DNA of 64,000 nucleotides from Antarctobacter heliothermus. GTDB lineage: Bacteria > Pseudomonadota > Alphaproteobacteria > Rhodobacterales > Rhodobacteraceae. Within the stretch, counting starts at the first letter, position 1. Every line of letters starts with the position of its first letter. This document shows positions 1-64,000 of this stretch, one piece after another. The stretch covers positions 62,001 to 126,000 of the forward strand of contig NZ_FZON01000003.1 of the NCBI RefSeq assembly GCF_900188425.1, written 5' to 3'. Both the position numbers and the translations under genes were made by a program. Under the pieces are notes generated by a model. It had not been told where the DNA came from and did no database searches. It saw only the letters and a list, made by a program, of their open reading frames with translations.

Positions 1-1084
1 CAATCGCATTGTCGGGGATGAATTCGAACAGGGTGGGGGGTGGCTCACCGGGGGCGCGGCCCGTCAGATAGCGCGAATAGTTCTCGATCCCGTTGCAGAC
101 GCCGGTGGCCTCCAGCATTTCGAGATCAAAGTTGGTGCGCTGTTCCAGCCGCTGCGCCTCCAGCAGCTTGCCCTCGTTCACCAGCTGATCCAGCCGCTGG
201 CGCAACTCTTTCTTGATGCCGATGATCGCCTGATTCATCGTCGGACGCGGGGTCACATAGTGGCTGTTTGCGTAGAGGCGGATGCGGTCAAACGTGTCGG
301 TCTTTTCGCCGGTCAGGGGATCAAACTCTGTGATCGCCTCCAGCTCTTCGCCGAAAAAGGACAGACGCCAGGCGCGGTCATCAAGGTGGGCGGGCCAGAC
401 CTCAAGTGAATCGCCGCGCACCCGGAACGACCCGCGCTGAAAGCCCTGATCGTTGCGGCGGTACTGTTGCGCCACCAGATCGGCCATGACCTTGCGCATC
501 TCGTATTCTCGCCCTGTGTGCAAATCCTGGGTCATGGCGCCGTAGGTCTCGACAGAGCCGATACCGTAGATGCACGACACAGAGGCGACGATGATCACGT
601 CGTCACGTTCCAGCAGCGCCCGGGTGGCCGAGTGGCGCATCCGGTCGATCTGTTCGTTGATCTGGCTTTCCTTCTCGATATAGGTGTCCGACCGGGCGAC
701 ATAGGCCTCGGGCTGGTAGTAGTCATAATAGCTGACAAAGTACTCGACTGCGTTGTCGGGAAAGAACCCCTTGAACTCACCATATAGCTGCGCGGCCAGT
801 GTCTTGTTGGGGGCAAGGATGATCGCCGGGCGCTGGGTTTCCTCGATCACCTTGGCCATGGTAAACGTCTTGCCGGTGCCGGTTGCGCCCAGCAGGACCT
901 GATCGCGCTCTCCACTGTTAACGCCTGCTGTCAGTTCTGCGATCGCCGTGGGCTGGTCCCCGGCGGGCGAAAATTCGGTGTGCAGCACAAATTGCTTGCC
1001 GCCTTCCAGCTTTTCGCGCTCGCGGACATCGGGGGCCGGCGCGTGCAGCAGCGCAGGCATCTGCTCGGGGGAATTGTTATGCAT
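1..1084 (-). CDS. uvrB: UvrABC excinuclease subunit B (5' part; gene runs off the window)
   Basis: UvrB is the damage-verifying helicase-like subunit of nucleotide excision repair; it takes DNA from UvrA and recruits UvrC. The visible 361 codons start at ATG 1084-1082 ([10 protein letters not shown]) and stay open to the window edge. They include the Walker A motif GATGTGKT at residues 66-73, the downstream [10 protein letters not shown] segment, and the damage-probing beta-hairpin [10 protein letters not shown] near residue 125. The C-terminal helicase half and the UvrC-binding domain lie outside the window. Identification is from highly conserved family motifs. No clear Shine-Dalgarno was seen, and a second in-frame ATG lies eight codons downstream. 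A GC hairpin sits at 1142-1160, upstream of the start. Confidence 0.95.
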
Positions 1085-1613
1085 GGGTCGGCTCCGTTCC
1101 CGGTGGAATATGTCGCGCGGGCGGGTCGGCGACAAGGGGCGGGCGGGCTTTCCGCCCGCCTGCGGTCGGCGGTCTTGCGGGTATGGACCGTCAGGCTGTA
1201 GCCGCGAACACCGACAAGCGCAGGGATTCGGTCGGCAGTCGAGAGTCGGTCAGTGTTTTTGCCGGGTACGCTTGATCCAGAGGCGACAATGACCAGTCCG
1301 GCGGCCATAGGGCGAGAATAAAATTGCAGCGGGATCAGGGAATTGGTCCGAATTGTTTGATCAACCATCTGAAATCTGTGCGAAATTCAGAAAAATTGAT
1401 ATTGCGTTAATCCAAGATCGAAATGTATCTTTTTCACGACAAGCAGGCGCGGATCGGACATTTGTCCGCACGCACCCACCCCTCGCTCCCCGTGGACGTC
1501 TCCGACTCGGGCCTGCTTGTTCCACACGGAAAATGTGACATTCGGTGCACTTGCGGCCCTTGTGCACGTCCTGCATATCACGCAAGAAGGTGGGGAATGA
1601 CAGGAGCTGCGAC
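1085..1613. other. Intergenic region between uvrB and the complex I subunit gene
   Basis: This 529-base stretch holds no open frame with recognisable protein features. It contains a GC-rich hairpin at 1142-1160 (stem GGCGGGC/GCCCGCC, loop TTTCC) 58 bases upstream of uvrB, and an AT-richer part at about 1320-1440 that probably carries the promoters for the divergent flanking genes. I could not pick out a convincing LexA box or -35/-10 pair. Confidence 0.5.
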
Positions 1614-1925
1614 ATGCGGGCACGCATTTATCAGCCGGCGAGGACGGCGATGTCCTCTGGCCAGGCAAAGACCAAGGGCTGGACGCTGGAATTTGCCCCG
1701 GATTCGCCCCGTTCGGTGGACCCGCTGATGGGGTGGACGTCCTCGCATGACATGCAGGCGCAGGTGCGGCTGCACTTCGACACCAAGGACGCGGCACTGG
1801 CCTATGCCCGCGAACACGGCATTGACGCGCAGGTGTTTGAACCGAAAAAGCGCAAGCCCAACATCCGCGCGCGCGGCTACGCCGAGAATTTTGCTGTCGA
1901 CCGACGGACGGTTTGGACGCACTGA
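1614..1925 (+). CDS. NDUFS4-like accessory subunit of NADH dehydrogenase (ETC complex I subunit)
   Basis: This 103-residue protein matches the alphaproteobacterial homologue of mitochondrial NDUFS4 (18-kDa subunit), a small accessory protein on the peripheral arm of complex I. Typical features are the [16 protein letters not shown] start, the WxLEFAP segment, GWTSSxDM in the middle, and the basic C-terminal [17 protein letters not shown] segment. The start at 1614 is chosen because AGGAG lies at 1602-1606 with suitable spacing and the protein start matches the family; the frame is open further upstream but without family similarity. The gene stands alone and is followed by a strong intrinsic terminator, so it is probably monocistronic. 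The main nuo operon is not in the window. Confidence 0.9.
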
Positions 1926-1966
1926 CCTGATGGCACGGCCCAGTGTGTCCATTTCGAACAATACAG

Positions 1967-1988
1967 GGCGCCCAGTGGGCGCCTTTTT
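1967..1988 (+). terminator. Rho-independent terminator after the complex I subunit gene
   Basis: Perfect 7-bp stem GGCGCCC/GGGCGCC with loop AGT, directly followed by five T. It begins about 40 bases after the upstream stop codon and ends just before the next gene. Confidence 0.85.
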
Positions 1989-2004
1989 GCATTCGGATAG
2001 GAAA

Positions 2005-2651
2005 ATGGCAACTCCGCACTGCCTCATAGATGGCGATGAACCGGGGCGTCCCACGCTGCTGCTGGCGCATGGGGCGGGCGCTCCGATGGACACGCCGTGG
2101 ATGATCAGCGTCGCCGAGGGGCTTGCGTCCCGTGGTCTGCGCGTTGCCCGGTTCGAATTTGCCTACATGGCGGCGCGCCGCACCGGCGGGCCCAAGCGTC
2201 CTCCACCAAAGATCGACCAGCTTGAGGTTGAATTCGCACTGCCATTGCAAGTCTGTCCCATGATGGACGCGTGATCATCGGTGGCAAGAGCATGGGGGGA
2301 CGTGTCGCCAGCCTGATTGCGGATGATCTGTACGCATCGGGCACCATCGCCGGCCTGCTGTGCCTGGGCTATCCGTTCCATTCCCAGGGCAAACCGGGCA
2401 CGCGTCGCACCGAACATCTCGCCGATTTGCGCACGCCGACGTTGATTTGCCAGGGCACCCGCGATCCGTTCGGCACGCAGGATGAGGTTGCGGGATATGA
2501 CCTGTCCGACCGGATTTCCCTGAACTGGGTAGACAACGGAGACCACGACCTGAAGACCCGCAAACGCGTCACCGGCCTTACCCCGCAGGACAGCCTCATG
2601 CAGGTCTGTGAGGTGGCGGCCGCGTGGTGTTCTACCCTCATCAAGCGTTGA
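2005..2651 (+). pseudogene. Alpha/beta hydrolase (TEX30/YcjY-like family), broken by a one-base deletion
   Basis: The first frame starts at ATG 2005 and reads LLLAHGAGAPMDTPWM (the oxyanion region of the family) as far as codon 77, then runs into a TGA at 2272-2274. The continuation is in another frame and carries the nucleophile elbow GGKSMGGR, the acidic-residue segment CQGTRDPFG and the histidine segment DGDHDLK, ending at 2651. The frames join cleanly if one C is restored near 2235 (LEVEF followed by RTAIASLSHDGR), which would give about 215 residues, normal for the family. The gene is therefore either a recent pseudogene or carries a sequencing error. The downstream part could start at GTG 2271 but would lack the oxyanion strand. 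Confidence 0.8.
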
Positions 2652-2997
2652 GGGCGCGGCGATTGGAGGGCCGACCGGTGGCAGGGATACCTCCAGGCCG
2701 AGCGCAAAACAAAACGGCGGGCTGCCAGACAACTCTGCCGCGCATACAGCAAGGCGCGACCTTGGCTGACATGGACAAGACCCGCGGCGTCGGCGGCACT
2801 TGGTCCCGCGCCCTATGAAAGCTTGCCCTGAGAGGTGAAAATCTGCAAAAGCACCGCCAGCGGTCGCTCGGCCCGGCCGGCCGGAACCGTTGACGGTCAA
2901 GCCGAAAGTCGGTGGCGAAAAGAAGATGGAAAGACAGGCGGTTAGGGAAATGGCAACGACTTGCGCACCGTTTTCCGAATCGTTATCACAGAGCGAC
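2652..2997. other. Intergenic region upstream of tRNA-Arg
   Basis: These 346 bases contain no convincing gene; the one open frame across the start has no family features and is out of frame with the hydrolase. The promoter of the tRNA gene is expected near the end of this stretch, where the sequence becomes less GC-rich (2960-2990), but no clear -35/-10 pair could be assigned. Confidence 0.4.
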
Positions 2998-3074
2998 GGT
3001 CCCGTAGCTCAACTGGATAGAGCACCTGACTTCTAATCAGGATGTTGGGGGTTCGAGTCCTCCCGGGATCGCCA
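2998..3074 (+). tRNA. tRNA-Arg (anticodon TCT)
   Basis: A 77-base cloverleaf: acceptor stem GGTCCCG/CGGGATC (one G-U pair), D arm GCTC...GAGC, anticodon stem CCTGA/TCAGG around loop CTTCTAA giving anticodon TCT, five-base variable loop, T arm GGGGG-TTCGAGT-CCTCC, discriminator G and an encoded CCA end at 3072-3074. It reads AGA codons. No integrase gene or attachment-site duplication was seen beside it. Confidence 0.96.
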
Positions 3075-3256
3075 TAAGCTGTTCAGATTGTGCGCAAATG
3101 GGTATCGCGGCGACGCAACGCACACCAAGAAACCTGATCAGAACTCCAGACAGTTCCACGCGTGAAACACCAAGATACACCTTGCGGGGGTCCTTCCGGA
3201 GGGCATCACGCGGCTTTGGCGGCGGTGTTTGGCTGACCCACGGCCATGACCGCCAT

Positions 3257-3280
3257 CTCCTCCGGTTCAAACCGGAGGAG
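3257..3280 (-). terminator. Hairpin downstream of the kpsT-kpsE genes
   Basis: Perfect 10-bp stem CTCCTCCGGT/ACCGGAGGAG with loop TCAA, 27 bases beyond the kpsE-like stop codon. It lacks a T tract on either strand, so termination by this hairpin alone is uncertain. Confidence 0.5.
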
Positions 3281-3306
3281 CGCCGTCTGTCCCGCGAGGT
3301 CGTGCC

Positions 3307-5019
3307 TCAGGTCGAGACCTGTTCGCGCAGGATCGAGGCGGTGAGCGAGATCATCAGATAGATGCCGCCGAAAATCAGGAACGCCAGGATCGTGTTTTCG
3401 AACTTGCGTGGATAGCTGGGATCTTCCGAGGCCACAGGTTCAACCGACGTGGTCAGATAGCGCGCCTGACTGTCGGCATCGCGCCGCGCCTGTTCCAGCC
3501 GTTCCAGCGCGGTTTGCAGCATCAGGTCCCGCGTCGCCAGATCCGCTTCTGCCAGCTTGATCTGTACCGCGATCTCGGCCAACGAGTCTTCTCCGGTGGT
3601 CGCTGTCGTCATTTCCCGGTTCAGCCGTGTCAGCAGCGTCTCCAGCCGCCGGATATCGCCCTCGGTGCCGTCGACCTTGGCGCGGTTCGGGCGGTTGTTG
3701 TCCAGAAGCGCCTGAAGTTGCAGCTGTTTTTCCTGCAATTGCAATTCGTAGGTGTTGATTTGCGACCGCAGCGCGGCAATCCGGCCTTCGGGGTCGATCA
3801 CATTGCCGTCCTGCTGCATGCGCACCAGGATCTCTTGCGCCTCACGCCGACCGTTCTCGGCGTCCAAAAGCCCCTGTTCGGCGTCGGTGACCGCGTTGGA
3901 CCGCTTGCGGAAGGACAGGTTGTCCACCCGTTCCTCGGCATAGCCGATCAGCGCGCGAGAGAAATCCTCGGCCGTTTGCGGGTTGGCGGCCATGACCTCC
4001 ATCTTGACGACGCCTTCGGTCGGGTCATAGCCGATCTCGATGTGGCGCTTGTACAGGGAATAGGCCTCTTCGTTGGTGGGCTCGGGTTCCAGACGCTGGA
4101 TCGGGTCGATGAACTCTTGCGAGAAATGCGCCTTGAACCCCTCGTCCCGGTCAAGCCGCAACATGGCATCCTTGGAGGTCAGGTAGGATTGCACCGCGAT
4201 GGCGTCCTGATTGGTGGCAAACTGCGTGCCCGAAAACAGCGACCCCATCGCCCCGCCAGAGTTCTCTGCCTTGAGGATCAGGAACTCCGACTTGGTCGAA
4301 TACATCGGCGTGGCCACAGCGTAGAAATAGTAGCCCGCCAATACCGTCGGCAGCACGATGAACGCCATCAGCCGCACCATCAGCAGCATCATTTTCTTGC
4401 GGCGACGGGCGGCAAGTTCGCGCTGGATTTGCAGGATTTCGGCGGCGCGACGCTCTGCCGGGCTGGCCGTTTCGGTTGACGGCAACTGCTGCTTTTCTAT
4501 CTTTATCGTTTGCGGCAGCTGCACCTTGGTTTCCGGTTTGGCGGCGGCGGCGGCGGCGGCAGGACGGGACTGGGCCGCCGGATCGGGCTTGGGCCCGGCC
4601 TCTGCCTGCACCAGTTCCAGCATGTTTGTGCGCTGGAACGGGTCGATTCCGCGCTGGCGCAACAGGCGCACCGCGTCGAAATCCGATGTCGGGTTCAGCC
4701 CGTGTTTGTTGGCCACCCGCCGCGCCATGCGCAACTGGCGCCCGGTCAGCCCCTCGGCGCGGATGCCGTCGATGTCGATTTCGCCGGCCACCTGACGCGG
4801 AGATGCGACCTCGCCACTGCGCGCCTGCGGTTCGGTGGTGGGTTTGGAAAACTGTGGACGCGATGCGCCGGACGGCGCAGGGCTGTCCGGCGGCGGCGAT
4901 GCCGGGGACGCTGCTTGCACGGCGCTGTCCGGTTCGGGCGCGCGGTCCTCCCTTGGGAAATCAGGAGCGGCCGGTGAACGCCGAATGCGGAATTTCTTAG
5001 CTTTCGGTTTCGTAATCAT
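3307..5019 (-). CDS. Capsule polysaccharide export inner-membrane protein, KpsE/BexC/CtrB family
   Basis: A 570-residue polysaccharide co-polymerase-type protein that couples an ABC polysaccharide exporter to the periplasm and outer-membrane pore. It has an unusually long Pro/Ala-rich cytoplasmic N-terminus (about 1-205), a first membrane segment at about 212-234 followed by the family segment YSTKSEFLILKA, a long periplasmic coiled-coil-like region (roughly 390-530), and a C-terminal membrane helix near 545-566. The ATG at 5019 is chosen because the encoded MITKPKAKK start overlaps the end of the upstream ATPase gene by 23 bases, which suggests translational coupling; the longer frame would begin inside that gene. 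No KpsM permease lies next to it. Confidence 0.85.
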   Translation of the reverse strand: MITKPKAKKFRIRRSPAAPDFPREDRAPEPDSAVQAASPASPPPDSPAPSGASRPQFSKPTTEPQARSGEVASPRQVAGEIDIDGIRAEGLTGRQLRMARRVANKHGLNPTSDFDAVRLLRQRGIDPFQRTNMLELVQAEAGPKPDPAAQSRPAAAAAAAKPETKVQLPQTIKIEKQQLPSTETASPAERRAAEILQIQRELAARRRKKMMLLMVRLMAFIVLPTVLAGYYFYAVATPMYSTKSEFLILKAENSGGAMGSLFSGTQFATNQDAIAVQSYLTSKDAMLRLDRDEGFKAHFSQEFIDPIQRLEPEPTNEEAYSLYKRHIEIGYDPTEGVVKMEVMAANPQTAEDFSRALIGYAEERVDNLSFRKRSNAVTDAEQGLLDAENGRREAQEILVRMQQDGNVIDPEGRIAALRSQINTYELQLQEKQLQLQALLDNNRPNRAKVDGTEGDIRRLETLLTRLNREMTTATTGEDSLAEIAVQIKLAEADLATRDLMLQTALERLEQARRDADSQARYLTTSVEPVASEDPSYPRKFENTILAFLIFGGIYLMISLTASILREQVST

Positions 5020-5656
5020 ACAGCCGTTTCGCTTCTTCCAATGAGTCGAACATGTGCATCTTGCCATCCATCAGGACAGCGGCCTTGCGGGCGAATTTTT
5101 CCAGCACCTTGGGTTGGTGCGAGACAATGATAATCGTCGTGGTGCGCAGCCTGTCGGCCAGGATGTCGCCGGCGCGCTGGTTGAACCCTGCGTCGGTGGA
5201 ATTGGGCATGCCCTCATCGATCAGGTACATGTCGAAATCCAGCGCCAGCATCAGCGCAAAGGTGAAGCGCGCCCGCATCCCCGACGAATAGGTGCCCAGT
5301 GGTTGGTCGAAATACTCTTTCAGGTCACACAGCCAGCGGCAAAAGGATTCGACGTAGTCCGGGTCCAGCCCATAGAGACGGGCAATAAAGCGGGCGTTCT
5401 CCTTGGCCGAGATCTTGGAGACGACCCCGCCCATGAACCCCAGCGGAAAGGACACCCGGCAGTTGCGCCGGATTTCCCCCTCATCGGGTTTTTCCAGCCC
5501 TGCCATCATCTTGATAACAGTCGATTTTCCGGTTCCGTTTGGCGCAAGAATGCCCAGCGACTCCCCCAGTTCGACGCGAAAGGACACGCGATCAAGGATC
5601 ACCTTGCGCTGCGTCCCCGTCCAGAAGGACTTGCTGACCATGTCGAACTCTAACAT
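4997..5656 (-). CDS. Capsule polysaccharide ABC transporter ATPase, KpsT family
   Basis: A 219-residue ATP-binding subunit of an ABC-2 type polysaccharide exporter. Walker A is GILAPNGTGKST (35-46), the signature is the degenerate YSSGMRARF typical of KpsT/RfbE proteins, and Walker B is MYLIDEGMPNSTD with the switch histidine in VSHQP. It starts at ATG 5656 and overlaps the kpsE-like gene downstream by 23 bases. The expected membrane partner KpsM is absent from both sides, so the permease must be encoded elsewhere or shared. Only a short spacer with possible promoter elements separates it from the terminator of the neighbouring operon. Confidence 0.88.
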   Translation of the reverse strand: MLEFDMVSKSFWTGTQRKVILDRVSFRVELGESLGILAPNGTGKSTVIKMMAGLEKPDEGEIRRNCRVSFPLGFMGGVVSKISAKENARFIARLYGLDPDYVESFCRWLCDLKEYFDQPLGTYSSGMRARFTFALMLALDFDMYLIDEGMPNSTDAGFNQRAGDILADRLRTTTIIIVSHQPKVLEKFARKAAVLMDGKMHMFDSLEEAKRLYDYETES

Positions 5657-5750
5657 CTGGGTGCCCCGGTTGTGCCTCGGATCCCTCGTACCTTGGTGTA
5701 TCGCTGAACTAGGTAGATAATTTGTTCACATTATGGCCTTGAGGCGAAAC

Positions 5751-5783
5751 AAAAACAATTCGGGCCCCGCGTGGGGGCCCGAA
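5751..5783 (-). terminator. Rho-independent terminator of the arsR-permease operon
   Basis: Perfect 10-bp stem TTCGGGCCCC/GGGGCCCGAA (5759-5768 with 5774-5783) with a five-base loop. On the minus strand it is followed by a T-rich run (complement of AAACAAAAACAA). It lies 24 bases beyond the permease stop codon. Confidence 0.9.
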
Positions 5784-5806
5784 CTTTCAACAGTTAACCA
5801 TGTGTG

Positions 5807-6832
5807 TCAGGCAATCGCGCCCCAGGCCAGCCCGGCGATCATGGCCCCCATCAAGGCCCAGCCAAGGTAGGCAAAGAACACGCGCGGCTTGACCAGGGCC
5901 CAGACCGCGATGGCGGCGGGGATACAACTGACGCCTCCCGCGATGACAAAGCTCATCGCCGCCCCCGGTGCCATGCCCTGTGCCAGCAGCGCATCGACCA
6001 GCGGCACGGCGGCATAGCCGTTCAGATAGGCCGGTGCGCCCACCAGCGCGCCCATCAGGATCGGCACGATGCCGGTGCCGCCCAGAACGCCCGCGATCAT
6101 ATCCGCCGGGATGTAGTGGATCATCAGCGCCTCCAGCACATAGGCGAGCGTCAGCCATTTCAGCAGGAACAGCGCGTTTTCCAGCCCGGTGTCGCGGAAC
6201 GTCTCCACCCGGTCGCTGTGCTGCCAGAACCGCCAGACCGGCTTGCCCTGAAACGGTTTCTTGACGCCACAGCAGCCGCCGACCTGCGGTTTTTCCCGCA
6301 GCGGATCGCGAAACACCGCGCTATTGGCCAGCGCGCGGGTGCCAAAGCCGCCCAGCAGACCCAGACCGACCGCCGCCAGCGCCTTGGCCACGGCAAAGGA
6401 CCAGCCCAGCGTGCCCGCAGTGATCAGGAACATCGCCGGGTCCATCAGCGGAGAGGCCAGCCAAAAGGCCATGACCGCCGCCAGCGGCGCACCCACCGCC
6501 AGCAAGGCGGCGATAAACGGGATCACCTCGCAGGAACAGAACGGCGACAGCCCGCCCAAGGCCGCAGCCAGAAAGATCATCCGCACCTCGCGGCCCTCAA
6601 ACGCCTTGGCCATCAGCGTCTCGGCCCCGGTCGCCTTGAGGTAGGCGACGGCCAGCACCGCGAACAGGATGAACGGCGCGGTGCCCAGCAGCGCATCAAA
6701 GGTGAACCGCAGCGTATCGGGGAACTGCGGCCAGTCCAGCAGCGCGACCAGCGCCAGAATGCCGACGATGACCAGCCAGACCTTGGGGATCGGCGGCAGT
6801 CGGCGTGTTGCGGTTGTCGTGGTATCAGCCAT
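5807..6832 (-). CDS. Permease of the YraQ/SO_0444 (DUF318) family
   Basis: A 341-residue polytopic membrane protein of the predicted-permease family often linked to ArsR-type regulators and metal or metalloid export. Visible features are about eight hydrophobic segments, the conserved LSPFCSCEVIP motif in the first half, a cytoplasmic loop with a Cys pair (GGCCGVKKP) that may bind a thiophilic ion, and the mirror-image motif IAGGVSCIP in the second half. The start at 6832 overlaps the regulator stop as ATGGCTGA, indicating coupling; ATG codons further upstream lie inside arsR. The substrate is unknown: arsenic, copper or a thiol compound are possible. Confidence 0.85.
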   Translation of the reverse strand: MADTTTTATRRLPPIPKVWLVIVGILALVALLDWPQFPDTLRFTFDALLGTAPFILFAVLAVAYLKATGAETLMAKAFEGREVRMIFLAAALGGLSPFCSCEVIPFIAALLAVGAPLAAVMAFWLASPLMDPAMFLITAGTLGWSFAVAKALAAVGLGLLGGFGTRALANSAVFRDPLREKPQVGGCCGVKKPFQGKPVWRFWQHSDRVETFRDTGLENALFLLKWLTLAYVLEALMIHYIPADMIAGVLGGTGIVPILMGALVGAPAYLNGYAAVPLVDALLAQGMAPGAAMSFVIAGGVSCIPAAIAVWALVKPRVFFAYLGWALMGAMIAGLAWGAIA

Positions 6833-7169
6833 GATCGGCATCCTTGTGGCAGGTGTCGGCATCCGCGCAGCATTGGCGCAGCAGGTACTCGGACAGCGCC
6901 TCGACCTCCGAATAGTCGGCGGCGGCGCAGATGATGGACCGTCCCTGCCGCGCTTGGGTCACAAGACCGGCGGCAGAGAGGATTTTCAGGTGGTGGGTGA
7001 GGGTGGAGCCGGTGATGCCGGTACGTTCACCCAGCGCGCCAATGCTCAGCCCGTCACGGCCCGCGCGCACCAAGGAGTGCAGCACTTGCAGCCGTTGTTC
7101 AGAGCCAAGCGCCGCAAACTTGGACGCGGCGGTCTCGACGGTGAGGGAAGGGGACTCATTCATTTTCAT
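6825..7169 (-). CDS. ArsR/SmtB-family transcriptional repressor
   Basis: A 114-residue winged-helix repressor. The recognition helix lies in GERTGITGSTLTHHLKIL, followed by the wing (RQGRSIICAAAD). The C-terminus carries several cysteines (RQCCADADTC) that could form a thiolate metal or metalloid site. Start ATG 7169 (MKMNESPSL) is chosen because the region upstream contains the operators and would not code for family sequence; a second ATG is two codons further. It is co-transcribed with the overlapping permease gene. Two 16-bp palindromic sites lie 3 to 58 bases upstream, so autoregulation is very likely. Confidence 0.9.
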   Translation of the reverse strand: MKMNESPSLTVETAASKFAALGSEQRLQVLHSLVRAGRDGLSIGALGERTGITGSTLTHHLKILSAAGLVTQARQGRSIICAAADYSEVEALSEYLLRQCCADADTCHKDADHG

Positions 7170-7171
7170 AG

Positions 7172-7187
7172 TTCTAACATTGTCGAA
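7172..7187. promoter_or_regulatory. Operator half of an ArsR-type site pair, proximal copy
   Basis: TTCTAACATTGTCGAA, an imperfect dyad that shares its right arm (TGTCGAA) with the perfect site at 7212-7227. It abuts the arsR start codon, so repressor bound here would block transcription or ribosome loading. Assignment is by symmetry and position only. Confidence 0.6.
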
Positions 7188-7211
7188 ATGAGCGCGCCGT
7201 GCAAGCTTTAT

Positions 7212-7227
7212 TTCGACAAATGTCGAA
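7212..7227. promoter_or_regulatory. Operator of the ArsR-family repressor, distal copy
   Basis: TTCGACAAATGTCGAA, a perfect 7-2-7 inverted repeat between arsR and the divergent glycosylase gene. Its centre lies 40 bases from that of the proximal copy, about four helical turns, so two dimers could bind one DNA face. It could also affect the divergent gene, which starts 54 bases away. Confidence 0.7.
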
Positions 7228-7281
7228 CTGACGCGCCGCCCCGACGTGACCTCTTCCCGCGCGGCCTGTAGGGTCCACGCC

Positions 7282-7863
7282 ATGGACAAACTGCTGACCG
7301 ACATCCGCGCCTGCCGCCTCTGCGCCGACCGCTTTGCCGCGACAGAGACCGGCCACGCGCCGCGCCCGGTGCTGCGGGCGGCCCCCTCGGCACGGTTGCT
7401 GATCGCCGGGCAGGCTCCGGGGATGAAGGTGCATCACTCTGGCCTGCCGTTCACCGACCCATCGGGCGACCGTCTGCGCGACTGGCTGGGGATCGACAGC
7501 GACAGCTTCTACGATGAAACCCGCGTGGCCATCGTGCCGATGGGCTTTTGCTTTCCCGGCTACCGCAAGGGATCGGACCTGCCGCCGCCGCCGATCTGCG
7601 CGAAAACTTGGCGCGCGCAGGTCATGGAGGCGCTGCCCGACGTGCGTCTGACCCTGCTCATCGGTGGCTACGCGCAGAAATGGCACCTTGGCGTCAAGAC
7701 CGGCGTGACCGACACCGTCACCCGCTGGCGCGACTTTTCGCCCGATGCCTTCCCCTTGCCGCACCCCTCGTGGCGCAATACCGCATGGCTGAAACGCAAT
7801 CCCTGGTTCGAGGCAGATCTCTTGCCCGTCCTCAGAACCCGCGTCGCAGAGGTGCTGGCATGA
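7282..7863 (+). CDS. Uracil-DNA glycosylase family protein (COG1573-like)
   Basis: A 193-residue protein with the fold motifs of the uracil-DNA glycosylase superfamily: GQAPG at 43-47, the water-activating/uracil-binding segment HHSGLPFTDPSGDRLR starting at 51, and the C-terminal HPSWRN motif. An N-terminal CxxC (CRLC) resembles part of the iron-sulfur ligand set of family 4 enzymes, but a full four-cysteine set is not obvious, so activity on uracil-containing DNA is uncertain. ATG 7282 (MDKLLTDIRACRLC) fits the family start. The stop overlaps the next start as ATGA. Confidence 0.8.
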   Translation: MDKLLTDIRACRLCADRFAATETGHAPRPVLRAAPSARLLIAGQAPGMKVHHSGLPFTDPSGDRLRDWLGIDSDSFYDETRVAIVPMGFCFPGYRKGSDLPPPPICAKTWRAQVMEALPDVRLTLLIGGYAQKWHLGVKTGVTDTVTRWRDFSPDAFPLPHPSWRNTAWLKRNPWFEADLLPVLRTRVAEVLA

Positions 7864-8654
7864 ACGATGAGACCCTGACAGAACTGGACCGCGCCCACGC
7901 GGCGATGGAGGCCGCGCCGGACGACGATGCCACCCGCCTGCGCTACTACGACCGCCTCGCCAGCGCAGAGCTGTTCCTGATGCTGACGGCAGAGCCGGAG
8001 GGCGACGCCATCTCACCCGAACTGTTCGACTTGGGCGATGCGCGGTTCCTGCTGGCCTTTGACCGTGAGGACCGCCTGTCGTCCTTTGCCGGGCGCGCTG
8101 TCCCCTATGCGGCGCTGTCGGGCCGCGCGCTGGCCAGCATGGTGGCGGGGCAGGGCATCGGCCTTGCGCTGAACCTTGAAACCGCGCCCTCGCAGATCCT
8201 GCTGCCGCCAGAGGCGCTGTCATGGCTGGTCGACACCCTTGGCACCGGCCCGCAAGAGGCACAGGCCCGCCCGTCAGAATTCCGCGCCCCCCGCGTGCCG
8301 GAACAGCTGGTCACCGCGCTGGACTCCCGCCTTGCCACTGCCGCCGGTCTGGCGCGCAAGGCTTACCTGGCCGAGGTGATCTACGATGACGGAACCCGTG
8401 GCCACCTGCTGGGCCTGACCGGCACGGTGCCGGGGGCCGAACGCGCCCTTGCCGGGGCCATCAATGAGGCGCTGGTGTTTTCGGGACTAGAGGCAGGCGC
8501 GCTGGACGTGACCTTTCTGGCGGACAGTGACGCCACCACGGCGCAGCTTGCCGGTGTGGCGCTGCGCTTTGACCTGCCGGAACCGCCCGAACCCGTGAGA
8601 CACGAACAGATCGCGCCGGGCTCCGACCCGGACAAGCCGCCGAAACTGCGTTGA
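7860..8654 (+). CDS. SseB-family protein
   Basis: A 264-residue cytosolic protein with an N-terminal SseB-like domain (about 10-130; recognisable pieces are LTAEPEGD, LLAFDREDRLSSFAG and PYAALSGRALASM), followed by an acidic-to-mixed C-terminal region (about 145-245) and a Pro-rich tail. SseB proteins were named for enhanced serine sensitivity in E. coli; their biochemical role is not established. The gene overlaps the glycosylase gene by four bases (ATGA), so the two form an operon, though no functional link is evident. Confidence 0.75.
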   Translation: MNDETLTELDRAHAAMEAAPDDDATRLRYYDRLASAELFLMLTAEPEGDAISPELFDLGDARFLLAFDREDRLSSFAGRAVPYAALSGRALASMVAGQGIGLALNLETAPSQILLPPEALSWLVDTLGTGPQEAQARPSEFRAPRVPEQLVTALDSRLATAAGLARKAYLAEVIYDDGTRGHLLGLTGTVPGAERALAGAINEALVFSGLEAGALDVTFLADSDATTAQLAGVALRFDLPEPPEPVRHEQIAPGSDPDKPPKLR

Positions 8655-8682
8655 TCGCCCGCCGCGCGCCGTAGCGCGGGCT

Positions 8683-9690
8683 TCAGCCCGCCATCCCCAA
8701 TTCCTGCCGCAACGTCGGCAGCGTATCGCCCGGCTCAGCACGTGCCTCCCACACCGCGCGGGCAATGGCGCGGCTCAGGCACAGGCTGGCCGCGTGGCCG
8801 ATCATCGCCACCTGAGCCATCGGATCGTCCAGCGCCTTGGCCCCCGTCGCGGCGGCAAAGACCAGATCGCCGTCCATCGGGCTGTGCGCCGGCAGGATCG
8901 CCCGCGCCATGCCGTCATGCGCCGCCACCGCCACCCGGTGACACTGCGCCTTGTCCAGTGCCGCATCCGTTGCCACCACCGCAATAGTGGTATTGCCCTG
9001 CTCCGCCATCGCCGCCACCTTGCGGCTGGGGGGCAGGACCAGCCCCGGCGACGGGTCCACGCCCAAGCCGCCAAACTCACCATCCACCTCAAACGGCGCC
9101 GCCCAAAACTGCCGCCCCGACGGCGTTGTCACGCTGCCCATCGGATTGACCGCCACCAGCGCGCCCACGGTAATCCCGCTCTCCAACACCAGACTGGCAG
9201 AGCCAAGACCGCCCTTGTGCATCGCCGTCTGCGCCCCCGCGCCCGCGCCAAACGTGCCCAGGTAAAACTCCGTTCCAGCCGCGGCCAGGGCCTGCCGCCC
9301 CAAGGCTGGATAGGGGTTGTCGCCCCACTCCTTGTCGCCGCCGTTCAGCAGATCGAACAGGATCGCCGCCGGAACAATCGGCACCCGCGCCGAAAACACG
9401 GGGAACCCCGCGCCCTGTGCATGCAACGCATCCATCACCCCCTGTGCTGCGGCCAACCCGAAGGCACTGCCGCCTGACAACACCAGCGCATGTACCGCCT
9501 GCACCGATTTGTCCGGGGCCAGCAAATCCGTCTCTCGCGTGCCGGGCGCGCCGCCCATCACCGACACCGACGTGGCAAAGGGCGCATCCGCCGTCACCAC
9601 TGTACAGCCGCTCTTGATCCGCGCATCCTGCGCGTTGCCCACGCGCAGACCGGCAACATCGGTGATCAGGTTCTTGGGTCCGGGACGCAT
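8683..9690 (-). CDS. P1-family peptidase (DmpA/L-aminopeptidase-like)
   Basis: A 335-residue Ntn-type hydrolase of the DmpA family, which autocleave and then act as aminopeptidases or amidases. The first strand (MRPGPKNLITDVAGLRVG), the LSGGSAFGL segment (71-79), and the autocleavage region QGNTTIAVVATD with Asn233-Thr234-Thr235 as candidate nucleophile region are all present. It is convergent with the SseB-like gene. A degenerate copy of its first 53 codons plus upstream DNA lies at 12249-12450 in the same orientation. No signal peptide is visible, so it is probably cytosolic. Confidence 0.88.
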   Translation of the reverse strand: MRPGPKNLITDVAGLRVGNAQDARIKSGCTVVTADAPFATSVSVMGGAPGTRETDLLAPDKSVQAVHALVLSGGSAFGLAAAQGVMDALHAQGAGFPVFSARVPIVPAAILFDLLNGGDKEWGDNPYPALGRQALAAAGTEFYLGTFGAGAGAQTAMHKGGLGSASLVLESGITVGALVAVNPMGSVTTPSGRQFWAAPFEVDGEFGGLGVDPSPGLVLPPSRKVAAMAEQGNTTIAVVATDAALDKAQCHRVAVAAHDGMARAILPAHSPMDGDLVFAAATGAKALDDPMAQVAMIGHAASLCLSRAIARAVWEARAEPGDTLPTLRQELGMAG

Positions 9691-9766
9691 CGGGGCCTCA
9701 TGTGCAACTCATGCCGCAGCATCCCCGCGCACAGGCGCGGACGCAACCCCCGCGACAGCGCGGACC

Positions 9767-11071
9767 CTAGTCGCAGCCGTTGACCGCGAGGTCCTTGAGT
9801 TTGCCGCGAAACGCGCCGCCCAGCGGATGAAACGGACCTGTGCCGATGGTCACATCCTGATAGCGCAGGCCCTGCGCGCACAGATCCTTGGTTGTCCATG
9901 TGTGACAGGTGCTGCAGCGCTCATTTTGCCACAACGCATCGGGTAGGCCTTCGAACGGGGCAAACACCGGCGACTGCAACATCATCTCCTCCAGGCTCAT
10001 GCCAAAGTAGACGGACTTGCCCTCGCTGACAGGCCGGGCGCTTGTCGATTTGTTGCTTCCTGCCGTCACGGTGTCGGCGGGCTGCACAACCGGGGCAACG
10101 GGTTCGACCACAGACCGCGCCGTGAGATCCGTACCCGGCGTCGCATTGTCCTGCGACAACAGTTCGGACAACAGCACCCCCGCCGCAGGAACATGCACGC
10201 TTGTCGGGTTCTTGCGGATAAAGGCCACAACCTGCTGCGGATCTCTGGAGGCACGCACCTCGGCCCACACCTCATCGTCTGTCAGCGTCGCGGTCGCGGG
10301 GGCGGCAGGGGCCGCAATCAGAAAGTCGGCGGTCAGGCCGCTGACAAACCACGGGATTTGCTGCCCGTCCGACAGGGTTTCGACCTCTTGCCGGATCACC
10401 TCGAACATCTGCTCAAGCGGCAGGGCCGGATCGGCAAAGCGCGTGTTCAGGCTGGACGAAAACAGGCTGTCCCCACGCCCGCCCCGAAACGACACCGTGC
10501 CGGGCTCTGACGCGTAGGACAGGAACACCCCGGCGGGCGCCTCCATCTCGGCAAGGCCATCCACCGCCCCCGGCAAAAAGCCGTAGGGATGCGCGCGGCT
10601 GGCATCCAGAATGACAATACTGGTCGCGTTCCCCGTCGCCGTCATCTGCGCCATCACCGCCTCAACCGACAGCGCCAGCGGGCCGATCTCTGCTAGGTCG
10701 TTCACGTCGATGTCCGCTGGCAGCAGATAGTTCGCGCCCCCCTGCTGCACGCCGAAACCGGCAAAGTAGAACAGCCCCGCCGCATCGCTATCCGCCTGAC
10801 CCAGCCTCTGCCCAAAGGCATCCACCGCGCGGGTCACGGCCTCTCTGTTGGCGTCGGTCAGCACCTCGACGTCAAACCCGGCGGCGCGCAGGGTGTCGGC
10901 CAACGCCTCGGCATCGCGCGATGCGCTGGGCAGGGTCAGCAGGGTATCATAGCGGCTGTTGCCGATCACAAGGGCAAAGCGGTCCTCGGCAAACAGCGGC
11001 GCAGTCGACAGAATAGCCGCCGCAAAGGCGAGGATGGCTCGGGTCCACCATGCCGGTCGTGTCCAGCGCAT
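9767..11071 (-). CDS. Secreted caspase-family (C14) pseudoenzyme with a C-terminal CXXCH motif
   Basis: A 434-residue protein with a signal peptide (about 1-28, cleavage near APLFA-ED) and a caspase-hemoglobinase fold domain at about 30-250 (RFALVIGNSRY, LPSASRDAEALADTL, FYFAGFGVQ, SIVILDASR). The catalytic His of the usual GHG motif is Phe106 and the catalytic Cys of DACR is Ser158, so it should not be a protease. A linker leads to a C-terminal domain of about 80 residues with CSTCH at 386-390, a potential c-type heme or metal site, plus further cysteines. It lies three bases downstream of the YceI-OmpA gene, so the pair is one operon. Function unknown; a periplasmic scaffold or sensor role is an inference. 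Confidence 0.82.
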   Translation of the reverse strand: MRWTRPAWWTRAILAFAAAILSTAPLFAEDRFALVIGNSRYDTLLTLPSASRDAEALADTLRAAGFDVEVLTDANREAVTRAVDAFGQRLGQADSDAAGLFYFAGFGVQQGGANYLLPADIDVNDLAEIGPLALSVEAVMAQMTATGNATSIVILDASRAHPYGFLPGAVDGLAEMEAPAGVFLSYASEPGTVSFRGGRGDSLFSSSLNTRFADPALPLEQMFEVIRQEVETLSDGQQIPWFVSGLTADFLIAAPAAPATATLTDDEVWAEVRASRDPQQVVAFIRKNPTSVHVPAAGVLLSELLSQDNATPGTDLTARSVVEPVAPVVQPADTVTAGSNKSTSARPVSEGKSVYFGMSLEEMMLQSPVFAPFEGLPDALWQNERCSTCHTWTTKDLCAQGLRYQDVTIGTGPFHPLGGAFRGKLKDLAVNGCD

Positions 11072-11074
11072 GCC

Positions 11075-12160
11075 TTACCTTTCGACCACGGCGAATTCGA
11101 TCCGCCGGTTCTTGGCCTTGTTGCGCAGCGTATCATTCGGCGCGACGGGCGAGGCCTCTCCATAGCCGACACTTTGGATACGGCGGACGTCGATACCCGC
11201 CGTGGTCAGATAGTCGGTGACAGACTGGGCGCGCGCCTTGGACAGCGTCAGATTGGCGGCAGCGCCACCGTCTGCATCCGTATGGCCGCCGACCTCGATG
11301 GTCATGCCGGGGCAACGCGACACGATATCGACCACCTGTCCCAGCAGCGGCAGGCTGTCAGACTGCAAGCTGGCGCTGCCCGCGCCGAAATAGATGTTCC
11401 CGGTGCGCGACAGGATCTCGAACCGGCCCTTGCAGGCGTCATAATCCAGATTGCCCTCGCGTTCGACCGCGCTGTTGCGCAGGGTCACTTCCTTGCGGAT
11501 GACGCCGACATCGGGCAGCCCGGCGGTGCCATCCCGCGAAAACACGAAATCAAACGACACAAACGCCGACGGCAGGATCTCAAAGCCCGAGGCCTCCATC
11601 AGCTTTTCCAACCCGTCGCTCAGGCCGAATTCCTCGACCGATACGGAAATCGGCACACTGGTCGAGATCGCCACCGAATTTTCGCTCAGCAGCGTCACGA
11701 TGGCCTGCGTTTCCAACTGTCGGCGCACCCCGTGCAGGTCCAGCACAAATGGCACGTCGATCAGCTTGCGTCGCACCTTGGGCAGATCGCTCAGCATCGC
11801 CGGATCCAGTTGCGCCGTCACAGTGGCGGTCGGAAACTTGAAGCTTTCGAAGAACATGAACCGCATCCGCACGTTGCGCAGATCGACATTGGTGTCGACG
11901 GATTCCAGCGGGATTTCGATGGACACCTCACCCGTCGAGGTGATCTTGCCCCGCAGCGATGCAAAGCTGCCGGTCTCGACGATCTCGCGGTTCTTGACGG
12001 ATTGGAAATTCAGCACCGATTGGCCGGGCTGCATGGTCCACCCCGGATCGAACACATTGACCTGCGCGCGGGCCGGACCGGCCAGCATCACGGCTCCGAC
12101 GAGCGCGGCGAAGACAAGTGCCATCCACGAGGGTCCCAAAAGCGTAGCGGTTCTTCGCAT
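11075..12160 (-). CDS. YceI-like domain fused to an OmpA peptidoglycan-binding domain
   Basis: A 361-residue exported protein. The signal peptide covers about 1-32 (cleavage after GPARA). Residues 35-215 resemble a YceI-type lipocalin-like domain (WTMQPGQSVLNFQSVK, SIEIPLESVDTNVDLRN, MRFMFFESFKFPTATV). Residues about 245-361 form an OmpA domain (IYFGAGSASLQ, VGGHTDADG, NLTLSKARAQSVTDYL, GYGEASPVAPN, NRRIEF) that should bind peptidoglycan. The fusion suggests a cell-wall-anchored isoprenoid or lipid binder. ATG 12160 is taken as start; a GTG at 12169 is possible, and neither has a good ribosome site. The pseudo-caspase gene follows directly. Confidence 0.8.
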   Translation of the reverse strand: MRRTATLLGPSWMALVFAALVGAVMLAGPARAQVNVFDPGWTMQPGQSVLNFQSVKNREIVETGSFASLRGKITSTGEVSIEIPLESVDTNVDLRNVRMRFMFFESFKFPTATVTAQLDPAMLSDLPKVRRKLIDVPFVLDLHGVRRQLETQAIVTLLSENSVAISTSVPISVSVEEFGLSDGLEKLMEASGFEILPSAFVSFDFVFSRDGTAGLPDVGVIRKEVTLRNSAVEREGNLDYDACKGRFEILSRTGNIYFGAGSASLQSDSLPLLGQVVDIVSRCPGMTIEVGGHTDADGGAAANLTLSKARAQSVTDYLTTAGIDVRRIQSVGYGEASPVAPNDTLRNKAKNRRIEFAVVER

Positions 12161-12248
12161 TCTGTTCACAACCCGTTTTTCAAGTTACGCCTGTCAGAGT
12201 AGCACCCGACAGGAAACATGCGTAGTTATTGTCAGAGTGTAAACAGCA

Positions 12249-12407
12249 TTCGGTCGGGCCGGACGCACCGCCCATCACCACGACAAAGGCGGTTGTCGAC
12301 GCCTCCGCCGTCACCACCGAGCCGCCGCTCTTGTTCCGCGCATCCTGTGCATTGCCCACGAGGAGGCAGGGCACATCGGTGATCAGGTTCTGGGGCCCGG
12401 AACGCAT
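12249..12407 (-). pseudogene. Truncated duplicate of the 5' end of the P1 peptidase gene
   Basis: The 53 codons beginning at ATG 12407 align without gaps with the first 53 codons of the P1 peptidase at 9690 (35 identical residues by my count, including NLITDV, VGNAQDAR and VMGGA). The similarity continues for roughly 40 bases upstream of both start codons (shared CTCATGTGCA and CATCCCCGCGC blocks) and stops abruptly after codon 53. The open frame continues to 12180 with unrelated sequence. The copy lacks the catalytic region and is a remnant. Confidence 0.8.
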
Positions 12408-12706
12408 GGAGGGCCTCATGTGCAGCACAACCCGCACCATCCCCGCGCCTCGGCGCAGGCGCAAGCCCTCGGGTCCAGCGCCGCAGCGGCTTGGGGGAGA
12501 GAGTTGGCCTCTTTGTACTATAGCGTGGGGCGCGAATACGCGCCGACTCAGTGCGTTGCAAAGGGAAGGGAACGGCCCTGAGCTGACTTTGGCACAAAAA
12601 AACTGAACGACCGGTTCGGTGCCTAACCGAACATCTGCGTCGGCAGGAAAATTTTCTCGCGACGAGAGGTTCCGTTTCTCACGTTGTTTCATTTGGCTTG
12701 CCGGGC
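12408..12706. other. Intergenic region between the P1 peptidase remnant and cueR
   Basis: About 300 bases with no credible gene. The left end (to about 12450) is still similar to DNA upstream of the P1 peptidase at 9691-9730. The middle and right parts are unassigned; no promoter is needed for cueR here because it is transcribed from the other side. Confidence 0.4.
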
Positions 12707-13117
12707 CTATTCGCAGGTAGCCGGGTCTGATGTTTCCTGGGCCAAGTCCTCGAGGATTGGGCAGTCGGGGCGGTGGTCGCCGGCACACGCATGGACCAAC
12801 TTGTCCAGCGTGGCGCGCATGGATTGAAGCTGCGCGATCTTATCGTCGATCTGCCTCAGATGTTCCTCGGCGATATGCTTGACCTGCGCGCTTTCACGCG
12901 CCTCGTCCTCGTAAAGCGCGACCAGCGTCCGGCAGTCTTCGATTGTGAAGCCAAGTGCGCGGGCACGGCCCAGAAAGGCCAGTTTGTGCAGGTCACTTTC
13001 GCGAAAGCTGCGATAACCGTTCTCGCTGCGCTTGGGGCGGATCAGGCCGATATCCTCGTAGTAGCGGATGGTCTTGGCGGGTAGGCCCGAACGGCGGGCG
13101 ACGTCTCCGATGTTCAT
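12707..13117 (-). CDS. cueR: CueR, MerR-family copper(I)-responsive activator
   Basis: A 136-residue MerR-family activator. The N-terminal helix-turn-helix (MNIGDVARRSGLPAKTIRYY) and wing are followed by a dimerisation helix and a metal loop with Cys111 and Cys119 (CAGDHRPDC), the two-cysteine spacing typical of Cu(I)/Ag(I)/Au(I) sensors. The ATG at 13117 is the family start; the longer frame upstream is in the intergenic/copA end. It lies 10 bases after copA and is co-transcribed from the copA promoter, giving positive feedback. The predicted targets are the dyads at 15684-15714 and 15752-15782. Confidence 0.9.
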   Translation of the reverse strand: MNIGDVARRSGLPAKTIRYYEDIGLIRPKRSENGYRSFRESDLHKLAFLGRARALGFTIEDCRTLVALYEDEARESAQVKHIAEEHLRQIDDKIAQLQSMRATLDKLVHACAGDHRPDCPILEDLAQETSDPATCE

Positions 13118-13127
13118 CTTTGCCTCC

Positions 13128-15651
13128 CTATTCCGCAGGCGCGACCATGGCAGGGCGTGCGGCGGCAACGGTCGTGCCGCGCTCGTCCATCGCAGGGGAA
13201 ACACGGCGCAGGCGCAGCGCGTTGGTCAGCACAAAGACAGACGACAGCGCCATCGCCCCCGCCGCCAGCATGGGCGACAGCAGCACGCCAAAGGCCGGAT
13301 ACAGCACCCCGGCCGCGACAGGGATCAGCGCGGTGTTGTATCCGAAGGCCCAGAACAGGTTCTGACGAATGTTGCGCATCGTGCGGCGAGAGATTTCGAA
13401 CGCGTTGACCACACCGCGCAGGTCGCCCGACATCAACACGACATCGGCGGATTCGATGGCCACATCCGTACCGGTGCCGATGGCGATGCCGACATCCGCA
13501 TGGGCCAGCGCGGGTGCGTCGTTGATCCCGTCCCCGACAAAGGCGATGTGGCGGCCCTGACGCAACTCGTCCAGTGCGGCGACCTTGCCGTCGGGCAGCA
13601 CGCCCGCGATGACGTGGTCGATGCCGGTTTCACGGGCGATGGCAAGGGCCGTTTCGCGCTTGTCGCCGGTGATCATCGCGACCGTCAGGCCCTTTTCGTG
13701 CAATGCGGCAATGGCGGCGCGGCTGGCGGGTTTGACCGGGTCGGCCACGCCGATCACTGCGGCAAGCCGGCCGTCGATGGCGGCATAAAGTGCGGTGCGC
13801 CCGCGTGTCGCCAACTCTGCCTCGTGCGCGGCCAGCGCCGCGATGTCGATCCCTTCGCGGGTCATGAAGCGGTCGGCGCCCACCAGCACTGTCGCACCGT
13901 CCACCTTGGCGCGCACGCCATGCCCGGTGATCGAGGCAAATTCGCTGGCCTCAAGGCGCGGAGCCCCCTCGGCGCGCGCCGCGCGTACGATGGCCTCGGC
14001 AATGGGATGCTCGGACCGCTCTTCCACCGCCGCGATCTTTGACAGCACGTCGGCGCGGTCGACCCCGTCCGCCAGCACCAGATCTGTCAGTTCAGGGCGG
14101 CCCTCGGTCACGGTGCCGGTCTTGTCCAGAGCGAGCACCTGCACATCATCCAGTTGTTGCAGCGCGTCGCCCTTGCGGAACAGTACGCCCATCTCGGCCG
14201 CGCGCCCGGTGCCCACCATGATCGAGGTCGGCGTGGCCAGCCCCATAGCGCAGGGGCAGGCGATGATCAGCACCGAAACCCCGGCCACCAGCGCCAGCGT
14301 CACCGCCGGAGACGGGCCGACCACCAGCCAGACCAGCACCGTCAGCGCCGCGGCCGCCATCACGGCGGGCACGAACCACAGCGTTATGCGATCGACCAGC
14401 CCCTGGATCGGCAGCTTGGCGCCCTGCGCCTCTTCGACCATGCGGATGATCTGCGACAGCGTGGTGTCCGCGCCGACCCGCGTTGCGCGGACGTTCAGGC
14501 TTCCGGCGCCGTTGACCGTGCCGCAGGTGACGGTGCCGCCGGGGGATTTCTCGGCCGGAATGGGCTCGCCCGTCAGCATGCTTTCATCGACATGGCTGGA
14601 GCCCTCGACCACCTCGCCGTCGATGGCGATGCGTTCGCCGGGACGGACGATGATGATGTCCCCTTGCACGAGTTCCTCGATCGGAACCTCGACACTTTCG
14701 CCATCGCGAGCTATGCGTGCGGTCCGCACCTGCAGGCCCAGCAGGGTCTGGATGGCGGCCCCGGTGCGCCCTTTCGCGCGAGCCTCAAGGAAACGGCCCA
14801 GCAGGATCAGCACAACGATGACGGCGGCGGCCTCGAAATAGACGGCGCGCACGGCGTCGGGCAGTAGCGCAGGCAGGAAGGTCGCAACGACGGAATACAG
14901 ATACGCCGCGCCCGTACCGACGGCCACGAGGCTGTTCATGTCGGGCGCGCCTTTGAGCAGCGCGGGGATGCCCTTGGCATAGAACATCCGCCCCGGCCCG
15001 ACCAGCACCAGCGTGGTCAGGATGAATTGCAGGATCCAGCTGGTCTGCTGGCCGATGGCGGCGTTGATCCAGTGGTGGAAGGCCGGAAAGACATGCCCGC
15101 CCATTTCCACGATAAACACCGGAATGGTCAGAGCGGCGGCATAGGCCATGCGGCGTGACAGGTCGCGCGCCTCTTCGGCCTTGCGGGCGATGCGATCCTC
15201 GCCGCCTGCGGTCTCAGCCACCGTGGCTGGATAGCCGATGGCCTTGCTGGCCGCCATCAGGTCAGCGGGCGTCACGGCGCCTGTCGCATATGTCACCGTC
15301 GCAGTCTCGGCGGCGAGGTTGACGTTGACCTCCAGCACCCCCGGCACAGCCTCCAGCGCCTTGTCGACGCGGCCCACGCAAGAGGCGCAGGACATCGATT
15401 CAACATTCAAAGTCACGCGCGCCGTGCGCGCCGGGTAGCCCAGCTTGTCCAGGGTCGCCACCGCTTCGGTGATCCGGTCGGGGCTGTCCACGCTCAACCG
15501 TGCGGATTCGGACGCAAGGTTGACGGACACATCATGGACGCCTTCCAGCGCGCTCAGCCCACGGTCGACGCGCCCCACGCAGGACGCGCCCCACGCAGGA
15601 CGCGCAGGACAAGCCCTCGACGGACAGGGTGACAGGGGTTTGCTCGGGCAT
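13128..15651 (-). CDS. copA: Cu(I)-exporting P1B-type ATPase CopA, 5' end frameshifted
   Basis: Copper efflux ATPase with two N-terminal heavy-metal domains (the second has MSCASC), CPC in the membrane ([10 protein letters not shown]), the phosphorylation site DKTGTVTEG, the SEHPI motif, and [10 protein letters not shown]. The natural start is ATG 15651 (MPEQTPVTL) with GGAGG six bases upstream. A 16-bp unit, cgccccacgcaggacg, is tandemly duplicated at 15571-15602 inside the first CxxC motif and throws the reading frame out. The long frame from 15686 cannot be native because its ATG overlaps the -10 element. Translation could resume at an internal start such as the GTG/ATG before the second metal domain, giving a one-domain pump. 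The catalytic core is intact. Confidence 0.88.
15571..15602. repeat. Tandem 16-bp duplication inside copA
   Basis: Two exact adjacent copies of cgccccacgcaggacg (15571-15586 and 15587-15602). Removing one restores the frame [18 protein letters not shown] of the first metal-binding domain. The neighbouring CGCAGGAC at 15603 extends the partial repetition, which suggests replication slippage. Confidence 0.9.
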
Positions 15652-15683
15652 GACAGCCTCCGTGATTCTTCATGGCTGAGCCT

Positions 15684-15714
15684 CATATGGAGCTTCCAGT
15701 AACTGGAGGGTCAA
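15684..15714 (-). promoter_or_regulatory. CueR-type promoter of copA-cueR
   Basis: On the minus strand TTGACC (15714-15709) and CATATG (15689-15684) form -35/-10 elements separated by 19 bp, the overlong spacer typical of MerR-family targets. Between them lies the dyad CTCCAGTTACTGGAAG. Transcription should begin near 15677, about 25 bases upstream of the native copA start at 15651. Confidence 0.85.
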
Positions 15715-15751
15715 GGGTGCGGTGGAAATTTCTTCGGGTGACTCATTCCCC

Positions 15752-15782
15752 TTGACCTGCCCCCCACTGGAAGCCCCATCTG
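15752..15782 (+). promoter_or_regulatory. CueR-type promoter of copZ
   Basis: TTGACC at 15752-15757 and CATCTG at 15777-15782 with a 19-bp spacer holding CCTGCCCCCCACTGGAAG, which resembles the CueR box of E. coli copA. It is divergent from the copA promoter 37 bp away. The position rules out the ATG at 15784 as the copZ start. Confidence 0.75.
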
Positions 15783-15813
15783 CATGGCAATCGCAAACGA
15801 AAGAGGGTTCACC

Positions 15814-16014
15814 ATGGAATTCACCGTCCCTGACATGAGCTGCGGCCATTGCACCGCCGCCATCGAAAAATCCGTAAAGGCCGCCGATCCTGCGGCCTCG
15901 GTGGCCTGTGACCTGACCGACCGCCGGGTCAAGATCGACAGCACTTTGTCATCCGAGCAATTGGCCGCCGCGATCAAGGATGCGGGCTACGACTCGGCCC
16001 GCGTTGCCGCCTGA
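15814..16014 (+). CDS. copZ: CopZ-like copper chaperone (heavy-metal-associated domain)
   Basis: A 66-residue ferredoxin-fold copper chaperone with the metal motif MSCGHC near residues 8-13, followed by the usual helix TAAIEKSVKA and the C-terminal AAAIKDAGYDS. It would carry Cu(I) to CopA. ATG 15814 is preferred: AGAGGG lies 5-10 bases upstream and the protein begins as the family does, whereas the ATG at 15784 would fall at or before the predicted transcription start. It is transcribed away from copA under its own CueR-type promoter. Confidence 0.92.
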   Translation: MEFTVPDMSCGHCTAAIEKSVKAADPAASVACDLTDRRVKIDSTLSSEQLAAAIKDAGYDSARVAA

Positions 16015-16059
16015 CCCGCTTTCCCCGTGCCTGACACGACATGCGCGAGGACAATCCCT

Positions 16060-16599
16060 TCAATGCGGTGCCGCGCCCCGTGCGATAGCGAGATGATGGG
16101 CCGGATGGTGGTTTCCCGTGGCCATCAGACCGAAAAAGCCCAAACCTCGCACCTGCGCCTCCGCGCTGTCAGACGTCACGGTCCAAATGATCCGGTCCTC
16201 TTGAACGGCGACATCACTTTTCCAGCCGGTTTCCGCTGTCAGAACGGGCGTATGGGCCGGGACCATACGCCAAGCTGCCTTGGCACCGGGACTGTCGCGG
16301 AGGATCGTGATCTTTAGCCCTCCGGGGATGGGTTTCTCCACCGCGTCGACCGTCATGGCCAGCTGATCCATGTCCTGAAGGTGGCGGCGCAGAGCGCCGA
16401 TATCCACCTTTGACCAGTCCGTATCCGGATCGGCGGACAACAGCGAGACGATCTCGGCCAGCGCGGCAAAGGCGCCCTGTCCACCCTCGGTCGCAGTGCC
16501 CAGGTTCATCCCCATCACGTAATCGCCATGGGCATGGCCGTCCATCTGGGCACTGACGGCGGCTGGCAGCAAGGCGACGATAATGGCAAGGCGTTTCAT
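16060..16599 (-). CDS. Secreted protein of unknown function in the copper locus
   Basis: A 179-residue protein with a clear signal peptide (MKRLAIIVALLPAAVSAQ). The mature N-terminus (MDGHAHGDYVMGMN) and the C-terminal NHHPAHH are rich in His and Met, which suggests metal binding. I do not recognise a family. It is convergent with copZ and divergent from the Crp-like regulator gene; a GGAG lies just upstream of the start. A periplasmic copper-related role is inferred only from context and composition. Confidence 0.7.
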   Translation of the reverse strand: MKRLAIIVALLPAAVSAQMDGHAHGDYVMGMNLGTATEGGQGAFAALAEIVSLLSADPDTDWSKVDIGALRRHLQDMDQLAMTVDAVEKPIPGGLKITILRDSPGAKAAWRMVPAHTPVLTAETGWKSDVAVQEDRIIWTVTSDSAEAQVRGLGFFGLMATGNHHPAHHLAIARGAAPH

Positions 16600-16656
16600 G
16601 CGTGTGTCTCCGGTGGTTTGTTGCCAGAAGGCTAACGGGGCTGCGCCAGATGGATT

Positions 16657-17250
16657 ATGATTGCGATCATGACGGACGATCCATTCACACACATTCCCGA
16701 GAGCGGGCTTCGCCCTTTTGCCATCGCGGCTGGGCAGCTGTTGTTCCGACGCGACGACCCGCCGAGGGAGTTGTTTCGCGTGGATGCCGGGCGCGTCGCC
16801 CTGCAACGCGTCACCGAGGATGGGCAGCGCGTGACCATTGCGCAGGCCGGGCCCGGTGAAACGCTGGCCGAGGCCAGCCTGTTTGCCGACAATTATCACT
16901 GTGACGCAATCGCCCTGACTGACGTCGGCGGAGTCGCGGTGGACAAGGCCGTTATGCGGCGGCATCTGCGCAGCGACGCGGACTTTGCCGAGGCGCTGGT
17001 GCGCAGATTGGCCCTACATCTTCGCAACGAACGCCAGCGGGCCGAGATCATGTCGATCCGGTCGGCCCGCGAGCGGACCTTTGCCGCGCTGGCCTGTTTC
17101 GGTCAGTCGGGCACGATCACTGCCTTTGCCGCCAGCATCGGGCTTACACAAGAGGCCTGTTCGCGGGCGTTGGCGGGCTTGGTTTCCGAGGGCCGCGTCG
17201 TGCGGCTGGGGCGCGGGCGTTATGCCTGTCGCGGCGTCACGACACGCTGA
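16657..17250 (+). CDS. Crp/Fnr-family transcriptional regulator
   Basis: A 197-residue regulator with an N-terminal cyclic-nucleotide-binding-type beta-roll (about 20-110, QLLFRRDDPPRELFRVDAGRV) and a C-terminal winged helix (about 140-190, SIGLTQEACSRALAGLV). It lacks the cysteine cluster of FNR. The start could be ATG 16657 or ATG 16669 (MTDDPF); neither has a strong ribosome site. Its stop region overlaps the end of the convergent multicopper oxidase gene by 14 bases. The effector is unknown; control of neighbouring copper genes is an inference. Confidence 0.85.
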   Translation: MIAIMTDDPFTHIPESGLRPFAIAAGQLLFRRDDPPRELFRVDAGRVALQRVTEDGQRVTIAQAGPGETLAEASLFADNYHCDAIALTDVGGVAVDKAVMRRHLRSDADFAEALVRRLALHLRNERQRAEIMSIRSARERTFAALACFGQSGTITAFAASIGLTQEACSRALAGLVSEGRVVRLGRGRYACRGVTTR

Positions 17251-18517
17251 TCCACGTCGCCATGCCGTCGGCCTGATGGCTGAGCATGTGGCAATGCAGC
17301 ATCCACGCACCGGGATTGTCGAGGACTGCAGTGATGGCGCGTGTCTCTCCCACCGCCAGCAGGGTCGAGTCTCGCAGCGGCCCGAGGTTTCCCGAGGTGT
17401 CCAGTTCGTGGAAATGGTTGCCGTGCAGGTGCATGACATGGGGAAAGCCGGTACGATTTTCGATATCGATGCGCACGGTCTGATTGCGCTTCGCCGCAAT
17501 CAGCGGGCGGCGTGGCAGGCCCGAGACGTCGTTCAGCGCCCATGTCCCGGTGCCGCGATGCGCAGGTGCGCCGGCGCCGCCCTGAAGCACCAGTTTTGTC
17601 GTGTGATCCGGCGTCCCGGGACGGGCCGTGCGGTTTGGCGGCAGGGCGGGGATCGGCGCATCAGAAGGGCTGCGCGTGCCGGTGACGGTCAGCTGCCCCA
17701 GCACGTCATCCGCCCCGCCATAGGTGTCGCGCAGCGTCACCGGCCCTGTGACATCGGCGATCACGTCACAACGTTGACCGGGGGCAAGCATCATCGGCCC
17801 AAGTGCCTGCGGCGCCTCCAGCGGCATTCCGTCCAAAGCTACGATCTGCCCCTCCAGCCCAGTCACGGACAGCCGGTAGATGCGGTCGACCGAAGGGTTG
17901 ATGATCCGCAGGCGCAGCCGGTCGCCCTGCTGCACGCTGTTCCGCGACAGGATCGCGGTCTTGATATTGCCGAGCCGTCCCTCGGTTGCAAATCGCGCGG
18001 GGTCGAAGCTGTCATCATGCTGACCGTCCGCGTCCAGCAGCAGGTCGAACAACTGCACGGTCATGTCTTGGTCGACGGCGGGCGGGTTGCGTTCCTCGAC
18101 GATGAAGGCCCCGAAGAGACCCCGGCTGACCTGCTCATACGACAGGTAATGCGAGTGATACCAAAAGGTGCCCGCATCCGGCACGTCGAACAGGTAGTCA
18201 AAGCTTTCGCCGGGGATCACCACGTCTTGGGTCAGCACGTTCACGCCGTCCATGCGGTTGGGCACGCGCAGCCCGTGCCAATGCACCAAGGCCCCGTCAT
18301 CCAAGGTATTGTCCAGCCGGATCTGCGCCGTGTCGCCTTGGCGAAAACGCAGCTGCGGCCCAGGTGCCCCTCCGTTGAAGCCCAACATCGGCAGGCGCCG
18401 CCCGGCGACCTGCGTGACGACCTTTTCGGGGCGCAGAGTGATGCGCGATGCCCCCAGCGCGGGCGTTGCCATGCAAGCCGCAAGCAGGGACAGGGCCTGT
18501 CTTCGTTTCACCTTCAT
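17237..18517 (-). CDS. Multicopper oxidase (first of three)
   Basis: A 426-residue exported oxidase of the laccase/CueO superfamily. The N-terminus is a signal peptide (MKVKRRQALSLLAACMATPALGA). The copper-binding motifs are HWHG, WYHSH, HVMHLHGNHF and HCHMLSHQADGM, giving the trinuclear cluster and a type 1 site with a Met axial ligand. The likely role is oxidation of toxic Cu(I) in the periplasm. A 75-base gap separates it from the L,D-transpeptidase gene upstream, so the two may be co-transcribed. It lacks the Met-rich insert of E. coli CueO. Confidence 0.9.
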   Translation of the reverse strand: MKVKRRQALSLLAACMATPALGASRITLRPEKVVTQVAGRRLPMLGFNGGAPGPQLRFRQGDTAQIRLDNTLDDGALVHWHGLRVPNRMDGVNVLTQDVVIPGESFDYLFDVPDAGTFWYHSHYLSYEQVSRGLFGAFIVEERNPPAVDQDMTVQLFDLLLDADGQHDDSFDPARFATEGRLGNIKTAILSRNSVQQGDRLRLRIINPSVDRIYRLSVTGLEGQIVALDGMPLEAPQALGPMMLAPGQRCDVIADVTGPVTLRDTYGGADDVLGQLTVTGTRSPSDAPIPALPPNRTARPGTPDHTTKLVLQGGAGAPAHRGTGTWALNDVSGLPRRPLIAAKRNQTVRIDIENRTGFPHVMHLHGNHFHELDTSGNLGPLRDSTLLAVGETRAITAVLDNPGAWMLHCHMLSHQADGMATWISVS

Positions 18518-18592
18518 GTCACCTCATCCGCCCGAATTGCGGAGCGTTTTTTCAGGCAGGCGCGGCCAAAGGTCAACCAATTCTCCGGGGTC

Positions 18593-19174
18593 TCACGCGC
18601 TCGTCACCTTGGGATGAAGAGTGACGCGGGCGCCGATCTCGACCCTTTCATACAGGTCCTTGACGTGCTCATTGGTCAGCCGCGCGCAGCCGTTGGATAC
18701 GGCGCTGCCGATGGTCGAGGGGGCATTGGTGCCGTGGATGCGCAGATAGGTGTCGCGCCCCTGATCGTCGTACAGGTAGAGCGCCCGCGCGCCGAGCGGG
18801 TTGTTCGGGCCGCCCTTCATGCCGTTCTTGTACTTGGCGTATTTCCCTGGATCGCGGCGGATCATCGACTGGGTGGGGCGCCACCACGGCCACTTGGCCT
18901 TGCGCGCGACGGTAAAGACGCCGGACTCGTACAACCCCTTGCGCCCGACGCCCACGCCATAGCGGATCGCCGCGCCGCCCTGTCCCATCAGGTACAGATG
19001 GAACTCGTCCGGCAGGACGTGGATTTCGCCGGGCAGCCAGTCGGTGCGGCCAGTCTGCACAGCGGTCAGGTTGAAGTGATCGGGCAATTTGACCTGATGG
19101 GCCCGCGCCAGCGTCGGCGCGGCCAAGGCCACCGCCAGCCCCGTGATGATCCTGCGGCGTGAATATGCAGTCAT
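18593..19174 (-). CDS. L,D-transpeptidase (YkuD domain)
   Basis: A 193-residue exported enzyme with a twin-arginine-like signal (MTAYSRRRIITGLAVALAAP). The YkuD catalytic region contains IHGTN and SNGCARL, with the catalytic Cys in the latter. Such enzymes make 3-3 peptidoglycan cross-links or attach proteins to the wall. Its place upstream of a multicopper oxidase suggests cell-wall remodelling during copper stress, a link reported for some LD-transpeptidases, but this is inferred. It is divergent from the DUF305 gene. Confidence 0.88.
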   Translation of the reverse strand: MTAYSRRRIITGLAVALAAPTLARAHQVKLPDHFNLTAVQTGRTDWLPGEIHVLPDEFHLYLMGQGGAAIRYGVGVGRKGLYESGVFTVARKAKWPWWRPTQSMIRRDPGKYAKYKNGMKGGPNNPLGARALYLYDDQGRDTYLRIHGTNAPSTIGSAVSNGCARLTNEHVKDLYERVEIGARVTLHPKVTSA

Positions 19175-19305
19175 GACACCTCCTGTTTTCGCGTGAGTTT
19201 CAGGAGGCCAGCCCGCAGCACCTGCGCCCAGTCAAATGCCCGTGATCCGTCTCCGCAAAGGCGCATCTGTTTCCGGGACAACACGGAAATCGGGCCAGTC
19301 CGGAA

Positions 19306-19324
19306 CCCTCCAGCGCTGGAAGGG
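19306..19324. promoter_or_regulatory. Possible CueR box upstream of the DUF305 operon
   Basis: CCCTCCAGCGCTGGAAGGG, a near-perfect palindrome resembling the dyad in the copA promoter. It lies 38 bases before the DUF305 start. The flanking -35/-10 hexamers are poor, so CueR control here is only a possibility. Confidence 0.5.
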
Positions 19325-19361
19325 CGTTTCTTCTACATTCGACCCATGCAGGAGAGGACCC

Positions 19362-20198
19362 ATGAAGTATTCCAGATTTTTCCTGATGATCGGCACGTCG
19401 ACGCTGGTGATGTTCGTCCTGATGTATCTCAACACCTACCTTCTGGGGCACGTCTTCTTTTCGGAAACACGGGCCTGGATGGCACTGCTGATGGGGGCGG
19501 CGATGGCATTCGTCATGCTGTCCTTCATGCTGTCGATGTACACCAACACGGCCCTGAACGCGGGCATCTTCGTGGGGTCCGTCGTGGTCTTTGCGCTGTC
19601 GCTCTGGCTGGTGCGCAGTCAGGTCACGGTGCAGGACCGCTCCTTCATGCGGGCGATGATCCCGCACCATTCGATCGCCATCATGACGTCGTCCCGGGCC
19701 GAGATCACCGATCCGCGTGTCGCGAAACTGGCCGAGGCCATCGTCTATGCGCAGGACAAGGAAATCGCCGAGATGCGTTATCTGATCGCCGACATTTCGG
19801 CCCGTGGCGAGGCCGAGCCGAATGACGCCGCCCCCGAAGCACAGGTCCAAAGCGCCGCCGGCGCGCTGGAAACCGAGGTCGTCGCCACCGTCGATCCCGA
19901 ATTCCTGACCGAGGCCGAGATCACCAAAGGCCTGCCCGATGGCGCCACCTGCGTGTTCACCTACACCGCGTCCAGCCCCGCCGTTCTGGCCGTCGGCCCA
20001 GATGCCGCCGTGATGAAGATCAGCGGCGACCTTGTGCGGCTCGATCGGGCCGACAGCGACGGTGCCATGCAATTCATCGACGGCCCGCTGAGCGCCGAAT
20101 TGCGCGAAGGAGACGACCTGTCCGACATGATCGTCACCGCCGAACAGGGTTATTCCGCTGGCTTCCGCGGCCAGTATCGATGCGAAGGAGGCTCCTGA
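19362..20198 (+). CDS. DUF305-containing membrane protein
   Basis: A 278-residue protein with three N-terminal membrane helices (about 5-90), then a DUF305-type four-helix segment bearing the hallmark FMRAMIPHHSIAIMTS motif and DKEIAEMR, then a C-terminal extracytoplasmic domain (about 175-278) of unknown fold. DUF305 proteins are common in copper loci and the His/Met motif fits copper binding. The start at 19362 has GGAGAGG upstream. Its stop overlaps the next start as TGATG. It is the first gene of a six-gene plus-strand run ending with the cytochrome c' gene. Confidence 0.85.
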   Translation: MKYSRFFLMIGTSTLVMFVLMYLNTYLLGHVFFSETRAWMALLMGAAMAFVMLSFMLSMYTNTALNAGIFVGSVVVFALSLWLVRSQVTVQDRSFMRAMIPHHSIAIMTSSRAEITDPRVAKLAEAIVYAQDKEIAEMRYLIADISARGEAEPNDAAPEAQVQSAAGALETEVVATVDPEFLTEAEITKGLPDGATCVFTYTASSPAVLAVGPDAAVMKISGDLVRLDRADSDGAMQFIDGPLSAELREGDDLSDMIVTAEQGYSAGFRGQYRCEGGS

Positions 20199-20959
20199 TG
20201 CCCAACGACACAACGCAAACCGCCATGTTGTACCGGATGGTCATGCCCGACCACCTTTGCCCCTTTGGCCTGAAGTCGAAGGACCTTCTGGAACGCAATG
20301 GCTACACCGTGGAGGACCACCACCTGACGACGCGCGAGGAAACCGACGCCTTCATGAAAAAACACGGGGTCGAAACGACGCCGCAGACCTTCATCGATGG
20401 GGAACGCATCGGCGGGTACGACGACCTGCGCGTGCATTTCGATCTCGACCCGCCGAAGGAGTCGCAGAGCGACATCAGCTACCAGCCGGTGATCGCGATC
20501 TTCTCCGTCGCGGCGCTGCTGGCGTTGGGGCTGTCGTGGCACCAATACGGCACCGTCCTGACGCTGCGCGCGCTGGAATGGTTCATCTCTCTTTCCATGA
20601 CGATCCTCGCGATCCAGAAACTGCAGGATGTCGAAAGTTTCTCGACCATGTTCCTGAACTACGACCTGCTGGCTCGACGCTGGGTGCCCTACGGCAAGGT
20701 CTACCCCTTTGGCGAGGCGCTGGCGGGCATCCTGATGACGGCGGGCGCGCTGACATGGCTGTCGGCCCCTGTGGCGCTGTTCATCGGCACGGTGGGCGCC
20801 GTCAGCGTGTTCAAGGCTGTCTATATCGACAAGCGCGAGCTGACATGCGCCTGCGTCGGCGGATCGTCGAACGTGCCGCTGGGCTTCGTGTCACTGACCG
20901 AGAATCTGATGATGATCGTCATGGGGCTGTGGATGGGCAGCAAGGCGCTGATTGGCTGA
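20198..20959 (+). CDS. Glutaredoxin-MauE fusion membrane protein
   Basis: A 253-residue fusion. Residues about 10-85 form a glutaredoxin domain (MPDHLCPFG, then VETTPQTFIDGERIGGYDDL) with only one active-site cysteine (CPFG), so it is monothiol type. Residues about 95-253 form a MauE/DoxX-like membrane domain with four helices and a CAC motif in the last loop (TCACVGGSSNVPLG). MauE proteins take part in disulfide chemistry during periplasmic enzyme maturation, so a thiol-redox role in the copper locus is plausible. ATG 20198 overlaps the upstream stop. Confidence 0.85.
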   Translation: MPNDTTQTAMLYRMVMPDHLCPFGLKSKDLLERNGYTVEDHHLTTREETDAFMKKHGVETTPQTFIDGERIGGYDDLRVHFDLDPPKESQSDISYQPVIAIFSVAALLALGLSWHQYGTVLTLRALEWFISLSMTILAIQKLQDVESFSTMFLNYDLLARRWVPYGKVYPFGEALAGILMTAGALTWLSAPVALFIGTVGAVSVFKAVYIDKRELTCACVGGSSNVPLGFVSLTENLMMIVMGLWMGSKALIG

Positions 20960-21042
20960 CCTGTCCGATCCGTGAACAGGAGGTGCTTGACCCCACCGCA
21001 CGCTTTGCCGCACTCTCTGCCACATTCCAAAGCGGAGAGCCG

Positions 21043-21366
21043 ATGCGCCTGATCCTCGTTCTTGTCCTGACCGGCTTGCTGGCCGTGCTGAGCCTTCCCG
21101 GGGCGGCAGCGGCGCATGATGTGTCGGGCGTGACGATGTCGGACCATATGACGGGCTGTCCCGACTGCCCTGAGACCGCTGGTGGGCCGGGCGTCGACCA
21201 TGATTGCCCGCATGTCACGGGCTGTGGCGCGATGGTGATGCTCGGCTCGGCGGTATTGCCCGCCATGATCGCACCGCAGGGCGAGCCGCATGATCCCGTT
21301 GGCGCAAACCTGGCGAACGGAATTCGCCCGCGGATCGATCTGCCGCCCCCGCGCCTGATTGCCTGA
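21043..21366 (+). CDS. Small secreted His/Cys-rich protein
   Basis: A 107-residue protein with a signal peptide (MRLILVLVLTGLLAVLSLPGAAAA). The mature part has closely spaced His, Cys and Met (MSDHMTGCPDCPE and VDHDCPHVTGCGAMVM), suggesting metal binding, and a C-terminal amphipathic tail. I recognise no named family with confidence; it resembles small proteins such as DUF2946/CopL-type often found in copper loci. GGAGAG precedes the start. Confidence 0.65.
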   Translation: MRLILVLVLTGLLAVLSLPGAAAAHDVSGVTMSDHMTGCPDCPETAGGPGVDHDCPHVTGCGAMVMLGSAVLPAMIAPQGEPHDPVGANLANGIRPRIDLPPPRLIA

Positions 21367-21444
21367 CCCTTTGTGTTGTCGGCGGCAGGGCCGCCATAAT
21401 CGAGGATCAGCGCAGCTCGCAGGGCGCGCGACACAGGACATATC

Positions 21445-21879
21445 ATGAAAACGAAATTGATTGCGGGGGGCGCTGCCCTTGTCATCGCCGCAGGAGGCTA
21501 TTTCCTGACGCGCGGCGGCCCCCCCGAAGAGACCGTCAAGGCCCCGCCCGTTCAAGGCGTCCCCATGGTCGAGGTCACCTTGCCCGAAACGCTGAGCGCC
21601 GAGGCCGAGATCGGCAAGAACGCGTTTGACGCGGTGTGTGCGGCCTGCCACGGGCAGGATGCTGCGGGCAAGGTGGGGTTTGGCCCTCCACTGGTGCACA
21701 AGATCTATGAGCCAAGCCACCATGGCGACATATCCTTTGTCCTCGCGGTGCAGAACGGCGTGCGGGCGCATCATTGGCGATTCGGCGACATGCCGGCACA
21801 AGACGGGCTGACCCAGGCCGATGTTGCCGGGATCGTAAACTATGTGCGCGAGCTTCAGCGCACCAATGGCATCAACTGA
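21445..21879 (+). CDS. Class I cytochrome c
   Basis: A 144-residue monoheme cytochrome c with an N-terminal membrane anchor or signal (MKTKLIAGGAALVIAAGGYF), heme site CAACH at 65-69 and probable Met axial ligand at residue 116 (FGDMP). It lies directly before a multicopper oxidase gene, with 10 bases between the stop and that start, suggesting that it passes electrons from or to the oxidase in the periplasm. That partnership is inferred from position. Confidence 0.9.
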   Translation: MKTKLIAGGAALVIAAGGYFLTRGGPPEETVKAPPVQGVPMVEVTLPETLSAEAEIGKNAFDAVCAACHGQDAAGKVGFGPPLVHKIYEPSHHGDISFVLAVQNGVRAHHWRFGDMPAQDGLTQADVAGIVNYVRELQRTNGIN

Positions 21880-21889
21880 GGAGATGCGC

Positions 21890-23269
21890 ATGGACCTTCA
21901 CCGCAGGGCCTTTTGCGCCGGGTTGGCCGGTGCCACAGGGCTGGCGCTGGCCCGCCCCGCGCTGGCCGCACCAGACGTGCTGACCGCCCAAAAGGCCACA
22001 GTCCAGCTCGCCCCCGACGGCTACCCCGCGACCGAGGTCTGGTCTTATGGCGGCACCATTCCCGGCCCGTTGATCCGTGTGCCCCAAGGTGGGAGCGTGA
22101 CCCGGCGGCTGGTCAACGATCTGGACGTGCCGACCAGCGTGCATTGGCACGGCATCCGCATCGCCAACGCCATGGACGGGGTCGCGGGCCTGACGCAGGA
22201 CGCCGTGCCGCCGGGCGGGACCTTCGACTACGACTTTGCCGTGCCCGATGTCGGAACCTATTGGTATCACGCGCACACCAGCTCGATGGAGCAGGTCGCG
22301 CGCGGCCTGTCCGGTGTCCTGATCGTGGATGAGGCGACACCACCGGATGTGGACCGCGACGAGGTGCTGATGCTGGACGACTGGCTGCTCGACCCGGAGA
22401 CCGGCCTGTTTGCCGAACCTTTCGCCCACCCGATGATGATGAGCCACGGCGGGCGCACCGGAAACCTGATCGGGGTGAACGGCCAGTATGCCCATGCGAT
22501 GCAGGCCGAAACGGGAGAGCGCCTGCGCCTGCGGCTGATCAACGCCGCCAATGCCCGCATCTTCGGCCTGAAGCTGGAGGGCATGACCGGCTGGACCGTC
22601 GCGCTGGACGGGATGCCTCTGGACGCGCCAGAACCGGTCAGCGGCGAGATCGTCCTGGCCTCGGCGCAGCGTATCGACCTGATCGTCGACATCACCGCGA
22701 CCGACGGCCCGGCGGGGCTGTTGATGTCGCTCGATGGCGATGCGTGGGAGGCCCTGGTCGAGGTGACCCTCACCGGCACGCGCGCCGCGCGCGACACCGC
22801 CCCCGCGCCGCTGCCCGCGAACCCGAACACCGCGCGTCCGGACCTGGCAAACGCACGCACCTTCGACATGGTGATGGAGGGCGGCGCCATGGCAGGCATG
22901 GACAGCGCCACCTATCAGGGCGAACGCCTGGGCTTTCGTGCGCTGATCGCACAGGGGCAATTCTGGGCGCTGTCCGGTCAGGCCGGGCTGTCCGACACGC
23001 CTTTCGCGGCGCTGAAACGCGGTGAGGTGGCGCGGGTCAGGCTGACCAACCGCACGGCGTTTCCGCACGCCATGCACCTGCACGGCATGCATTTCCGAGA
23101 GGTCCGCGCCGATGGCACCATGGGCCCGCTACGCGACACCATCCTGTCCGTCCCGAACGCGCCGCTCGACATTGCCTTTACCGCCGACAATCCCGGCAAG
23201 TGGCTGATGCATTGCCACATGCTGGCCCATGCCGCCTCTGGCATGAATACGTGGATCGACGTTGCATGA
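21890..23269 (+). CDS. Multicopper oxidase (second of three)
   Basis: A 459-residue exported oxidase with a twin-arginine-like signal (MDLHRRAFCAGLAGATGLALA). Copper motifs are HWHG, YWYHAHTS, HAMHLHGMHF and HCHMLAHAASGM, so both the trinuclear and type 1 sites are complete. ATG 21890 has GAGGAG six bases upstream. It sits between a cytochrome c and a cytochrome c' gene, an arrangement that suggests a periplasmic electron-transfer module. It is related to, but clearly diverged from, the oxidase at 17237-18517. Confidence 0.9.
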   Translation: MDLHRRAFCAGLAGATGLALARPALAAPDVLTAQKATVQLAPDGYPATEVWSYGGTIPGPLIRVPQGGSVTRRLVNDLDVPTSVHWHGIRIANAMDGVAGLTQDAVPPGGTFDYDFAVPDVGTYWYHAHTSSMEQVARGLSGVLIVDEATPPDVDRDEVLMLDDWLLDPETGLFAEPFAHPMMMSHGGRTGNLIGVNGQYAHAMQAETGERLRLRLINAANARIFGLKLEGMTGWTVALDGMPLDAPEPVSGEIVLASAQRIDLIVDITATDGPAGLLMSLDGDAWEALVEVTLTGTRAARDTAPAPLPANPNTARPDLANARTFDMVMEGGAMAGMDSATYQGERLGFRALIAQGQFWALSGQAGLSDTPFAALKRGEVARVRLTNRTAFPHAMHLHGMHFREVRADGTMGPLRDTILSVPNAPLDIAFTADNPGKWLMHCHMLAHAASGMNTWIDVA

Positions 23270-23298
23270 AACTCTTCAAGACAAAGGAAAACAGGACA

Positions 23299-23733
23299 AT
23301 GAAAAAGACAGTCTTCGCCGTGGCATTGGTTGCCCTCGGCACTGCCGCACTTGCGCATGGCGGGGTTAAGAACAAAGACGTCATGGCGCGGATGGAGGTC
23401 ATGAAGACGATCGGCGACCAGATGAAGATCATCGGCGCGATGGCCAAGGGCGAAGCGGCGTTCGACGCCTCGGCAGCCAACGATGCCCTGACCGAAATCG
23501 CCGCGCAATCGGCGCAGATCGGGTCGCTGTTTGAAACCCGCGCCGACGATCCCAAATCCGAGGCGCTGCCCGCGATCTGGAAGGACTGGGAGGACTTTGC
23601 GCACCTCGCTTCGGCCGCGGAAACCACCGCCGAAGGGTTGATCGGGACGGTTTCGGCGCAAGCCGGTCTTGGCCCGGCATTGGGGCAATTGGGCGGGACC
23701 TGCAAGGCCTGCCATTCCAAGTACCGCAAGTGA
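23299..23733 (+). CDS. Cytochrome c' (class II cytochrome c)
   Basis: A 144-residue four-helix-bundle cytochrome with a signal peptide (MKKTVFAVALVALGTAALA) and the class II heme site CKACH at 135-139, near the C-terminus as expected. These proteins bind NO or act as electron carriers. A slightly longer start at 23266 overlaps the oxidase stop, but ATG 23299 begins the signal peptide. A hairpin terminator follows the gene. Confidence 0.9.
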   Translation: MKKTVFAVALVALGTAALAHGGVKNKDVMARMEVMKTIGDQMKIIGAMAKGEAAFDASAANDALTEIAAQSAQIGSLFETRADDPKSEALPAIWKDWEDFAHLASAAETTAEGLIGTVSAQAGLGPALGQLGGTCKACHSKYRK

Positions 23734-23736
23734 CAC

Positions 23737-23767
23737 ACCCGCGCCTCGTTCAAAGCGGGGCGCGGGT
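23737..23767. terminator. Bidirectional hairpin terminator
   Basis: Perfect 9-bp stem ACCCGCGCC/GGCGCGGGT with a 13-base loop, between the convergent cytochrome c' and SHOCT-protein genes. No long T run, so strength is uncertain. Confidence 0.6.
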
Positions 23768-23779
23768 ATCGCCAAACGC

Positions 23780-24079
23780 TCAGCCTGCCAGCAGCTTTTT
23801 CCGCGCGGCGTAATCCTCTGCGTCGATTTCGCCCCGGGCAAGGCGCATGTCCAGCTCGGCCATGGCATCCCCGGCGCGCTGCTTCGGACCGGTATCGGTG
23901 CGCCGGACGAACCAGATCACCCCGGCCACGACAAGGCCCAGCACGATCAGCCACAGGATCGGGCCGAACATCATGCTCATCCCGTATCCGTAGCCATCCA
24001 TCATGTAGCCATAGCCGTCACCCCGGTCTGCCAGCGCGGGCCCGGCAACAAGGATCATTGGAAAAACAAGGCGTTTCAT
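23780..24079 (-). CDS. Small membrane protein with SHOCT domain
   Basis: A 99-residue protein: signal or first helix (MKRLVFPMILVAGPALA), a Gly/Tyr/Met-rich stretch (DGYGYMMDGYGYGMSMMFG), one membrane helix (about 40-58) and a C-terminal SHOCT motif (LDMRLARGEIDAEDYAARKKLL). SHOCT proteins with a Met/Gly-rich N-terminus are common in metal-resistance clusters. Function is unknown. Confidence 0.82.
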   Translation of the reverse strand: MKRLVFPMILVAGPALADRGDGYGYMMDGYGYGMSMMFGPILWLIVLGLVVAGVIWFVRRTDTGPKQRAGDAMAELDMRLARGEIDAEDYAARKKLLAG

Positions 24080-24191
24080 CGGGTTCTCCTGTCGGTTTCC
24101 ACAGGGTCGATCCTGCTCCCGTCACAACAGCGCTGCCTTGATCCCGCGCAAGGGAACGGCCCCGAAGGGCCGCGCCGGCATCACATCGCGA

Positions 24192-24476
24192 TCACTCTGC
24201 CGTGATCTCGGTCACGGTCAGTTTGCCGTTTACACGGCCCGCGACGAACAGGACTTTCGTGCCCTCGGTGAGGCCGTCCATCATGCCATCGGCATAGCCA
24301 AAGACCATCTTCATCGCAGGCATGTCGAGGTTTTCCAGCGGACCATGGTCGATGGTCACTTTCTTCCACTTGGTGTCGATCTTGGTGATCGTCCCTTGGC
24401 TTTGCGGCATGCCCTCCTGCGCCAGCGCAGCGGTGGCGGTCATCAGACCAAGGGTCAAAGCGTAAATCAACTTCAT
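24192..24476 (-). CDS. CusF-like periplasmic copper-binding protein
   Basis: A 94-residue protein with a signal peptide (MKLIYALTLGLMTATAALA) and a CusF-type OB fold. The ligand region reads IDHGPLENLDMPAMKM: His44, Met55 and Met57 match the His and two Met ligands of E. coli CusF, while the tryptophan that caps the metal there is replaced by Met52. It would bind Cu(I) or Ag(I) and hand it to an efflux system. It lies 21 bases downstream of the third multicopper oxidase gene in the same operon. Confidence 0.88.
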   Translation of the reverse strand: MKLIYALTLGLMTATAALAQEGMPQSQGTITKIDTKWKKVTIDHGPLENLDMPAMKMVFGYADGMMDGLTEGTKVLFVAGRVNGKLTVTEITAE

Positions 24477-24497
24477 AGCGCGGTTTCCTTTGTTGCG

Positions 24498-25853
24498 TCA
24501 GTGATCGTGGTTGAGGTGGGATTTCGGGGGGACCTGCGTGGCGGGCCCCTCGGCGCGGGCAAATTCGGGCAGTTCGCCCGTCCATTCCCAGGCCTGTGTT
24601 CCGGGCGGATTCACATACCAGCCAGGGTCAGAGTAATGGTCGGGGGCGATGCCCTCGCGGACTTTCACCACGCTGAACATGCCGCCCATTTCCAGAGGGC
24701 CATACGGCCCCCAGCCGGTCATCATCGGGATGGTGTTGTCGGGCAGTTCCATCGACATCTCACCCATATCCGCCATGCCGGCGGTGCCCATCGGCATGTA
24801 GCCCGGCTGCTGTCGGCGGATCATCTGGGTCAGACGGCGCTTGTCCGTTCCGATGAAGGTCGGCAGGTCATGGCCCATGGCGTTCATCGTGTGGTGCGAC
24901 TTGTGGCAATGGATCGCCCAGTCGCCTTCGTGGATTGCGTCGAACTCATAGGCGCGCATGGCGCCCACGGGAATGTCGATGCTGACCTCCGGCCAGCGCG
25001 CCGACTTCGGCACCCAGCCGCCATCGGTGCAGGTAACCTCGAAGTCATAGCCGTGCATGTGGATCGGGTGGTTGGTCATCGTCAGGTTGCCGCAGCGCAC
25101 CCGCACCCGGTCGCCCTTGTTCACGACCAGCGGGTCGATGTCGGGGAAGATCCGGCTGTTCCACGTCCACATGTTGAAGTTGGTCATCTCGGCGACCTTT
25201 GGGACATAGGTGCCCGGATCGATGTCATACGCCGCCAGCAGAAAGGCAAAATCCCGATCCACCGGCATGAAGGCCGGGTCGCGCGGGTGCACGATGAACA
25301 GGCCCATCATGCCCATCGCCATCTGCACCATCTCATCCGCATGCGGGTGATACATGAAGGTGCCGGACTTGGTCAGGTCGAACTCGTAGACAAAGGTCTT
25401 GCCCGGCGGGATCGCGGGGTGGGACAGCCCGCCGACGCCGTCCATCCCCGAAGGCAGGATCAGCCCGTGCCAATGCACCGATGTGTGTTCCGGCAGGCGG
25501 TTGGTGACGTAGATGCGCACCCGCTCGCCCTCGACTGCCTCGATGGTCGGGCCGGTGGACTGGCCGTTATAGCCCCAAAGCCGCGCCATCATGCCATCGG
25601 CCATGATCCGTTCCACGGGTTCCGCGACAAGGTGGAATTCCTTGACGTTGCCGTTCATCCGCCAAGGAAGGGACCAGCCGTTCAGCGTCACCACCGGGTT
25701 ATACTCCAGCCCGGTCATGGGCCGGTCTGGCACCTGCGTGTAGGGGCTGTCGGTAAAGGCAGCCTCGGGCAGGTCGCGGAAACGGGTTTCGGCGGCGGCA
25801 GCCGAGGCCAGCACAGCCCCCGCGCCTCCGGTCAGCAATTGACGGCGGTTCAT
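24498..25853 (-). CDS. Multicopper oxidase (third; Met-rich copper oxidase)
   Basis: A 451-residue exported oxidase (signal MNRRQLLTGGAGAVLASAAAA) with copper motifs VHWHG, MYHPHADEM, HPIHMHGYDF and HCHKSHHTMNAM. The C-terminal part contains a Met-rich segment (PMGTAGMADMGEMSMELP) as in copper-resistance oxidases of the CopA(Pco)/SufI-like group. ATG 25853 overlaps the TolC-family stop as ATGA, indicating coupled translation. It differs from the other two oxidases in having YHPHADEM in place of YHSH/YHAH. Confidence 0.9.
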   Translation of the reverse strand: MNRRQLLTGGAGAVLASAAAAETRFRDLPEAAFTDSPYTQVPDRPMTGLEYNPVVTLNGWSLPWRMNGNVKEFHLVAEPVERIMADGMMARLWGYNGQSTGPTIEAVEGERVRIYVTNRLPEHTSVHWHGLILPSGMDGVGGLSHPAIPPGKTFVYEFDLTKSGTFMYHPHADEMVQMAMGMMGLFIVHPRDPAFMPVDRDFAFLLAAYDIDPGTYVPKVAEMTNFNMWTWNSRIFPDIDPLVVNKGDRVRVRCGNLTMTNHPIHMHGYDFEVTCTDGGWVPKSARWPEVSIDIPVGAMRAYEFDAIHEGDWAIHCHKSHHTMNAMGHDLPTFIGTDKRRLTQMIRRQQPGYMPMGTAGMADMGEMSMELPDNTIPMMTGWGPYGPLEMGGMFSVVKVREGIAPDHYSDPGWYVNPPGTQAWEWTGELPEFARAEGPATQVPPKSHLNHDH

Positions 25854-27247
25854 TCGGCACCTCCCGGGATTGGTCCCCAGATGACGGTTTTCAGATCGGA
25901 TTCTGCGCGCCAATAGGCGGCTTTGGCTTCTGCGGTCGCCAGTTGCGCCTCCAGCCCATCGCGCGCGTCGGCGATCAGGTCAAAGGTCGAGGTCAGCATC
26001 CCGTTGTAGGATTTGAGCGCCTCGCGGTCGATTTCCCGGCGCAAGGGCAGCACCTCGTCGCGCCAGTGGCGGGCAATGTTGTAGGTGCCGGTGACGGCCG
26101 CATGGGCCGAGCGCGCCTCGGACCGTGCATTGACCGCCTGCTGGGCCAGCGCATGGGCGGCGCGGCTGTATTCCAGAGCGCCCCGGCGCGAGGTCAGCGG
26201 CCCTGCGTCGTAGAGCGGGATTTCAAACCCCACCTCCAATACGGGTGAGGCTTCGGTTTCGCGGGTATCGCTCCGCTCGATGTCCACCCCTGCGGTAAGA
26301 TCTGCCGAGGACAGGCGGCGCGTCTGCGTGTCCAGCCGATATTGTTGCGCAATGGCCTCAAGCTCCAGCTTGCCGAAAGCCAGATCGGTGCGATGTTCAA
26401 GGGCCAGACGTTCCGCGTCGCTGCGCCCGGGTCTGCGACCGGGCAGCGAAGGCAGGCGGTCGGGCACATAGTAGTCGGTTCCTGTGCCGTAGAGCCCCAT
26501 CAACCGGGTCAGTTTTTCCTTGGCCAGTTGCGCCTCCAGCCGCGCCTCGGTGCGTTCGGCCGCCAGTTCGGCGGTAAAGACATGCTCGCGCGCCTGATCC
26601 GCCCGGTTCATCGCCCCGGTGCGCCCCAGTTCGGCGGCGAGCTCTGACGCTGCTTCGGCAGTGCCCTGCGCACGCCCGATCAACGATGCGGTTTCGAAGG
26701 CGGCAACGGCGTCGATCCAGGCACGGCGCGTCTCGGCGGCCAGCGCAACGGTTTCGGCCAAAGCCATCATCTGCGCCTGCCGAAAGCGCGTCTCGGCCAG
26801 CCGAGTGCGCGGTTTTTGCGTGGCAAGGTCAAGGATTGCCCCCGTCACCGCCGCCTCGACCGAGCGCACCAGTCCTGCTTCGCCGATGCCGCTGATCCCG
26901 ATCTCAAGGCTGGGACGCGGGCCAAGCGCGGTCTCCCACAGATCGGTCGCGGACAGGCCCAACTCGGCGTAGGCCGCCTGTAGGCCGCGATTGTTCATCA
27001 AGGCGACCTGTATCGCAGTCTCGGCGGAGATGGTCTTTCCCGCGACTAGCGCCTTGGCGCGGGCCTCGTGCGCGGCGACCTCGGATGCGGTCTGCACCCA
27101 AGCGGCGCTGACCCCGGTCGACCGTTTCGTACCGTCCGCAACAAAGGCAAACCCGGCACGCGGCTCCGACGCCTTGTCCACCACGGCCTGATCGGCACAG
27201 GCGGCCAGAAGGACCAGCGAGGCCATACCCAGAAAACGCGCGCTCAT
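25850..27247 (-). CDS. TolC-family outer-membrane lipoprotein
   Basis: A 465-residue outer-membrane efflux protein. The N-terminus is a lipoprotein signal (MSARFLGMASLVLLAAC, lipobox LAAC). The remainder is the TolC-type repeated helical region (for example NNRGLQAAYAELGLSATDL, and ALEHRTDLAFGKLELEAIAQ). No inner-membrane RND pump or membrane-fusion protein is encoded nearby, so it may act with a distant partner or support the oxidase. It is coupled by four-base overlaps to the genes on both sides. Confidence 0.88.
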   Translation of the reverse strand: MSARFLGMASLVLLAACADQAVVDKASEPRAGFAFVADGTKRSTGVSAAWVQTASEVAAHEARAKALVAGKTISAETAIQVALMNNRGLQAAYAELGLSATDLWETALGPRPSLEIGISGIGEAGLVRSVEAAVTGAILDLATQKPRTRLAETRFRQAQMMALAETVALAAETRRAWIDAVAAFETASLIGRAQGTAEAASELAAELGRTGAMNRADQAREHVFTAELAAERTEARLEAQLAKEKLTRLMGLYGTGTDYYVPDRLPSLPGRRPGRSDAERLALEHRTDLAFGKLELEAIAQQYRLDTQTRRLSSADLTAGVDIERSDTRETEASPVLEVGFEIPLYDAGPLTSRRGALEYSRAAHALAQQAVNARSEARSAHAAVTGTYNIARHWRDEVLPLRREIDREALKSYNGMLTSTFDLIADARDGLEAQLATAEAKAAYWRAESDLKTVIWGPIPGGAE

Positions 27248-27462
27248 GTCCCACCTCCGGGCGCTTGGGCGTCGTTCAATTGGCGCCAGTCCAGCGGCTC
27301 GGCGATGGTATGCGCGGTGTATGCGACGGCTGGACCAGGCGGCACAGGCGCCACCAGTTTGGGGTCGGCGGCACGGACCAGCGCACCACCGTCAGGCAAC
27401 GCAAGCGGCTGGGTACAGCCCGCAAGCGCCAGCGGCACGAGGGCCGCAATACGATATTTCAT
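27244..27462 (-). CDS. Small lipoprotein upstream of the TolC-family gene
   Basis: A 72-residue protein with a lipobox (MKYRIAALVPLALAGC). The mature part is Pro/Ala-rich with a conserved-looking LDWRQLND segment near the C-terminus. It overlaps the next gene by four bases and appears to be the first gene of the minus-strand oxidase operon. No family recognised. Confidence 0.7.
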   Translation of the reverse strand: MKYRIAALVPLALAGCTQPLALPDGGALVRAADPKLVAPVPPGPAVAYTAHTIAEPLDWRQLNDAQAPGGGT

Positions 27463-27521
27463 GGAATGGCTCCGAAGGGATTAAAGGCAACGGCGCAAGT
27501 TGCGCCCGCGATGCACGATGA

Positions 27522-27884
27522 TCAGACCTTTGGTGGTCGCCTCAGACCATGCGGGCCTGCCTGTTTAACCGGCGATCTGCTATCCCAAGCAAGGGGCAGA
27601 GTCGCTTCGCGAAGGGTGGTCGGGCGCTCGCCGATCTGCACTGGCAAATCGACAGAGCAGACCATGTCACAGCAGGTCGTGCCCTCATTTTCCGCGATGA
27701 TATGCCCGAATAGGCCGTGATCGGCATGTGTCATATGCCCGCCCGATGCATGAGCGGGCATTGTGGCGAGTTCAGCGATGCCACATCCCGCCTGCCCGAA
27801 CGCAGCCTGGGCCACGACCGGAGAGATCATGACCGAAAGGCCCGCCAAAAGGCCAAGTATGGCAAAGATGAACCGCCTCGACAT
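27522..27884 (-). CDS. Small secreted His/Cys-containing protein
   Basis: A 120-residue protein with a signal peptide (MSRRFIFAILGLLAGLSVMISPVVAQA). The mature part carries several His and Cys (GCGIAEL, GGHMTHADHGLFGH, TTCCDMVC), in a pattern similar to the small protein at 21043-21366. It probably binds metal. ATG 27884 is chosen because it opens the signal peptide. It is separated by 59 bases from the lipoprotein gene downstream and may be the first gene of the same transcript. Confidence 0.65.
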   Translation of the reverse strand: MSRRFIFAILGLLAGLSVMISPVVAQAAFGQAGCGIAELATMPAHASGGHMTHADHGLFGHIIAENEGTTCCDMVCSVDLPVQIGERPTTLREATLPLAWDSRSPVKQAGPHGLRRPPKV

Positions 27885-28280
27885 GTTTGAATCGATGACC
27901 CAAGCCGTGATGCAGGGCAACTCACGAAAGCGTTATGCACGTGCGATGCATCGGTAGGCCGCTTTGTTCACACAGCGGCCGTTTATAGAGCGCGCAGCGA
28001 ATTCACACTTTCCGCCCTATACAGCCGAACCTTGTGCACTTCTGAGAGGGGGCGGACACGTATTCCATCTGGATGAGCGTCTGCACGCCTTGCAAACCAA
28101 TCGAACCCGTCCCGGTAGGCATCTGGCACCGGTCTGCTCCATGCAAAAACGCCATTGGCATTCCGAGAATTTAGGGGCCTCCAGACCGGTTGGGAGGCCC
28201 CAAAGTATAAAGAGTCCGTAAATTCGTCTCTGTAACCCATTGATTTTACACAGGCGCCACGCTGTCCACGCGTGGACACC
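27885..28280. other. Intergenic boundary region at the right end of the copper locus
   Basis: About 396 bases without a credible gene. It holds a 9-bp hairpin (GGGGCCTCC/GGAGGCCCC, 28174-28201) and a perfect 16-bp palindrome TGTCCACGCGTGGACA at 28263-28278 that abuts the stop codon of the next gene. An open frame on the minus strand (27983-28300) shows no family features. The mix of structures and the switch in gene content suggest an old insertion boundary, but no recombinase or repeat pair was found. Confidence 0.45.
28263..28278. repeat. Perfect 16-bp palindrome
   Basis: TGTCCACGCGTGGACA, two bases from the stop codon of the flanking dehydrogenase gene. It could be a terminator hairpin of the minus-strand operon or a protein-binding site. 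Confidence 0.55.
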
Positions 28281-29021
28281 CTAAATACACCGCCCCCCAT
28301 CCACCTCCAGACAGGTCCCGGTGATCATATCCGCCTCGTCCGAGCACAAGAACAGCGCCGCATTGGCCAGATCCTGCGGGGTCGAGAACCGTCCCAGCGG
28401 GATGGTCGCCAGAAATTTCGCCCGCATCTCCGGCGTGTCCTCCCCCATGAAGCTGGCCAGCAAAGGCGTCTCGCCCGCCACAGGATTGAGGGCGTTGACC
28501 CGGATGCCCGAGGGCGCCAGTTCCACCGCCATCGTCTTGGTCGCCGTGTTCATCCAGCCTTTTGAGGCGTTGTACCAGTTCAGCTTGGGCCGCGGCGACA
28601 CCCCCGCCGTCGAGGCCACGTTCAGGATCGCCCCCGATCCTTGCCCCTTAAGCTGAGGCACCAAAGCGCGGGCCATCAGGTAGACCGACTTGCAGTTGAC
28701 GGCAAAGACGCGGTCAAAGTCCTCCTCGCTCACGTCCTCCATCAAGGCGGGCAGATGGGTGATGCCCGCGTTGTTCACAAGGATGTCGATGCCCCCCATC
28801 AGGTCGTTGGCCTCGGCCACCAGATTGGTCACGCTGGCCGGATCAGAAACATCGGCGTGCAGCGCATGCCCCCCGGTGTCCTGCGCCACCTCGCGCGCGT
28901 TCTCAAAATTGATGTCGGCAATCACCACCTGCGCGCCCTCGGCGGCAAAGCGGGTCACGATACCCGCGCCAAAGCCTGATCCGCCGCCGGTGACGATGGC
29001 GCGTTTGCCCTGCAATCTCAT
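28281..29021 (-). CDS. Short-chain dehydrogenase/reductase (SDR), last gene of the operon
   Basis: A 246-residue classical SDR. The NAD(P)-binding motif is TGGGSGFG (12-19), the structural NNAG follows near 88, and the catalytic Tyr-Lys pair is in YNASK. An Asp after the second strand (IADINFE) points to preference for NAD(H). The C-terminal ITGTCLEVDGGRCI is typical. The substrate is unknown. It follows a second SDR gene by 10 bases, so the two are co-transcribed, probably with the peptide ABC transporter upstream. Confidence 0.9.
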   Translation of the reverse strand: MRLQGKRAIVTGGGSGFGAGIVTRFAAEGAQVVIADINFENAREVAQDTGGHALHADVSDPASVTNLVAEANDLMGGIDILVNNAGITHLPALMEDVSEEDFDRVFAVNCKSVYLMARALVPQLKGQGSGAILNVASTAGVSPRPKLNWYNASKGWMNTATKTMAVELAPSGIRVNALNPVAGETPLLASFMGEDTPEMRAKFLATIPLGRFSTPQDLANAALFLCSDEADMITGTCLEVDGGRCI

Positions 29022-29031
29022 GGTGTCCTCC

Positions 29032-29763
29032 CTAGTAGACCGCCCGCCCGCCGGACTGGTCAAAGACCGCGCCGGTGGCAAAGCTCGCCTCATCCGACGC
29101 GAGCCAGCAGGCCATGGCGGTGATCTCTTCGATCGTGCCAAAGCGGCCCATCGGGATCTTGGATTTCATGTAGGCGATGAACTCGTCGCTCATCTGGTCA
29201 AAGATCGCGGTATGCACGGCGGCGGGGGCGATGGCATTGACGGTGATGCGCGTATCGGCCAGCTCTTTGCCCAGCGACTTGGTCAGCCCGATCACCGCCG
29301 CCTTGGACGCCGAATAGGCCGAGGCATTGGGGTTGCCCTCCTTGCCCGCGATGGAGGCCATGTTGACGATCCGGCCAAAGCCAGCGGGCCGCATCAGCGC
29401 CGCCGCCGCGCGGTTGCAATAGAACAGCCCGTTGACGTTGAGATCGAAAACCTGTCGCCAAGCATCGGTGGGGTATTCGATGACGGTGGTGTTGGGCCCG
29501 GTGATGCCCGCCGAACAGACCAGCGTGTCCAGCCCGCCCATGGCGGCCTGATCCTCGCCCATGGCAGCGGTCACGGCCTCTGGGTCGGTGACGTCGATCT
29601 GCCGGGTACGGGTGTTTTTCATCCCGTCAAAGGCCGCGAGATTGGCCTTGCTGATGTCCCAGATGGTGACCTGTGCGCCCTCGGCGGCAAGGCGTTGGGC
29701 AATGGCCGCGCCAATGCCCGAAGCGCCGCCAGTGACGACCGCATGGCGGTTTTCGAAACGCAT
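29032..29763 (-). CDS. Short-chain dehydrogenase/reductase (SDR)
   Basis: A 243-residue classical SDR with TGGASGIG (11-18), an Asp favouring NAD(H) (IWDISKAN), a CSAG variant of the NNAG motif, and the catalytic YSASK. The start ATG 29763 has GGGAGGG just upstream. It differs clearly from the downstream SDR, so the pair may catalyse successive oxidations of one compound imported by the neighbouring transporter; this is inference from clustering. Confidence 0.9.
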   Translation of the reverse strand: MRFENRHAVVTGGASGIGAAIAQRLAAEGAQVTIWDISKANLAAFDGMKNTRTRQIDVTDPEAVTAAMGEDQAAMGGLDTLVCSAGITGPNTTVIEYPTDAWRQVFDLNVNGLFYCNRAAAALMRPAGFGRIVNMASIAGKEGNPNASAYSASKAAVIGLTKSLGKELADTRITVNAIAPAAVHTAIFDQMSDEFIAYMKSKIPMGRFGTIEEITAMACWLASDEASFATGAVFDQSGGRAVY

Positions 29764-29872
29764 GTAACCCTCCCTTTTTGGGCGCATCCTGCGGTGTCCC
29801 GGCGCGAAGGTCCAGCGATTTGCAACCTATGGAAGGGGGCGATGGCTGGAGCTGGCCGTTGGTACGGAACGG

Positions 29873-29888
29873 CGTCCGGAACCGGACG
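29873..29888 (-). other. GC hairpin after the ABC ATPase gene
   Basis: CGTCCGG-AA-CCGGACG immediately beyond the ATPase stop codon. It could reduce read-through into the SDR genes or act as a processing site; no T run follows. Confidence 0.35.
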
Positions 29889-31484
29889 TTACGCGCCGCC
29901 AGGTGACGCGGGCAGATGCGGCGCGGCGTCCAGCAGGGTTCTGGTGTAGGCGTGCCGGGGGGCGGTAAAGACCTGCTCTGTCGGGCCTTTCTCAACGATG
30001 CGGCCCGCGCGCATGACCATGATCCGGTCAGTCACGCCACGCACCACGGACAAATCATGGCTGATGAACAGATACGCCAACCCGTAAGAGGCACTGAGAT
30101 CTGCCATCAGGTCAAGGATCTGCGCCCGCACGCGGACATCCAGCGCCGACACCGCCTCGTCAAAGACAATCAGGTCGGGCCGGATGATCAGCGCCCGCGC
30201 GATGGCAAGGCGCTGGCGCTGGCCGCCGGAAAAGGCGTGGATGTGTTTGTGTGCATCATCGGGAGACAGGCCGACGGCGGTCAGCGCCTCGGCGACGGCG
30301 GTGTCCCGGGCGGTGCCCTGCGGCGGATCGGGTAGCAGATGAAACGGTTCGGTGATCAGGCGCGCAACGCGGTGGCGGGGGTTGAAGCTGCCGTAGGGGT
30401 CCTGAAACACCACCTGAATGCGGCGACGCACCGCCAGATTGGGCCTGTGGTCGGTAAAGACCGCTTTGCCGCCCAGCGTGATGGTCCCCTCTGCGATAGA
30501 GGTCAGACCCAGCAGCGCGCGGGTCAGGGTGGATTTGCCGCATCCGCTTTCCCCCACCAGGCCGACCCGTTCGCCGCGCCCGATGTGAAAGCTCACATCG
30601 CGCACGGCGGTAAAGCTGGGGCGCTTGGCAAAGGGCCCCGGGCGGGGCAGCGGGTAAGTGCAGGTGACACCCTGCGCGTGCAACAGTGGGCCGTTGTCGG
30701 GGCGTGGCGGCAGGTGGGGCCGGTGGTCGGAGGCCTCGAACAAGGCGCGCGTATAGGGGTGAGTGCGCTGGCTGAGGACCTGCGCGGTGGGACCGGATTC
30801 GACAATGCGCCCGGTCTGCATCACAGCGATGCGATGGGCCATGTTTGCCACCACGGCAAGGTCGTGGGTGATCATCATCAGGGCCATGCCCTCTGTCCGG
30901 GTGAGATCCTGCAACAGGTCGAGGATCTGCGCCTGTGTCGTGACATCCAGCGCCGTGGTCGGTTCATCCGCGATCAGCAGGCGGGGGCGCAGGGCGATGG
31001 CCATGGCGATGACCACGCGCTGACGTTGGCCGCCGGACAGTTCATGTGGATAGCGCGTCAACGGCAGATCCAGACCACAGCGGTGCAGCGCCTCGCGGGC
31101 CTTGTCCCGTGCCATGGCACGCGGTGTGCGGGGGCTGTGCTGCAGGATGGTTTCGGCCACCTGCGCGCCGATGGTCTGCACCGGGTTGAGCGCGGTCATC
31201 GGTTCCTGAAAGATCATGCCGATGTCATTGCCGCGCACCGCGCACAGCCTGCGTTCCGGCAGGGTCAGCAGGTCTGTCCCGTCAAGAGAGATCTGCCCCG
31301 TCGCCTGCGCGACCTGCGGCAAAAGTCCCATGGTGGCAAGCGCGGTCATCGATTTGCCGGACCCGGATTCGCCGGTCAGGGCGACGATCTCGCCGGGGGC
31401 GATGGTCAGGTCGATCGTGTCCAGAATGCGTTTGCCGTGAATGGTGACCGACAGGGCATCAATCGTCAAAAGTGGGGCGGTCAT
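29889..31484 (-). CDS. Dipeptide/oligopeptide ABC transporter ATPase (fused DppD-DppF type)
   Basis: A 531-residue protein with two complete ABC domains. Domain 1 has Walker A GESGSGKS, signature LSGGQRQRV and Walker [13 protein letters not shown]; domain 2 has [17 protein letters not shown] and [12 protein letters not shown]. It would energise peptide-type import through the two permeases upstream. ATG 31484 overlaps the permease stop as ATGA. Long N-terminal extensions of the frame fall inside the permease gene and are not used. Confidence 0.93.
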
Positions 31485-32296
31485 GTGCGCAAGACCCTCA
31501 GGCGCGGGTCGAAATGATCGCGCAGCCCGTCGCCCAGCAGATTCAGCCCCAACACCATGAAGACAATCGTCAGACCGGGGATCAGCGCCACATGGGGGGC
31601 CAGCGATACCAGCGTTTGCGCGTCGGCCAGCATCCGGCCCCATGAGGGGATGGGCGGCTGCGCGCCAAGGCCGACGTAACTCAGCCCAGCCTCGGCGAGG
31701 ATGCCCAGCGAGAATTGGATGGTGCATTGCACAATCAACAGGTTGGCGATGTTGGGCAAGATGTGTTCGGCGCTGATCCGGGTGCGGTTCTTACCCGCCA
31801 CGCGGGCGGCAAGGATGAACTCACGCGTCCATAGGCTCAGCGCGGCGCCACGGGCGAGACGGGCAAAGACGGGGATGTTGAATATCCCGATGGCAAGGAT
31901 CGCGTTCAGCGCGCCGGGGCCAAAGACGGCGGTGATCAGGATGGCGATGACAAGGCTGGGAAAGGCAAAGATCAGGTCGGCAGAGCGTGAGATCAGCTCA
32001 TCCATCCAGCCGCCCGCGCGGCTGGCGGCGGCAAGGCCCAGCGGCACGCCAATCGTGATTCCGATGCCCACCGCCACCAGCGCCACGGCAATCGAGGTGC
32101 GCGCGCCGACCATCAGCATCGACAGGATGTCCCGCCCGAAATGATCGGTGCCCAACAGGTGCGCGCCGCCCGGCGGTTGCAGGCGGGCCGGGATGTCCAG
32201 CGCCGTGACGTCGTAGGGCGTCCAGAGAAACGACAGCGCCGCCGCGCCCAGAAACAGCGCGGTCAGCGCGCCGCCAAGGATCAGGTTGCGGCTCAT
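31481..32296 (-). CDS. Dipeptide-type ABC transporter permease (DppC family)
   Basis: A 271-residue inner-membrane permease with an N-terminal helix, the DppC hallmark HLLGTDHFGRDILS, and the EAA-type coupling loop (AARVAGKNRTRISAEHILPN). It pairs with the DppB-type permease, overlapping it by four bases at one end and the ATPase at the other. Confidence 0.93.
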   Translation of the reverse strand: MSRNLILGGALTALFLGAAALSFLWTPYDVTALDIPARLQPPGGAHLLGTDHFGRDILSMLMVGARTSIAVALVAVGIGITIGVPLGLAAASRAGGWMDELISRSADLIFAFPSLVIAILITAVFGPGALNAILAIGIFNIPVFARLARGAALSLWTREFILAARVAGKNRTRISAEHILPNIANLLIVQCTIQFSLGILAEAGLSYVGLGAQPPIPSWGRMLADAQTLVSLAPHVALIPGLTIVFMVLGLNLLGDGLRDHFDPRLRVLRT

Positions 32297-33234
32297 CCCT
32301 TGCGCAACCGCGGATCGGTCAGCGCATAGGCAAGGTCGGTCAGAAAGTTCACGAGGATCACGGCAAAGACCAGCAGCATGACCGCCGATTCAACGACGAT
32401 CAGGTCTCTCTGGCTGATGGATTGAAAGATCAGCCGCCCAAGGCCGGGCAGATAGAACACTTGTTCGATGATGATGCCGCCTGCGATCAGAAAGGAGAAT
32501 TGCAGCCCGATGATGGTCAGCACCGGGATCAGCGCATTGCGCACCCCGTGCCGCCACAGCGTTTGCCGCCGGGTCAGCCCCTTGGCGCGGGCGGTGCGAA
32601 TGTAATCCTCGCCCAATGTGTCGATCAGGGATGAGCGCAGCACGCGGGCAAGGATGGCGGCCTGCGGCAAGGCAAGCGCCACGGCGGGCAGGGTCAGGGC
32701 GCGGATCGCCTGCAACGGGTTGTCCCAGCCGGGAAAGCCGCCAGAGGGAAAGATCCGCCATGTGATCGCAAAGCCCAGCACCAGTAGCATGGCAAACCAG
32801 AAATTCGGGATCGCCACGCCCAACTGCGAAAACGCCATGACGCCGAAATCGGGCGCGCGCCCGCGCGTGGCGGCGGCGATCAACCCCGCCGGAAAGGCTA
32901 GCAGGATTGCCAGCGTCAGCGCATACAGCGCCAGGGGCAATGAGATCCAGAGCCGGGTGGCGATCATCTCGGCCACCGGGGTGCGATAGGTGTAGGACAG
33001 GCCGAAATCGCCCGTCAGCATGCCGCCGACCCAGGACAGGTATCGCTGGATTTTCGGCTGATCGAGGCCCAGTTCGTCGCGCAGGGCGGCGACGGTTTCG
33101 GGTTGGGCGTTGATCCCCAGCATATAGCTGGCCGGGTCGCCGGGGGCGACCTCGACCACGAGGAAGATCACCGCAGAGGCGGCGATGAGGCTGAGGATCA
33201 GCGAGGTCAGGCGTCGGGTCAGATAGGCCAGCAT
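32293..33234 (-). CDS. Dipeptide-type ABC transporter permease (DppB family)
   Basis: A 313-residue permease. Typical features are the N-terminal MLAYLTRRL, the periplasmic GDPASYMLG segment, LGLDQP, the GDFGLSYTYRTPV segment, and the coupling loop YIRTARAKGLTRRQTLWRHGVRNA. ATG 33234 begins the family sequence; the longer frame is intergenic. A 40-base gap separates it from the dehalogenase-like gene upstream. Confidence 0.93.
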   Translation of the reverse strand: MLAYLTRRLTSLILSLIAASAVIFLVVEVAPGDPASYMLGINAQPETVAALRDELGLDQPKIQRYLSWVGGMLTGDFGLSYTYRTPVAEMIATRLWISLPLALYALTLAILLAFPAGLIAAATRGRAPDFGVMAFSQLGVAIPNFWFAMLLVLGFAITWRIFPSGGFPGWDNPLQAIRALTLPAVALALPQAAILARVLRSSLIDTLGEDYIRTARAKGLTRRQTLWRHGVRNALIPVLTIIGLQFSFLIAGGIIIEQVFYLPGLGRLIFQSISQRDLIVVESAVMLLVFAVILVNFLTDLAYALTDPRLRKG

Positions 33235-33274
33235 GGGCGGCACCGTATGAGCGGGCAGGGCGGGCGTCCAGTGG

Positions 33275-34159
33275 TCACGGGCTGAGGAAGCCGCGCAGAG
33301 CCTCGGCGGTTTGTCGTGGCGACTGGTCGACAAAGAAATGCCCGCCGGGGATGGCCTGGGCGGTCATGTCGGACAGCCGGTCGGCCCAAGTGGCAGGCAC
33401 GTCATAGGCGCGCGCCATCGCGCCGTCGGCCCCGTAGAGGACAAGTGCGGGGCAGGTGACACGCCGGTTCAGGTCGGCGGCGTCTAGGGCAAAATCCACC
33501 TCGATTGCGGCGCGGTAGTCGTCACACATGGCACGGCGGCACTCGGGGTCCGCCCATGCGGCGCGGTAAGCGGCCAGCTGTGCCGTTTTGAAATCGGCCA
33601 GCGTCGCCTTGCCAAAGCCCAGCAGGCAGCTTTGGTAGTAGGCGTCCGGGTCGGCGGCGATCATGGTTTCGGGAAACGGTTCCGGCTGTGACAGAAAGAA
33701 CCAGTGATAGTAGGCCTTGGCGACTTGGTAGGTGAGATCGTTCAACAGCAGATGGGTCGGGATGATGTCCATGACTGTGAGAGAGCGCACTGCATCGGGC
33801 GCGTCCAGCGCCATGCGGTGGGCGGTGCGGGCGCCCCGGTCGTGTCCAGCGAGGTGAAAGCTGTTAAACCCGAGATGGCGCATCAGATTGAATGGATCGC
33901 GCGCCATTTCCCGAAAGCTGTAGTTTTCCATACCCCTTGGTTTGCTGCTGTCGCCGTAGCCGCGCAGATCTGGACAGACGACGGTAAAATCCTGCGCCAG
34001 CAGCGGCGCCACCTCGGCCCACATGGCGCGGGTCTGGGGAAAGCCGTGCAGCAGCAGAAGGGGCGGGCCAGAGCCGCCGATTTCGTAGGCGATGCTCTGG
34101 CCGTCGAAGGTGTCCTGGGCGGGGGTGAAGCCGGGGATATCGTTGCGGGGCGCGGTCAT
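33275..34159 (-). CDS. Haloacetate dehalogenase-like alpha/beta hydrolase (fluoroacetate dehalogenase family)
   Basis: A 294-residue hydrolase. Residues match the fluoroacetate dehalogenase of Rhodopseudomonas (RPA1163) in type and near-constant spacing: nucleophile Asp107 with Arg108 and Arg111 (GHDRGAR) for carboxylate binding, acid Asp131, the halide-cradle pair His152-Trp153 (YYHWFF) and Tyr215 (DDYRA), and catalytic His274 (GGHFF). HGFPQT (38-43) forms the oxyanion loop. It likely cleaves a 2-haloacid, with C-F hydrolysis possible. It overlaps the upstream gene by four bases and precedes peptide-type permease genes, so a halo-organic acid could be the imported substrate. The substrate claim rests on residue matching only. 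Confidence 0.85.
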   Translation of the reverse strand: MTAPRNDIPGFTPAQDTFDGQSIAYEIGGSGPPLLLLHGFPQTRAMWAEVAPLLAQDFTVVCPDLRGYGDSSKPRGMENYSFREMARDPFNLMRHLGFNSFHLAGHDRGARTAHRMALDAPDAVRSLTVMDIIPTHLLLNDLTYQVAKAYYHWFFLSQPEPFPETMIAADPDAYYQSCLLGFGKATLADFKTAQLAAYRAAWADPECRRAMCDDYRAAIEVDFALDAADLNRRVTCPALVLYGADGAMARAYDVPATWADRLSDMTAQAIPGGHFFVDQSPRQTAEALRGFLSP

Positions 34160-35571
34160 CTGTCGGTGACACAGATGGTGTTGCCCGTTCCGACACTTTT
34201 GAGACAGGTGCTGCTGTCGTCATGCGGCGTGGCGGCAACCCCGTCGATCCGGTAAATCTCTGGCGCTACGGGGTCATTGAAATAGGGGGTGGCGGCGATC
34301 TCTATCACGGTGCGGTCTCCGCTGTCCCAATGCAGGGTGTGTTTGGCGAATTTGCGACCGGCGCGTTCCATCACGTCGATGGCCTGTGTGCAGGGTTCGT
34401 TGCGCACCGCCGGACCCGATGCCAAGCGCAGCGTGCAATGAGCAGAGCGCAAGACATCCGCCGCGATCCCGGTTTGCCAAAGCGCGTTGAATTCCGTCAT
34501 TGGGTGGTATCGGGCGTAGTGCGGCAATGTGACGAAACGATCAGCCTGGCAGTCACCGATCGCGTGATCGAAACTGCTGTCGTTTCCGCAGACCCTGACG
34601 CTGCGTCCGTCTAGTTGGACGCGGCATTCTACAGGAAGCGTCCAGTAACGGTATCCATAGACAATCCCCTCTTCCAGTTCGACGGGACCGTAGTCCGGCA
34701 GCAGCCGATATTCCGCCGAACCGTTCAGCGGCCTCAGATCGAACACACCAGAGGTCATGAAATTGTTGCTGCTGAGTTCATAGATTTCCGAAGGACGCCG
34801 GAAGCCCCGCATCAACCCGTTTTCGCAGACCATCTGACGCTGAATGGAGAATTGCGGCAGGTGTTCCGGCACGCCCTCCAGCCCGATGTCCCAGCTGAGC
34901 GCCTGTTCAATCGTGCGAATGTGGTACAACTGGTTTGCAGGCGTTTCCAGCAGGCCCCGGATCAGGCCGGGATGCATCATGGCGCCGGATTCGAAAGGCC
35001 GCTGGGAATTGGCGATGATGACGATGTTCAGGATGCTTTCGATGCCCAGCGAATACGCCTGTTTCAACTCCCGTGCGCCGTAGCTTTGCGCCCCGTCGAT
35101 GACAATGGACGGGCTGTGAAAGGCGAGATCGCCGCCGACATGCAGAATGCGGTTCTCTTCGACGGTGGTCGGGCCGGCATGTTTGTTGCCCATCATGAAG
35201 ATGATGGCGCAGACCGAATAGCAGATGCTGCCATCGCCGACGCGGGTCTGGAGCCCATGGTCATAGACAAAGCGTGCAATTCTTGCACCTTCGGACAGGC
35301 TGCCGCCTTCGCTGTTCAGGCACAGGATCGGATCGAACCCGTAACCCGTCTGCGACCAGAATTCGGCGTCGCCCTTGAAGGCTGACAATGCCTCAAAATC
35401 CCCATTGGCAATCGGGCCGTCGATGACAAAGGCGCAGGGTTCCTGTCCCTCGCGGACGGTGGCGGCCTGTGCCATGTCGGACAGGACAATGAAAAGGGCA
35501 AGTGCGCCGCCCATCCAAAGCAAAAGTCGGAACACAGAAAACACGGGTGGCGCGGGCCAGGGTCTGGTCAT
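34156..35571 (-). CDS. Periplasmic ClpP-fold (COG3904-like) protein
   Basis: A 471-residue protein with an N-terminal signal or anchor (about 10-37). Residues about 75-155 resemble periplasmic ClpP/crotonase-fold proteins: LNSEGGSLSEGARIARFV, then CYSVCAIIFMMG with Ser119 between two Cys at the nucleophile position, and LAFHSPS with His152. The C-terminal 300 residues are unique, with several Cys likely to form disulfides. Whether it is a protease is uncertain because the usual SPGG motif is NSEGG. The frame is open to a TTG at 35577, but ATG 35571 is preferred. It overlaps the dehalogenase gene by four bases. Confidence 0.65.
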   Translation of the reverse strand: MTRPWPAPPVFSVFRLLLWMGGALALFIVLSDMAQAATVREGQEPCAFVIDGPIANGDFEALSAFKGDAEFWSQTGYGFDPILCLNSEGGSLSEGARIARFVYDHGLQTRVGDGSICYSVCAIIFMMGNKHAGPTTVEENRILHVGGDLAFHSPSIVIDGAQSYGARELKQAYSLGIESILNIVIIANSQRPFESGAMMHPGLIRGLLETPANQLYHIRTIEQALSWDIGLEGVPEHLPQFSIQRQMVCENGLMRGFRRPSEIYELSSNNFMTSGVFDLRPLNGSAEYRLLPDYGPVELEEGIVYGYRYWTLPVECRVQLDGRSVRVCGNDSSFDHAIGDCQADRFVTLPHYARYHPMTEFNALWQTGIAADVLRSAHCTLRLASGPAVRNEPCTQAIDVMERAGRKFAKHTLHWDSGDRTVIEIAATPYFNDPVAPEIYRIDGVAATPHDDSSTCLKSVGTGNTICVTDR

Positions 35572-35653
35572 GCTCAATGGTCCTCTGCGATGAAGTTACC
35601 CAAGTCTAACACGGCTCCGCCGCGTCTGAGAAGGTTTTGAACAGCCAACGAAA

Positions 35654-35682
35654 AGACCCTCTTTCACGGGGAAAAAGGGTCT
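35654..35682 (-). terminator. Hairpin terminator between the binding-protein gene and the rest of the operon
   Basis: Stem AGACCCT/AGGGTCT with a 15-base T-rich loop; on the minus strand it is followed by TTTTC. It lies 26 bases after the binding-protein stop. Partial termination here would give more binding protein than permease, as is common for such operons. Confidence 0.65.
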
Positions 35683-35707
35683 GGTTTTCAAACAGTCATG
35701 CAGCGGG

Positions 35708-37177
35708 TTACTGCGTCCAACGCACCTTGGTCAGGTCATTGGCCTGCGTCGGCTGATTTGGCCACAGCCCTTCGAGCCGCGCATCCGCCACCGTCGGGAA
35801 GGCCAGTTGGAACAGGTAGCCGTTGACGTAATCCTGCGCGATGATCGTCTGTGCCTCGGCCAGCATGTCAGAGCGCGCGGCGGGGTCCGTGGTGGCGTTG
35901 AGCAGCTTCATCAGGGCCTGAAACTCTGGGTTGTCATACTGAAAGTAGTAATCGGGCCGGGCGTAGATGCCGATGTCGAAGGGTTCCGTGTGGCTGACAA
36001 TCGTCAGGCCGAAATCCTTGCCGCGAAACACCTCTTCCAGCCATTGCGCCCATTCCAGATTGGTGATCTCCGTCTCGATGCCGACGTTGCGCAGCTGTGA
36101 GGCGATGATTTCACCGCCGCGCCGGGCATAGGAGGGCGGCGGCAGTTTCAGCGTGGTCGTGAACCCTTCGGCATATCCTGCATCCACCAGCAGCATGCGC
36201 GCGCGGTCAGGGTCATAGACCGACAGCCCGGTCAAATCGACGTAGTCGGGGTTATGCGGGGCAAAATGCGTGCCGATGGGGGTGCCAAGACCGAACATCG
36301 CACCGTCGATGATCGCCTGCCGGTCGATGGCATGGGACAGGGCCTCTCGCACCATCGGGTTGTCGAAAGGCGGCTGCTTGTTGTTCATCGCAAGGATGGT
36401 TTCGCCCTCGGACGAGCCCTTGATGACGGCAAAACGTGGGTCACCCTCGAACTGGGGCAGGTTTTCCGGCGCGGGAAAGCCGGAAAAGGCGTCGACATCC
36501 TGCGCCATCATGGCGGCAAAGGCGGCGGTCGGGTCCGAGATGAACTTGAACGTCGCCTTGGTCAGAAAGGGGGCCTCTCCCCAATAGTCGGCGTTCTGGA
36601 CCAACGTTATGCTGTCACCCTGCCGCCATTCATCAAACTTGAACGGACCGGTGCCGATTGGGGTCTGCTTGATCCCCTCGATGCTCTCGGGGGCGACGAT
36701 CACAGCGTCGCCCCAGGCCAGATTGAACAGCAGGTTGCCGTTGGGGGCATCCAGCGTCAGTTGCACGGTTGTCGGGTCGATGACGGTGACGTCGGTGATG
36801 CCGGTATACAGCGCCTTTTGCGCGTTTGTGCTGTCCTCTGCACGGGCGCGGTCAAGGCTGAATTTCACGTCTTCGGCGTCAAAGGTTGTGCCGTCGTGGA
36901 ACGTCACGCCCTGAGCCAGATGAAAGGTGTAGATCAGGCCATCCTCGGAAATCTCCCATTCACGGGCAAGGCCGGGGACGATGGCGCCGGTTTCGGTGAA
37001 ACTGGTCAGCCCTTCGAAGACGTTGGAATACAGCACGCTGTCGATGGCCCCGGCGGCGGCAGAAGTCGGGTCAAGGTGCGGCGGTTCCAACTGAATTGCG
37101 AGGGTCAGATCGGTCTGCTGCGCAAGTGCAGCCGTGCCGCCAAGCAGAGCGGCGGCAAGGGTCAGGCGAAGGATCAT
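35708..37177 (-). CDS. Dipeptide-type ABC transporter substrate-binding protein
   Basis: A 489-residue periplasmic solute-binding protein of the DppA/OppA family. It has a signal peptide ([20 protein letters not shown]), the LDPTSAAAG segment, [29 protein letters not shown], and the C-terminal lobe with a [13 protein letters not shown] region. Start ATG 37177 has AGGGAG upstream. It is presumably the partner of the permeases at 31481-33234 even though two other genes and a terminator lie between. The ligand cannot be read from sequence. Confidence 0.92.
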
Positions 37178-37360
37178 GGTGGAACTCCCTGTTTCTTTGG
37201 GATGAGTGTTGCGCTTTGGGGCCGCGCGATCAAGCGCGGCTTGCAAAAGGGCTCTGGTTCTGCGGCGCGGCAAATGTTAGGGCGGTGCGCAATTTTGTTG
37301 CGCGATGCGGGGGCTGAGCCTCCGGACCTTGCGCGGCGACATTTGGGGGAGGATGAGACC

Positions 37361-38194
37361 ATGAGCGCGACCGCAAAGAAAAGAGCGCCGATGCCGGACG
37401 ATATTCGTGCCCGCAAAGGGGGCACGCCGCTGGTCAGCCTGACCGCATACACCACGCCCATGGCGCAGATGATGGACGCGCATTGCGACTTTGTGCTGGT
37501 GGGCGACAGTGTCGGGATGGTGCTGCACGGCCTGCCATCGACGCTGGGCGTCACGATGGAGATGATGATCCTGCACGGGCAGGCGGTGGCGCGCGGGTTG
37601 GCCAGTGCGATGATGGTCATCGACATGCCCTTTGGGTCGTATGAGGAAAGCCCGCAGCAGGCGTTTCGCAATGCCGCCCGGCTGATGGCAGAGACGGGGG
37701 CCGGGGCGGTCAAGCTGGAAGGCGGCGTCGAGATGGCCGCAACTATCGCCTTTCTGGTCAAGCGCGGGGTGCCGGTCATGGCGCATATCGGCCTGACGCC
37801 GCAGTCGATCAACACGCTGGGCGGCTACAAGGTGCAGGGTCGCGGTGATGCGGGGGATGCGCTGATGGCGGATGCCATGGCGGTGGCAGAGGCGGGGGCC
37901 TTTGCCATAGTGCTGGAAAAGGTGCCGGCAAGCCTTGCCGACGCGGTGACGGCAGAGGTGCCGATCCCCACCATCGGTATTGGTGCCAGCGCGGGGTGCG
38001 ACGGGCAGATACTGGTGGTCGATGACATGCTGGGCCTGTTCACCGCCTTCAAGGCCAAGTTCGTGAAACGCTATGCCACCTTGGGCGCGGATGGTGAGAC
38101 GGCGATTGCGACCTATGCCGATGATGTGCGCGCACGCCGCTTTCCAGGGCCGGACCATGTCTTTGGCGATACGGTGCCGGAGCCAAAAGCGTGA
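37361..38194 (+). CDS. panB: 3-methyl-2-oxobutanoate hydroxymethyltransferase PanB
   Basis: A 277-residue enzyme of pantothenate (coenzyme A) synthesis that adds a hydroxymethyl group from methylene-tetrahydrofolate to ketoisovalerate. Family motifs are [22 protein letters not shown] with a metal-binding Asp, [25 protein letters not shown], and [17 protein letters not shown] lies 8 bases before ATG 37361. It overlaps panC by four bases (GTGA), forming the standard panBC operon. Confidence 0.97.
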
Positions 38195-39033
38195 TCGCGC
38201 CGATTGTCCGGTCGGTGGCCGAGCTGCGCGAGCTGACGACCGCGTGGCAGCGCGCCGGTGAGACGGTGGGCGCGGTGCCCACGATGGGCGCGCTGCACGA
38301 CGGGCATCTGAGCCTTGTGGCGGCGGCAAAAGAGCATTGCGACCGGGTGATCGTGACGATCTTTGTGAACCCCAAGCAGTTCAACAGCCCCGAGGATTAT
38401 GAGAACTATCCGCGCACGGAACATGACGACGCGGCCAAGCTGGCGCGCTTTGCCGTCGATGCGATCTTTGTGCCGGATGGCGATGAGATGTATCCGCGTG
38501 GCTTTGCGACGGGCGTGTCGGTCAGTGGTCTGACGGATGTGCTGTGCGGCGCGCATCGGCCCGGTCACTTTGACGGGGTGGCCACGGTGGTGACCAAGCT
38601 GCTGCTGCAGACCTCAGCCGATCAGGCGTTTTTTGGCGAAAAAGACTGGCAGCAGGTGCAGGTGGTGCGGCGGCTGGTGGCGGATCTCAACCTCCCCTGC
38701 CAGATCGTCGGTTGCCCGACCATCCGCGAGATTGACGGGCTGGCCATGTCCTCACGCAACCTGTTGTTGTCGGACCGGGCGCGCGGGCGAGCGGCGGCAT
38801 TGCATGAGGCGCTGGAAGAGATGGCAGAGGGGTTGCGCGCTGGGCAAGTGGCGTCTGACTTGCGCCCTGCGGCTGAGGCGCGACTGACAGCGGTGGGGTT
38901 CACAGAGGTCGAATACCTAGACCTGCGGGCCAATGACGACCTGTCACTGTTGGAGCGGCCAAATCAACCGGCGCGGCTGCTGGTGGCGGCCTGGTTGGCG
39001 GGCGTGCGCCTGATCGACAATATCGCGGTGTGA
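38191..39033 (+). CDS. panC: Pantothenate synthetase PanC
   Basis: A 280-residue ligase joining pantoate and beta-alanine with ATP. It shows [14 protein letters not shown] (the nucleotide-binding HxGH motif), [43 protein letters not shown], and the C-terminal [17 protein letters not shown]. The start is a GTG at 38191 overlapping the panB stop. It is convergent with the M20 deacylase gene. Confidence 0.97.
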
Positions 39034-39093
39034 CGGCGGGCAGACGCTGTTCCGGCTGCACCGAAAGACGCCCCGCCCACCGTCCCTTTGGCG

Positions 39094-40371
39094 TCACGCC
39101 TCTGGCAACAGCAGCGTTTCCAAACTGCGGGCCATGACCTTGGTGCTGTCGAGCATATCCGTCACGCCCACCCATTCGTCGGGTTTGTGCGCCAGTTCCA
39201 GCACGCCAGGCCCGTAAGCGATACAGTTCTTCAGCCGCCCGATCCGGTCGATGTGTTTCTGATCGTAAGATCCGGGAGAGGCGATATAGCCCGGTTCCCG
39301 CCCGAACACGTCGCGGATCGCCGCCGCGACGGTTGTGACCACCGGGGCCTCTTGTGAGGTCATCGACGGATCGATGCGGTTTATGTCGCGGAGGGCGTAG
39401 TCGAACCGGGGGCGGCTGGCCTTGAGATCATCCAGCATGGCGATGACCTCTCCGCGCACCTCGTCATAAGCCTCTTCGACAAGAAAGCGCCGGTCGATCA
39501 CCATGCGGCAGCTGTCGGGCACATTGGGCGCAGGCAGGCCGGTGAAATCCTCCAGTTCCCCCTCGCCGCCGTGGATCGAGTTGATGTTGAGCGTGGAGTG
39601 CCGCGCCGCCTCTGGTGTGACGGGCATGGCGGTTTCGCGGGTTGTCAGTGACGGGAACAGCCGGTCCTCGAATGCCCGCATGACCGCCCCCATGTGACGC
39701 ACGGCGCAATCACCGAGGAAGGGCATCGAGCCGTGGGCAATCTCTCCCTTCGTCTCGATCTCTGCCCACCATGCGCCGCGATGGCCAAGGCAGATGCGGT
39801 CCTTGTTGAGCGGTTCCGGGATGATGACGTGTTGTACCCGGTCGGGCGAAAAGAACCCCATATGGGCCAGATGCGCGACACCGCCATAGCCGCCGGTTTC
39901 CTCGTCCGCCGTCCCTGAAATCTCGATTGCGCCCGCGTAGTCCGGATGTTCGGCGATGAAACATTCGGCGGCAATGATCGACGCGGCCAGCCCGCCTTTC
40001 ATGTCGCAGGTGCCGCGTCCATAGATCCGGTCGCCGTCCAGCACCGCGCCAAACGGATCATATGTCCAGCCGCGCCCAACCTCGACCACGTCTATATGTG
40101 AGTTGAAATGAACGCAGTCGCCGGGGCGGGTGCCCTCGCGGCGGGCGACGATATTCCAGCGCGGATAGCGGTCACTGTCGCCTGGCGCCCCTGTGGCGCG
40201 GATCATTTCGCAGGCAAAGCCCGAGGCCGAGAGGCGACGTTGCAGATATTCGCAAATGTCTCGGTACAGCGCGCCCGGCGGATTCAGCGTGGGCAGGCGG
40301 ACAAGGTCCTGAGTGAGCGAGATCAAGTCGTCGCGGGCGGCGTCGATGCGGGCGAAAAGCGTGTCAGTCAT
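39094..40371 (-). CDS. M20-family deacylase (ArgE/DapE-type)
   Basis: A 425-residue zinc-dependent amidohydrolase. Metal ligands are in NSHIDVVEVG (His), GRGTCDMKGG (Asp) and ADEETGG (the catalytic Glu pair). The dimerisation domain is inserted in the middle (LNINSIHGGEGELE). Family members hydrolyse N-acetylornithine, N-succinyl-diaminopimelate or related N-acyl amino acids; which one applies here cannot be told. Start ATG 40371 (MTDTLFARI) fits the family. Confidence 0.88.
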   Translation of the reverse strand: MTDTLFARIDAARDDLISLTQDLVRLPTLNPPGALYRDICEYLQRRLSASGFACEMIRATGAPGDSDRYPRWNIVARREGTRPGDCVHFNSHIDVVEVGRGWTYDPFGAVLDGDRIYGRGTCDMKGGLAASIIAAECFIAEHPDYAGAIEISGTADEETGGYGGVAHLAHMGFFSPDRVQHVIIPEPLNKDRICLGHRGAWWAEIETKGEIAHGSMPFLGDCAVRHMGAVMRAFEDRLFPSLTTRETAMPVTPEAARHSTLNINSIHGGEGELEDFTGLPAPNVPDSCRMVIDRRFLVEEAYDEVRGEVIAMLDDLKASRPRFDYALRDINRIDPSMTSQEAPVVTTVAAAIRDVFGREPGYIASPGSYDQKHIDRIGRLKNCIAYGPGVLELAHKPDEWVGVTDMLDSTKVMARSLETLLLPEA

Positions 40372-40418
40372 GCCGCGAATTCTCTGCCCCTTGGCGGTCG
40401 TGCGCAAGGGGGCTGCCT

Positions 40419-41396
40419 TTAGGGCAGGCGCAGGCGCGGCGCCTCTCCCAGGGGAATCAGGCCGAAAGATACGCGGCCTTCGGTGAAATCCAGCGAAAGA
40501 TCCAGCGTGTTCGACGTGCCCTTGAGTCCGGAGGCCAGCGACAAGGCGGTTTCCAGCGTGTCGATCAGCCCCTTTGGGAGTTGTTGAGCGTCCCGCGCGT
40601 GGTCCAGCGTGTTGCGCGCGTTCACCGCATGCACCGTCACCTTGCCACTGGCGCGCCCGCGCGCATCGGCGGTCAACTGCCCCGCCAGGATCAATTCCAA
40701 ACCTTCGAGCCGGTAGTCGGCTTTGCGCAGGTCAATCTGTTGCGGCTGGGGCCGCGGGCCGGAAAGGGCGTCGAGGGTCCAGTCTTGATCGAAACGGACC
40801 TCGGCCTGTAGTTGCAGGCCATCCGCCTTTGCGTTGCCGGGCACCGGCGTGTCATCGGGGGTGGCCAAGGTGTCGGTCGTGAGGCCAATCCGGTAGAGGT
40901 CGGGTGCTCCTGGGATGCTGGTGACGGCGGCGCGCAATCCGTCAAAGGCAAGTGCGCCCTGCGGTCCCCCAATGGTGAGCGCGCCTGCCTCAAGATTGGC
41001 ACGCAGGATCTGGCCCTCGGCCCCATGGATCAGCGAGGCGCGCAGGCCGGTGCTGGCGATGCGGACAGGGCCTGAGGACAGTGTCAGCGTCTGGGTTTCA
41101 GGCCAGACAAGGATCAGGTGACCGGGCCGGTAGGTCAGCCCGAGGATCTGGAAAAACGGCGCGTCCCAGCCAACGCCCCGTGCGGCATCCTGCAGCCGCA
41201 CGCCGGTCAGCGTCGTGTCGAGGCGGCTGGGAAAGCCCCGCACGCTGAGATCCGTATACTCCGCCTGCCAGCCTTCGGCGCGGCGGTCATCGAACCAGCT
41301 TTCGATGTCGCGTTTCAGGCTCCACGACGAGACAACCCAGAGCCCCGCCCAGCCAATCAGCAGCACCGACGCCACCACAAAGATCAAGCGAGTCAT
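40419..41396 (-). CDS. DUF2125 protein
   Basis: A 325-residue protein with one N-terminal membrane helix (about 4-24) and an otherwise extracytoplasmic beta-rich domain (VRGFPSRLDTTLTGVRL is a family hallmark, near 53). DUF2125 proteins are widespread in alphaproteobacteria with no assigned function; the architecture resembles AsmA-like envelope proteins. It lies 47 bases upstream of the M20 gene and could share its transcript. Confidence 0.85.
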   Translation of the reverse strand: MTRLIFVVASVLLIGWAGLWVVSSWSLKRDIESWFDDRRAEGWQAEYTDLSVRGFPSRLDTTLTGVRLQDAARGVGWDAPFFQILGLTYRPGHLILVWPETQTLTLSSGPVRIASTGLRASLIHGAEGQILRANLEAGALTIGGPQGALAFDGLRAAVTSIPGAPDLYRIGLTTDTLATPDDTPVPGNAKADGLQLQAEVRFDQDWTLDALSGPRPQPQQIDLRKADYRLEGLELILAGQLTADARGRASGKVTVHAVNARNTLDHARDAQQLPKGLIDTLETALSLASGLKGTSNTLDLSLDFTEGRVSFGLIPLGEAPRLRLP

Positions 41397-41463
41397 GGGT
41401 GCCGCCCCTTTTCCTGCCGCATGTGATCGTGTTTACAGGCCGTCAACGAGAAGGACCAGATTG

Positions 41464-41997
41464 ATGACGCTTTGGGTGTTTGGCTACGCCTCTCTTTTGT
41501 GGAACCCCGGCTTTCCGGTGGCGGAACGGGTGCAGGGACGGCTGCATGGCTATGCGCGCAGTTTCTGCATGTATTCGATCCACCATCGCGGGACCGAGGA
41601 AACCCCGGGTCTGGTTCTGGCGCTTGACGAACAGGAGGGGGCGAGCTGTGACGGGTTGGCGCTGCGCGCGGCACCTGGCAGCGAGGACGAGACGCTGGCC
41701 TATCTGCGCGAGCGGGAGTTGATATCCTCGGCCTATCTGGAAAAACGTCTGGACCTGAGCCTGGCAGATGGACGGCGGGTTCAGGCAGTGTCTTATGTGA
41801 TCGACCCGCATCATGTGCAGTATTGTCACCTGCCGCTGGAAGACCAGGCGCGAATCATCGCGCAGGCGCATGGCGGACGCGGGCCGAACACCGAATACCT
41901 CTACAACACCGCGACACATCTGGAGGAAATTGGCGTGCCGGATCCGGATTTGCACTGGTTGGTGCGCGAGGTAAGGGCATTGACCGGCGAAGGGTGA
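41464..41997 (+). CDS. Gamma-glutamylcyclotransferase (ChaC-like)
   Basis: A 177-residue enzyme of the ChaC group, which cleaves glutathione to 5-oxoproline and Cys-Gly. The substrate loop FGYASLLWNPGF replaces the usual YGSLxW motif, HHRGTEETPGLVLALD contains the probable catalytic Glu, and the C-terminal GPNTEYLYNTATHLEEIG is conserved. It is divergent from the DUF2125 gene across 67 bases. Confidence 0.9.
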   Translation: MTLWVFGYASLLWNPGFPVAERVQGRLHGYARSFCMYSIHHRGTEETPGLVLALDEQEGASCDGLALRAAPGSEDETLAYLRERELISSAYLEKRLDLSLADGRRVQAVSYVIDPHHVQYCHLPLEDQARIIAQAHGGRGPNTEYLYNTATHLEEIGVPDPDLHWLVREVRALTGEG

Positions 41998-42428
41998 GCC
42001 CCTGTGTGGCGGGCTGGGGCCTAGCCTCTGCACGCACTCCAGCGCCGTCTCGCAAGACCGTGCTGGAGGGAAGGCCGCCGGACTTTGGTCAAGATGTAGT
42101 CGGGGTTAGACAGGGGCAGGGGGTGGCAGGGGGCGCTGTCCAACCGTTGTTTGAACATTCCGCTCGGCGAAACGGCGTGATGGAAACTCAAGAGAGGCAA
42201 GACCTTCACGCCCTCATTCGCACCACGTGTGTTTTTTACGGAAAGAATTTAGGAGCGCGGCTCAAACGGCGGCCGTGGAGTTGCACGCGTTCCGGCGCGT
42301 CACGGCAATGCCAGGTCCCAATCCGGGCCGAGCGTCCCGTCCCCCCGGCGGCTTTTGCATGGCGACGGCCACATCCAGCCGTTACCCTGTCCCATCAAGG
42401 ACCGGGATCAAGCTGCGGGGCGGCCATC
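41998..42428. other. Intergenic region before the rpiR-peptide operon
   Basis: About 430 bases with no recognised gene. An open frame continues upstream of rpiR without family sequence. The left part contains repeated G-rich blocks, and an A/T-rich spot at 42230-42255 could hold a promoter. This is a plausible left border for an acquired block ending near 51060, but no repeats were identified. Confidence 0.4.
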
Positions 42429-43277
42429 ATGAAGAACACCTTCCACATCGCTCAACGCCTGCTGTCGGCCTACGACGAGATGCCCCGGGGGGAGCGGCGG
42501 CTGGCGGATCTGCTGCTCGAGGATGTCGGCGTGATCGGCTATCTCACGGCAAGCGATCTCGCCGATCAGGCCGGGGTGTCCAAGGCGACGGCGGCGCGGT
42601 TGTTCCGGCGTCTGGGCTATCGCGGCTATCGCGACGCGCAGCGCGAGGTGCGGGAGAACAAGTCGGCCAGGGCGGCGGGGCCCGAGGTTCCGGCGCTGTC
42701 GGGCGGGTTCCTGTCGCCCGGCGAATACCTCGATGCGGAGGTGAAGCACCTTGTCCGGACGTTTGAGACGCTGCCGGCGGAACAGATGTCCGAAGCGGTG
42801 GAGATATTGTGCCGGGCCGCGAAGCTCTGGGTCGTGGGGTTCGGCGAGGGCTATCCGCTGGCGCTTTTCGCGCGGGCGCTGCTGATCAAGGTCTTTCCCG
42901 ATATCCGGATGATCCCGCTCAGCGGCTTCCCGGTGCCGGAGGAGTTCGCCTCCATCAACCCCGAGGACGCGGTGCTGGCCTTCGGGGTGGGGCGGCGCAC
43001 GGCGGAGCTGCGCAATGTCATCGGATCGTCGCAGCGGGCCGGGGCAAAGGTGATCCTCGTGACGAATTCGCTGGCGGCTGGGGACAAGCGGGGCGCCGAC
43101 GTGATCCTGCGCGGCCGGTCGGAGGGGCCGACGGTCTTTGGGTCGATGACCGCGCCGCTGAGTCTGGTGACCTATCTCTGTGCCCGCGTCGCGACCCGGA
43201 CCGGCGATTCGGCGCAGGCGCGCCTCGACCATATCGAGTCGATCCATTCTCAATGGGCTGAAGAAAGTGGCAAATGA
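42429..43277 (+). CDS. MurR/RpiR-family transcriptional regulator
   Basis: A 282-residue regulator with an N-terminal helix-turn-helix (about 1-77; LTASDLADQAGVSKATAARLFRRLGY) and a C-terminal SIS domain (about 110-250; LWVVGFGEGYPLALFARALL, VILVTNS) that would bind a phosphorylated or sugar-like ligand. It precedes a peptide-type ABC operon and probably controls it. ATG 42429 begins the HTH domain. Confidence 0.9.
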   Translation: MKNTFHIAQRLLSAYDEMPRGERRLADLLLEDVGVIGYLTASDLADQAGVSKATAARLFRRLGYRGYRDAQREVRENKSARAAGPEVPALSGGFLSPGEYLDAEVKHLVRTFETLPAEQMSEAVEILCRAAKLWVVGFGEGYPLALFARALLIKVFPDIRMIPLSGFPVPEEFASINPEDAVLAFGVGRRTAELRNVIGSSQRAGAKVILVTNSLAAGDKRGADVILRGRSEGPTVFGSMTAPLSLVTYLCARVATRTGDSAQARLDHIESIHSQWAEESGK

Positions 43278-43289
43278 GATCCTTCGGAT

Positions 43290-43301
43290 TTCATAACTGA
43301 A
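43290..43301. promoter_or_regulatory. Short inverted repeat in the rpiR-transporter spacer
   Basis: TTCA-TAAC-TGAA, 12 bases after the rpiR stop. The surrounding AT-rich stretch (43290-43370) likely contains the operon promoter, and this dyad is a candidate regulator site. Confidence 0.35.
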
Positions 43302-43462
43302 GAAAATAATCTGTGACCTTCGGCCAAAAGAGTCATTTTTGAAAAACAGCAAATCATTTGTGAAACTTTTCCTTGCACCGACCGGGGGCTCCCCCCGAGG
43401 CTTGTCTCATGTCGCGACCCCACAACGCGGCGACGAAACTCGATCCGACGGAGGTGATGACT

Positions 43463-45040
43463 ATGGACAACACACGAAAGAGACGGCGCAGATTACCGGC
43501 CCTGCCGGGGATCGCACTGACGGCCGCGATGGCGGTTGGCGCGACGGCTGCATCCGCGCAGGAGCTGGTCTGGGCGCGCTACGGCGATATCGACAGCCTC
43601 GACCCGCATCGCGCGACGAGCACCCTGTCGATGCAGGTATGGGACCAGATCTACGACACGCTTCTGGCCTTCGACATGGAGGGCACGCCCGGCCCTAATA
43701 TGGCGAAAAGCTGGGAAGCCAGCGACGACGGGCTGGAGTACACCTTCACCCTGAACGAAGGCATCATGTGCCATGATGGCACTGCCTTCGACGCCAACGA
43801 TGTCAAGTTCACCATCGACCGCGCCTTCGGCGATACGCCCAGCCTGACCAAGACCAGCTGGGGTCCGATCACCGATGTCTCCGTGATCGACCCGCTGACC
43901 TTCAAGGTCACGCTGGCCAGCAAGTTCGGTGCCTTCCTGCCGTTTCTCGCGGACAGCTTCTCTTCGATGGTCTGCGATACCAACACGGCGGACACCTTCG
44001 GGTCGACCACCGCCATCGGTACCGGTCCGTTCATCCTTGATGAATGGGTCAAGGGCAGCGAAATCGTCCTGTCGAAGAACCCCGACTACGTCAATTTCGG
44101 TGAACCCTTCGACAACAAGGGCGCGCCGCATATCGACAAGCTGCTGATCCGCACCGTGCCCGAGGCGCAGACCCGTCTGGCCGCGCTGCGCACCGGCGAG
44201 GTCCATATCGCCGAGCCGCCCTTCGACGATATCGAGGCGATCAAGTCGGCGGGTGAGCTGGACATCATGGTGGCCGAAAACACAGGTCAGGACGTCTTCT
44301 GGGAATTCACCGTCTCGCGTCCGCCCTTCGATGACATCCGCGCCCGTCAGGCCGTGGCCTATGCCACCGATCCGCAGATGGCGATCGACATCATCTACGG
44401 TGGTCTGACCAACCGCGAATGGTGCCCCGTCGCCCGGGGCGTCTTTGGCAACGATCAGGAGTTCTGCAAGCAGTACGGGTATGAGTACAACCCCGAAAAG
44501 GCGATGGAGCTGCTGGCCGAGATGGGCTACGGCCCGGACAATCCGATGGAAACGACCATGTTCGTCTGGACCGGTGGCAACCGTCACAAGCTGGCGGAGT
44601 TCTTCCAGTCGCAGCTGGCGCAGGTTGGCATCGACGCCTCGATCGAGATCATGGACATCGGCACCATGAACGCCCGGGTAAAAGAGCAGAACGAGAGCCC
44701 GGACCTCGACACCCCCGGCACTTTCGACATGATGACCTGGTCCTGGTACGACCCGGATATCCTCTATCAACTGTGGCATTCGCCGGGCGCCTATACCGGC
44801 TTCCAGAACGCCGAGCTTGACGCGATGCTTGAGGAAACCCGAACCACGATCGACCCCGACGCGCGGCTCGAAAAGGTGCAGGCTGTCATCAAGTACCTGA
44901 TGGAAAACGCGGTGCACATCGGCCTCTACAGCCCCGGCTGGGAATGGGTCTTCGCGGTGCGCCCCGAAGTCGAAGGCTTCAAGGTCGGGCCGTTCCTGCA
45001 CCCGAATTTTCTTGACGTGACGGTGACGAGCGGCGGCTGA
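43463..45040 (+). CDS. Peptide-type ABC transporter substrate-binding protein
   Basis: A 525-residue periplasmic binding protein of the DppA/OppA family with a basic signal peptide (MDNTRKRRRRLPALPGIALT, cleaved after TAASA). Family segments include YGDIDSLDPHRA, FTLNEGIMCHDGTAFDANDV and IGTGPFILDEW. ATG 43463 is favoured over 43457 by its spacing from GGAGG. It is the first gene of a six-gene operon after the RpiR regulator and is not closely related to the binding protein at 35708-37177. Confidence 0.93.
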   Translation: MDNTRKRRRRLPALPGIALTAAMAVGATAASAQELVWARYGDIDSLDPHRATSTLSMQVWDQIYDTLLAFDMEGTPGPNMAKSWEASDDGLEYTFTLNEGIMCHDGTAFDANDVKFTIDRAFGDTPSLTKTSWGPITDVSVIDPLTFKVTLASKFGAFLPFLADSFSSMVCDTNTADTFGSTTAIGTGPFILDEWVKGSEIVLSKNPDYVNFGEPFDNKGAPHIDKLLIRTVPEAQTRLAALRTGEVHIAEPPFDDIEAIKSAGELDIMVAENTGQDVFWEFTVSRPPFDDIRARQAVAYATDPQMAIDIIYGGLTNREWCPVARGVFGNDQEFCKQYGYEYNPEKAMELLAEMGYGPDNPMETTMFVWTGGNRHKLAEFFQSQLAQVGIDASIEIMDIGTMNARVKEQNESPDLDTPGTFDMMTWSWYDPDILYQLWHSPGAYTGFQNAELDAMLEETRTTIDPDARLEKVQAVIKYLMENAVHIGLYSPGWEWVFAVRPEVEGFKVGPFLHPNFLDVTVTSGG

Positions 45041-45127
45041 TCCCTGTCAGCCAACACTCTCACCCTTCCGGCGCGCTGACCTCTTCCGCAGTGCGCCGGA
45101 GCATCCCCTCCCGCTAGGAGACGCCCC

Positions 45128-46048
45128 ATGGGAAAGTTCATCCTGCAACGCCTGCTGGCCGCGCTTGTGACCATCTGGATCGCGACCATCGCAGTGACCA
45201 TCCTGATCCACCTCGTGCCGGGCGATCCGGTGCGGATCATGTATGGCAGCTTCCAGACAACGCCTGAAGAGCTTGAGGCGATCCGGGTCCGGCTTGGCCT
45301 CGATCAGCCGATCTGGACGCAGTATCTGATGTATCTCGAGCGCCTTGTGCAGGGGGATCTTGGCCGCTCCATCGTCGGTGACCAGCCTGTGCTCGACGTG
45401 CTGCTGACCCGCTTCCCGGCCACGCTGGCCCTGACCGTGTCGAGCCTGTTCATCGCCATTGTCGTCGGCATGAGCCTCGGTTTCCTCGCCGCCTACAAGC
45501 GTGGCACCTGGGTCGATGTCGGCGCCATGGTTCTGGCCATCGTCGGCGTGTCGATGCCGCACTTCTGGCTCGGCCTGCTCCTCCTTTTCCTTTTTGCGCT
45601 GCAGTTGCAGTGGCTGCCAGTCGCGGGCGGCGACTGGCGCAGCCTGATCCTGCCCGCGCTGACATTGGGCCTTGCGAATGCGGCCGTGCTGGCACGCCTG
45701 ACCCGCTCGGCGATGATCGACATTTTCGATCAGGACTTCATCCGCACCGCCCGCGCCAAAGGCCTGCCGCGCTCCATCGTGCTCTACCGCCATGCCCTGC
45801 GCTCGGGCCTCGTGCCGGTCGTCTCGATGCTGGGCCTGCAGTTCGCCTACCTCATGGGCGGGGCCATCGTGATCGAGAACGTCTTTGCCTGGAACGGCGT
45901 CGGGCGGCTCGCGATCGAGGCGGTGCTGTCGAGGGATTATCCGCTCATCCAGGGGTTCATCCTTTTCTTTGCAACCGTGGTCGCGCTGGCATCCGTGGTG
46001 ATCGACATCGCCTACGCCTTCCTCGACCCCCGCATCCGGTATTCGTGA
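45128..46048 (+). CDS. Peptide-type ABC transporter permease (DppB family)
   Basis: A 306-residue permease (MGKFILQRLLAALVTIWIAT start; GDPVRIMYG; LGLDQPIW; coupling loop IRTARAKGLPRSIVLYRHAL). TAGGAG lies 7 bases before the start. The stop overlaps the next start as TGATG. Confidence 0.94.
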   Translation: MGKFILQRLLAALVTIWIATIAVTILIHLVPGDPVRIMYGSFQTTPEELEAIRVRLGLDQPIWTQYLMYLERLVQGDLGRSIVGDQPVLDVLLTRFPATLALTVSSLFIAIVVGMSLGFLAAYKRGTWVDVGAMVLAIVGVSMPHFWLGLLLLFLFALQLQWLPVAGGDWRSLILPALTLGLANAAVLARLTRSAMIDIFDQDFIRTARAKGLPRSIVLYRHALRSGLVPVVSMLGLQFAYLMGGAIVIENVFAWNGVGRLAIEAVLSRDYPLIQGFILFFATVVALASVVIDIAYAFLDPRIRYS

Positions 46049-46944
46049 TGATCCATTCGTCCTCAACGGTCGAACTGGCCGACGACCTCGCCGCTGACTA
46101 CGCCCCGCACAAGCGCAGTTTCTGGCGCGCGCTGGTGGCAAGCCCTTCGGGCCTCATCGGCCTCGTGGTCGTGGCGGTGCTCATCCTCGCCGCGCTGCTG
46201 GCCCCGGTCATCGCGCCATATGATCCGCTGCGCATGGCGGCGGGCCCCCGGCTGCAGCCGCCATCGCTGAACCACCTCATGGGCACCGACGATTTCGGTC
46301 GCGACGTGATCAGCCGGATCATATACGGCGCGCGGTTGACGCTGCAGATCGGGGTGATCGCCGTTGGCATCTCCCTCACAGCCGGACTGCTTCTGGGCCT
46401 CGTCGCGGGCTACTCCTCGGGCTGGACCGAACGCATCCTGATGCGACTGGTCGACGTGCTGTTTTCCTTCACCGAGATCGTGATCGCCCTTGCCTGTCTC
46501 GCCATCTTCGGCGTCGGGCTGACCAACGCCATGATCGCCATCGGCATCGCCTCGATCCCCTTCTACGCCCGCGTGACCCATTCGGTCGTGCTGGTGGAAA
46601 AGGGCAAACCCTATTTCGAAGCCGCCGTCGCGGCCGGGGCAGGGCATATGCGTCTGATCTTCCTGCACCTGCTGCCGAACGTCGTGCCGACGCTGATCGT
46701 GATCGGGACACTCGGCGTCTCGACCGCGATCCTTGCCGCCGCAGGCCTGTCGTTCCTTGGCCTCGGCGCACAGCCGCCGCAGCCGGAATGGGGCTTCATG
46801 CTGTCATCCTCGCGTGACCTGATTTCCCGCGCGCCCTGGATGATGATCTTTCCCGGCCTCGCCATTGCCATCACCGTCCTCGGGTTCAACCTGCTGGGCG
46901 ACGGCATCCGCGAGGCCCTCGACCCGAGGCAGAAAGAACGATGA
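46048..46944 (+). CDS. Peptide-type ABC transporter permease (DppC family)
   Basis: A 298-residue permease with an N-terminal cytoplasmic tail, the DppC motif HLMGTDDFGRDVISR, a coupling loop near EAAVAAGAGHMRLIFLHLLPN, and the C-terminal LGFNLLGDGIREALDP. The ATG is 46048; the longer frame upstream lies inside dppB. It overlaps the ATPase gene by four bases. Confidence 0.94.
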   Translation: MIHSSSTVELADDLAADYAPHKRSFWRALVASPSGLIGLVVVAVLILAALLAPVIAPYDPLRMAAGPRLQPPSLNHLMGTDDFGRDVISRIIYGARLTLQIGVIAVGISLTAGLLLGLVAGYSSGWTERILMRLVDVLFSFTEIVIALACLAIFGVGLTNAMIAIGIASIPFYARVTHSVVLVEKGKPYFEAAVAAGAGHMRLIFLHLLPNVVPTLIVIGTLGVSTAILAAAGLSFLGLGAQPPQPEWGFMLSSSRDLISRAPWMMIFPGLAIAITVLGFNLLGDGIREALDPRQKER

Positions 46945-48680
46945 CATCTGACACGACTGAACCCCTCCTGTCGGTCAAGGGGCTGACCATCTCCTTCGGC
47001 CGGGGCCGGTATCGCAACGTCGTTGTGAAGGACCTCAGCTACGACCTGCATCCCGGCGAAACCCTCGCCATTGTTGGCGAAAGCGGGTCCGGCAAGAGCG
47101 TCTCGTCCATGGCGCTGCTCGGCCTGCTGCCGCCCGGCGCGGCGAATGTCGAAAGCGGCACGGCGAGTTTCGACGGGCAGGACCTGCTGCAGCTTTCGGA
47201 CGAAGAGCTGCGCGGCATCCGGGGCGACCGGGTGACGATGATCTTTCAGGAACCGATGACCTCTCTCACCCCCGTTCTGCGGATCGGCCAGCAGCTGACC
47301 GAGGCGCTGATCGAGCACAAGGGCATGTCCGGCAGCGAAGCGGCTGCGCGGGGGCGCGAGATGCTCACCCTCGTCGGTCTCGACAAGGTGGAGCGCCGGA
47401 TGCGGCAGTTCCCGCACGAACTTTCGGGCGGGATGCGCCAGCGGGTGATGATCGCGATGGCCATGGCCTCCGACCCGGCGATCCTGCTGGCGGACGAACC
47501 GACGACGGCGCTGGACGTGACGGTGCAGGCGCAGATCCTCGACCTGATGCGCGATCTGAAGACGAAGTTCGGCACCTCGATCATCCTGATCACCCATGAC
47601 ATGGGCGTGGTGGCCGAAATGGCCGACCGTGTCGTCGTCATGCGCAAGGGCGTGAAGATCGAAGAGGGGCCGGTCGAGTCCATTTTCGAAGTGCCGCAGC
47701 ACGACTATACCAAGGCCCTGCTGGCCGCCGTGCCGCGCCTTGGCGCCCATGCGGCTGCGGCGCAACCCCGAACCGTTGTGGACGACCCGGCCCGCCCGGG
47801 CGACAGGCTGCTGCACACCGAAGGCATGTCCAAGACCTTCCGCGAACGCGGGCTCTTTGTCGCGAAATCCGGCGGGACGGCGGCGATGCAGGACGTCGGC
47901 TTTGACCTGGCGACGGGCGAGACGCTGGCGCTGGTCGGCGAAAGCGGCTCGGGCAAGTCGACGACGGGGCGGGCAGTTCTGCGCCTTCTCGACCTTGACG
48001 AGGGGGTGATCGAGATCGGCGGCACCGACATGCGCAAGCTGTCGGGCACAGCGGTGCGCAAGGCCCGGCGCGAAATGCAGATGATCTTTCAGGACCCCTT
48101 CGCCTCGCTCAACCCGCGCCTCTCTGCGGGGCGGCTGGTGGCGGAGCCGATGGTGATACACGGCCTGGCCTCGGGCAAGGAACTGCAGGACCGGACCGAA
48201 CAGCTGTTCTTGCGCGTGGGGCTGGAGGCCGACCACATGCGCCGCTTCCCGCACGAATTCTCAGGCGGGCAGCGTCAGCGCCTGTCGATCGCCCGTGCCC
48301 TGTCGGTGAACCCCAAGCTGATCGTCGCGGATGAACCGACCTCTGCCCTCGACGTCAGCGTGCAGGCGCAGGTGCTGGAGCTCATGCTGGAACTGCAGCA
48401 GAGCCTCGGCCTCGCCTACCTCTTCATCAGCCACGACATGGCCGTGGTGGAAGAGGTCGCGCATCGTGTCGCCGTCATGCGCCGCGGCCGGATCGTGGAG
48501 ATCGGGCCGCGTCAGGCGGTGCTCAACGATCCCCACCACGCCTACACCCGTGCCCTGCTTGCGGCGGTGCCGGTGCCCGATCCGACCCGGACACGCGGGA
48601 CCCTGCCGGTGCTGGATATCGACCAGCTGCCTATGGGTCCGCTGGCCGAGGTCGCCCCCCAACACATGGTGGCCAGTTGA
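46941..48680 (+). CDS. Peptide-type ABC transporter ATPase (fused DppD-DppF type)
   Basis: A 579-residue double ABC ATPase. Domain 1: [28 protein letters not shown]. Domain 2: [33 protein letters not shown]. The domains are joined by a linker near residues 265-290. It overlaps the permease before it and the unknown gene after it by four bases each. Confidence 0.94.
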   Translation: MTSDTTEPLLSVKGLTISFGRGRYRNVVVKDLSYDLHPGETLAIVGESGSGKSVSSMALLGLLPPGAANVESGTASFDGQDLLQLSDEELRGIRGDRVTMIFQEPMTSLTPVLRIGQQLTEALIEHKGMSGSEAAARGREMLTLVGLDKVERRMRQFPHELSGGMRQRVMIAMAMASDPAILLADEPTTALDVTVQAQILDLMRDLKTKFGTSIILITHDMGVVAEMADRVVVMRKGVKIEEGPVESIFEVPQHDYTKALLAAVPRLGAHAAAAQPRTVVDDPARPGDRLLHTEGMSKTFRERGLFVAKSGGTAAMQDVGFDLATGETLALVGESGSGKSTTGRAVLRLLDLDEGVIEIGGTDMRKLSGTAVRKARREMQMIFQDPFASLNPRLSAGRLVAEPMVIHGLASGKELQDRTEQLFLRVGLEADHMRRFPHEFSGGQRQRLSIARALSVNPKLIVADEPTSALDVSVQAQVLELMLELQQSLGLAYLFISHDMAVVEEVAHRVAVMRRGRIVEIGPRQAVLNDPHHAYTRALLAAVPVPDPTRTRGTLPVLDIDQLPMGPLAEVAPQHMVAS

Positions 48681-49606
48681 CCATAGGAATAGCAGTGAAT
48701 TCATCAGGCGCCGCCCGTGCGGCGCTTGCCGGGCTCGAAGCAGTCGAAGCCGTCGGACGGGGCGCCATCGGCGGCTTCGTTAGCCTCTCGGCGATCCTGC
48801 CGGACGGCAGCCTGCACGATCTGGGCGTTCAGCGAGGCGGGGCACAGGCGATGCTGGCGGACCCATCCTTCGCGGCGCTGGCGGAGGCGCGGCTGGCGGT
48901 CCTCATGTCCTCCGGTCCCGACCGGCCGGAGCCGCTGTCGCAGTTCACCCCCTGCGCGGCCAACGCGGGGCTGATGACCGGACACCGCCTGCCCAACATG
49001 CCAGGTCCGGACGGCCAGCCGCCGAACCTCGTCGCCCTGCAGGCCCTGCGCGAAGGGCGGACACCACAGGACGCCATCTCCCTTGCGCTTGATGCCGCGC
49101 CCGACCTCGATGCCGGGCTGATCGCCATATCGACGGCGGGTGAGGTGGCGCTTGGCAATTCCGCCTCCGTTGCCGCGCGGGACGATATCGGGCAGGCGCT
49201 GGTGGTCGAACCGGACCTGTCGGTCGCGGTGCTGCACAACTCCATCCTCCCGCATGAGGCGCTGGCCGATCTTGCCGTCTCGGCCATCCGCGACAGGCTG
49301 GCCCCGCGCGACGGCTGGTCCGGGTCGGGCAGTGCCATCGGCCTGTCGGTCCATGCCGGTCCTGAGACCCGCGCCCTGATCATCGACCCCGACAGTGGTG
49401 CGCCCCTGCGCTTTGTCGCGGCGGGGAAAGAATGGCTGCGCCTGGAATGGGAAGGCTGCCCGGTGCGCCGGGGCGATCCGGTTATCGCCGGGGGACGCAC
49501 CGTCGGGCGTGTCATTCACGAGGCCTACTGCATCCTGCGTGACGGAACCGTGACGAGCACACGCGGCGGCGACCTGATCACATGGACGGCGGGGGCCGGA
49601 ACATGA
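48677..49606 (+). CDS. Conserved protein of unknown function, DUF6963-like
   Basis: A 309-residue cytosolic protein beginning MTIGIAVNSSGAARAALAGL, with GRGAIGGFVSL, SSGPDRPEPLSQFTP and GLMTGHRLPNMPG. From memory this resembles the family DUF6963, which often sits beside amidohydrolases; this was not checked by a search. The first part looks like an Ntn-hydrolase-type strand layout, but I could not assign a nucleophile. It is tightly coupled by four-base overlaps to the transporter ATPase and to the D-aminoacylase gene, so a role in processing the imported compound is likely. Confidence 0.65.
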   Translation: MTIGIAVNSSGAARAALAGLEAVEAVGRGAIGGFVSLSAILPDGSLHDLGVQRGGAQAMLADPSFAALAEARLAVLMSSGPDRPEPLSQFTPCAANAGLMTGHRLPNMPGPDGQPPNLVALQALREGRTPQDAISLALDAAPDLDAGLIAISTAGEVALGNSASVAARDDIGQALVVEPDLSVAVLHNSILPHEALADLAVSAIRDRLAPRDGWSGSGSAIGLSVHAGPETRALIIDPDSGAPLRFVAAGKEWLRLEWEGCPVRRGDPVIAGGRTVGRVIHEAYCILRDGTVTSTRGGDLITWTAGAGT

Positions 49607-51060
49607 GCGATTACGAATGCGATCTTCTGATCCGCGGCGCAGAGGTTTTTGACGGGTCCGGCGGCGCCCCCTTTGCGGCGGATGTCGCCGTGGCGGGCGA
49701 CCGGATCGTGGCCGTCGGCCCGGGCCTGACCCTCAAGGCGCGCGAGGTGATCGCGGCGGAGGGGCTGGCCCTCGCCCCCGGTTTCATCGACGTGCACACC
49801 CATGACGACATGGCCGTCATGGCCTATGACACCAGCCTGCCGAAGCTCAGCCAAGGGGTGACCACGGTCGTCACGGGCAATTGCGGTATCAGCCTCGGCC
49901 CGACGCCCCTTGGCCGCCGGGACACGCCCGTGCCACCGTTGGACCTGATCGCCACGGCAGAGGAATACCGCTACGCGACCTTCGGCGATTTCCTGACTGC
50001 GCTACGCGACTGCGGCCCGGCGGTGAACGTCGTGCCGCTGGTCGGGCATACGGTGCTAAGGGCGCGGGCGGTCGACGACCTGACCGGCCCAGCCAGCGCG
50101 GAGGAGACGGAGGCCATGCGCCGCGACGTCATCGCCGCACTGGAGCAGGGGGCCGCCGGCCTCTCGACGGGTCTCGCCTATCCGCCCGCCAAGGGCGCCA
50201 CAACGGACGAGGTGCTGGCGCTGGTGCGCGAGGTCGCCTCATTCGACGCGATCTGGACGACGCATATGCGGGACGAACGCACCGGCGTTGTCTCGGCGGT
50301 GGCGGAAACCATCGATATCGCCCGGCGCAGCGGCGCGCGCACGCTGATTTCGCATCACAAATGCTGTGGCGAGGCCGCCTTCGGCCTGTCGCGCACCACG
50401 CTGGCGATGATCGAGGAGGCGCGGCGCGAGATCCGGCTGGATATCGACGTCTATCCCTATACCGCCAGCTCCACCGTTCTAATCGAAAGCTTCGCCAAGG
50501 ACAGCCGCAAGGTCACGGTCAGCTGGTCCGATCCCCATCCCGAAATGGCCGGACGCGACCTTGACGAGATCACGGCTGACTGGGGCATCGCGCCGATGGA
50601 GGCGCTGGCGCGCCTCCGTCCAGGCGGGGCGATCTATCACCAGATGGACGATGGCGATCTGGAACGGATCCTCGCCTGGCCTCCGTCGCTTGTCGGATCC
50701 GACGGTCTGCCGCGCGACCGTCGCCCGCATCCGCGCCTCTGGGGCGCTTTTCCCCGCGTGCTGGGCCATTACGCCCGGGACCAGGCGCTGCTGACCATGT
50801 CGGCGGCCATCGCCAAGATGACTGGACAGACGGCTGACGTCCTGAACCTGCCCGATCGCGGTCGGATCGCCGCAGGCGCCGCCGCCGACCTCGTGCTGTT
50901 CGACACTTCTCGCATCCGCGACGCTGCAAGCTTCGATGAGCCGACGCTGCCCGCAGACGGTATTCGGGCGGTCCTTGTCAACGGCACGCTGGCCTACGAG
51001 CCTGACATATCGGGTGCTACGCAGGCAGGCCGGATATTGTCGCCGACCGGAGCGCCTTGA
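49603..51060 (+). CDS. N-acyl-D-amino-acid deacylase (amidohydrolase family)
   Basis: A 485-residue zinc amidohydrolase. Family motifs: PGFIDVHTHDDM (first metal pair), GNCG with the metal-bridging Cys, THMRDE, ISHHKCCG (His ligand), SDGLPRD (catalytic Asp) and the C-terminal GAAADLVLFD of the small beta domain. It would hydrolyse N-acyl-D-amino acids or D-residue peptides delivered by the transporter. ATG 49603 overlaps the previous stop as ATGA. It is the last gene of the operon. Confidence 0.92.
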   Translation: MSDYECDLLIRGAEVFDGSGGAPFAADVAVAGDRIVAVGPGLTLKAREVIAAEGLALAPGFIDVHTHDDMAVMAYDTSLPKLSQGVTTVVTGNCGISLGPTPLGRRDTPVPPLDLIATAEEYRYATFGDFLTALRDCGPAVNVVPLVGHTVLRARAVDDLTGPASAEETEAMRRDVIAALEQGAAGLSTGLAYPPAKGATTDEVLALVREVASFDAIWTTHMRDERTGVVSAVAETIDIARRSGARTLISHHKCCGEAAFGLSRTTLAMIEEARREIRLDIDVYPYTASSTVLIESFAKDSRKVTVSWSDPHPEMAGRDLDEITADWGIAPMEALARLRPGGAIYHQMDDGDLERILAWPPSLVGSDGLPRDRRPHPRLWGAFPRVLGHYARDQALLTMSAAIAKMTGQTADVLNLPDRGRIAAGAAADLVLFDTSRIRDAASFDEPTLPADGIRAVLVNGTLAYEPDISGATQAGRILSPTGAP

Positions 51061-51084
51061 GGCAGGCGTCGCCTGCACCTCTGA

Positions 51085-51318
51085 CCGTGGGGTGACCTCG
51101 ACAAGCATTGCGAGAAACGCCGCTTCCTCACCGATGATTACCGTCATGCAGCTCAGTCAGCACTTCGCGCACTGGCACGGCTGGAGCCCGAACTGGCGCC
51201 GGGGTTGATCGACAGCGCCATGCGGAACCTGCGTGACGCGCTTGAAGCGTCGCACCGGGTCGCGGATCTACTTGCCGCCGAGCAAGAGATCGCCCGGAGC
51301 CGCGGTCACCACAGCTGA
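51085..51318 (+). pseudogene. Start-less open frame, probable gene remnant
   Basis: After an in-frame TGA at 51082-51084, a frame of 77 codons runs to TGA 51316-51318 and encodes a helical, charged, plausible protein C-terminus (DLDKHCEKRRFLTDDYRH, LDSAMR-like and LEASHRVADLLAAEQEIARS segments). No ATG, GTG or TTG with a ribosome site precedes it in frame. It looks like the 3' part of a small gene cut off at the end of the peptide operon. I do not recognise the family. Confidence 0.45.
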
Positions 51319-51426
51319 CACCGAGATCGGCGGGACTGGATCCCCCGTAGTCAGGGCGCACTGGCCCGGAAACTACCCTTTCTGCTGCAACAGCCGGTGC
51401 GCCCGATCCCCCAAAGGAAACCAAAC

Positions 51427-51945
51427 ATGACAAATTTTCTGAGCGAGGTCTTCTTCCTCGACCTCGAGGCAAGTTCGCTCGCCCCAAACGGCTGGCCGAT
51501 TGAGATCGGGCTGACATGGATCGATGAGCTGGATGAACTGGTCACCTGGTCGAGCCTGATCCGCCCGCACCCGAGCTGGAGCACTACCGCTTGGTGTGCC
51601 GAAGCCGAAGCGATTCATCGGCTGACACAGGCCTACCTTGGGATCGCACGGCCAGCGGAGGAAGTCGCAGCTGAAGCCAACGCTATGATCGCAGACCGTC
51701 TGATGATCTCTGACGGCCGCAAAGCGGACGCGCGCTGGCTGGATCAGCTGTTGGCAACAGCCGAACATGCACGAGGCTTGCCGATCCTCGACTTCGACGC
51801 GACGGCTATGCGGCGCTTCGAAGGTGACGCTCTCGACGCCCTCTACACCTCGCCAACCCGCCGCAGGGCACCGCATCGGGCGGGCCCGGACAGTCGCCGA
51901 TTGGCCCGTGCATGGATGCGCACTCGCAGCCGAGTGGGGGGGTGA
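51427..51945 (+). CDS. DEDD-type 3'-5' exonuclease-like protein
   Basis: A 172-residue protein. The DxE of exonuclease motif I is visible in FFLDLEASSL (Asp12, Glu14). Later segments fit motif II (SDGRKADARWLDQLL) and the HxxxxD of motif III (HRAGPDSRRLAR). It resembles stand-alone ribonuclease T/DnaQ-like proteins of Rhodobacterales. The start at 51427 follows AAAGGAAACC. The C-terminal end is short and rich in Arg, possibly truncated. Confidence 0.7.
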   Translation: MTNFLSEVFFLDLEASSLAPNGWPIEIGLTWIDELDELVTWSSLIRPHPSWSTTAWCAEAEAIHRLTQAYLGIARPAEEVAAEANAMIADRLMISDGRKADARWLDQLLATAEHARGLPILDFDATAMRRFEGDALDALYTSPTRRRAPHRAGPDSRRLARAWMRTRSRVGG

Positions 51946-52057
51946 ACCCCCTTGAGAGGGTCCGACGTTCGCGCCGCCTCCGACCGCACCTCCTGCTCGG
52001 TCGGAAAAGGTCCGGCCAGCGACCACCGGCAAAGGTGGATAGGACAAGGATAATAGC

Positions 52058-52222
52058 ATGCCCAAATCTGACACTTCCCCGCGCACGAATTCCGCGCCCA
52101 CGACCACGATCACTTACCCACTGGCGATGACCAGTCTGATCGGCCTGCTTGCAAATGTTTGGGACCGGTTCGGACGGGCACATCGAGAACGCTCCAGACC
52201 AGCTGATCTGCTAAGGCATTGA
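52058..52222 (+). CDS. Small hypothetical protein (54 residues)
   Basis: ATG 52058 to TGA 52222, with AAGGATAATAGC ahead of the start. The product has a Ser/Thr/Pro-rich N-terminus and a single hydrophobic stretch (PLAMTSLIGLLANVW) followed by a basic tail (DRFGRAHRERSRPADLL). It could be a small membrane-associated protein of the DUF1127 type, but similarity is too weak to assert. Confidence 0.4.
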   Translation: MPKSDTSPRTNSAPTTTITYPLAMTSLIGLLANVWDRFGRAHRERSRPADLLRH

Positions 52223-52290
52223 AATTAAGGTGCGCCGGGGCATATCGTGCTCCGGCGATCTCTCTTAGGCGAAAAGTACAAATAACAGTT

Positions 52291-52356
52291 GAGCAAGGGG
52301 CGCTGCCCCCGTCTCCCTTTGGTCGACTCCCCCGGGATATTTGTGGCCAGAAGAAG
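52291..52356 (-). terminator. Intergenic GC hairpin and roseobacter-type motif
   Basis: GGGGC-GCT-GCCCC (52297-52309) lies next to CTCCCCCGGGATATTTGTGG at 52327-52346. From memory this pairing of a G/C hairpin and a CCCGGGATATTTNTGGCCAGA block is common after genes in Rhodobacteraceae. It lies 13 bases past the stop of the methyltransferase gene and likely terminates it. Confidence 0.55.
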
Positions 52357-52368
52357 CCGGGGCGCAGG

Positions 52369-53325
52369 TTATGCCGGACCGCGGCGCGCGGCCAGGACCG
52401 CCGGAGCGATCAGGGCGAGGTGTTTGTCCCAGCTGCCGCAGCAGCCGCCCCAGATGTCGGCGAGTGGAAATCGGCGGGCGAGCGTGCCCATCTGGCGGCC
52501 GAGATCTTTGGGGTCGCCCTCTTCGAGGTGGTTCAGCTTGCACAGGGCGATCTTGTCCATGGCCGCCGCGTTGGGGCGAAAGCTGCGCAGGCGGCGCTGC
52601 CAGTCGCCTGTCTCTAGCGCCGGTTCGAATTCCAGCGGGTGTGAGCAGTTGACGCCATAGCTGTCCGGTCGGGCCTCGGGACCGCAGGCGGCGTCCGTGG
52701 CGGTGACGGCTTCGGCTAGGCTGGGCCCGGCACGCAACCGGTGGTCCGAGGTCAGGGTGAAGGAGATGTTCACCGGGATGCCCGCGCGCGTGGCAGCGCG
52801 CGCGATCCCTTCGGCCTCTGGTACGTTGTTGATGGTGGCGGCCCAGATCAGGTCGACGCCATCATCGGCGTAGGTGCCGATTTGTTGCGCGTGGTAGTCT
52901 TCGGATTCTTGCGCCGTGATGGTCCGGTTGAGCGCGTAGGCATCGCCACGCGGTCCTAGGATACCGGCAATGCGGATCTCGGGGATTTGTCCCACATAGG
53001 GCGCACTGACCTCACGCAGAAAGGCGATGTTGCGCAGTTGGATCTCTTGCAGGGCAGCGCCCTCATAGCCCACCAAAGTCCCCCAATCGGCGCTGGCGCG
53101 ATAGTCCAGCCCGCCAAGCAGCGCGCATCCGCCTGCCTTGGCGATCTCGTCCAGCAAACGGCGGTACATATCCGTTGTCACCTGCAGGGCGTTTGGGTTG
53201 TCCAGCAGGGTGAAGGCGCAAAAGTGGTCAAACTCGAACCCATGGCGGAACATCAGCTCCGTCTCTGTGCCGCCTTCGGTGAACCAGGGCAGGCCGTCGG
53301 GGTGGGGGGCGAAGACCGGGGGCAT
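52369..53325 (-). CDS. Homocysteine S-methyltransferase-family protein
   Basis: A 318-residue TIM-barrel protein. The GGTETEL segment (18-24) and the zinc ligands Cys227 (GVNCSHP) with Cys295-Cys296 (GGCCGSW) match homocysteine/betaine methyltransferases. It could methylate homocysteine or another thiol from S-methylmethionine, betaine or a related donor. A divergent TetR gene suggests ligand-controlled expression. Confidence 0.88.
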   Translation of the reverse strand: MPPVFAPHPDGLPWFTEGGTETELMFRHGFEFDHFCAFTLLDNPNALQVTTDMYRRLLDEIAKAGGCALLGGLDYRASADWGTLVGYEGAALQEIQLRNIAFLREVSAPYVGQIPEIRIAGILGPRGDAYALNRTITAQESEDYHAQQIGTYADDGVDLIWAATINNVPEAEGIARAATRAGIPVNISFTLTSDHRLRAGPSLAEAVTATDAACGPEARPDSYGVNCSHPLEFEPALETGDWQRRLRSFRPNAAAMDKIALCKLNHLEEGDPKDLGRQMGTLARRFPLADIWGGCCGSWDKHLALIAPAVLAARRGPA

Positions 53326-53384
53326 GGTGCGGCTCCTTTTGCGTCAGTGTGGCGGACGGATGGCGCGCGCGCCAGTGGACTCGT

Positions 53385-53412
53385 GGTACACTTGACCTTG
53401 GGTACAGTGACC
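53385..53412. promoter_or_regulatory. Direct repeat between the methyltransferase and tetR genes
   Basis: GGTACACTTGACC (53385-53397) and GGTACAGTGACC (53401-53412), 16 bases apart. The first copy includes a TTGACC that could be a -35 element for the tetR gene. A candidate operator for the TetR regulator over both divergent genes. Confidence 0.45.
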
Positions 53413-53454
53413 CGGGCGTTGCCTTGCGGTATGTTGATCGCAAAAGGAGGGGCC

Positions 53455-54084
53455 ATGACCTTCATCAAGCCACGCAGCACGGCGACGACGCGCGATCGGC
53501 TGCTGACCGCGGCCGAGATGGCCATTCTGGACAAGGGATTTGCTGCCACCTCGATCGAGGAGCTGATCGTTGAGGTTGGCATCACAAAGGGCGGTTTCTT
53601 TTATCATTTCAAGGACAAGAGCGCGCTGATCGAGGCGATATTGGAGCGCCATCTGGTTGCCGAAGAGGTCTGGCTGGATGACCTGTTCGCCAGCGCGGCG
53701 AAAGAGACCGAGGAGCCGCTGGCACAGTTTCTGGTCTTTCTCCGACTGTTGCAGGAGCAGATGGCGGCGCTGCCGGATGTCCATCCCGGTTGCCTGATCG
53801 CCGCCACCTGTTTTCAGGAGCGCCTGTTCACGCAGACGGTGCACGATCTGGCGCAGCAGAACCTGTTGAACTGGCGGAGCCGGTTTCACGCCCGGCTGAC
53901 CGCAATCGCAAAGGTCGATCCGCCCCGATACCAGATCGATCTGGAGGCGATGGCGGACATGTTGGTGGTTCTGGTGGACGGGGCGATCATCCTGTCCAAG
54001 ACCGTGCGTGAGAAAGAGGTGCTGCCCCGGCAGATCGCCTTGTACGCGTGCTTTGTCGCCGGGGTGTTCGGGGATGTCGGGTAA
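53455..54084 (+). CDS. TetR-family transcriptional regulator
   Basis: A 209-residue regulator with the N-terminal HTH (ATSIEELIVEVGITKGGFFYHF, residues about 26-47; quoted in part: IEELIVEVGITKGGFFYHF) and a helical ligand domain. AAGGAGGGG precedes ATG 53455. Divergent from the homocysteine methyltransferase-like gene, which is the likely target. Confidence 0.88.
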   Translation: MTFIKPRSTATTRDRLLTAAEMAILDKGFAATSIEELIVEVGITKGGFFYHFKDKSALIEAILERHLVAEEVWLDDLFASAAKETEEPLAQFLVFLRLLQEQMAALPDVHPGCLIAATCFQERLFTQTVHDLAQQNLLNWRSRFHARLTAIAKVDPPRYQIDLEAMADMLVVLVDGAIILSKTVREKEVLPRQIALYACFVAGVFGDVG

Positions 54085-54198
54085 CTGTTGCGCAAAGCGC
54101 CGTTTTCTCCCCGATCCTGCGGGAATTGTTCATAACTTCTTGGCTCTGCAGCGCTAAACGCTTAGATGTAGCGCAAGAGAACAAGCGTCAGGTGTCCA

Positions 54199-55374
54199 AT
54201 GGACCAGCCCGACCCCGAGGCCGAGCCACAATTCACGCAACCGTTCCGTCAGGTGATCCTCATGCTGGCGGTGCTTGGCCTGTCGGGGTTCGGCGGCTTT
54301 CTGGCGTTGCCGCGCGTTTTGCCGGTGTTTCAGTCCAACCCCTACCTGAACGGCTTTATCCTGTTCGTCTTTGTTGTCGGGGTGCTCGCCTGTTTCTGGC
54401 AGGTCGCGCAGCTGATGGTTTCGGTCCGCTGGATAGAACGGTTCACCGCACGCGGCGATCAGGGGGTGCGCGCCGTGCCGCCGCGCCTGCTGGCACCGTT
54501 GGCGGCGCTTTTGCGACGCCGCCGGGACAAGCGGATGCAGATAACCACCACCTCGACCCGGTCGATCCTTGATTCTGTGGCCCAGCGCATTGACGAGGCG
54601 CGTGAGATCACGCGCTACATCGTTTCTCTGCTGATCTTCCTCGGCCTTCTGGGCACCTTTTACGGCCTTGCCACCGTGGTGCCCGCGCTGGTCGAAACGA
54701 TCCAGAGCCTTGCACCGCAAGAGGGCGAGACCGGCACCGATTCCTTTGCCCGCCTGATGTCGGGGCTGGAGGGGCAGTTGGGCGGCATGGGCGTGGCCTT
54801 TGCCAGTTCGCTGCTGGGGCTGGCCTGTTCGCTGATCGTCGGCTTGCTGGAACTGTTCGCGGGCCACGGCCAGAACCGCTTTTACCGTGAGCTTGAGGAA
54901 TGGCTGTCCTCAATCACGCGGCTGGGCTTTTCCTCTGACAGTGAGGGGCCGGATCTGGGGGCTGCGGGTCTTGTTCTGGACCAGATGGCCGAGCAGATGG
55001 AGCGCCTGCAGTACCTCTTTGTCGAATCCGAACAGGGCCGGTCAGAGGTGGACGCCCGGTTGGCGCAACTGGCCGACAGCGTCGAACGCATGACCGAACG
55101 GATTGAGGCGACAGCGCCCTCGGCCAATTCACTGGCGCGCATCGCCGAAGGGCAAGAACTGCTGGCGCAGGCGATTCGCGAAAAGGAAACGGATGAGGGG
55201 CTGGATGCCGAAAGCCGGATGCGGCTGCGGTCGATCGACGTGCAGATGTTGCGCATCCTTGAGGAAATCAGCGCCGGCCGGCAGGAAAGCATGGCCGAAC
55301 TGCGGACCGATCTGGCGACCCTGTCGCGGTCTCTTGGTGTGACGCGCAGCGTTCGGCCGCGCGGGGACGGGTGA
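54199..55374 (+). CDS. MotA/TolQ/ExbB-like proton-channel protein
   Basis: A 391-residue membrane protein. Four membrane segments at about 18-40, 52-76, 140-165 and 196-221, with the family motif GLLGTFYGL at 149-157 and the matching GMGVAFASSLLGLACS in the last helix. A cytoplasmic loop (about 80-138) and a long C-terminal part (about 250-391) with coiled-coil character follow. It pairs with the MotB-like gene three bases downstream. By analogy with MotA/ZorA it should use the proton gradient to move its partner. Its role in the cell is unknown. Confidence 0.85.
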   Translation: MDQPDPEAEPQFTQPFRQVILMLAVLGLSGFGGFLALPRVLPVFQSNPYLNGFILFVFVVGVLACFWQVAQLMVSVRWIERFTARGDQGVRAVPPRLLAPLAALLRRRRDKRMQITTTSTRSILDSVAQRIDEAREITRYIVSLLIFLGLLGTFYGLATVVPALVETIQSLAPQEGETGTDSFARLMSGLEGQLGGMGVAFASSLLGLACSLIVGLLELFAGHGQNRFYRELEEWLSSITRLGFSSDSEGPDLGAAGLVLDQMAEQMERLQYLFVESEQGRSEVDARLAQLADSVERMTERIEATAPSANSLARIAEGQELLAQAIREKETDEGLDAESRMRLRSIDVQMLRILEEISAGRQESMAELRTDLATLSRSLGVTRSVRPRGDG

Positions 55375-55377
55375 TCC

Positions 55378-58300
55378 ATGGCGCTGTCGCGACGCACCGG
55401 CGCGCGCTTTCAGGCCTCTATCTGGCCGGGCTTTGTCGATGCCATGACCGGGCTGTTGCTGGTGCTGACCTTTGTGCTGTCGATCTTCATGGTCATGCAG
55501 TTTGTGCTGAACGAGACGATCACCGGGCAGGAATCCGAACTGGACACGCTGAACTCGGAAATCAGTGCCCTGGCGCGGGCGCTGGGCGTCGAAAAGACCA
55601 AATCAACGCGGCTGGAAAATGAAGTTGGCCAGCTGAGTTCGACCCTGTCGGACCGTGACTTGCGGCTGGCTGAGCAGGAGAGCATCATCAACAGCCTGAC
55701 CGCCACACGCGACCGGCAGGCGGATCAACTGACGGCCGCCGCGGCACAGATTGCGTCGTTCGAGGATCGGGTGGCCGCGCTGCTGTTGGAACGTGATACA
55801 GCGCAGGCCGAGGTCCGCGATGTGACCGCTGCGCGGGATGCGCTGGTCGAGGAACGGACGGCGCTGTTGGCGGTGCGCGACGACCTGACCGAAGAACGCG
55901 ATGCGTTGACTGCCGCCTTGACCAGCGCCCGCGATGAGATCGACGATCAGGCCGAGGCGGCAAAACTGGCCGCCGCCCGGCGAGAGGCGTTGGAGGCGTT
56001 GATCACCGATCTGCGCGCGCGCAACGCTGATCGAGACGCGCGGATTGGTGCGTTGACCGCCGAACTGACAGAGCTTGAGGCCGACCTGACCGACGAAGAA
56101 GCCGCGCGCCTGGCCGAATCAGAGGCCGCGGTGGCGCTGCGCAAACGGTTGGAAGAGGCGGACGCCGACCTGACAGCGATGACCATGGCGTTGGAACAGG
56201 AACGCGCGAGGGCCGAGGAAACCCTGACCCTGCTGGCGGCGTCGCGTGAGGCAGAGACGGATCTGAACGCCCGTCTGGCCGCCGCGCTGTTGGCGGGACG
56301 TCAACAAGGCGATGACCTTCAGGCGCGCATCGACACGTTGGAGGCGCAATTGGCCGATGCCCGCCGCGCCCAGACGCGGCTGTTGGCGCAATTGGCCGAT
56401 CTCCAGGACGAAACGGCGCTGACGGCGCAGACGCTAAAGGCGCGTCTGGATGAGGCCACCACCCGGATTGTGCAGTTGGAGGCCGCGCTCAGCGATGCCG
56501 AACAGACCGAAAAGCAACTGACCGCCGATCTAGACCGCGCGCGCAGCACCGGGGCAGAGACGGCAGTGACCCTGCAAACCCAGGTGGACGCGGCGCTGGC
56601 CCGGATCACTCAGCTAGAGGCGTCCTTGTCCGAGGCGCGTCAGGCCGAAGCGCGGCTCAATCAGGAACTCGCCACGGTTCTGGCAGAGGACGAGGTTGAG
56701 GCGCGCGTGCTGCAGAACCGGATCGATGTGGCGCTGGCGCGGATTTCCGAACTGGAGGAAACGCTTGCCGATGCGCGCGCGCAAGGGGCGCAGACCGATA
56801 GTCGATTGGCGGCTTTGCGCGATGATCTGACGGCGTCACGCGCCACGCAACGCGATGCAGAGCGGGCGCTGGCCCGCGAAGAGGCCGCGCGCGCATTGGC
56901 AGAACGCGGTCTGAAAGACGCGCAGGCAGAGGCAGCGGCGCGCGCCTCCCGGTTGACCGATCTGTCTGCGCAACTGGCGCAGGCGCTTGCCCGTCTGGCT
57001 GAGGCCGATGCGCTGAAGACCGAACTGGAGGCGCTGCGCGCCCGCAATCTGGCGTTGGTGTCGGATCTATCAGCGGCCGAGGGCAAGGCTGAGGACCGCG
57101 CCGCCGCACTGACTGAACTGCGGTCCGAACGTGACCGGCTGGATGTTGCGCTGGCCCTTGCCCGCAATGAGATCGGCGAGGCGCAGGGCGCCGTGGCGTC
57201 CTTGGGCGATGAAGTCGATGCATTGACCGGGCAACTCGCGCAGGCCCGCACAAGGGAAACAGAGCGCGTCGATGTGATCGAGGCGATGCGCGGGCAGATT
57301 GCCCAAATCGAAGCGCGGTTGGACGCGGCGTTGAAACGGGTCGAGGATCGGGGCGATCGGATCGACCGGCTGCAAAACGAAAATGCCGACCTGTCCGCCC
57401 GACTGGCGCGTTTGGGCGGCGCGGCGGCCCAGCAGGAATCGGCGGTCACGGCACTGGGCGCAGCCAATGCGCGCCTCTCGGCCGAACTGGATGCGACCCG
57501 CGCTCGCGCGGTCGAACGCGATGCCCAGATGGCCCGCCTGCAACAGGAATTGGCGCAGGCCGAGGCGCGGGCCGAAGATCGCACCGCAGAGGCGGCAGAA
57601 CTGGAAACACTGCGCGGTGATCTGGCGCAGTTGCGCACCCGGTTGGAGGCCGCCCAGCGCAGGGCGGCGCAGGGCCTGTCGCGTATCATCACGCTGGACT
57701 CTGAAAATGCCGACCTGACGCGCAAGTTGGCCGTGGCGGATGGGCGCGGCGCGGAACGCGACGCAGAGATCGGCCTATTGAAAGGCCGGATCGACCGGAT
57801 TGCCGCCGAATTGCAGGCGCTGCGGGCCCGCGATGCCCAGCGAGACGGGTTGATTGCCGACCTGCGCCAACAGTTGGCCGAGGCCGAGGCGCGCGCTTTG
57901 GAACAGAGTGGCGACAACCGCTCGCTGGAGGAAAAACTGGCTGCAGCGCTGGCCGCCCGCTTGGCCGCCGAGGCATCGGTTGCGGAAACGCGGGACCGGT
58001 TGGCGTCAGCGCTTGCGGCGCAAGAGGCGGCAGATGCACAGCTGAACGCAAGACTGGACGCGGCGGAAGAGCGGCAAATTCTGCTCAACCAGGCGCGCGA
58101 AAAGCTGGGTCAAACCGAAGAACGCGCGACCCGGGCAGAGTTGCAGGTCGAGGCACTCAACCAGAACGTTGCGGAACTGCGCCGCCAATTGCGCGAATTG
58201 CAGGCGTTGCTGGACGATTCACAGGCAAAGGATGCCGCGTCAGAGGTGCGGCTGCAGAATCTCGGCTCTGAGTTGAACGCAGCCATCGCACGCGTGGCAT

Positions 58301-58872
58301 CCGAAGAACGGCGCCGCCGTCTGGCAGAAGAGGCCAGGCGCAAGGCCGAAGAAGAAAAACGCAAGCTGGAACAAGAGCGCGCGGAACGGCTGGAGGCGGA
58401 AAAGAAAGATCTCGAAGCGTACCGGTCAGAGTTCTTTGGCAAGCTGCGCGCGGTGATCGGCGACCGCGATGGCATCCGGATCGAAGGGGACCGTTTCGTG
58501 TTCTCGTCCGAAGTTCTGTTCGAGGTCGGATCGGCGGACCTGTCCGCTGCGGGGCGCGGAGAGATTGAGGAAGTCGCCGACATCCTGCTGGACATTGCGG
58601 ACGAGATTCCCAAAGGCATCGACTGGGTGATTCGTGTCGATGGCCACACCGACAACCGACAGATCAGGCCGGGCGGTGAGTTTGCCGACAATTGGGAGCT
58701 CAGCCAAGCACGCGCGCTTTCGGTGGTGCGCGACATGATCGACAACTACGGAATCCCGCCACAGCGGTTGGCGGCCAATGGGTTCGGCGAGTTCCAGCCC
58801 GTCGATCCGGCGGACACGCCAGAGGCGTGGGCCCGCAATCGGCGGATCGAATTGAAACTGACAGAACGGTAA
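55378..58872 (+). CDS. Giant MotB/ZorB-like protein: membrane anchor, very long coiled coil, OmpA domain
   Basis: A 1164-residue protein. A short N-terminus leads into one membrane helix (about 19-44) starting with VDAMTGLLLVL, where Asp21 is at the place of the proton-carrying Asp of MotB (YADFMT). Residues about 50 to 1015 are almost unbroken heptad-type coiled coil, rich in Ala, Arg, Glu and Leu. Residues about 1030-1164 form an OmpA domain (VFSSEVLFEVGSADLS, VDGHTDNRQI, LSQARALSVVRDM, NGFGEFQPV, NRRIELKL) for peptidoglycan binding. A single helix of this length would be about 140 nm, far longer than the periplasm is wide, so it must bend, fold back or run along the wall. Next to an M23 peptidase gene. 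Confidence 0.85.
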   Translation: MALSRRTGARFQASIWPGFVDAMTGLLLVLTFVLSIFMVMQFVLNETITGQESELDTLNSEISALARALGVEKTKSTRLENEVGQLSSTLSDRDLRLAEQESIINSLTATRDRQADQLTAAAAQIASFEDRVAALLLERDTAQAEVRDVTAARDALVEERTALLAVRDDLTEERDALTAALTSARDEIDDQAEAAKLAAARREALEALITDLRARNADRDARIGALTAELTELEADLTDEEAARLAESEAAVALRKRLEEADADLTAMTMALEQERARAEETLTLLAASREAETDLNARLAAALLAGRQQGDDLQARIDTLEAQLADARRAQTRLLAQLADLQDETALTAQTLKARLDEATTRIVQLEAALSDAEQTEKQLTADLDRARSTGAETAVTLQTQVDAALARITQLEASLSEARQAEARLNQELATVLAEDEVEARVLQNRIDVALARISELEETLADARAQGAQTDSRLAALRDDLTASRATQRDAERALAREEAARALAERGLKDAQAEAAARASRLTDLSAQLAQALARLAEADALKTELEALRARNLALVSDLSAAEGKAEDRAAALTELRSERDRLDVALALARNEIGEAQGAVASLGDEVDALTGQLAQARTRETERVDVIEAMRGQIAQIEARLDAALKRVEDRGDRIDRLQNENADLSARLARLGGAAAQQESAVTALGAANARLSAELDATRARAVERDAQMARLQQELAQAEARAEDRTAEAAELETLRGDLAQLRTRLEAAQRRAAQGLSRIITLDSENADLTRKLAVADGRGAERDAEIGLLKGRIDRIAAELQALRARDAQRDGLIADLRQQLAEAEARALEQSGDNRSLEEKLAAALAARLAAEASVAETRDRLASALAAQEAADAQLNARLDAAEERQILLNQAREKLGQTEERATRAELQVEALNQNVAELRRQLRELQALLDDSQAKDAASEVRLQNLGSELNAAIARVASEERRRRLAEEARRKAEEEKRKLEQERAERLEAEKKDLEAYRSEFFGKLRAVIGDRDGIRIEGDRFVFSSEVLFEVGSADLSAAGRGEIEEVADILLDIADEIPKGIDWVIRVDGHTDNRQIRPGGEFADNWELSQARALSVVRDMIDNYGIPPQRLAANGFGEFQPVDPADTPEAWARNRRIELKLTER

Positions 58873-58887
58873 GGCGGTCTCGCGCGG

Positions 58888-59862
58888 TCAGTCCGTAACG
58901 GTCACATGGGCAAAGCGGTGCGCAATGACCTTACCGGCGCGCGTGAGCCGTGCCCGGCCCAGATAGTCGCCCGAGGGCCAGCCCGCTGCCGGGGCCTTGC
59001 GACCAAAGGCGCGCATCTGGCTGACCTGATCGGTGTCCAACGTGATCTCTTTGCGAAACACCTCTGTTCCTGCCGGGCTGTGGGCCGACAGGGTTAACAC
59101 GTCACCCGGTTGGGGATACCCGGCATGGCCAAACAAAACGATGGGTTGATCGGGGGACAGAGTTGCGCGGCGGGCAGTCCCGTCCGCGACGGATTTCAGC
59201 GAGGGCACGTTGTCGGAAAATCCGGCGGTGACCAGCCCGGTCCGGGTGTAGGCGGGGGGATCCGTCCAGAGCGTTTGGACAGGGTCGCCGCAGGTGCCCG
59301 TGGCCTGAGGGCGGAAGGGATCGACAACCGCGCCGTCGCGCATCACGGTCATATGCACATGCGGGTGATTGGTCTGGCCTGACAGGCCCACAAGTCCCAA
59401 TGGATCGCCGGTCTGCACTAAATCGCCAGGTGCGACCGAGACAGAGTTCAGCCGCATATGGCAATACAACGTCTGCCAGCCGCCTTCGTGATCTATCAAC
59501 ACCGCGTTGCCACAGGCGTTTTGCGCGGTGACGCCGCGCATCAACCGATCATCCGGCATTTCGTCACGGATGCGTTTGACGACCCCGGCGGCGGCGGCCA
59601 GCACTGGAACGCCGATCTTGATGGCGTCAAAATCCAGCAAGGCGAAATCCGTACCTTTGTGTGCATCGCGCGAATTGATCCCGCAGGCGAAATCACGCTG
59701 CCGCCCTTGGGCGGGGTCGTTGTCGACGTAGTCTTCAATGAAACAGGTTTCACCCAGGGTGCAGTCAAGTGGCACGGCTAGGCGAAACGCCTCCGCCCCG
59801 GCGACCGGGGCGGAGGTGAGAAGGGCCAGCGCGGCCGCAAGCACGGCGCGCGACCGTGTCAT
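58888..59862 (-). CDS. M23-family peptidoglycan peptidase (LytM domain)
   Basis: A 324-residue exported zinc peptidase with a signal peptide (MTRSRAVLAAALALLTSAPVAGA). Metal ligands are His68 and Asp72 (HKGTDFA) and His170 in HVHM, with His135 (YCHM) and His168 as catalytic residues. An extra C-terminal beta domain (about 215-324) follows. It overlaps clpA by four bases and is convergent with the stator-like pair. The intact active site suggests real amidase or endopeptidase activity on the cell wall. Confidence 0.9.
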   Translation of the reverse strand: MTRSRAVLAAALALLTSAPVAGAEAFRLAVPLDCTLGETCFIEDYVDNDPAQGRQRDFACGINSRDAHKGTDFALLDFDAIKIGVPVLAAAAGVVKRIRDEMPDDRLMRGVTAQNACGNAVLIDHEGGWQTLYCHMRLNSVSVAPGDLVQTGDPLGLVGLSGQTNHPHVHMTVMRDGAVVDPFRPQATGTCGDPVQTLWTDPPAYTRTGLVTAGFSDNVPSLKSVADGTARRATLSPDQPIVLFGHAGYPQPGDVLTLSAHSPAGTEVFRKEITLDTDQVSQMRAFGRKAPAAGWPSGDYLGRARLTRAGKVIAHRFAHVTVTD

Positions 59863-62189
59863 TCCGCCGTCAGCAACGGCGGCTTTTTCGATCCCAGACG
59901 TGGCTTGTCCGGGCCGCTCAGGTCAAGGAACAACTCACCATCACGGACCGACACCTTGACGACGCCACCTTTTGCCAGTTGGCCAAAGAGCAATTCCTCG
60001 GCCAGAGGTTTCTTGATGTACTCTTGGATCACACGGCCCAGCGGGCGGGCGCCCATCTTGTCGTCATACCCCTTGTCAGCCAGCCATTCGGCGGCGGGTT
60101 TGGTCAGCTCGATGGTCACGTTGCGATCCATCAGTTGCGCCTCAAGCTGCAGGACGAACTTTTCGACCACTTGCAGGATCGTGTCCTTTGGCAGCGGACG
60201 AAAGCTGATGACGGCATCCAGACGGTTGCGGAACTCTGGCGTAAAGGTCCGTTCGATGGCGGCGGTATCCTCGCCCTCGCGGCGGTCGCGGCCAAAACCG
60301 ATCGCTGATTTAGCCTGTTCCACAGCGCCTGCGTTTGAGGTCATGATCAGGATCACGTTGCGGAAATCAACCGAACGACCATTGTGATCGGTCAACGTGC
60401 CGTGGTCCATCACCTGAAGCAGGATGTTGAACACATCCGGGTGCGCCTTTTCGATCTCGTCCAGCAGCAGCACGCAATGCGGGTGCTGATCGACGCCATC
60501 GGTCAACTGCCCACCCTGATCAAAACCGACATAGCCCGGAGGCGCACCAATCAGACGGCTGACGGCGTGTTTCTCCATGTATTCGGACATGTCAAACCGC
60601 AGCAGTTCCACACCCAACTGGTCGGCCAATTGCTTGGCGACCTCTGTCTTGCCGACGCCCGTGGGGCCTGCAAACAGATAGTTGCCAATGGGTTTTTCCG
60701 GTTCGCGCAGGCCCGCGCGGGCCAGCTTGATTGCCGAAGACAGTGCTGTGATGGCCGCGTCCTGCCCGAAAACCACCCGCTTGAGCGATTTTTCGAGATC
60801 CTTGAGCACCTCTGCGTCGTCCTTGGACACGTTTTTCGGGGGAATGCGGGCGATCTTGGCGACCACATCCTCAATCTCCTTGGTGCCGATGGATTTGCGC
60901 CGCTTGGAGGCGGCCACAAGATGCTGCGCCGCGCCCGCCTCATCGATGACGTCGATGGCCTTGTCCGGCAGTTTGCGGTCATTGATGTAGCGCGCCGACA
61001 GTTCCACGGCGGTCTTGATGGCGTCTGCGGTGTACTTGACGCTGTGGTGATCCTCGAAATAGGGCTTCAACCCCTTGAGGATCTTGACGGTATCCTCGAC
61101 CGAGGGCTCATTCACGTCGATCTTCTGGAATCGGCGGCTGAGCGCGCGGTCCTTTTCGAAATGCTGGCGGAACTCCTTGTAGGTGGTCGAGCCCATGGTG
61201 CGCAGTTTGCCGCCCTGCAACGCAGGCTTCAGCAGGTTCGACGCATCCATCGCGCCGCCAGAGGTGGCGCCCGCACCAATCACAGTGTGGATTTCGTCAA
61301 TGAAAAGCACGCCATCGGGATGTTCTTCAAGCTCCGTCACCACGGCCTTCAGCCGTTCCTCAAAGTCGCCGCGATAGCGCGTACCTGCCAGCAAGGCGCC
61401 CATGTCGAGCGAATAGATGGTCGCATTGGCCAGCACCTCGGGCACTTCGCCAGAGATGATCTTGCGAGCCAGACCTTCGGCGATGGCGGTTTTGCCGACG
61501 CCGGGGTCACCCACCAGCAGCGGGTTGTTCTTGCGGCGGCGGCACAGCACCTGGATACACCGCTCTACCTCGGAATCGCGGCCAATCAGCGGGTCAACGT
61601 CACCAGCCTGCGCCTTGGCGTTGAGATCCACACAGTATTTGCCCAGCGCCGATTCCTTGTCGGCCCCAGCGGCGGTAGATTCGGCCTGAACGGCCTCTTC
61701 CTCGGCGTCGGTGGCACCCTGAACCGGACGCGCCTCGCCGTAGGCGGGGTTCTTGGCAACGCCGTGCGCAATGAAATTCACCGCGTCGTAGCGCGTCATG
61801 TCCTGTTCTTGCAGGAAGTAGGCGGCGTTGGATTCGCGTTCGGCAAAAATGGCGACCAGCACGTTGGCACCGGTCACCTCTGTGCGGCCGGAGGACTGCA
61901 CATGGATCGCGGCGCGCTGGATCACGCGCTGGAACGCGGCTGTCGGCACCGCCTCTGATCCCTCGATGTCGGTGACGAGGTTGGACAGATCGTCGTCGAT
62001 AAATTCGACCAGCGTGGTGCGCAGCTCTTCGGTATCGACAGAACAGGCTTTCATCACGCGAGAGGCATCGGGCTCATCGATCAGAGCAAGAAGTAGGTGT
62101 TCGAGCGTGGCGAATTCGTGGCTGCGCGAGTTCGCGAGCGCCAGAGCCGAGTGAATTGCCTGCTCAAGGGTGTTCGAGAATGAAGGCAC
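59859..62189 (-). CDS. clpA: ATP-dependent Clp protease ATP-binding subunit ClpA
   Basis: A 776-residue AAA+ unfoldase with an N-terminal ClpN domain (residues 1-145), D1 ATPase with GDPGVGKT and DEIHTVIG, and D2 ATPase with GPTGVGKT and DEIEKAHPDVF, ending in a basic tail. It feeds proteins to ClpP, with ClpS as adaptor; neither clpP nor clpS is in the window. The start is a GTG (62189), encoding the family start PSFSNTLEQAIH. Confidence 0.96.
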   Translation of the reverse strand: MPSFSNTLEQAIHSALALANSRSHEFATLEHLLLALIDEPDASRVMKACSVDTEELRTTLVEFIDDDLSNLVTDIEGSEAVPTAAFQRVIQRAAIHVQSSGRTEVTGANVLVAIFAERESNAAYFLQEQDMTRYDAVNFIAHGVAKNPAYGEARPVQGATDAEEEAVQAESTAAGADKESALGKYCVDLNAKAQAGDVDPLIGRDSEVERCIQVLCRRRKNNPLLVGDPGVGKTAIAEGLARKIISGEVPEVLANATIYSLDMGALLAGTRYRGDFEERLKAVVTELEEHPDGVLFIDEIHTVIGAGATSGGAMDASNLLKPALQGGKLRTMGSTTYKEFRQHFEKDRALSRRFQKIDVNEPSVEDTVKILKGLKPYFEDHHSVKYTADAIKTAVELSARYINDRKLPDKAIDVIDEAGAAQHLVAASKRRKSIGTKEIEDVVAKIARIPPKNVSKDDAEVLKDLEKSLKRVVFGQDAAITALSSAIKLARAGLREPEKPIGNYLFAGPTGVGKTEVAKQLADQLGVELLRFDMSEYMEKHAVSRLIGAPPGYVGFDQGGQLTDGVDQHPHCVLLLDEIEKAHPDVFNILLQVMDHGTLTDHNGRSVDFRNVILIMTSNAGAVEQAKSAIGFGRDRREGEDTAAIERTFTPEFRNRLDAVISFRPLPKDTILQVVEKFVLQLEAQLMDRNVTIELTKPAAEWLADKGYDDKMGARPLGRVIQEYIKKPLAEELLFGQLAKGGVVKVSVRDGELFLDLSGPDKPRLGSKKPPLLTAE

Positions 62190-62342
62190 GGGCGTGCTCC
62201 TCTTGTCTGCGCGGATCCGTTGGTTCGGACCAGCATTGCCTCATAGTGTTAAAGTTTGGTCGATTGCGGCCAACCTTCAAGTTTTTTCTCAGGATTCCTG
62301 CATCACTTTTGGACATGGCATCGAAATCTGCCGCGAGCGTGA

Positions 62343-63104
62343 TCAGAAATTGTCCTTGCGTTTGCGCACCTCTGCAAAGACTTCGGCATCGGTTCCGCCG
62401 GGCAGTCCGACGGCTTTTTTGACGCTGTCCAGGGGGGCGCGGAGAAACGGGTTCGTGTCCAGTTCTATTGAAAGCGGAACCTGCGCAGTCGGCCGACCCT
62501 CGGCGCGGGCGGCGTCGATTTCACTTGCACGAGAGATAAGCGCTTCGTTGCCTGGTTCAATGGTCAGGGCGAAGCGGGCGTTGGCATGGGTGTATTCATG
62601 GCCCGAATAGACCATCGTGTCCGGCGGTAGGGCCATCAGCCGCGAAAGGCTGTCCCACATCATGCCCGGCGTGCCCTCAAATATCCGCCCACATCCCAGC
62701 GCCATCAGGCTGTCGGCGGTGAACACGGCCTTGGCCTGCGGGTAGTGGTAGGCGACATGGCCCAGTGTGTGACCCGGCACGGCGATCACCTCGCAGCGGC
62801 CGTCTCCGGTGCCGCCGGAAAACCCCGGGTCCAGCGCCATGTCCAGTTTCGGCAGCTTGGCCTCTTCGGCCTTGGGGCCCATGACCATGCAGCCGTATTT
62901 CTCGCGCAACTCGGCCACGCCTCCTACATGATCGTGGTGATGATGTGTCAGCATGATCACACCCAGCGTCCAGCCACGGGCCTCCAGCGCAGCGATGATC
63001 GGGCCGGCCTCTGGGGCGTCGATCAGCGCGGTGCCGTCGGGTCCGTGCACCAGATAGGCGTAATTGTCCGACAGGCAGGGCACGGTCACGATGTCGAGGG
63101 GCAT
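62343..63104 (-). CDS. gloB: Hydroxyacylglutathione hydrolase (glyoxalase II)
   Basis: A 253-residue metallo-beta-lactamase-fold enzyme that hydrolyses S-lactoylglutathione. Metal motifs: [10 protein letters not shown] (54-63), [14 protein letters not shown], and GHEYT. The C-terminal domain has NPFLRAP, the glutathione-binding signature. It is divergent from the methyltransferase gene, an arrangement common in Rhodobacterales. Confidence 0.95.
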
Positions 63105-63171
63105 GGTCTTTCCTTCGCGGCTTTGTCAGGATGGTTGGGGGCCAGAGTGGCGCATCGTTCGAGGGGGTTCA

Positions 63172-63912
63172 ATGCATCTGGACGTACAGGTGTTGCGGGA
63201 TTTCTATTATCGCAGTGCGCTTGGGCGCGCTGCGCAAAAAATCCTGCGCGCCCAGGTGTGCAAGTTCTGGCCCGAGGCCAAGGGCCAAACCGTGGTTGGC
63301 TATGGCTTTGCGGTCCCGCTCTTGCGGCCCTACCTCAAAAGCTCACGGCGGGTTCTCGCGCTGATGCCGTCGCCGCAGGGGGTCATGCCCTGGCCGGCGG
63401 GGATGGCCAACGTGTCTGTCCTGAGCGAAGAGACTCTGTGGCCGCTGGAAACCGGGCACGTCGACCGGCTGATCCTGATGCACGGGCTGGAGACGTCAGA
63501 GCGGCCATCTGACCTGCTGGACGAGGCGTATCGGGTGCTGGGTCCTGGCGGCAAGGCGTTGTTCATCCTGCCCAACCGTTCGGGCATCTGGGCGCGGGCC
63601 GATCATACGCCATTCGGTTACGGGAGGCCCTACTCTCTGGGGCAACTGGAAACCCAGCTCAAGCGGCATGACTTTGTGCCCGAGGCACATGTCTCGGTCC
63701 TGTATCAGCCGCCGTCCACACGGCGATTCTGGATGAAGACGGGGCCGATCTGGGAAAAGGTCGGGCGCGCGGTGCCGGTCACGGCAGGCGGCGTGATGCT
63801 GGTCGAGGCGTCCAAACGGCATCCGCCCTCGCGGCGCAGGGTGGGGGAGGCGGCAAAGGTGTTGAACCCGCTGGAGGTGCTGGCCCCCACCGGCAAGGCC
63901 AAGCCAGTGTGA
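63172..63912 (+). CDS. Class I SAM-dependent methyltransferase
   Basis: A 246-residue methyltransferase. [14 protein letters not shown] is the SAM-binding first strand (lacking a full GxGxG), followed by [10 protein letters not shown] and [19 protein letters not shown] (motif III region). GAGGGGG precedes ATG 63172. The divergent gloB neighbour is conserved in relatives. The substrate is unknown. Confidence 0.82.
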
Positions 63913-64000
63913 TCGGGCCGCCGGATCGGCGCTCGTCGCCTGCGGCAACAGTACCCTGCCAACCGTCCTCACCGCGCCCGTCGATTGTGTGTCAGGGGGC
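63913..64000. other. Window end, unassigned
   Basis: No reliable gene can be called in the last 88 bases; they are GC-rich and may belong to the 3' end of a gene beginning outside the window. Confidence 0.3.

Follow-up and report, generated by a model that had tools for sequence, protein, structure and literature searches.

The Locus and Its Gene Pair

The window, the 64,000-nucleotide stretch of DNA analysed here, contains two open reading frames at 54199–58872, A (54199–55374, forward strand, 391 aa) and B (55378–58872, forward strand, 1164 aa), separated by three bases. A resembles channel subunits of the MotA/TolQ/ExbB/ZorA type, with four membrane helices and a C-terminal helical tail, while B combines a single membrane helix containing Asp21 with a coiled coil of 966 residues lacking proline and an OmpA domain of the MotB type. 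A stator-like pair had been predicted at this position, and both reading frames and their motifs were found as described. A and B lie side by side in 80 of 80 named loci, as they do in 59 of 60 loci from the class Alphaproteobacteria; given this adjacency and the purifying selection acting on the coil (dN/dS 0.058–0.150 in six pairs), a chance pairing can be excluded. Named neighbours in the window are an M23 peptidase, a ClpA-type AAA protein, a glyoxalase II-type protein, an S-methyltransferase and a TetR regulator.

The A Subunit

The membrane core of A (residues 14–245; 54238–54933, forward strand) includes four helices, placed by visual inspection of hydrophobicity and the predicted model. 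The channel motif GLLGTFYGL was recovered at residues 149–157, as predicted, and its GLLGTF portion is invariant in an alignment of 60 rows, as are T153 (within this motif), S204, Y140 and R130. A Pfam search with full-length A returned no match at 0.01; the trimmed core scores 20.4 bits against MotA_ExbB (PF01618), just below the gathering cut-off of 22.9, and 43 of 45 A family members match this model at E ≤ 1, the best at 6.3e-7. A profile of the core retrieved no PDB chain at E ≤ 1, solved MotA included.

Based on its model, the fold of A looks like that of TolQ, ExbB and ZorA. Foldseek returned no match at E 0.001 or better (best E 4.8e-3), and the first 49 matches were all chains from TolQ, ExbB or ZorA entries. 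Structure comparison over about 190 residues gave Z scores of 12.4 for TolQ, 11.0 for ZorA and 9.7 for MotA, a value of 9.7 being reached by an unrelated helical design as well. The C-terminal tail (residues 255–383; 54961–55347, forward strand), overlooked in the original prediction, is modelled as two long helices (255–330 and 337–383, pLDDT about 51–79). Loop charge, with 15 K/R and 7 D/E in residues 74–139 and 1 K/R and 5 D/E in residues 164–195, predicts that this tail lies on the cytoplasmic side.

The B Subunit

By profile score, B is assigned to PRK09039 (NF006542, ‘peptidoglycan -binding protein’), a catalogued family of uncharacterised proteins among which it is long, at 712 bits against a cut-off of 388 (712.6 in the whole-genome search); it also exceeds the cut-off of NF006543 (316.5 versus 305 bits). 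NF006542 spans 627 positions and its sister models, NF006543–NF006546, 342–350, so B exceeds the longest by 537 residues. The family has a name, but its entry states no function, and no study recognising A and B as one family was found in the open-licence PMC literature.

The B membrane helix (residues 16–44; 55423–55509, forward strand) starts with WPGFVDAMTG, in which Asp21 is the putative proton site. As expected from the original prediction, 135 of 135 B proteins have an aspartate here, as in the B helix of 5:2 ion-driven motors; the loss of the aspartate among homologues, which would count against a stator, does not occur in this set. The helix is flanked by 3 K/R and no D/E in residues 1–15 and by no K/R and 4 D/E in residues 45–60. 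This topology places the coil in the periplasm, on the MotB-like subunit, in agreement with the prediction.

A conserved helix (residues 962–1018; 58261–58431, forward strand) precedes the OmpA/MotB-type domain, a predicted wall binder (residues 1047–1155; 58516–58842, forward strand; Pfam 58.5 bits, cut-off 27.2) with the motifs GHTD, NWELSxxRA and NRRIE. The nearest PDB relatives of the B C-terminus are MotS, MotB and PomB (best E 5.7e-28). H1090, L1108, R1112 and R1155 are kept in 59 of 59 proteins and correspond, by motif match rather than formal alignment, to H186, L199, R203 and R254 of ZorB I, mutations of which disrupted peptidoglycan pull-down according to an excerpt of PMC11890865. 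The OmpA domain predicted at the far end of B is thus present and retains its wall-binding residues.

The Coiled Coil and Its Length

The coil (residues 45–1010; 55510–58407, forward strand) contains zero prolines across its 966 residues and has a hydrophobic period of 3.49 residues with a power of 6.02, compared to at most 2.07 in 1000 shuffles on an identical frequency grid (an earlier run used 300 shuffles and a coarser grid), which bears out the coiled coil proposed for this region. Residues 634–759 and 742–867 (57277–57978, forward strand) resemble each other at an offset of 108, likely reflecting a duplication; this repeat scores 204, against a maximum of 100 in 30 heptad-preserving shuffles. 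A single-chain model of B, of low confidence (pLDDT 72, pTM 0.33), interrupts the coil at about 236–253, 392, 567–570, 679–684, 788–791 and 948–961.

With a contour length of about 143 nm, the coil exceeds any straight crossing of the periplasm, as anticipated. A fixed bridging distance is not supported: length varies up to twofold among close relatives, two of which, 83% identical in A, have B proteins of 1439 and 726 aa. Across the Rhodobacteraceae-type family the coil spans a roughly threefold range among species while both ends of B are near-constant. Total B length is 302–911 aa in 58 loci from the rest of the class and 546–1502 aa in the 116 proteins of the family set, which contains duplicates (13 identical repeats); these counts omit four of 80 named B proteins cut at contig ends and one truncated class B.

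Because repeated Leisingera lengths muddied a plain analysis of length modulo 7, we used non-overlapping close pairs, requiring identities of at least 70% for B and at least 75% for A and using each protein once. Of 79 indels between close relatives, 40 are multiples of 7 (p 2.5e-14, a value that assumes independent indels, pairs with many large gaps being less certain); the net length differences alone, in 38 pairs, are multiples of 7 in 7 of 27 cases (p 0.08). The heptad-multiple indels indicate that register is kept while length is free.

Distribution and Genomic Context

A is present in 78 of 115 Alphaproteobacteria sampled and B in 72, all 72 of which also have A. Within the family, 193 of 198 genomes match A, mostly once each. 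The 37 class genomes lacking a match include G004 (4.3 Mb, 100% complete), and therefore the pair is not essential everywhere. Of the 78 A-bearing class genomes, 60 contributed a fetched region; A and the B hit lie on separate contigs in at least G005, G024, G085 and G103.

The original prediction tentatively suggested a partnership with the adjacent M23 peptidase (58888–59862, reverse strand), which was not borne out. The peptidase gene is convergent with the pair. Of the 69 named loci whose downstream sequence extends 5 kb or more, 44 have it, never without ClpA (44/44); ClpA is found without M23 in 12 loci, and neither in 13. As no M23 peptidase occupies this position in any of 59 loci elsewhere in the class, the link is lineage synteny, and we place the gene outside the system.

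Elsewhere in the class the recurrent context consists of suhB, a small OmpA protein and an efp-like gene. The OmpA-family protein, of 135 aa, is encoded upstream of A in 42 of 59 class loci, and was considered and rejected as a third subunit: in a search of 21 genomes, the eight hits that fell within the genus and family of the window were weak (best E 8e-6), and the one in the window's own genome is its pal. G004 retains an OmpA-type gene at the site despite the loss of A and B. Downstream of B, 27 of 59 class loci have a convergent gene of the ABC transporter type, about 600 aa long; the long members were named by eye, and one 243-aa member by Pfam.

Comparison with Known Stators

The pair shares with flagellar MotAB and PomAB a four-helix A subunit and a B subunit with a membrane aspartate and an OmpA domain, closest in sequence to MotS, MotB and PomB. 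However, a separate motA is encoded elsewhere in the genome (370 bits, cut-off 303.8), and MotB has a short plug and linker where B has its long coil. No flagellar gene was recognised by eye at 48000–64000 of the window. In GldLM and PorLM, GldM is, like B, an aspartate-bearing subunit with a long periplasmic part, but it has folded domains reaching the outer membrane and is not known to have an OmpA end.

TolA domain II is likewise a periplasmic arm of variable length (110–335 residues in an excerpt of PMC12204202), whereas the arm here is the coiled coil of the aspartate-bearing subunit itself, about 350–1300 residues long across the family set, taken as B length less 198. SiiAB, named in the same excerpt, is grouped here with GldLM and PorLM. 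The Rgs polar-growth proteins of Sinorhizobium, as far as they are described in an excerpt of PMC7327166 that does not include RgsD, differ in architecture and were set aside. RSP_1880, labelled ‘PG-binding domain-containing protein’ in excerpts of the CenKR/DalA literature, is a possible counterpart of B.

Evidence on Function

Gene deletion, proton-flux or structural studies of the A/B family were not found in the open-licence PMC literature. According to an excerpt of PMC6570709, overexpression in the flagellum-less Komagataeibacter hansenii of a 348-aa ‘MotA’ with four membrane helices, or of a 321-aa ‘MotB’ with one membrane helix and an OmpA-like end, made the cells longer and chained and let colonies spread three times as fast on soft agar, with no effect in Escherichia coli; GFP fusions located at the poles. 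The excerpt also gives this ‘MotB’ as 46–48% identical over 95–99% to three other alphaproteobacterial proteins. As seventeen short B proteins show a similar range (39–62% mutually, median 50% over 95%), the K. hansenii protein fits the PRK09039-type family, and judging from the published identity figures, the K. hansenii pair is a probable short homologue of A and B. GFP fused to the C-terminus of MotB would lie in the periplasm, where it is usually dark, so the MotB-GFP foci are suspect. This single study, in which a probable short homologue was overexpressed, hints at a role near poles or division sites, and a function of A and B in growth or division is suggested tentatively.

Proposed Mechanism and Alternatives

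We consider it fairly probable that the pair is a proton-driven 5:2 rotary motor of the inner membrane, anchored to the wall by a length-tolerant tether and likeliest to act in envelope growth or division; the 5:2 assembly, proton use, rotation and wall binding we infer from homology. Five A subunits would encircle a B dimer at its two membrane helices, and protons passing Asp21 of B and a polar ring in A (T153, S204) would drive rotation of the A ring against B. Beyond the membrane, the dimer would continue as a parallel coiled coil of two strands with its OmpA domains gripping peptidoglycan, and since these would hold the wall, B would be the anchored element. The cytoplasmic A tails would rotate with the ring and contact a cytoplasmic partner. 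In the Rhodobacteraceae-type family the coil would have grown into a tether far exceeding periplasm width; being longer than that width, it would run along the wall, so that motor and anchor could be tens of nanometres apart, and the precise length of the tether would be immaterial provided the heptad register stays intact. Such a motor would work beside Tol-Pal without replacing it.

An extension of this model is that the A ring, turning against wall-held B, twists and shortens a leash of up to about 195 nm, and that the motor thereby draws itself and any cargo of its tails along the inner face of the wall. We find this quite doubtful. If true, its stroke would scale with coil length, altered by evolution in heptad steps, and it would be a bacterial traction machine not described among stator relatives in the literature compared.

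It is unlikely, but worth serious attention, that rotation is not in use and that the pair is a passive anchor, a pmf-gated sensor or clamp for the distance between inner membrane and wall with the coil as a flexible leash. Free coil length with intact ends would suit a leash, and the annotated recurrent neighbours include no recognisable rotor or cytoplasmic partner. However, the channel motif and Asp21 are invariant, and studied stator relatives that keep both are known to use ion flow.

The faster spreading of K. hansenii overexpressors could instead point to an AglRQS-like motor for surface spreading or gliding, which we rate as decidedly improbable: spreading was measured in elongated overexpressors only (excerpt of PMC6570709), the recurrent neighbours include no recognised gliding gene, and the presence of A in nearly all family genomes seems too general for such a role.

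TolQ and ExbB are the best structural matches of A, and the elongation of K. hansenii overexpressors is Tol-like, as would suit a diverged TolQR duplicate performing Tol-Pal work. This is very improbable, and we reject a duplicated TolQR on operon and domain grounds. The genome has its own tolQ, tolR, tolB and pal on contig C106, each above its NCBIfam cut-off, together with a 336-aa protein beside tolR that matches no NCBIfam model and was named TolA by eye and position. Further, B carries a coil and a MotB/PomB-type OmpA terminus in place of the TolR/ExbD domain, and no TolA/TonB-like third subunit, tolA, tolB or pal was recognised adjoining the pair.

Zorya-like phage defence is scarcely credible, since the ZorA-like fold of A, its weak hits to ZorA models (1.7e-9) and the hits of the B OmpA domain to ZorB models (1.1e-22) are outweighed by a score of 15 bits for A against a ZorA cut-off of 500, by the absence of recognisable ZorC, ZorD or ZorE among the neighbours looked at in the window and class loci, and by the near-universal, mostly single-copy occurrence of A in the family and the recurrent suhB and efp-like context elsewhere in the class, which mark a core gene outside any defence island. 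The original contrast with ZorAB holds in that the long coil is on B, in the periplasm, and the A tail is short, but it was drawn too sharply, as a helical tail on the cytoplasmic side is predicted for A too; the wall-binding residues are a further likeness.

Coil Length as a Natural Variable

If the proposed reading of a pmf-driven, wall-anchored motor is correct, such a motor is spread through much of the class, with relatives in most Alphaproteobacteria sampled. According to an excerpt of a 2025 survey of stator relatives (PMC12505986), B subunits outside flagella have no OmpA-type domain; provided that A counts as one of those relatives, the A/B family would contradict this. Because coil length changes largely by whole heptads between close species while the ends stay fixed, it is a natural, engineerable variable, which permits asking whether the coil holds a stator at a set anchor distance, transmits torque, or is only a leash. 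Small A proteins accompany small B proteins: all 8 A proteins below 335 aa have a B below 400 aa, and the lengths of the two subunits show a Spearman correlation of 0.43 (n = 58, relatedness ignored).

Gene Pair and Predicted Structures

The locus encodes a MotA/TolQ-type channel subunit (A; window positions 54199–55374, forward strand, 391 aa) followed, after a gap of 3 bases and on the same strand, by its MotB-type partner (B; 55378–58872, 1164 aa). B belongs to NCBIfam PRK09039 'peptidoglycan -binding protein' (712 bits) and consists of a membrane helix with the motif WPGFVD (residues 16–44), a coiled coil (residues 45–1010), and an OmpA domain (residues 1047–1155), so that the pair and the domain order of the original prediction stand. 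Upstream of the pair, positions 52369–54084 encode a homocysteine S-methyltransferase and a TetR regulator; homologues of each precede the pair in one of 80 loci from Rhodobacteraceae-type relatives (hereafter family loci).

The predicted structure of A (pLDDT 81) has core helices at 16–35, 37–44, 48–89, 96–107, 117–170, and 179–245, four of them with hydrophobic membrane stretches (assigned by eye), and a C-terminal tail of two predicted helices (255–330 and 337–383; pLDDT about 51–79). The first 49 Foldseek matches to this model are all TolQ, ExbB, or ZorA entry chains, with a best E of 4.8e-3 and none at 0.001 or better. VIA-align gives Z 12.4 for TolQ (3.5 Å over 187), 11.0 for ZorA (3.8 Å over 191), and 9.7 for MotA (3.8 Å over 185), the last value also being obtained with an unrelated helical design. 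By these matches, the modelled fold places A clearly in the superfamily but not in any one branch of it. At 0.01, no Pfam model matches A over its full length; the trimmed core scores 20.4 bits against MotA_ExbB (cut-off 22.9), which 43 of 45 A family members match at E≤1. A is 93% identical to its Mameliella alba counterpart.

Loop charges are as follows: K/R 15 and D/E 7 in A 74–139 versus 1 and 5 in A 164–195, and 3 and 0 in B 1–15 versus 0 and 4 in B 45–60. By the positive-inside rule, the coil of B would thus be periplasmic, as first proposed, and the tail of A cytoplasmic.

Conserved Residues and Distribution

The Asp column of the B membrane helix, the predicted proton site, is D in all 135 proteins compared (window, 76 family, and 58 from the rest of Alphaproteobacteria, hereafter class). 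In A, GLLGTF, M197, F201, and S204 are invariant in a 60-row alignment, and we take T153 and S204 to be the positions of the pore threonines in TolQ and ExbB. Channel-side positions 155/193/199/202 are Y (77/80), Q (80/80), V (74/80), and A (73/80) in the long-coil family lineage, and W (56/58), P (57/58), T (52/58), and S (53/58) in the rest of the class. B residues H1090, L1108, R1112, and R1155, each present in 59/59 window and class rows, correspond by motif to H186, L199, R203, and R254 of ZorB I, whose mutation is described in the relevant part of one study as disrupting peptidoglycan pull-down (PMC11890865).

A occurs in 193 of 198 family genomes, mostly as a single match, and in 78 of 115 class genomes. 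With the NF006543 profile at E≤1e-30, B was detected in 72 of the same 115 genomes, and comparison of the lists indicates that all 72 also carry A. Six class genomes have A without a B match; the A match is weak in four (E 2e-4 to 3e-10) and not in G006 and G074. In a phylum sample, 51 of 249 genomes contain B (47 from Alphaproteobacteria, 4 outside), while none of 14 control genomes, including E. coli and Caulobacter vibrioides, does at this threshold. One 4.3-Mb, 100% complete genome without an A or B match in a genome search (G004) retains efp-like, suhB-like, and OmpA-type genes in order (L263, C8:206247–217879). The pair in a locus titled Nocardioides marinus (L139) is Leisingera-like, its 613-aa B being 85–86% identical to Leisingera B; this assembly is probably mislabelled.

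A Coiled Coil That Keeps Register

The 966-residue coil contains no proline and has a hydrophobic period of 3.49 with a power of 6.02, the highest among 1000 shuffles being 2.07, as expected for heptads. Within it, a stretch of 126 residues is repeated 108 positions further on (score 204, against a top score of 100 in 30 heptad-preserving shuffles). Coiled coils rise 0.1485 nm per residue, which gives a contour of about 143 nm, several times the usual periplasm width of 20–35 nm, and upholds the predicted reach. The single-chain B model (pLDDT 72, pTM 0.33) has seven long helices; its breaks, at about 236–253, 392, 567–570, 679–684, 788–791, and 948–961, may be either hinges or artefacts of modelling one chain without its dimer partner.

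Total B length ranges from 546 to 1502 (median 692) among 116 complete family proteins, including 13 identical repeats between collections, and from 302 to 911 (median 425) among 58 class proteins. The longest are from a Pseudoprimorskyibacter MAG (1502, L118) and G134 (1439, L250). The latter compares with 726 aa in G167 (L251), a twofold change between close relatives whose A proteins are 83% identical. A FFGKLR-type anchor, absent from 11 of 77 B proteins, lies 146 residues from the B end in 65 of the remaining 66 and 145 in one.

Across 38 non-overlapping close pairs, B has 79 indels, 40 of which have a length divisible by 7, against 11.3 expected (p 2.5e-14). In a control, 60 deletions were placed at random under 20% substitution; all 60 were recovered exactly, 11 of them being multiples of 7. 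Another 12 indels measure 3 or 4 residues, known in coiled coils as stammers and stutters, and three measure 11. The signal is weaker in net length differences (7/27, p 0.08) and single-gap pairs (5/9, p 0.0045), and the excess could derive partly from unequal exchange among heptad repeats. In six pairs, dN/dS is 0.058–0.150 for the coil versus 0.013–0.098 for the OmpA domain; judged from these sequences, the coil is under purifying selection. The coil preserves register, not length, and this freedom of length argues for a putative leash or flexible shaft along the wall rather than a ruler or rigid strut.

Genomic Neighbourhood

The suggested partnership with the convergent M23 peptidase gene downstream of B did not hold up. 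Of the family loci, 69 extend 5 kb or more beyond the pair on the downstream side; 44 of these contain M23, always with a ClpA-type gene, which occurs in 56 (12 have ClpA alone, 13 neither); BLASTP at 1e-10 found neither gene in 59 class loci. M23 is thus only a lineage neighbour of the pair. Recurrent upstream genes in class loci are suhB (45/59) and a small OmpA-family protein (42/59), from representatives named by Pfam, with an efp-like gene farther upstream in 39/59 (named by eye). The small protein (135 aa) lies just 5' of A in loci such as L162, L203, and L204, and does not adjoin the pair in the window. Downstream of B, 27/59 class loci carry a convergent gene of ABC transporter type, about 600 aa long (long ones named by eye), for example L163, L170, and L204.

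Possible Function

By homology, A and B would assemble 5:2, with proton-driven rotation of A against wall-bound B. The open-licence literature searched yielded no paper naming the pair as a single family. A C-terminal GFP on MotB would be periplasmic and usually dark, so MotB-GFP foci are suspect. The pertinent sections of a report on flagellum-less Komagataeibacter hansenii describe adjacent 'motA' (348 aa, 4 TM) and 'motB' (321 aa, 1 TM, C-terminal OmpA-like) genes, the MotB being 46–48% identical over 95–99% to three alphaproteobacterial proteins (PMC6570709). Seventeen short B proteins from the present set share 39–62% identity with one another (median 50% over 95%), which fits K. hansenii MotB as a candidate family member. 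According to the same sections, overexpressing motA or motB lengthened the cells (ranges up to 6.13 and 5.12 µm versus 3.15), which were joined in chains that showed septum-like regions, and colonies spread faster; E. coli shape was unchanged. GFP fusions were polar, and bipolar in longer cells (PMC6570709). The pair may conceivably act at poles or division sites. Non-flagellar B subunits are described, in the corresponding part of a 2025 stator survey, as lacking OmpA homology (PMC12505986).

Related Genes in the Source Genome

The 5.17-Mb source genome also encodes tolQ (275 bits, NCBIfam cut-off 221), tolR (132.7, 127.3), tolB (416, 343.15), pal (137.3, 125.35), and flagellar motA (370, 303.8), as well as two additional A-type genes (L002 and L004), neither over any NCBIfam cut-off. 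At L004 (G000:C86:64559–67771), the A-type gene (326 aa), without any NCBIfam match, exceeds the Pfam MotA_ExbB cut-off. It is followed by two unlike small proteins (152 and 222 aa) that have no Pfam or NCBIfam match. By eye, each shows a hydrophobic helix that contains an Asp, which would suit a B dimer built of two dissimilar subunits.
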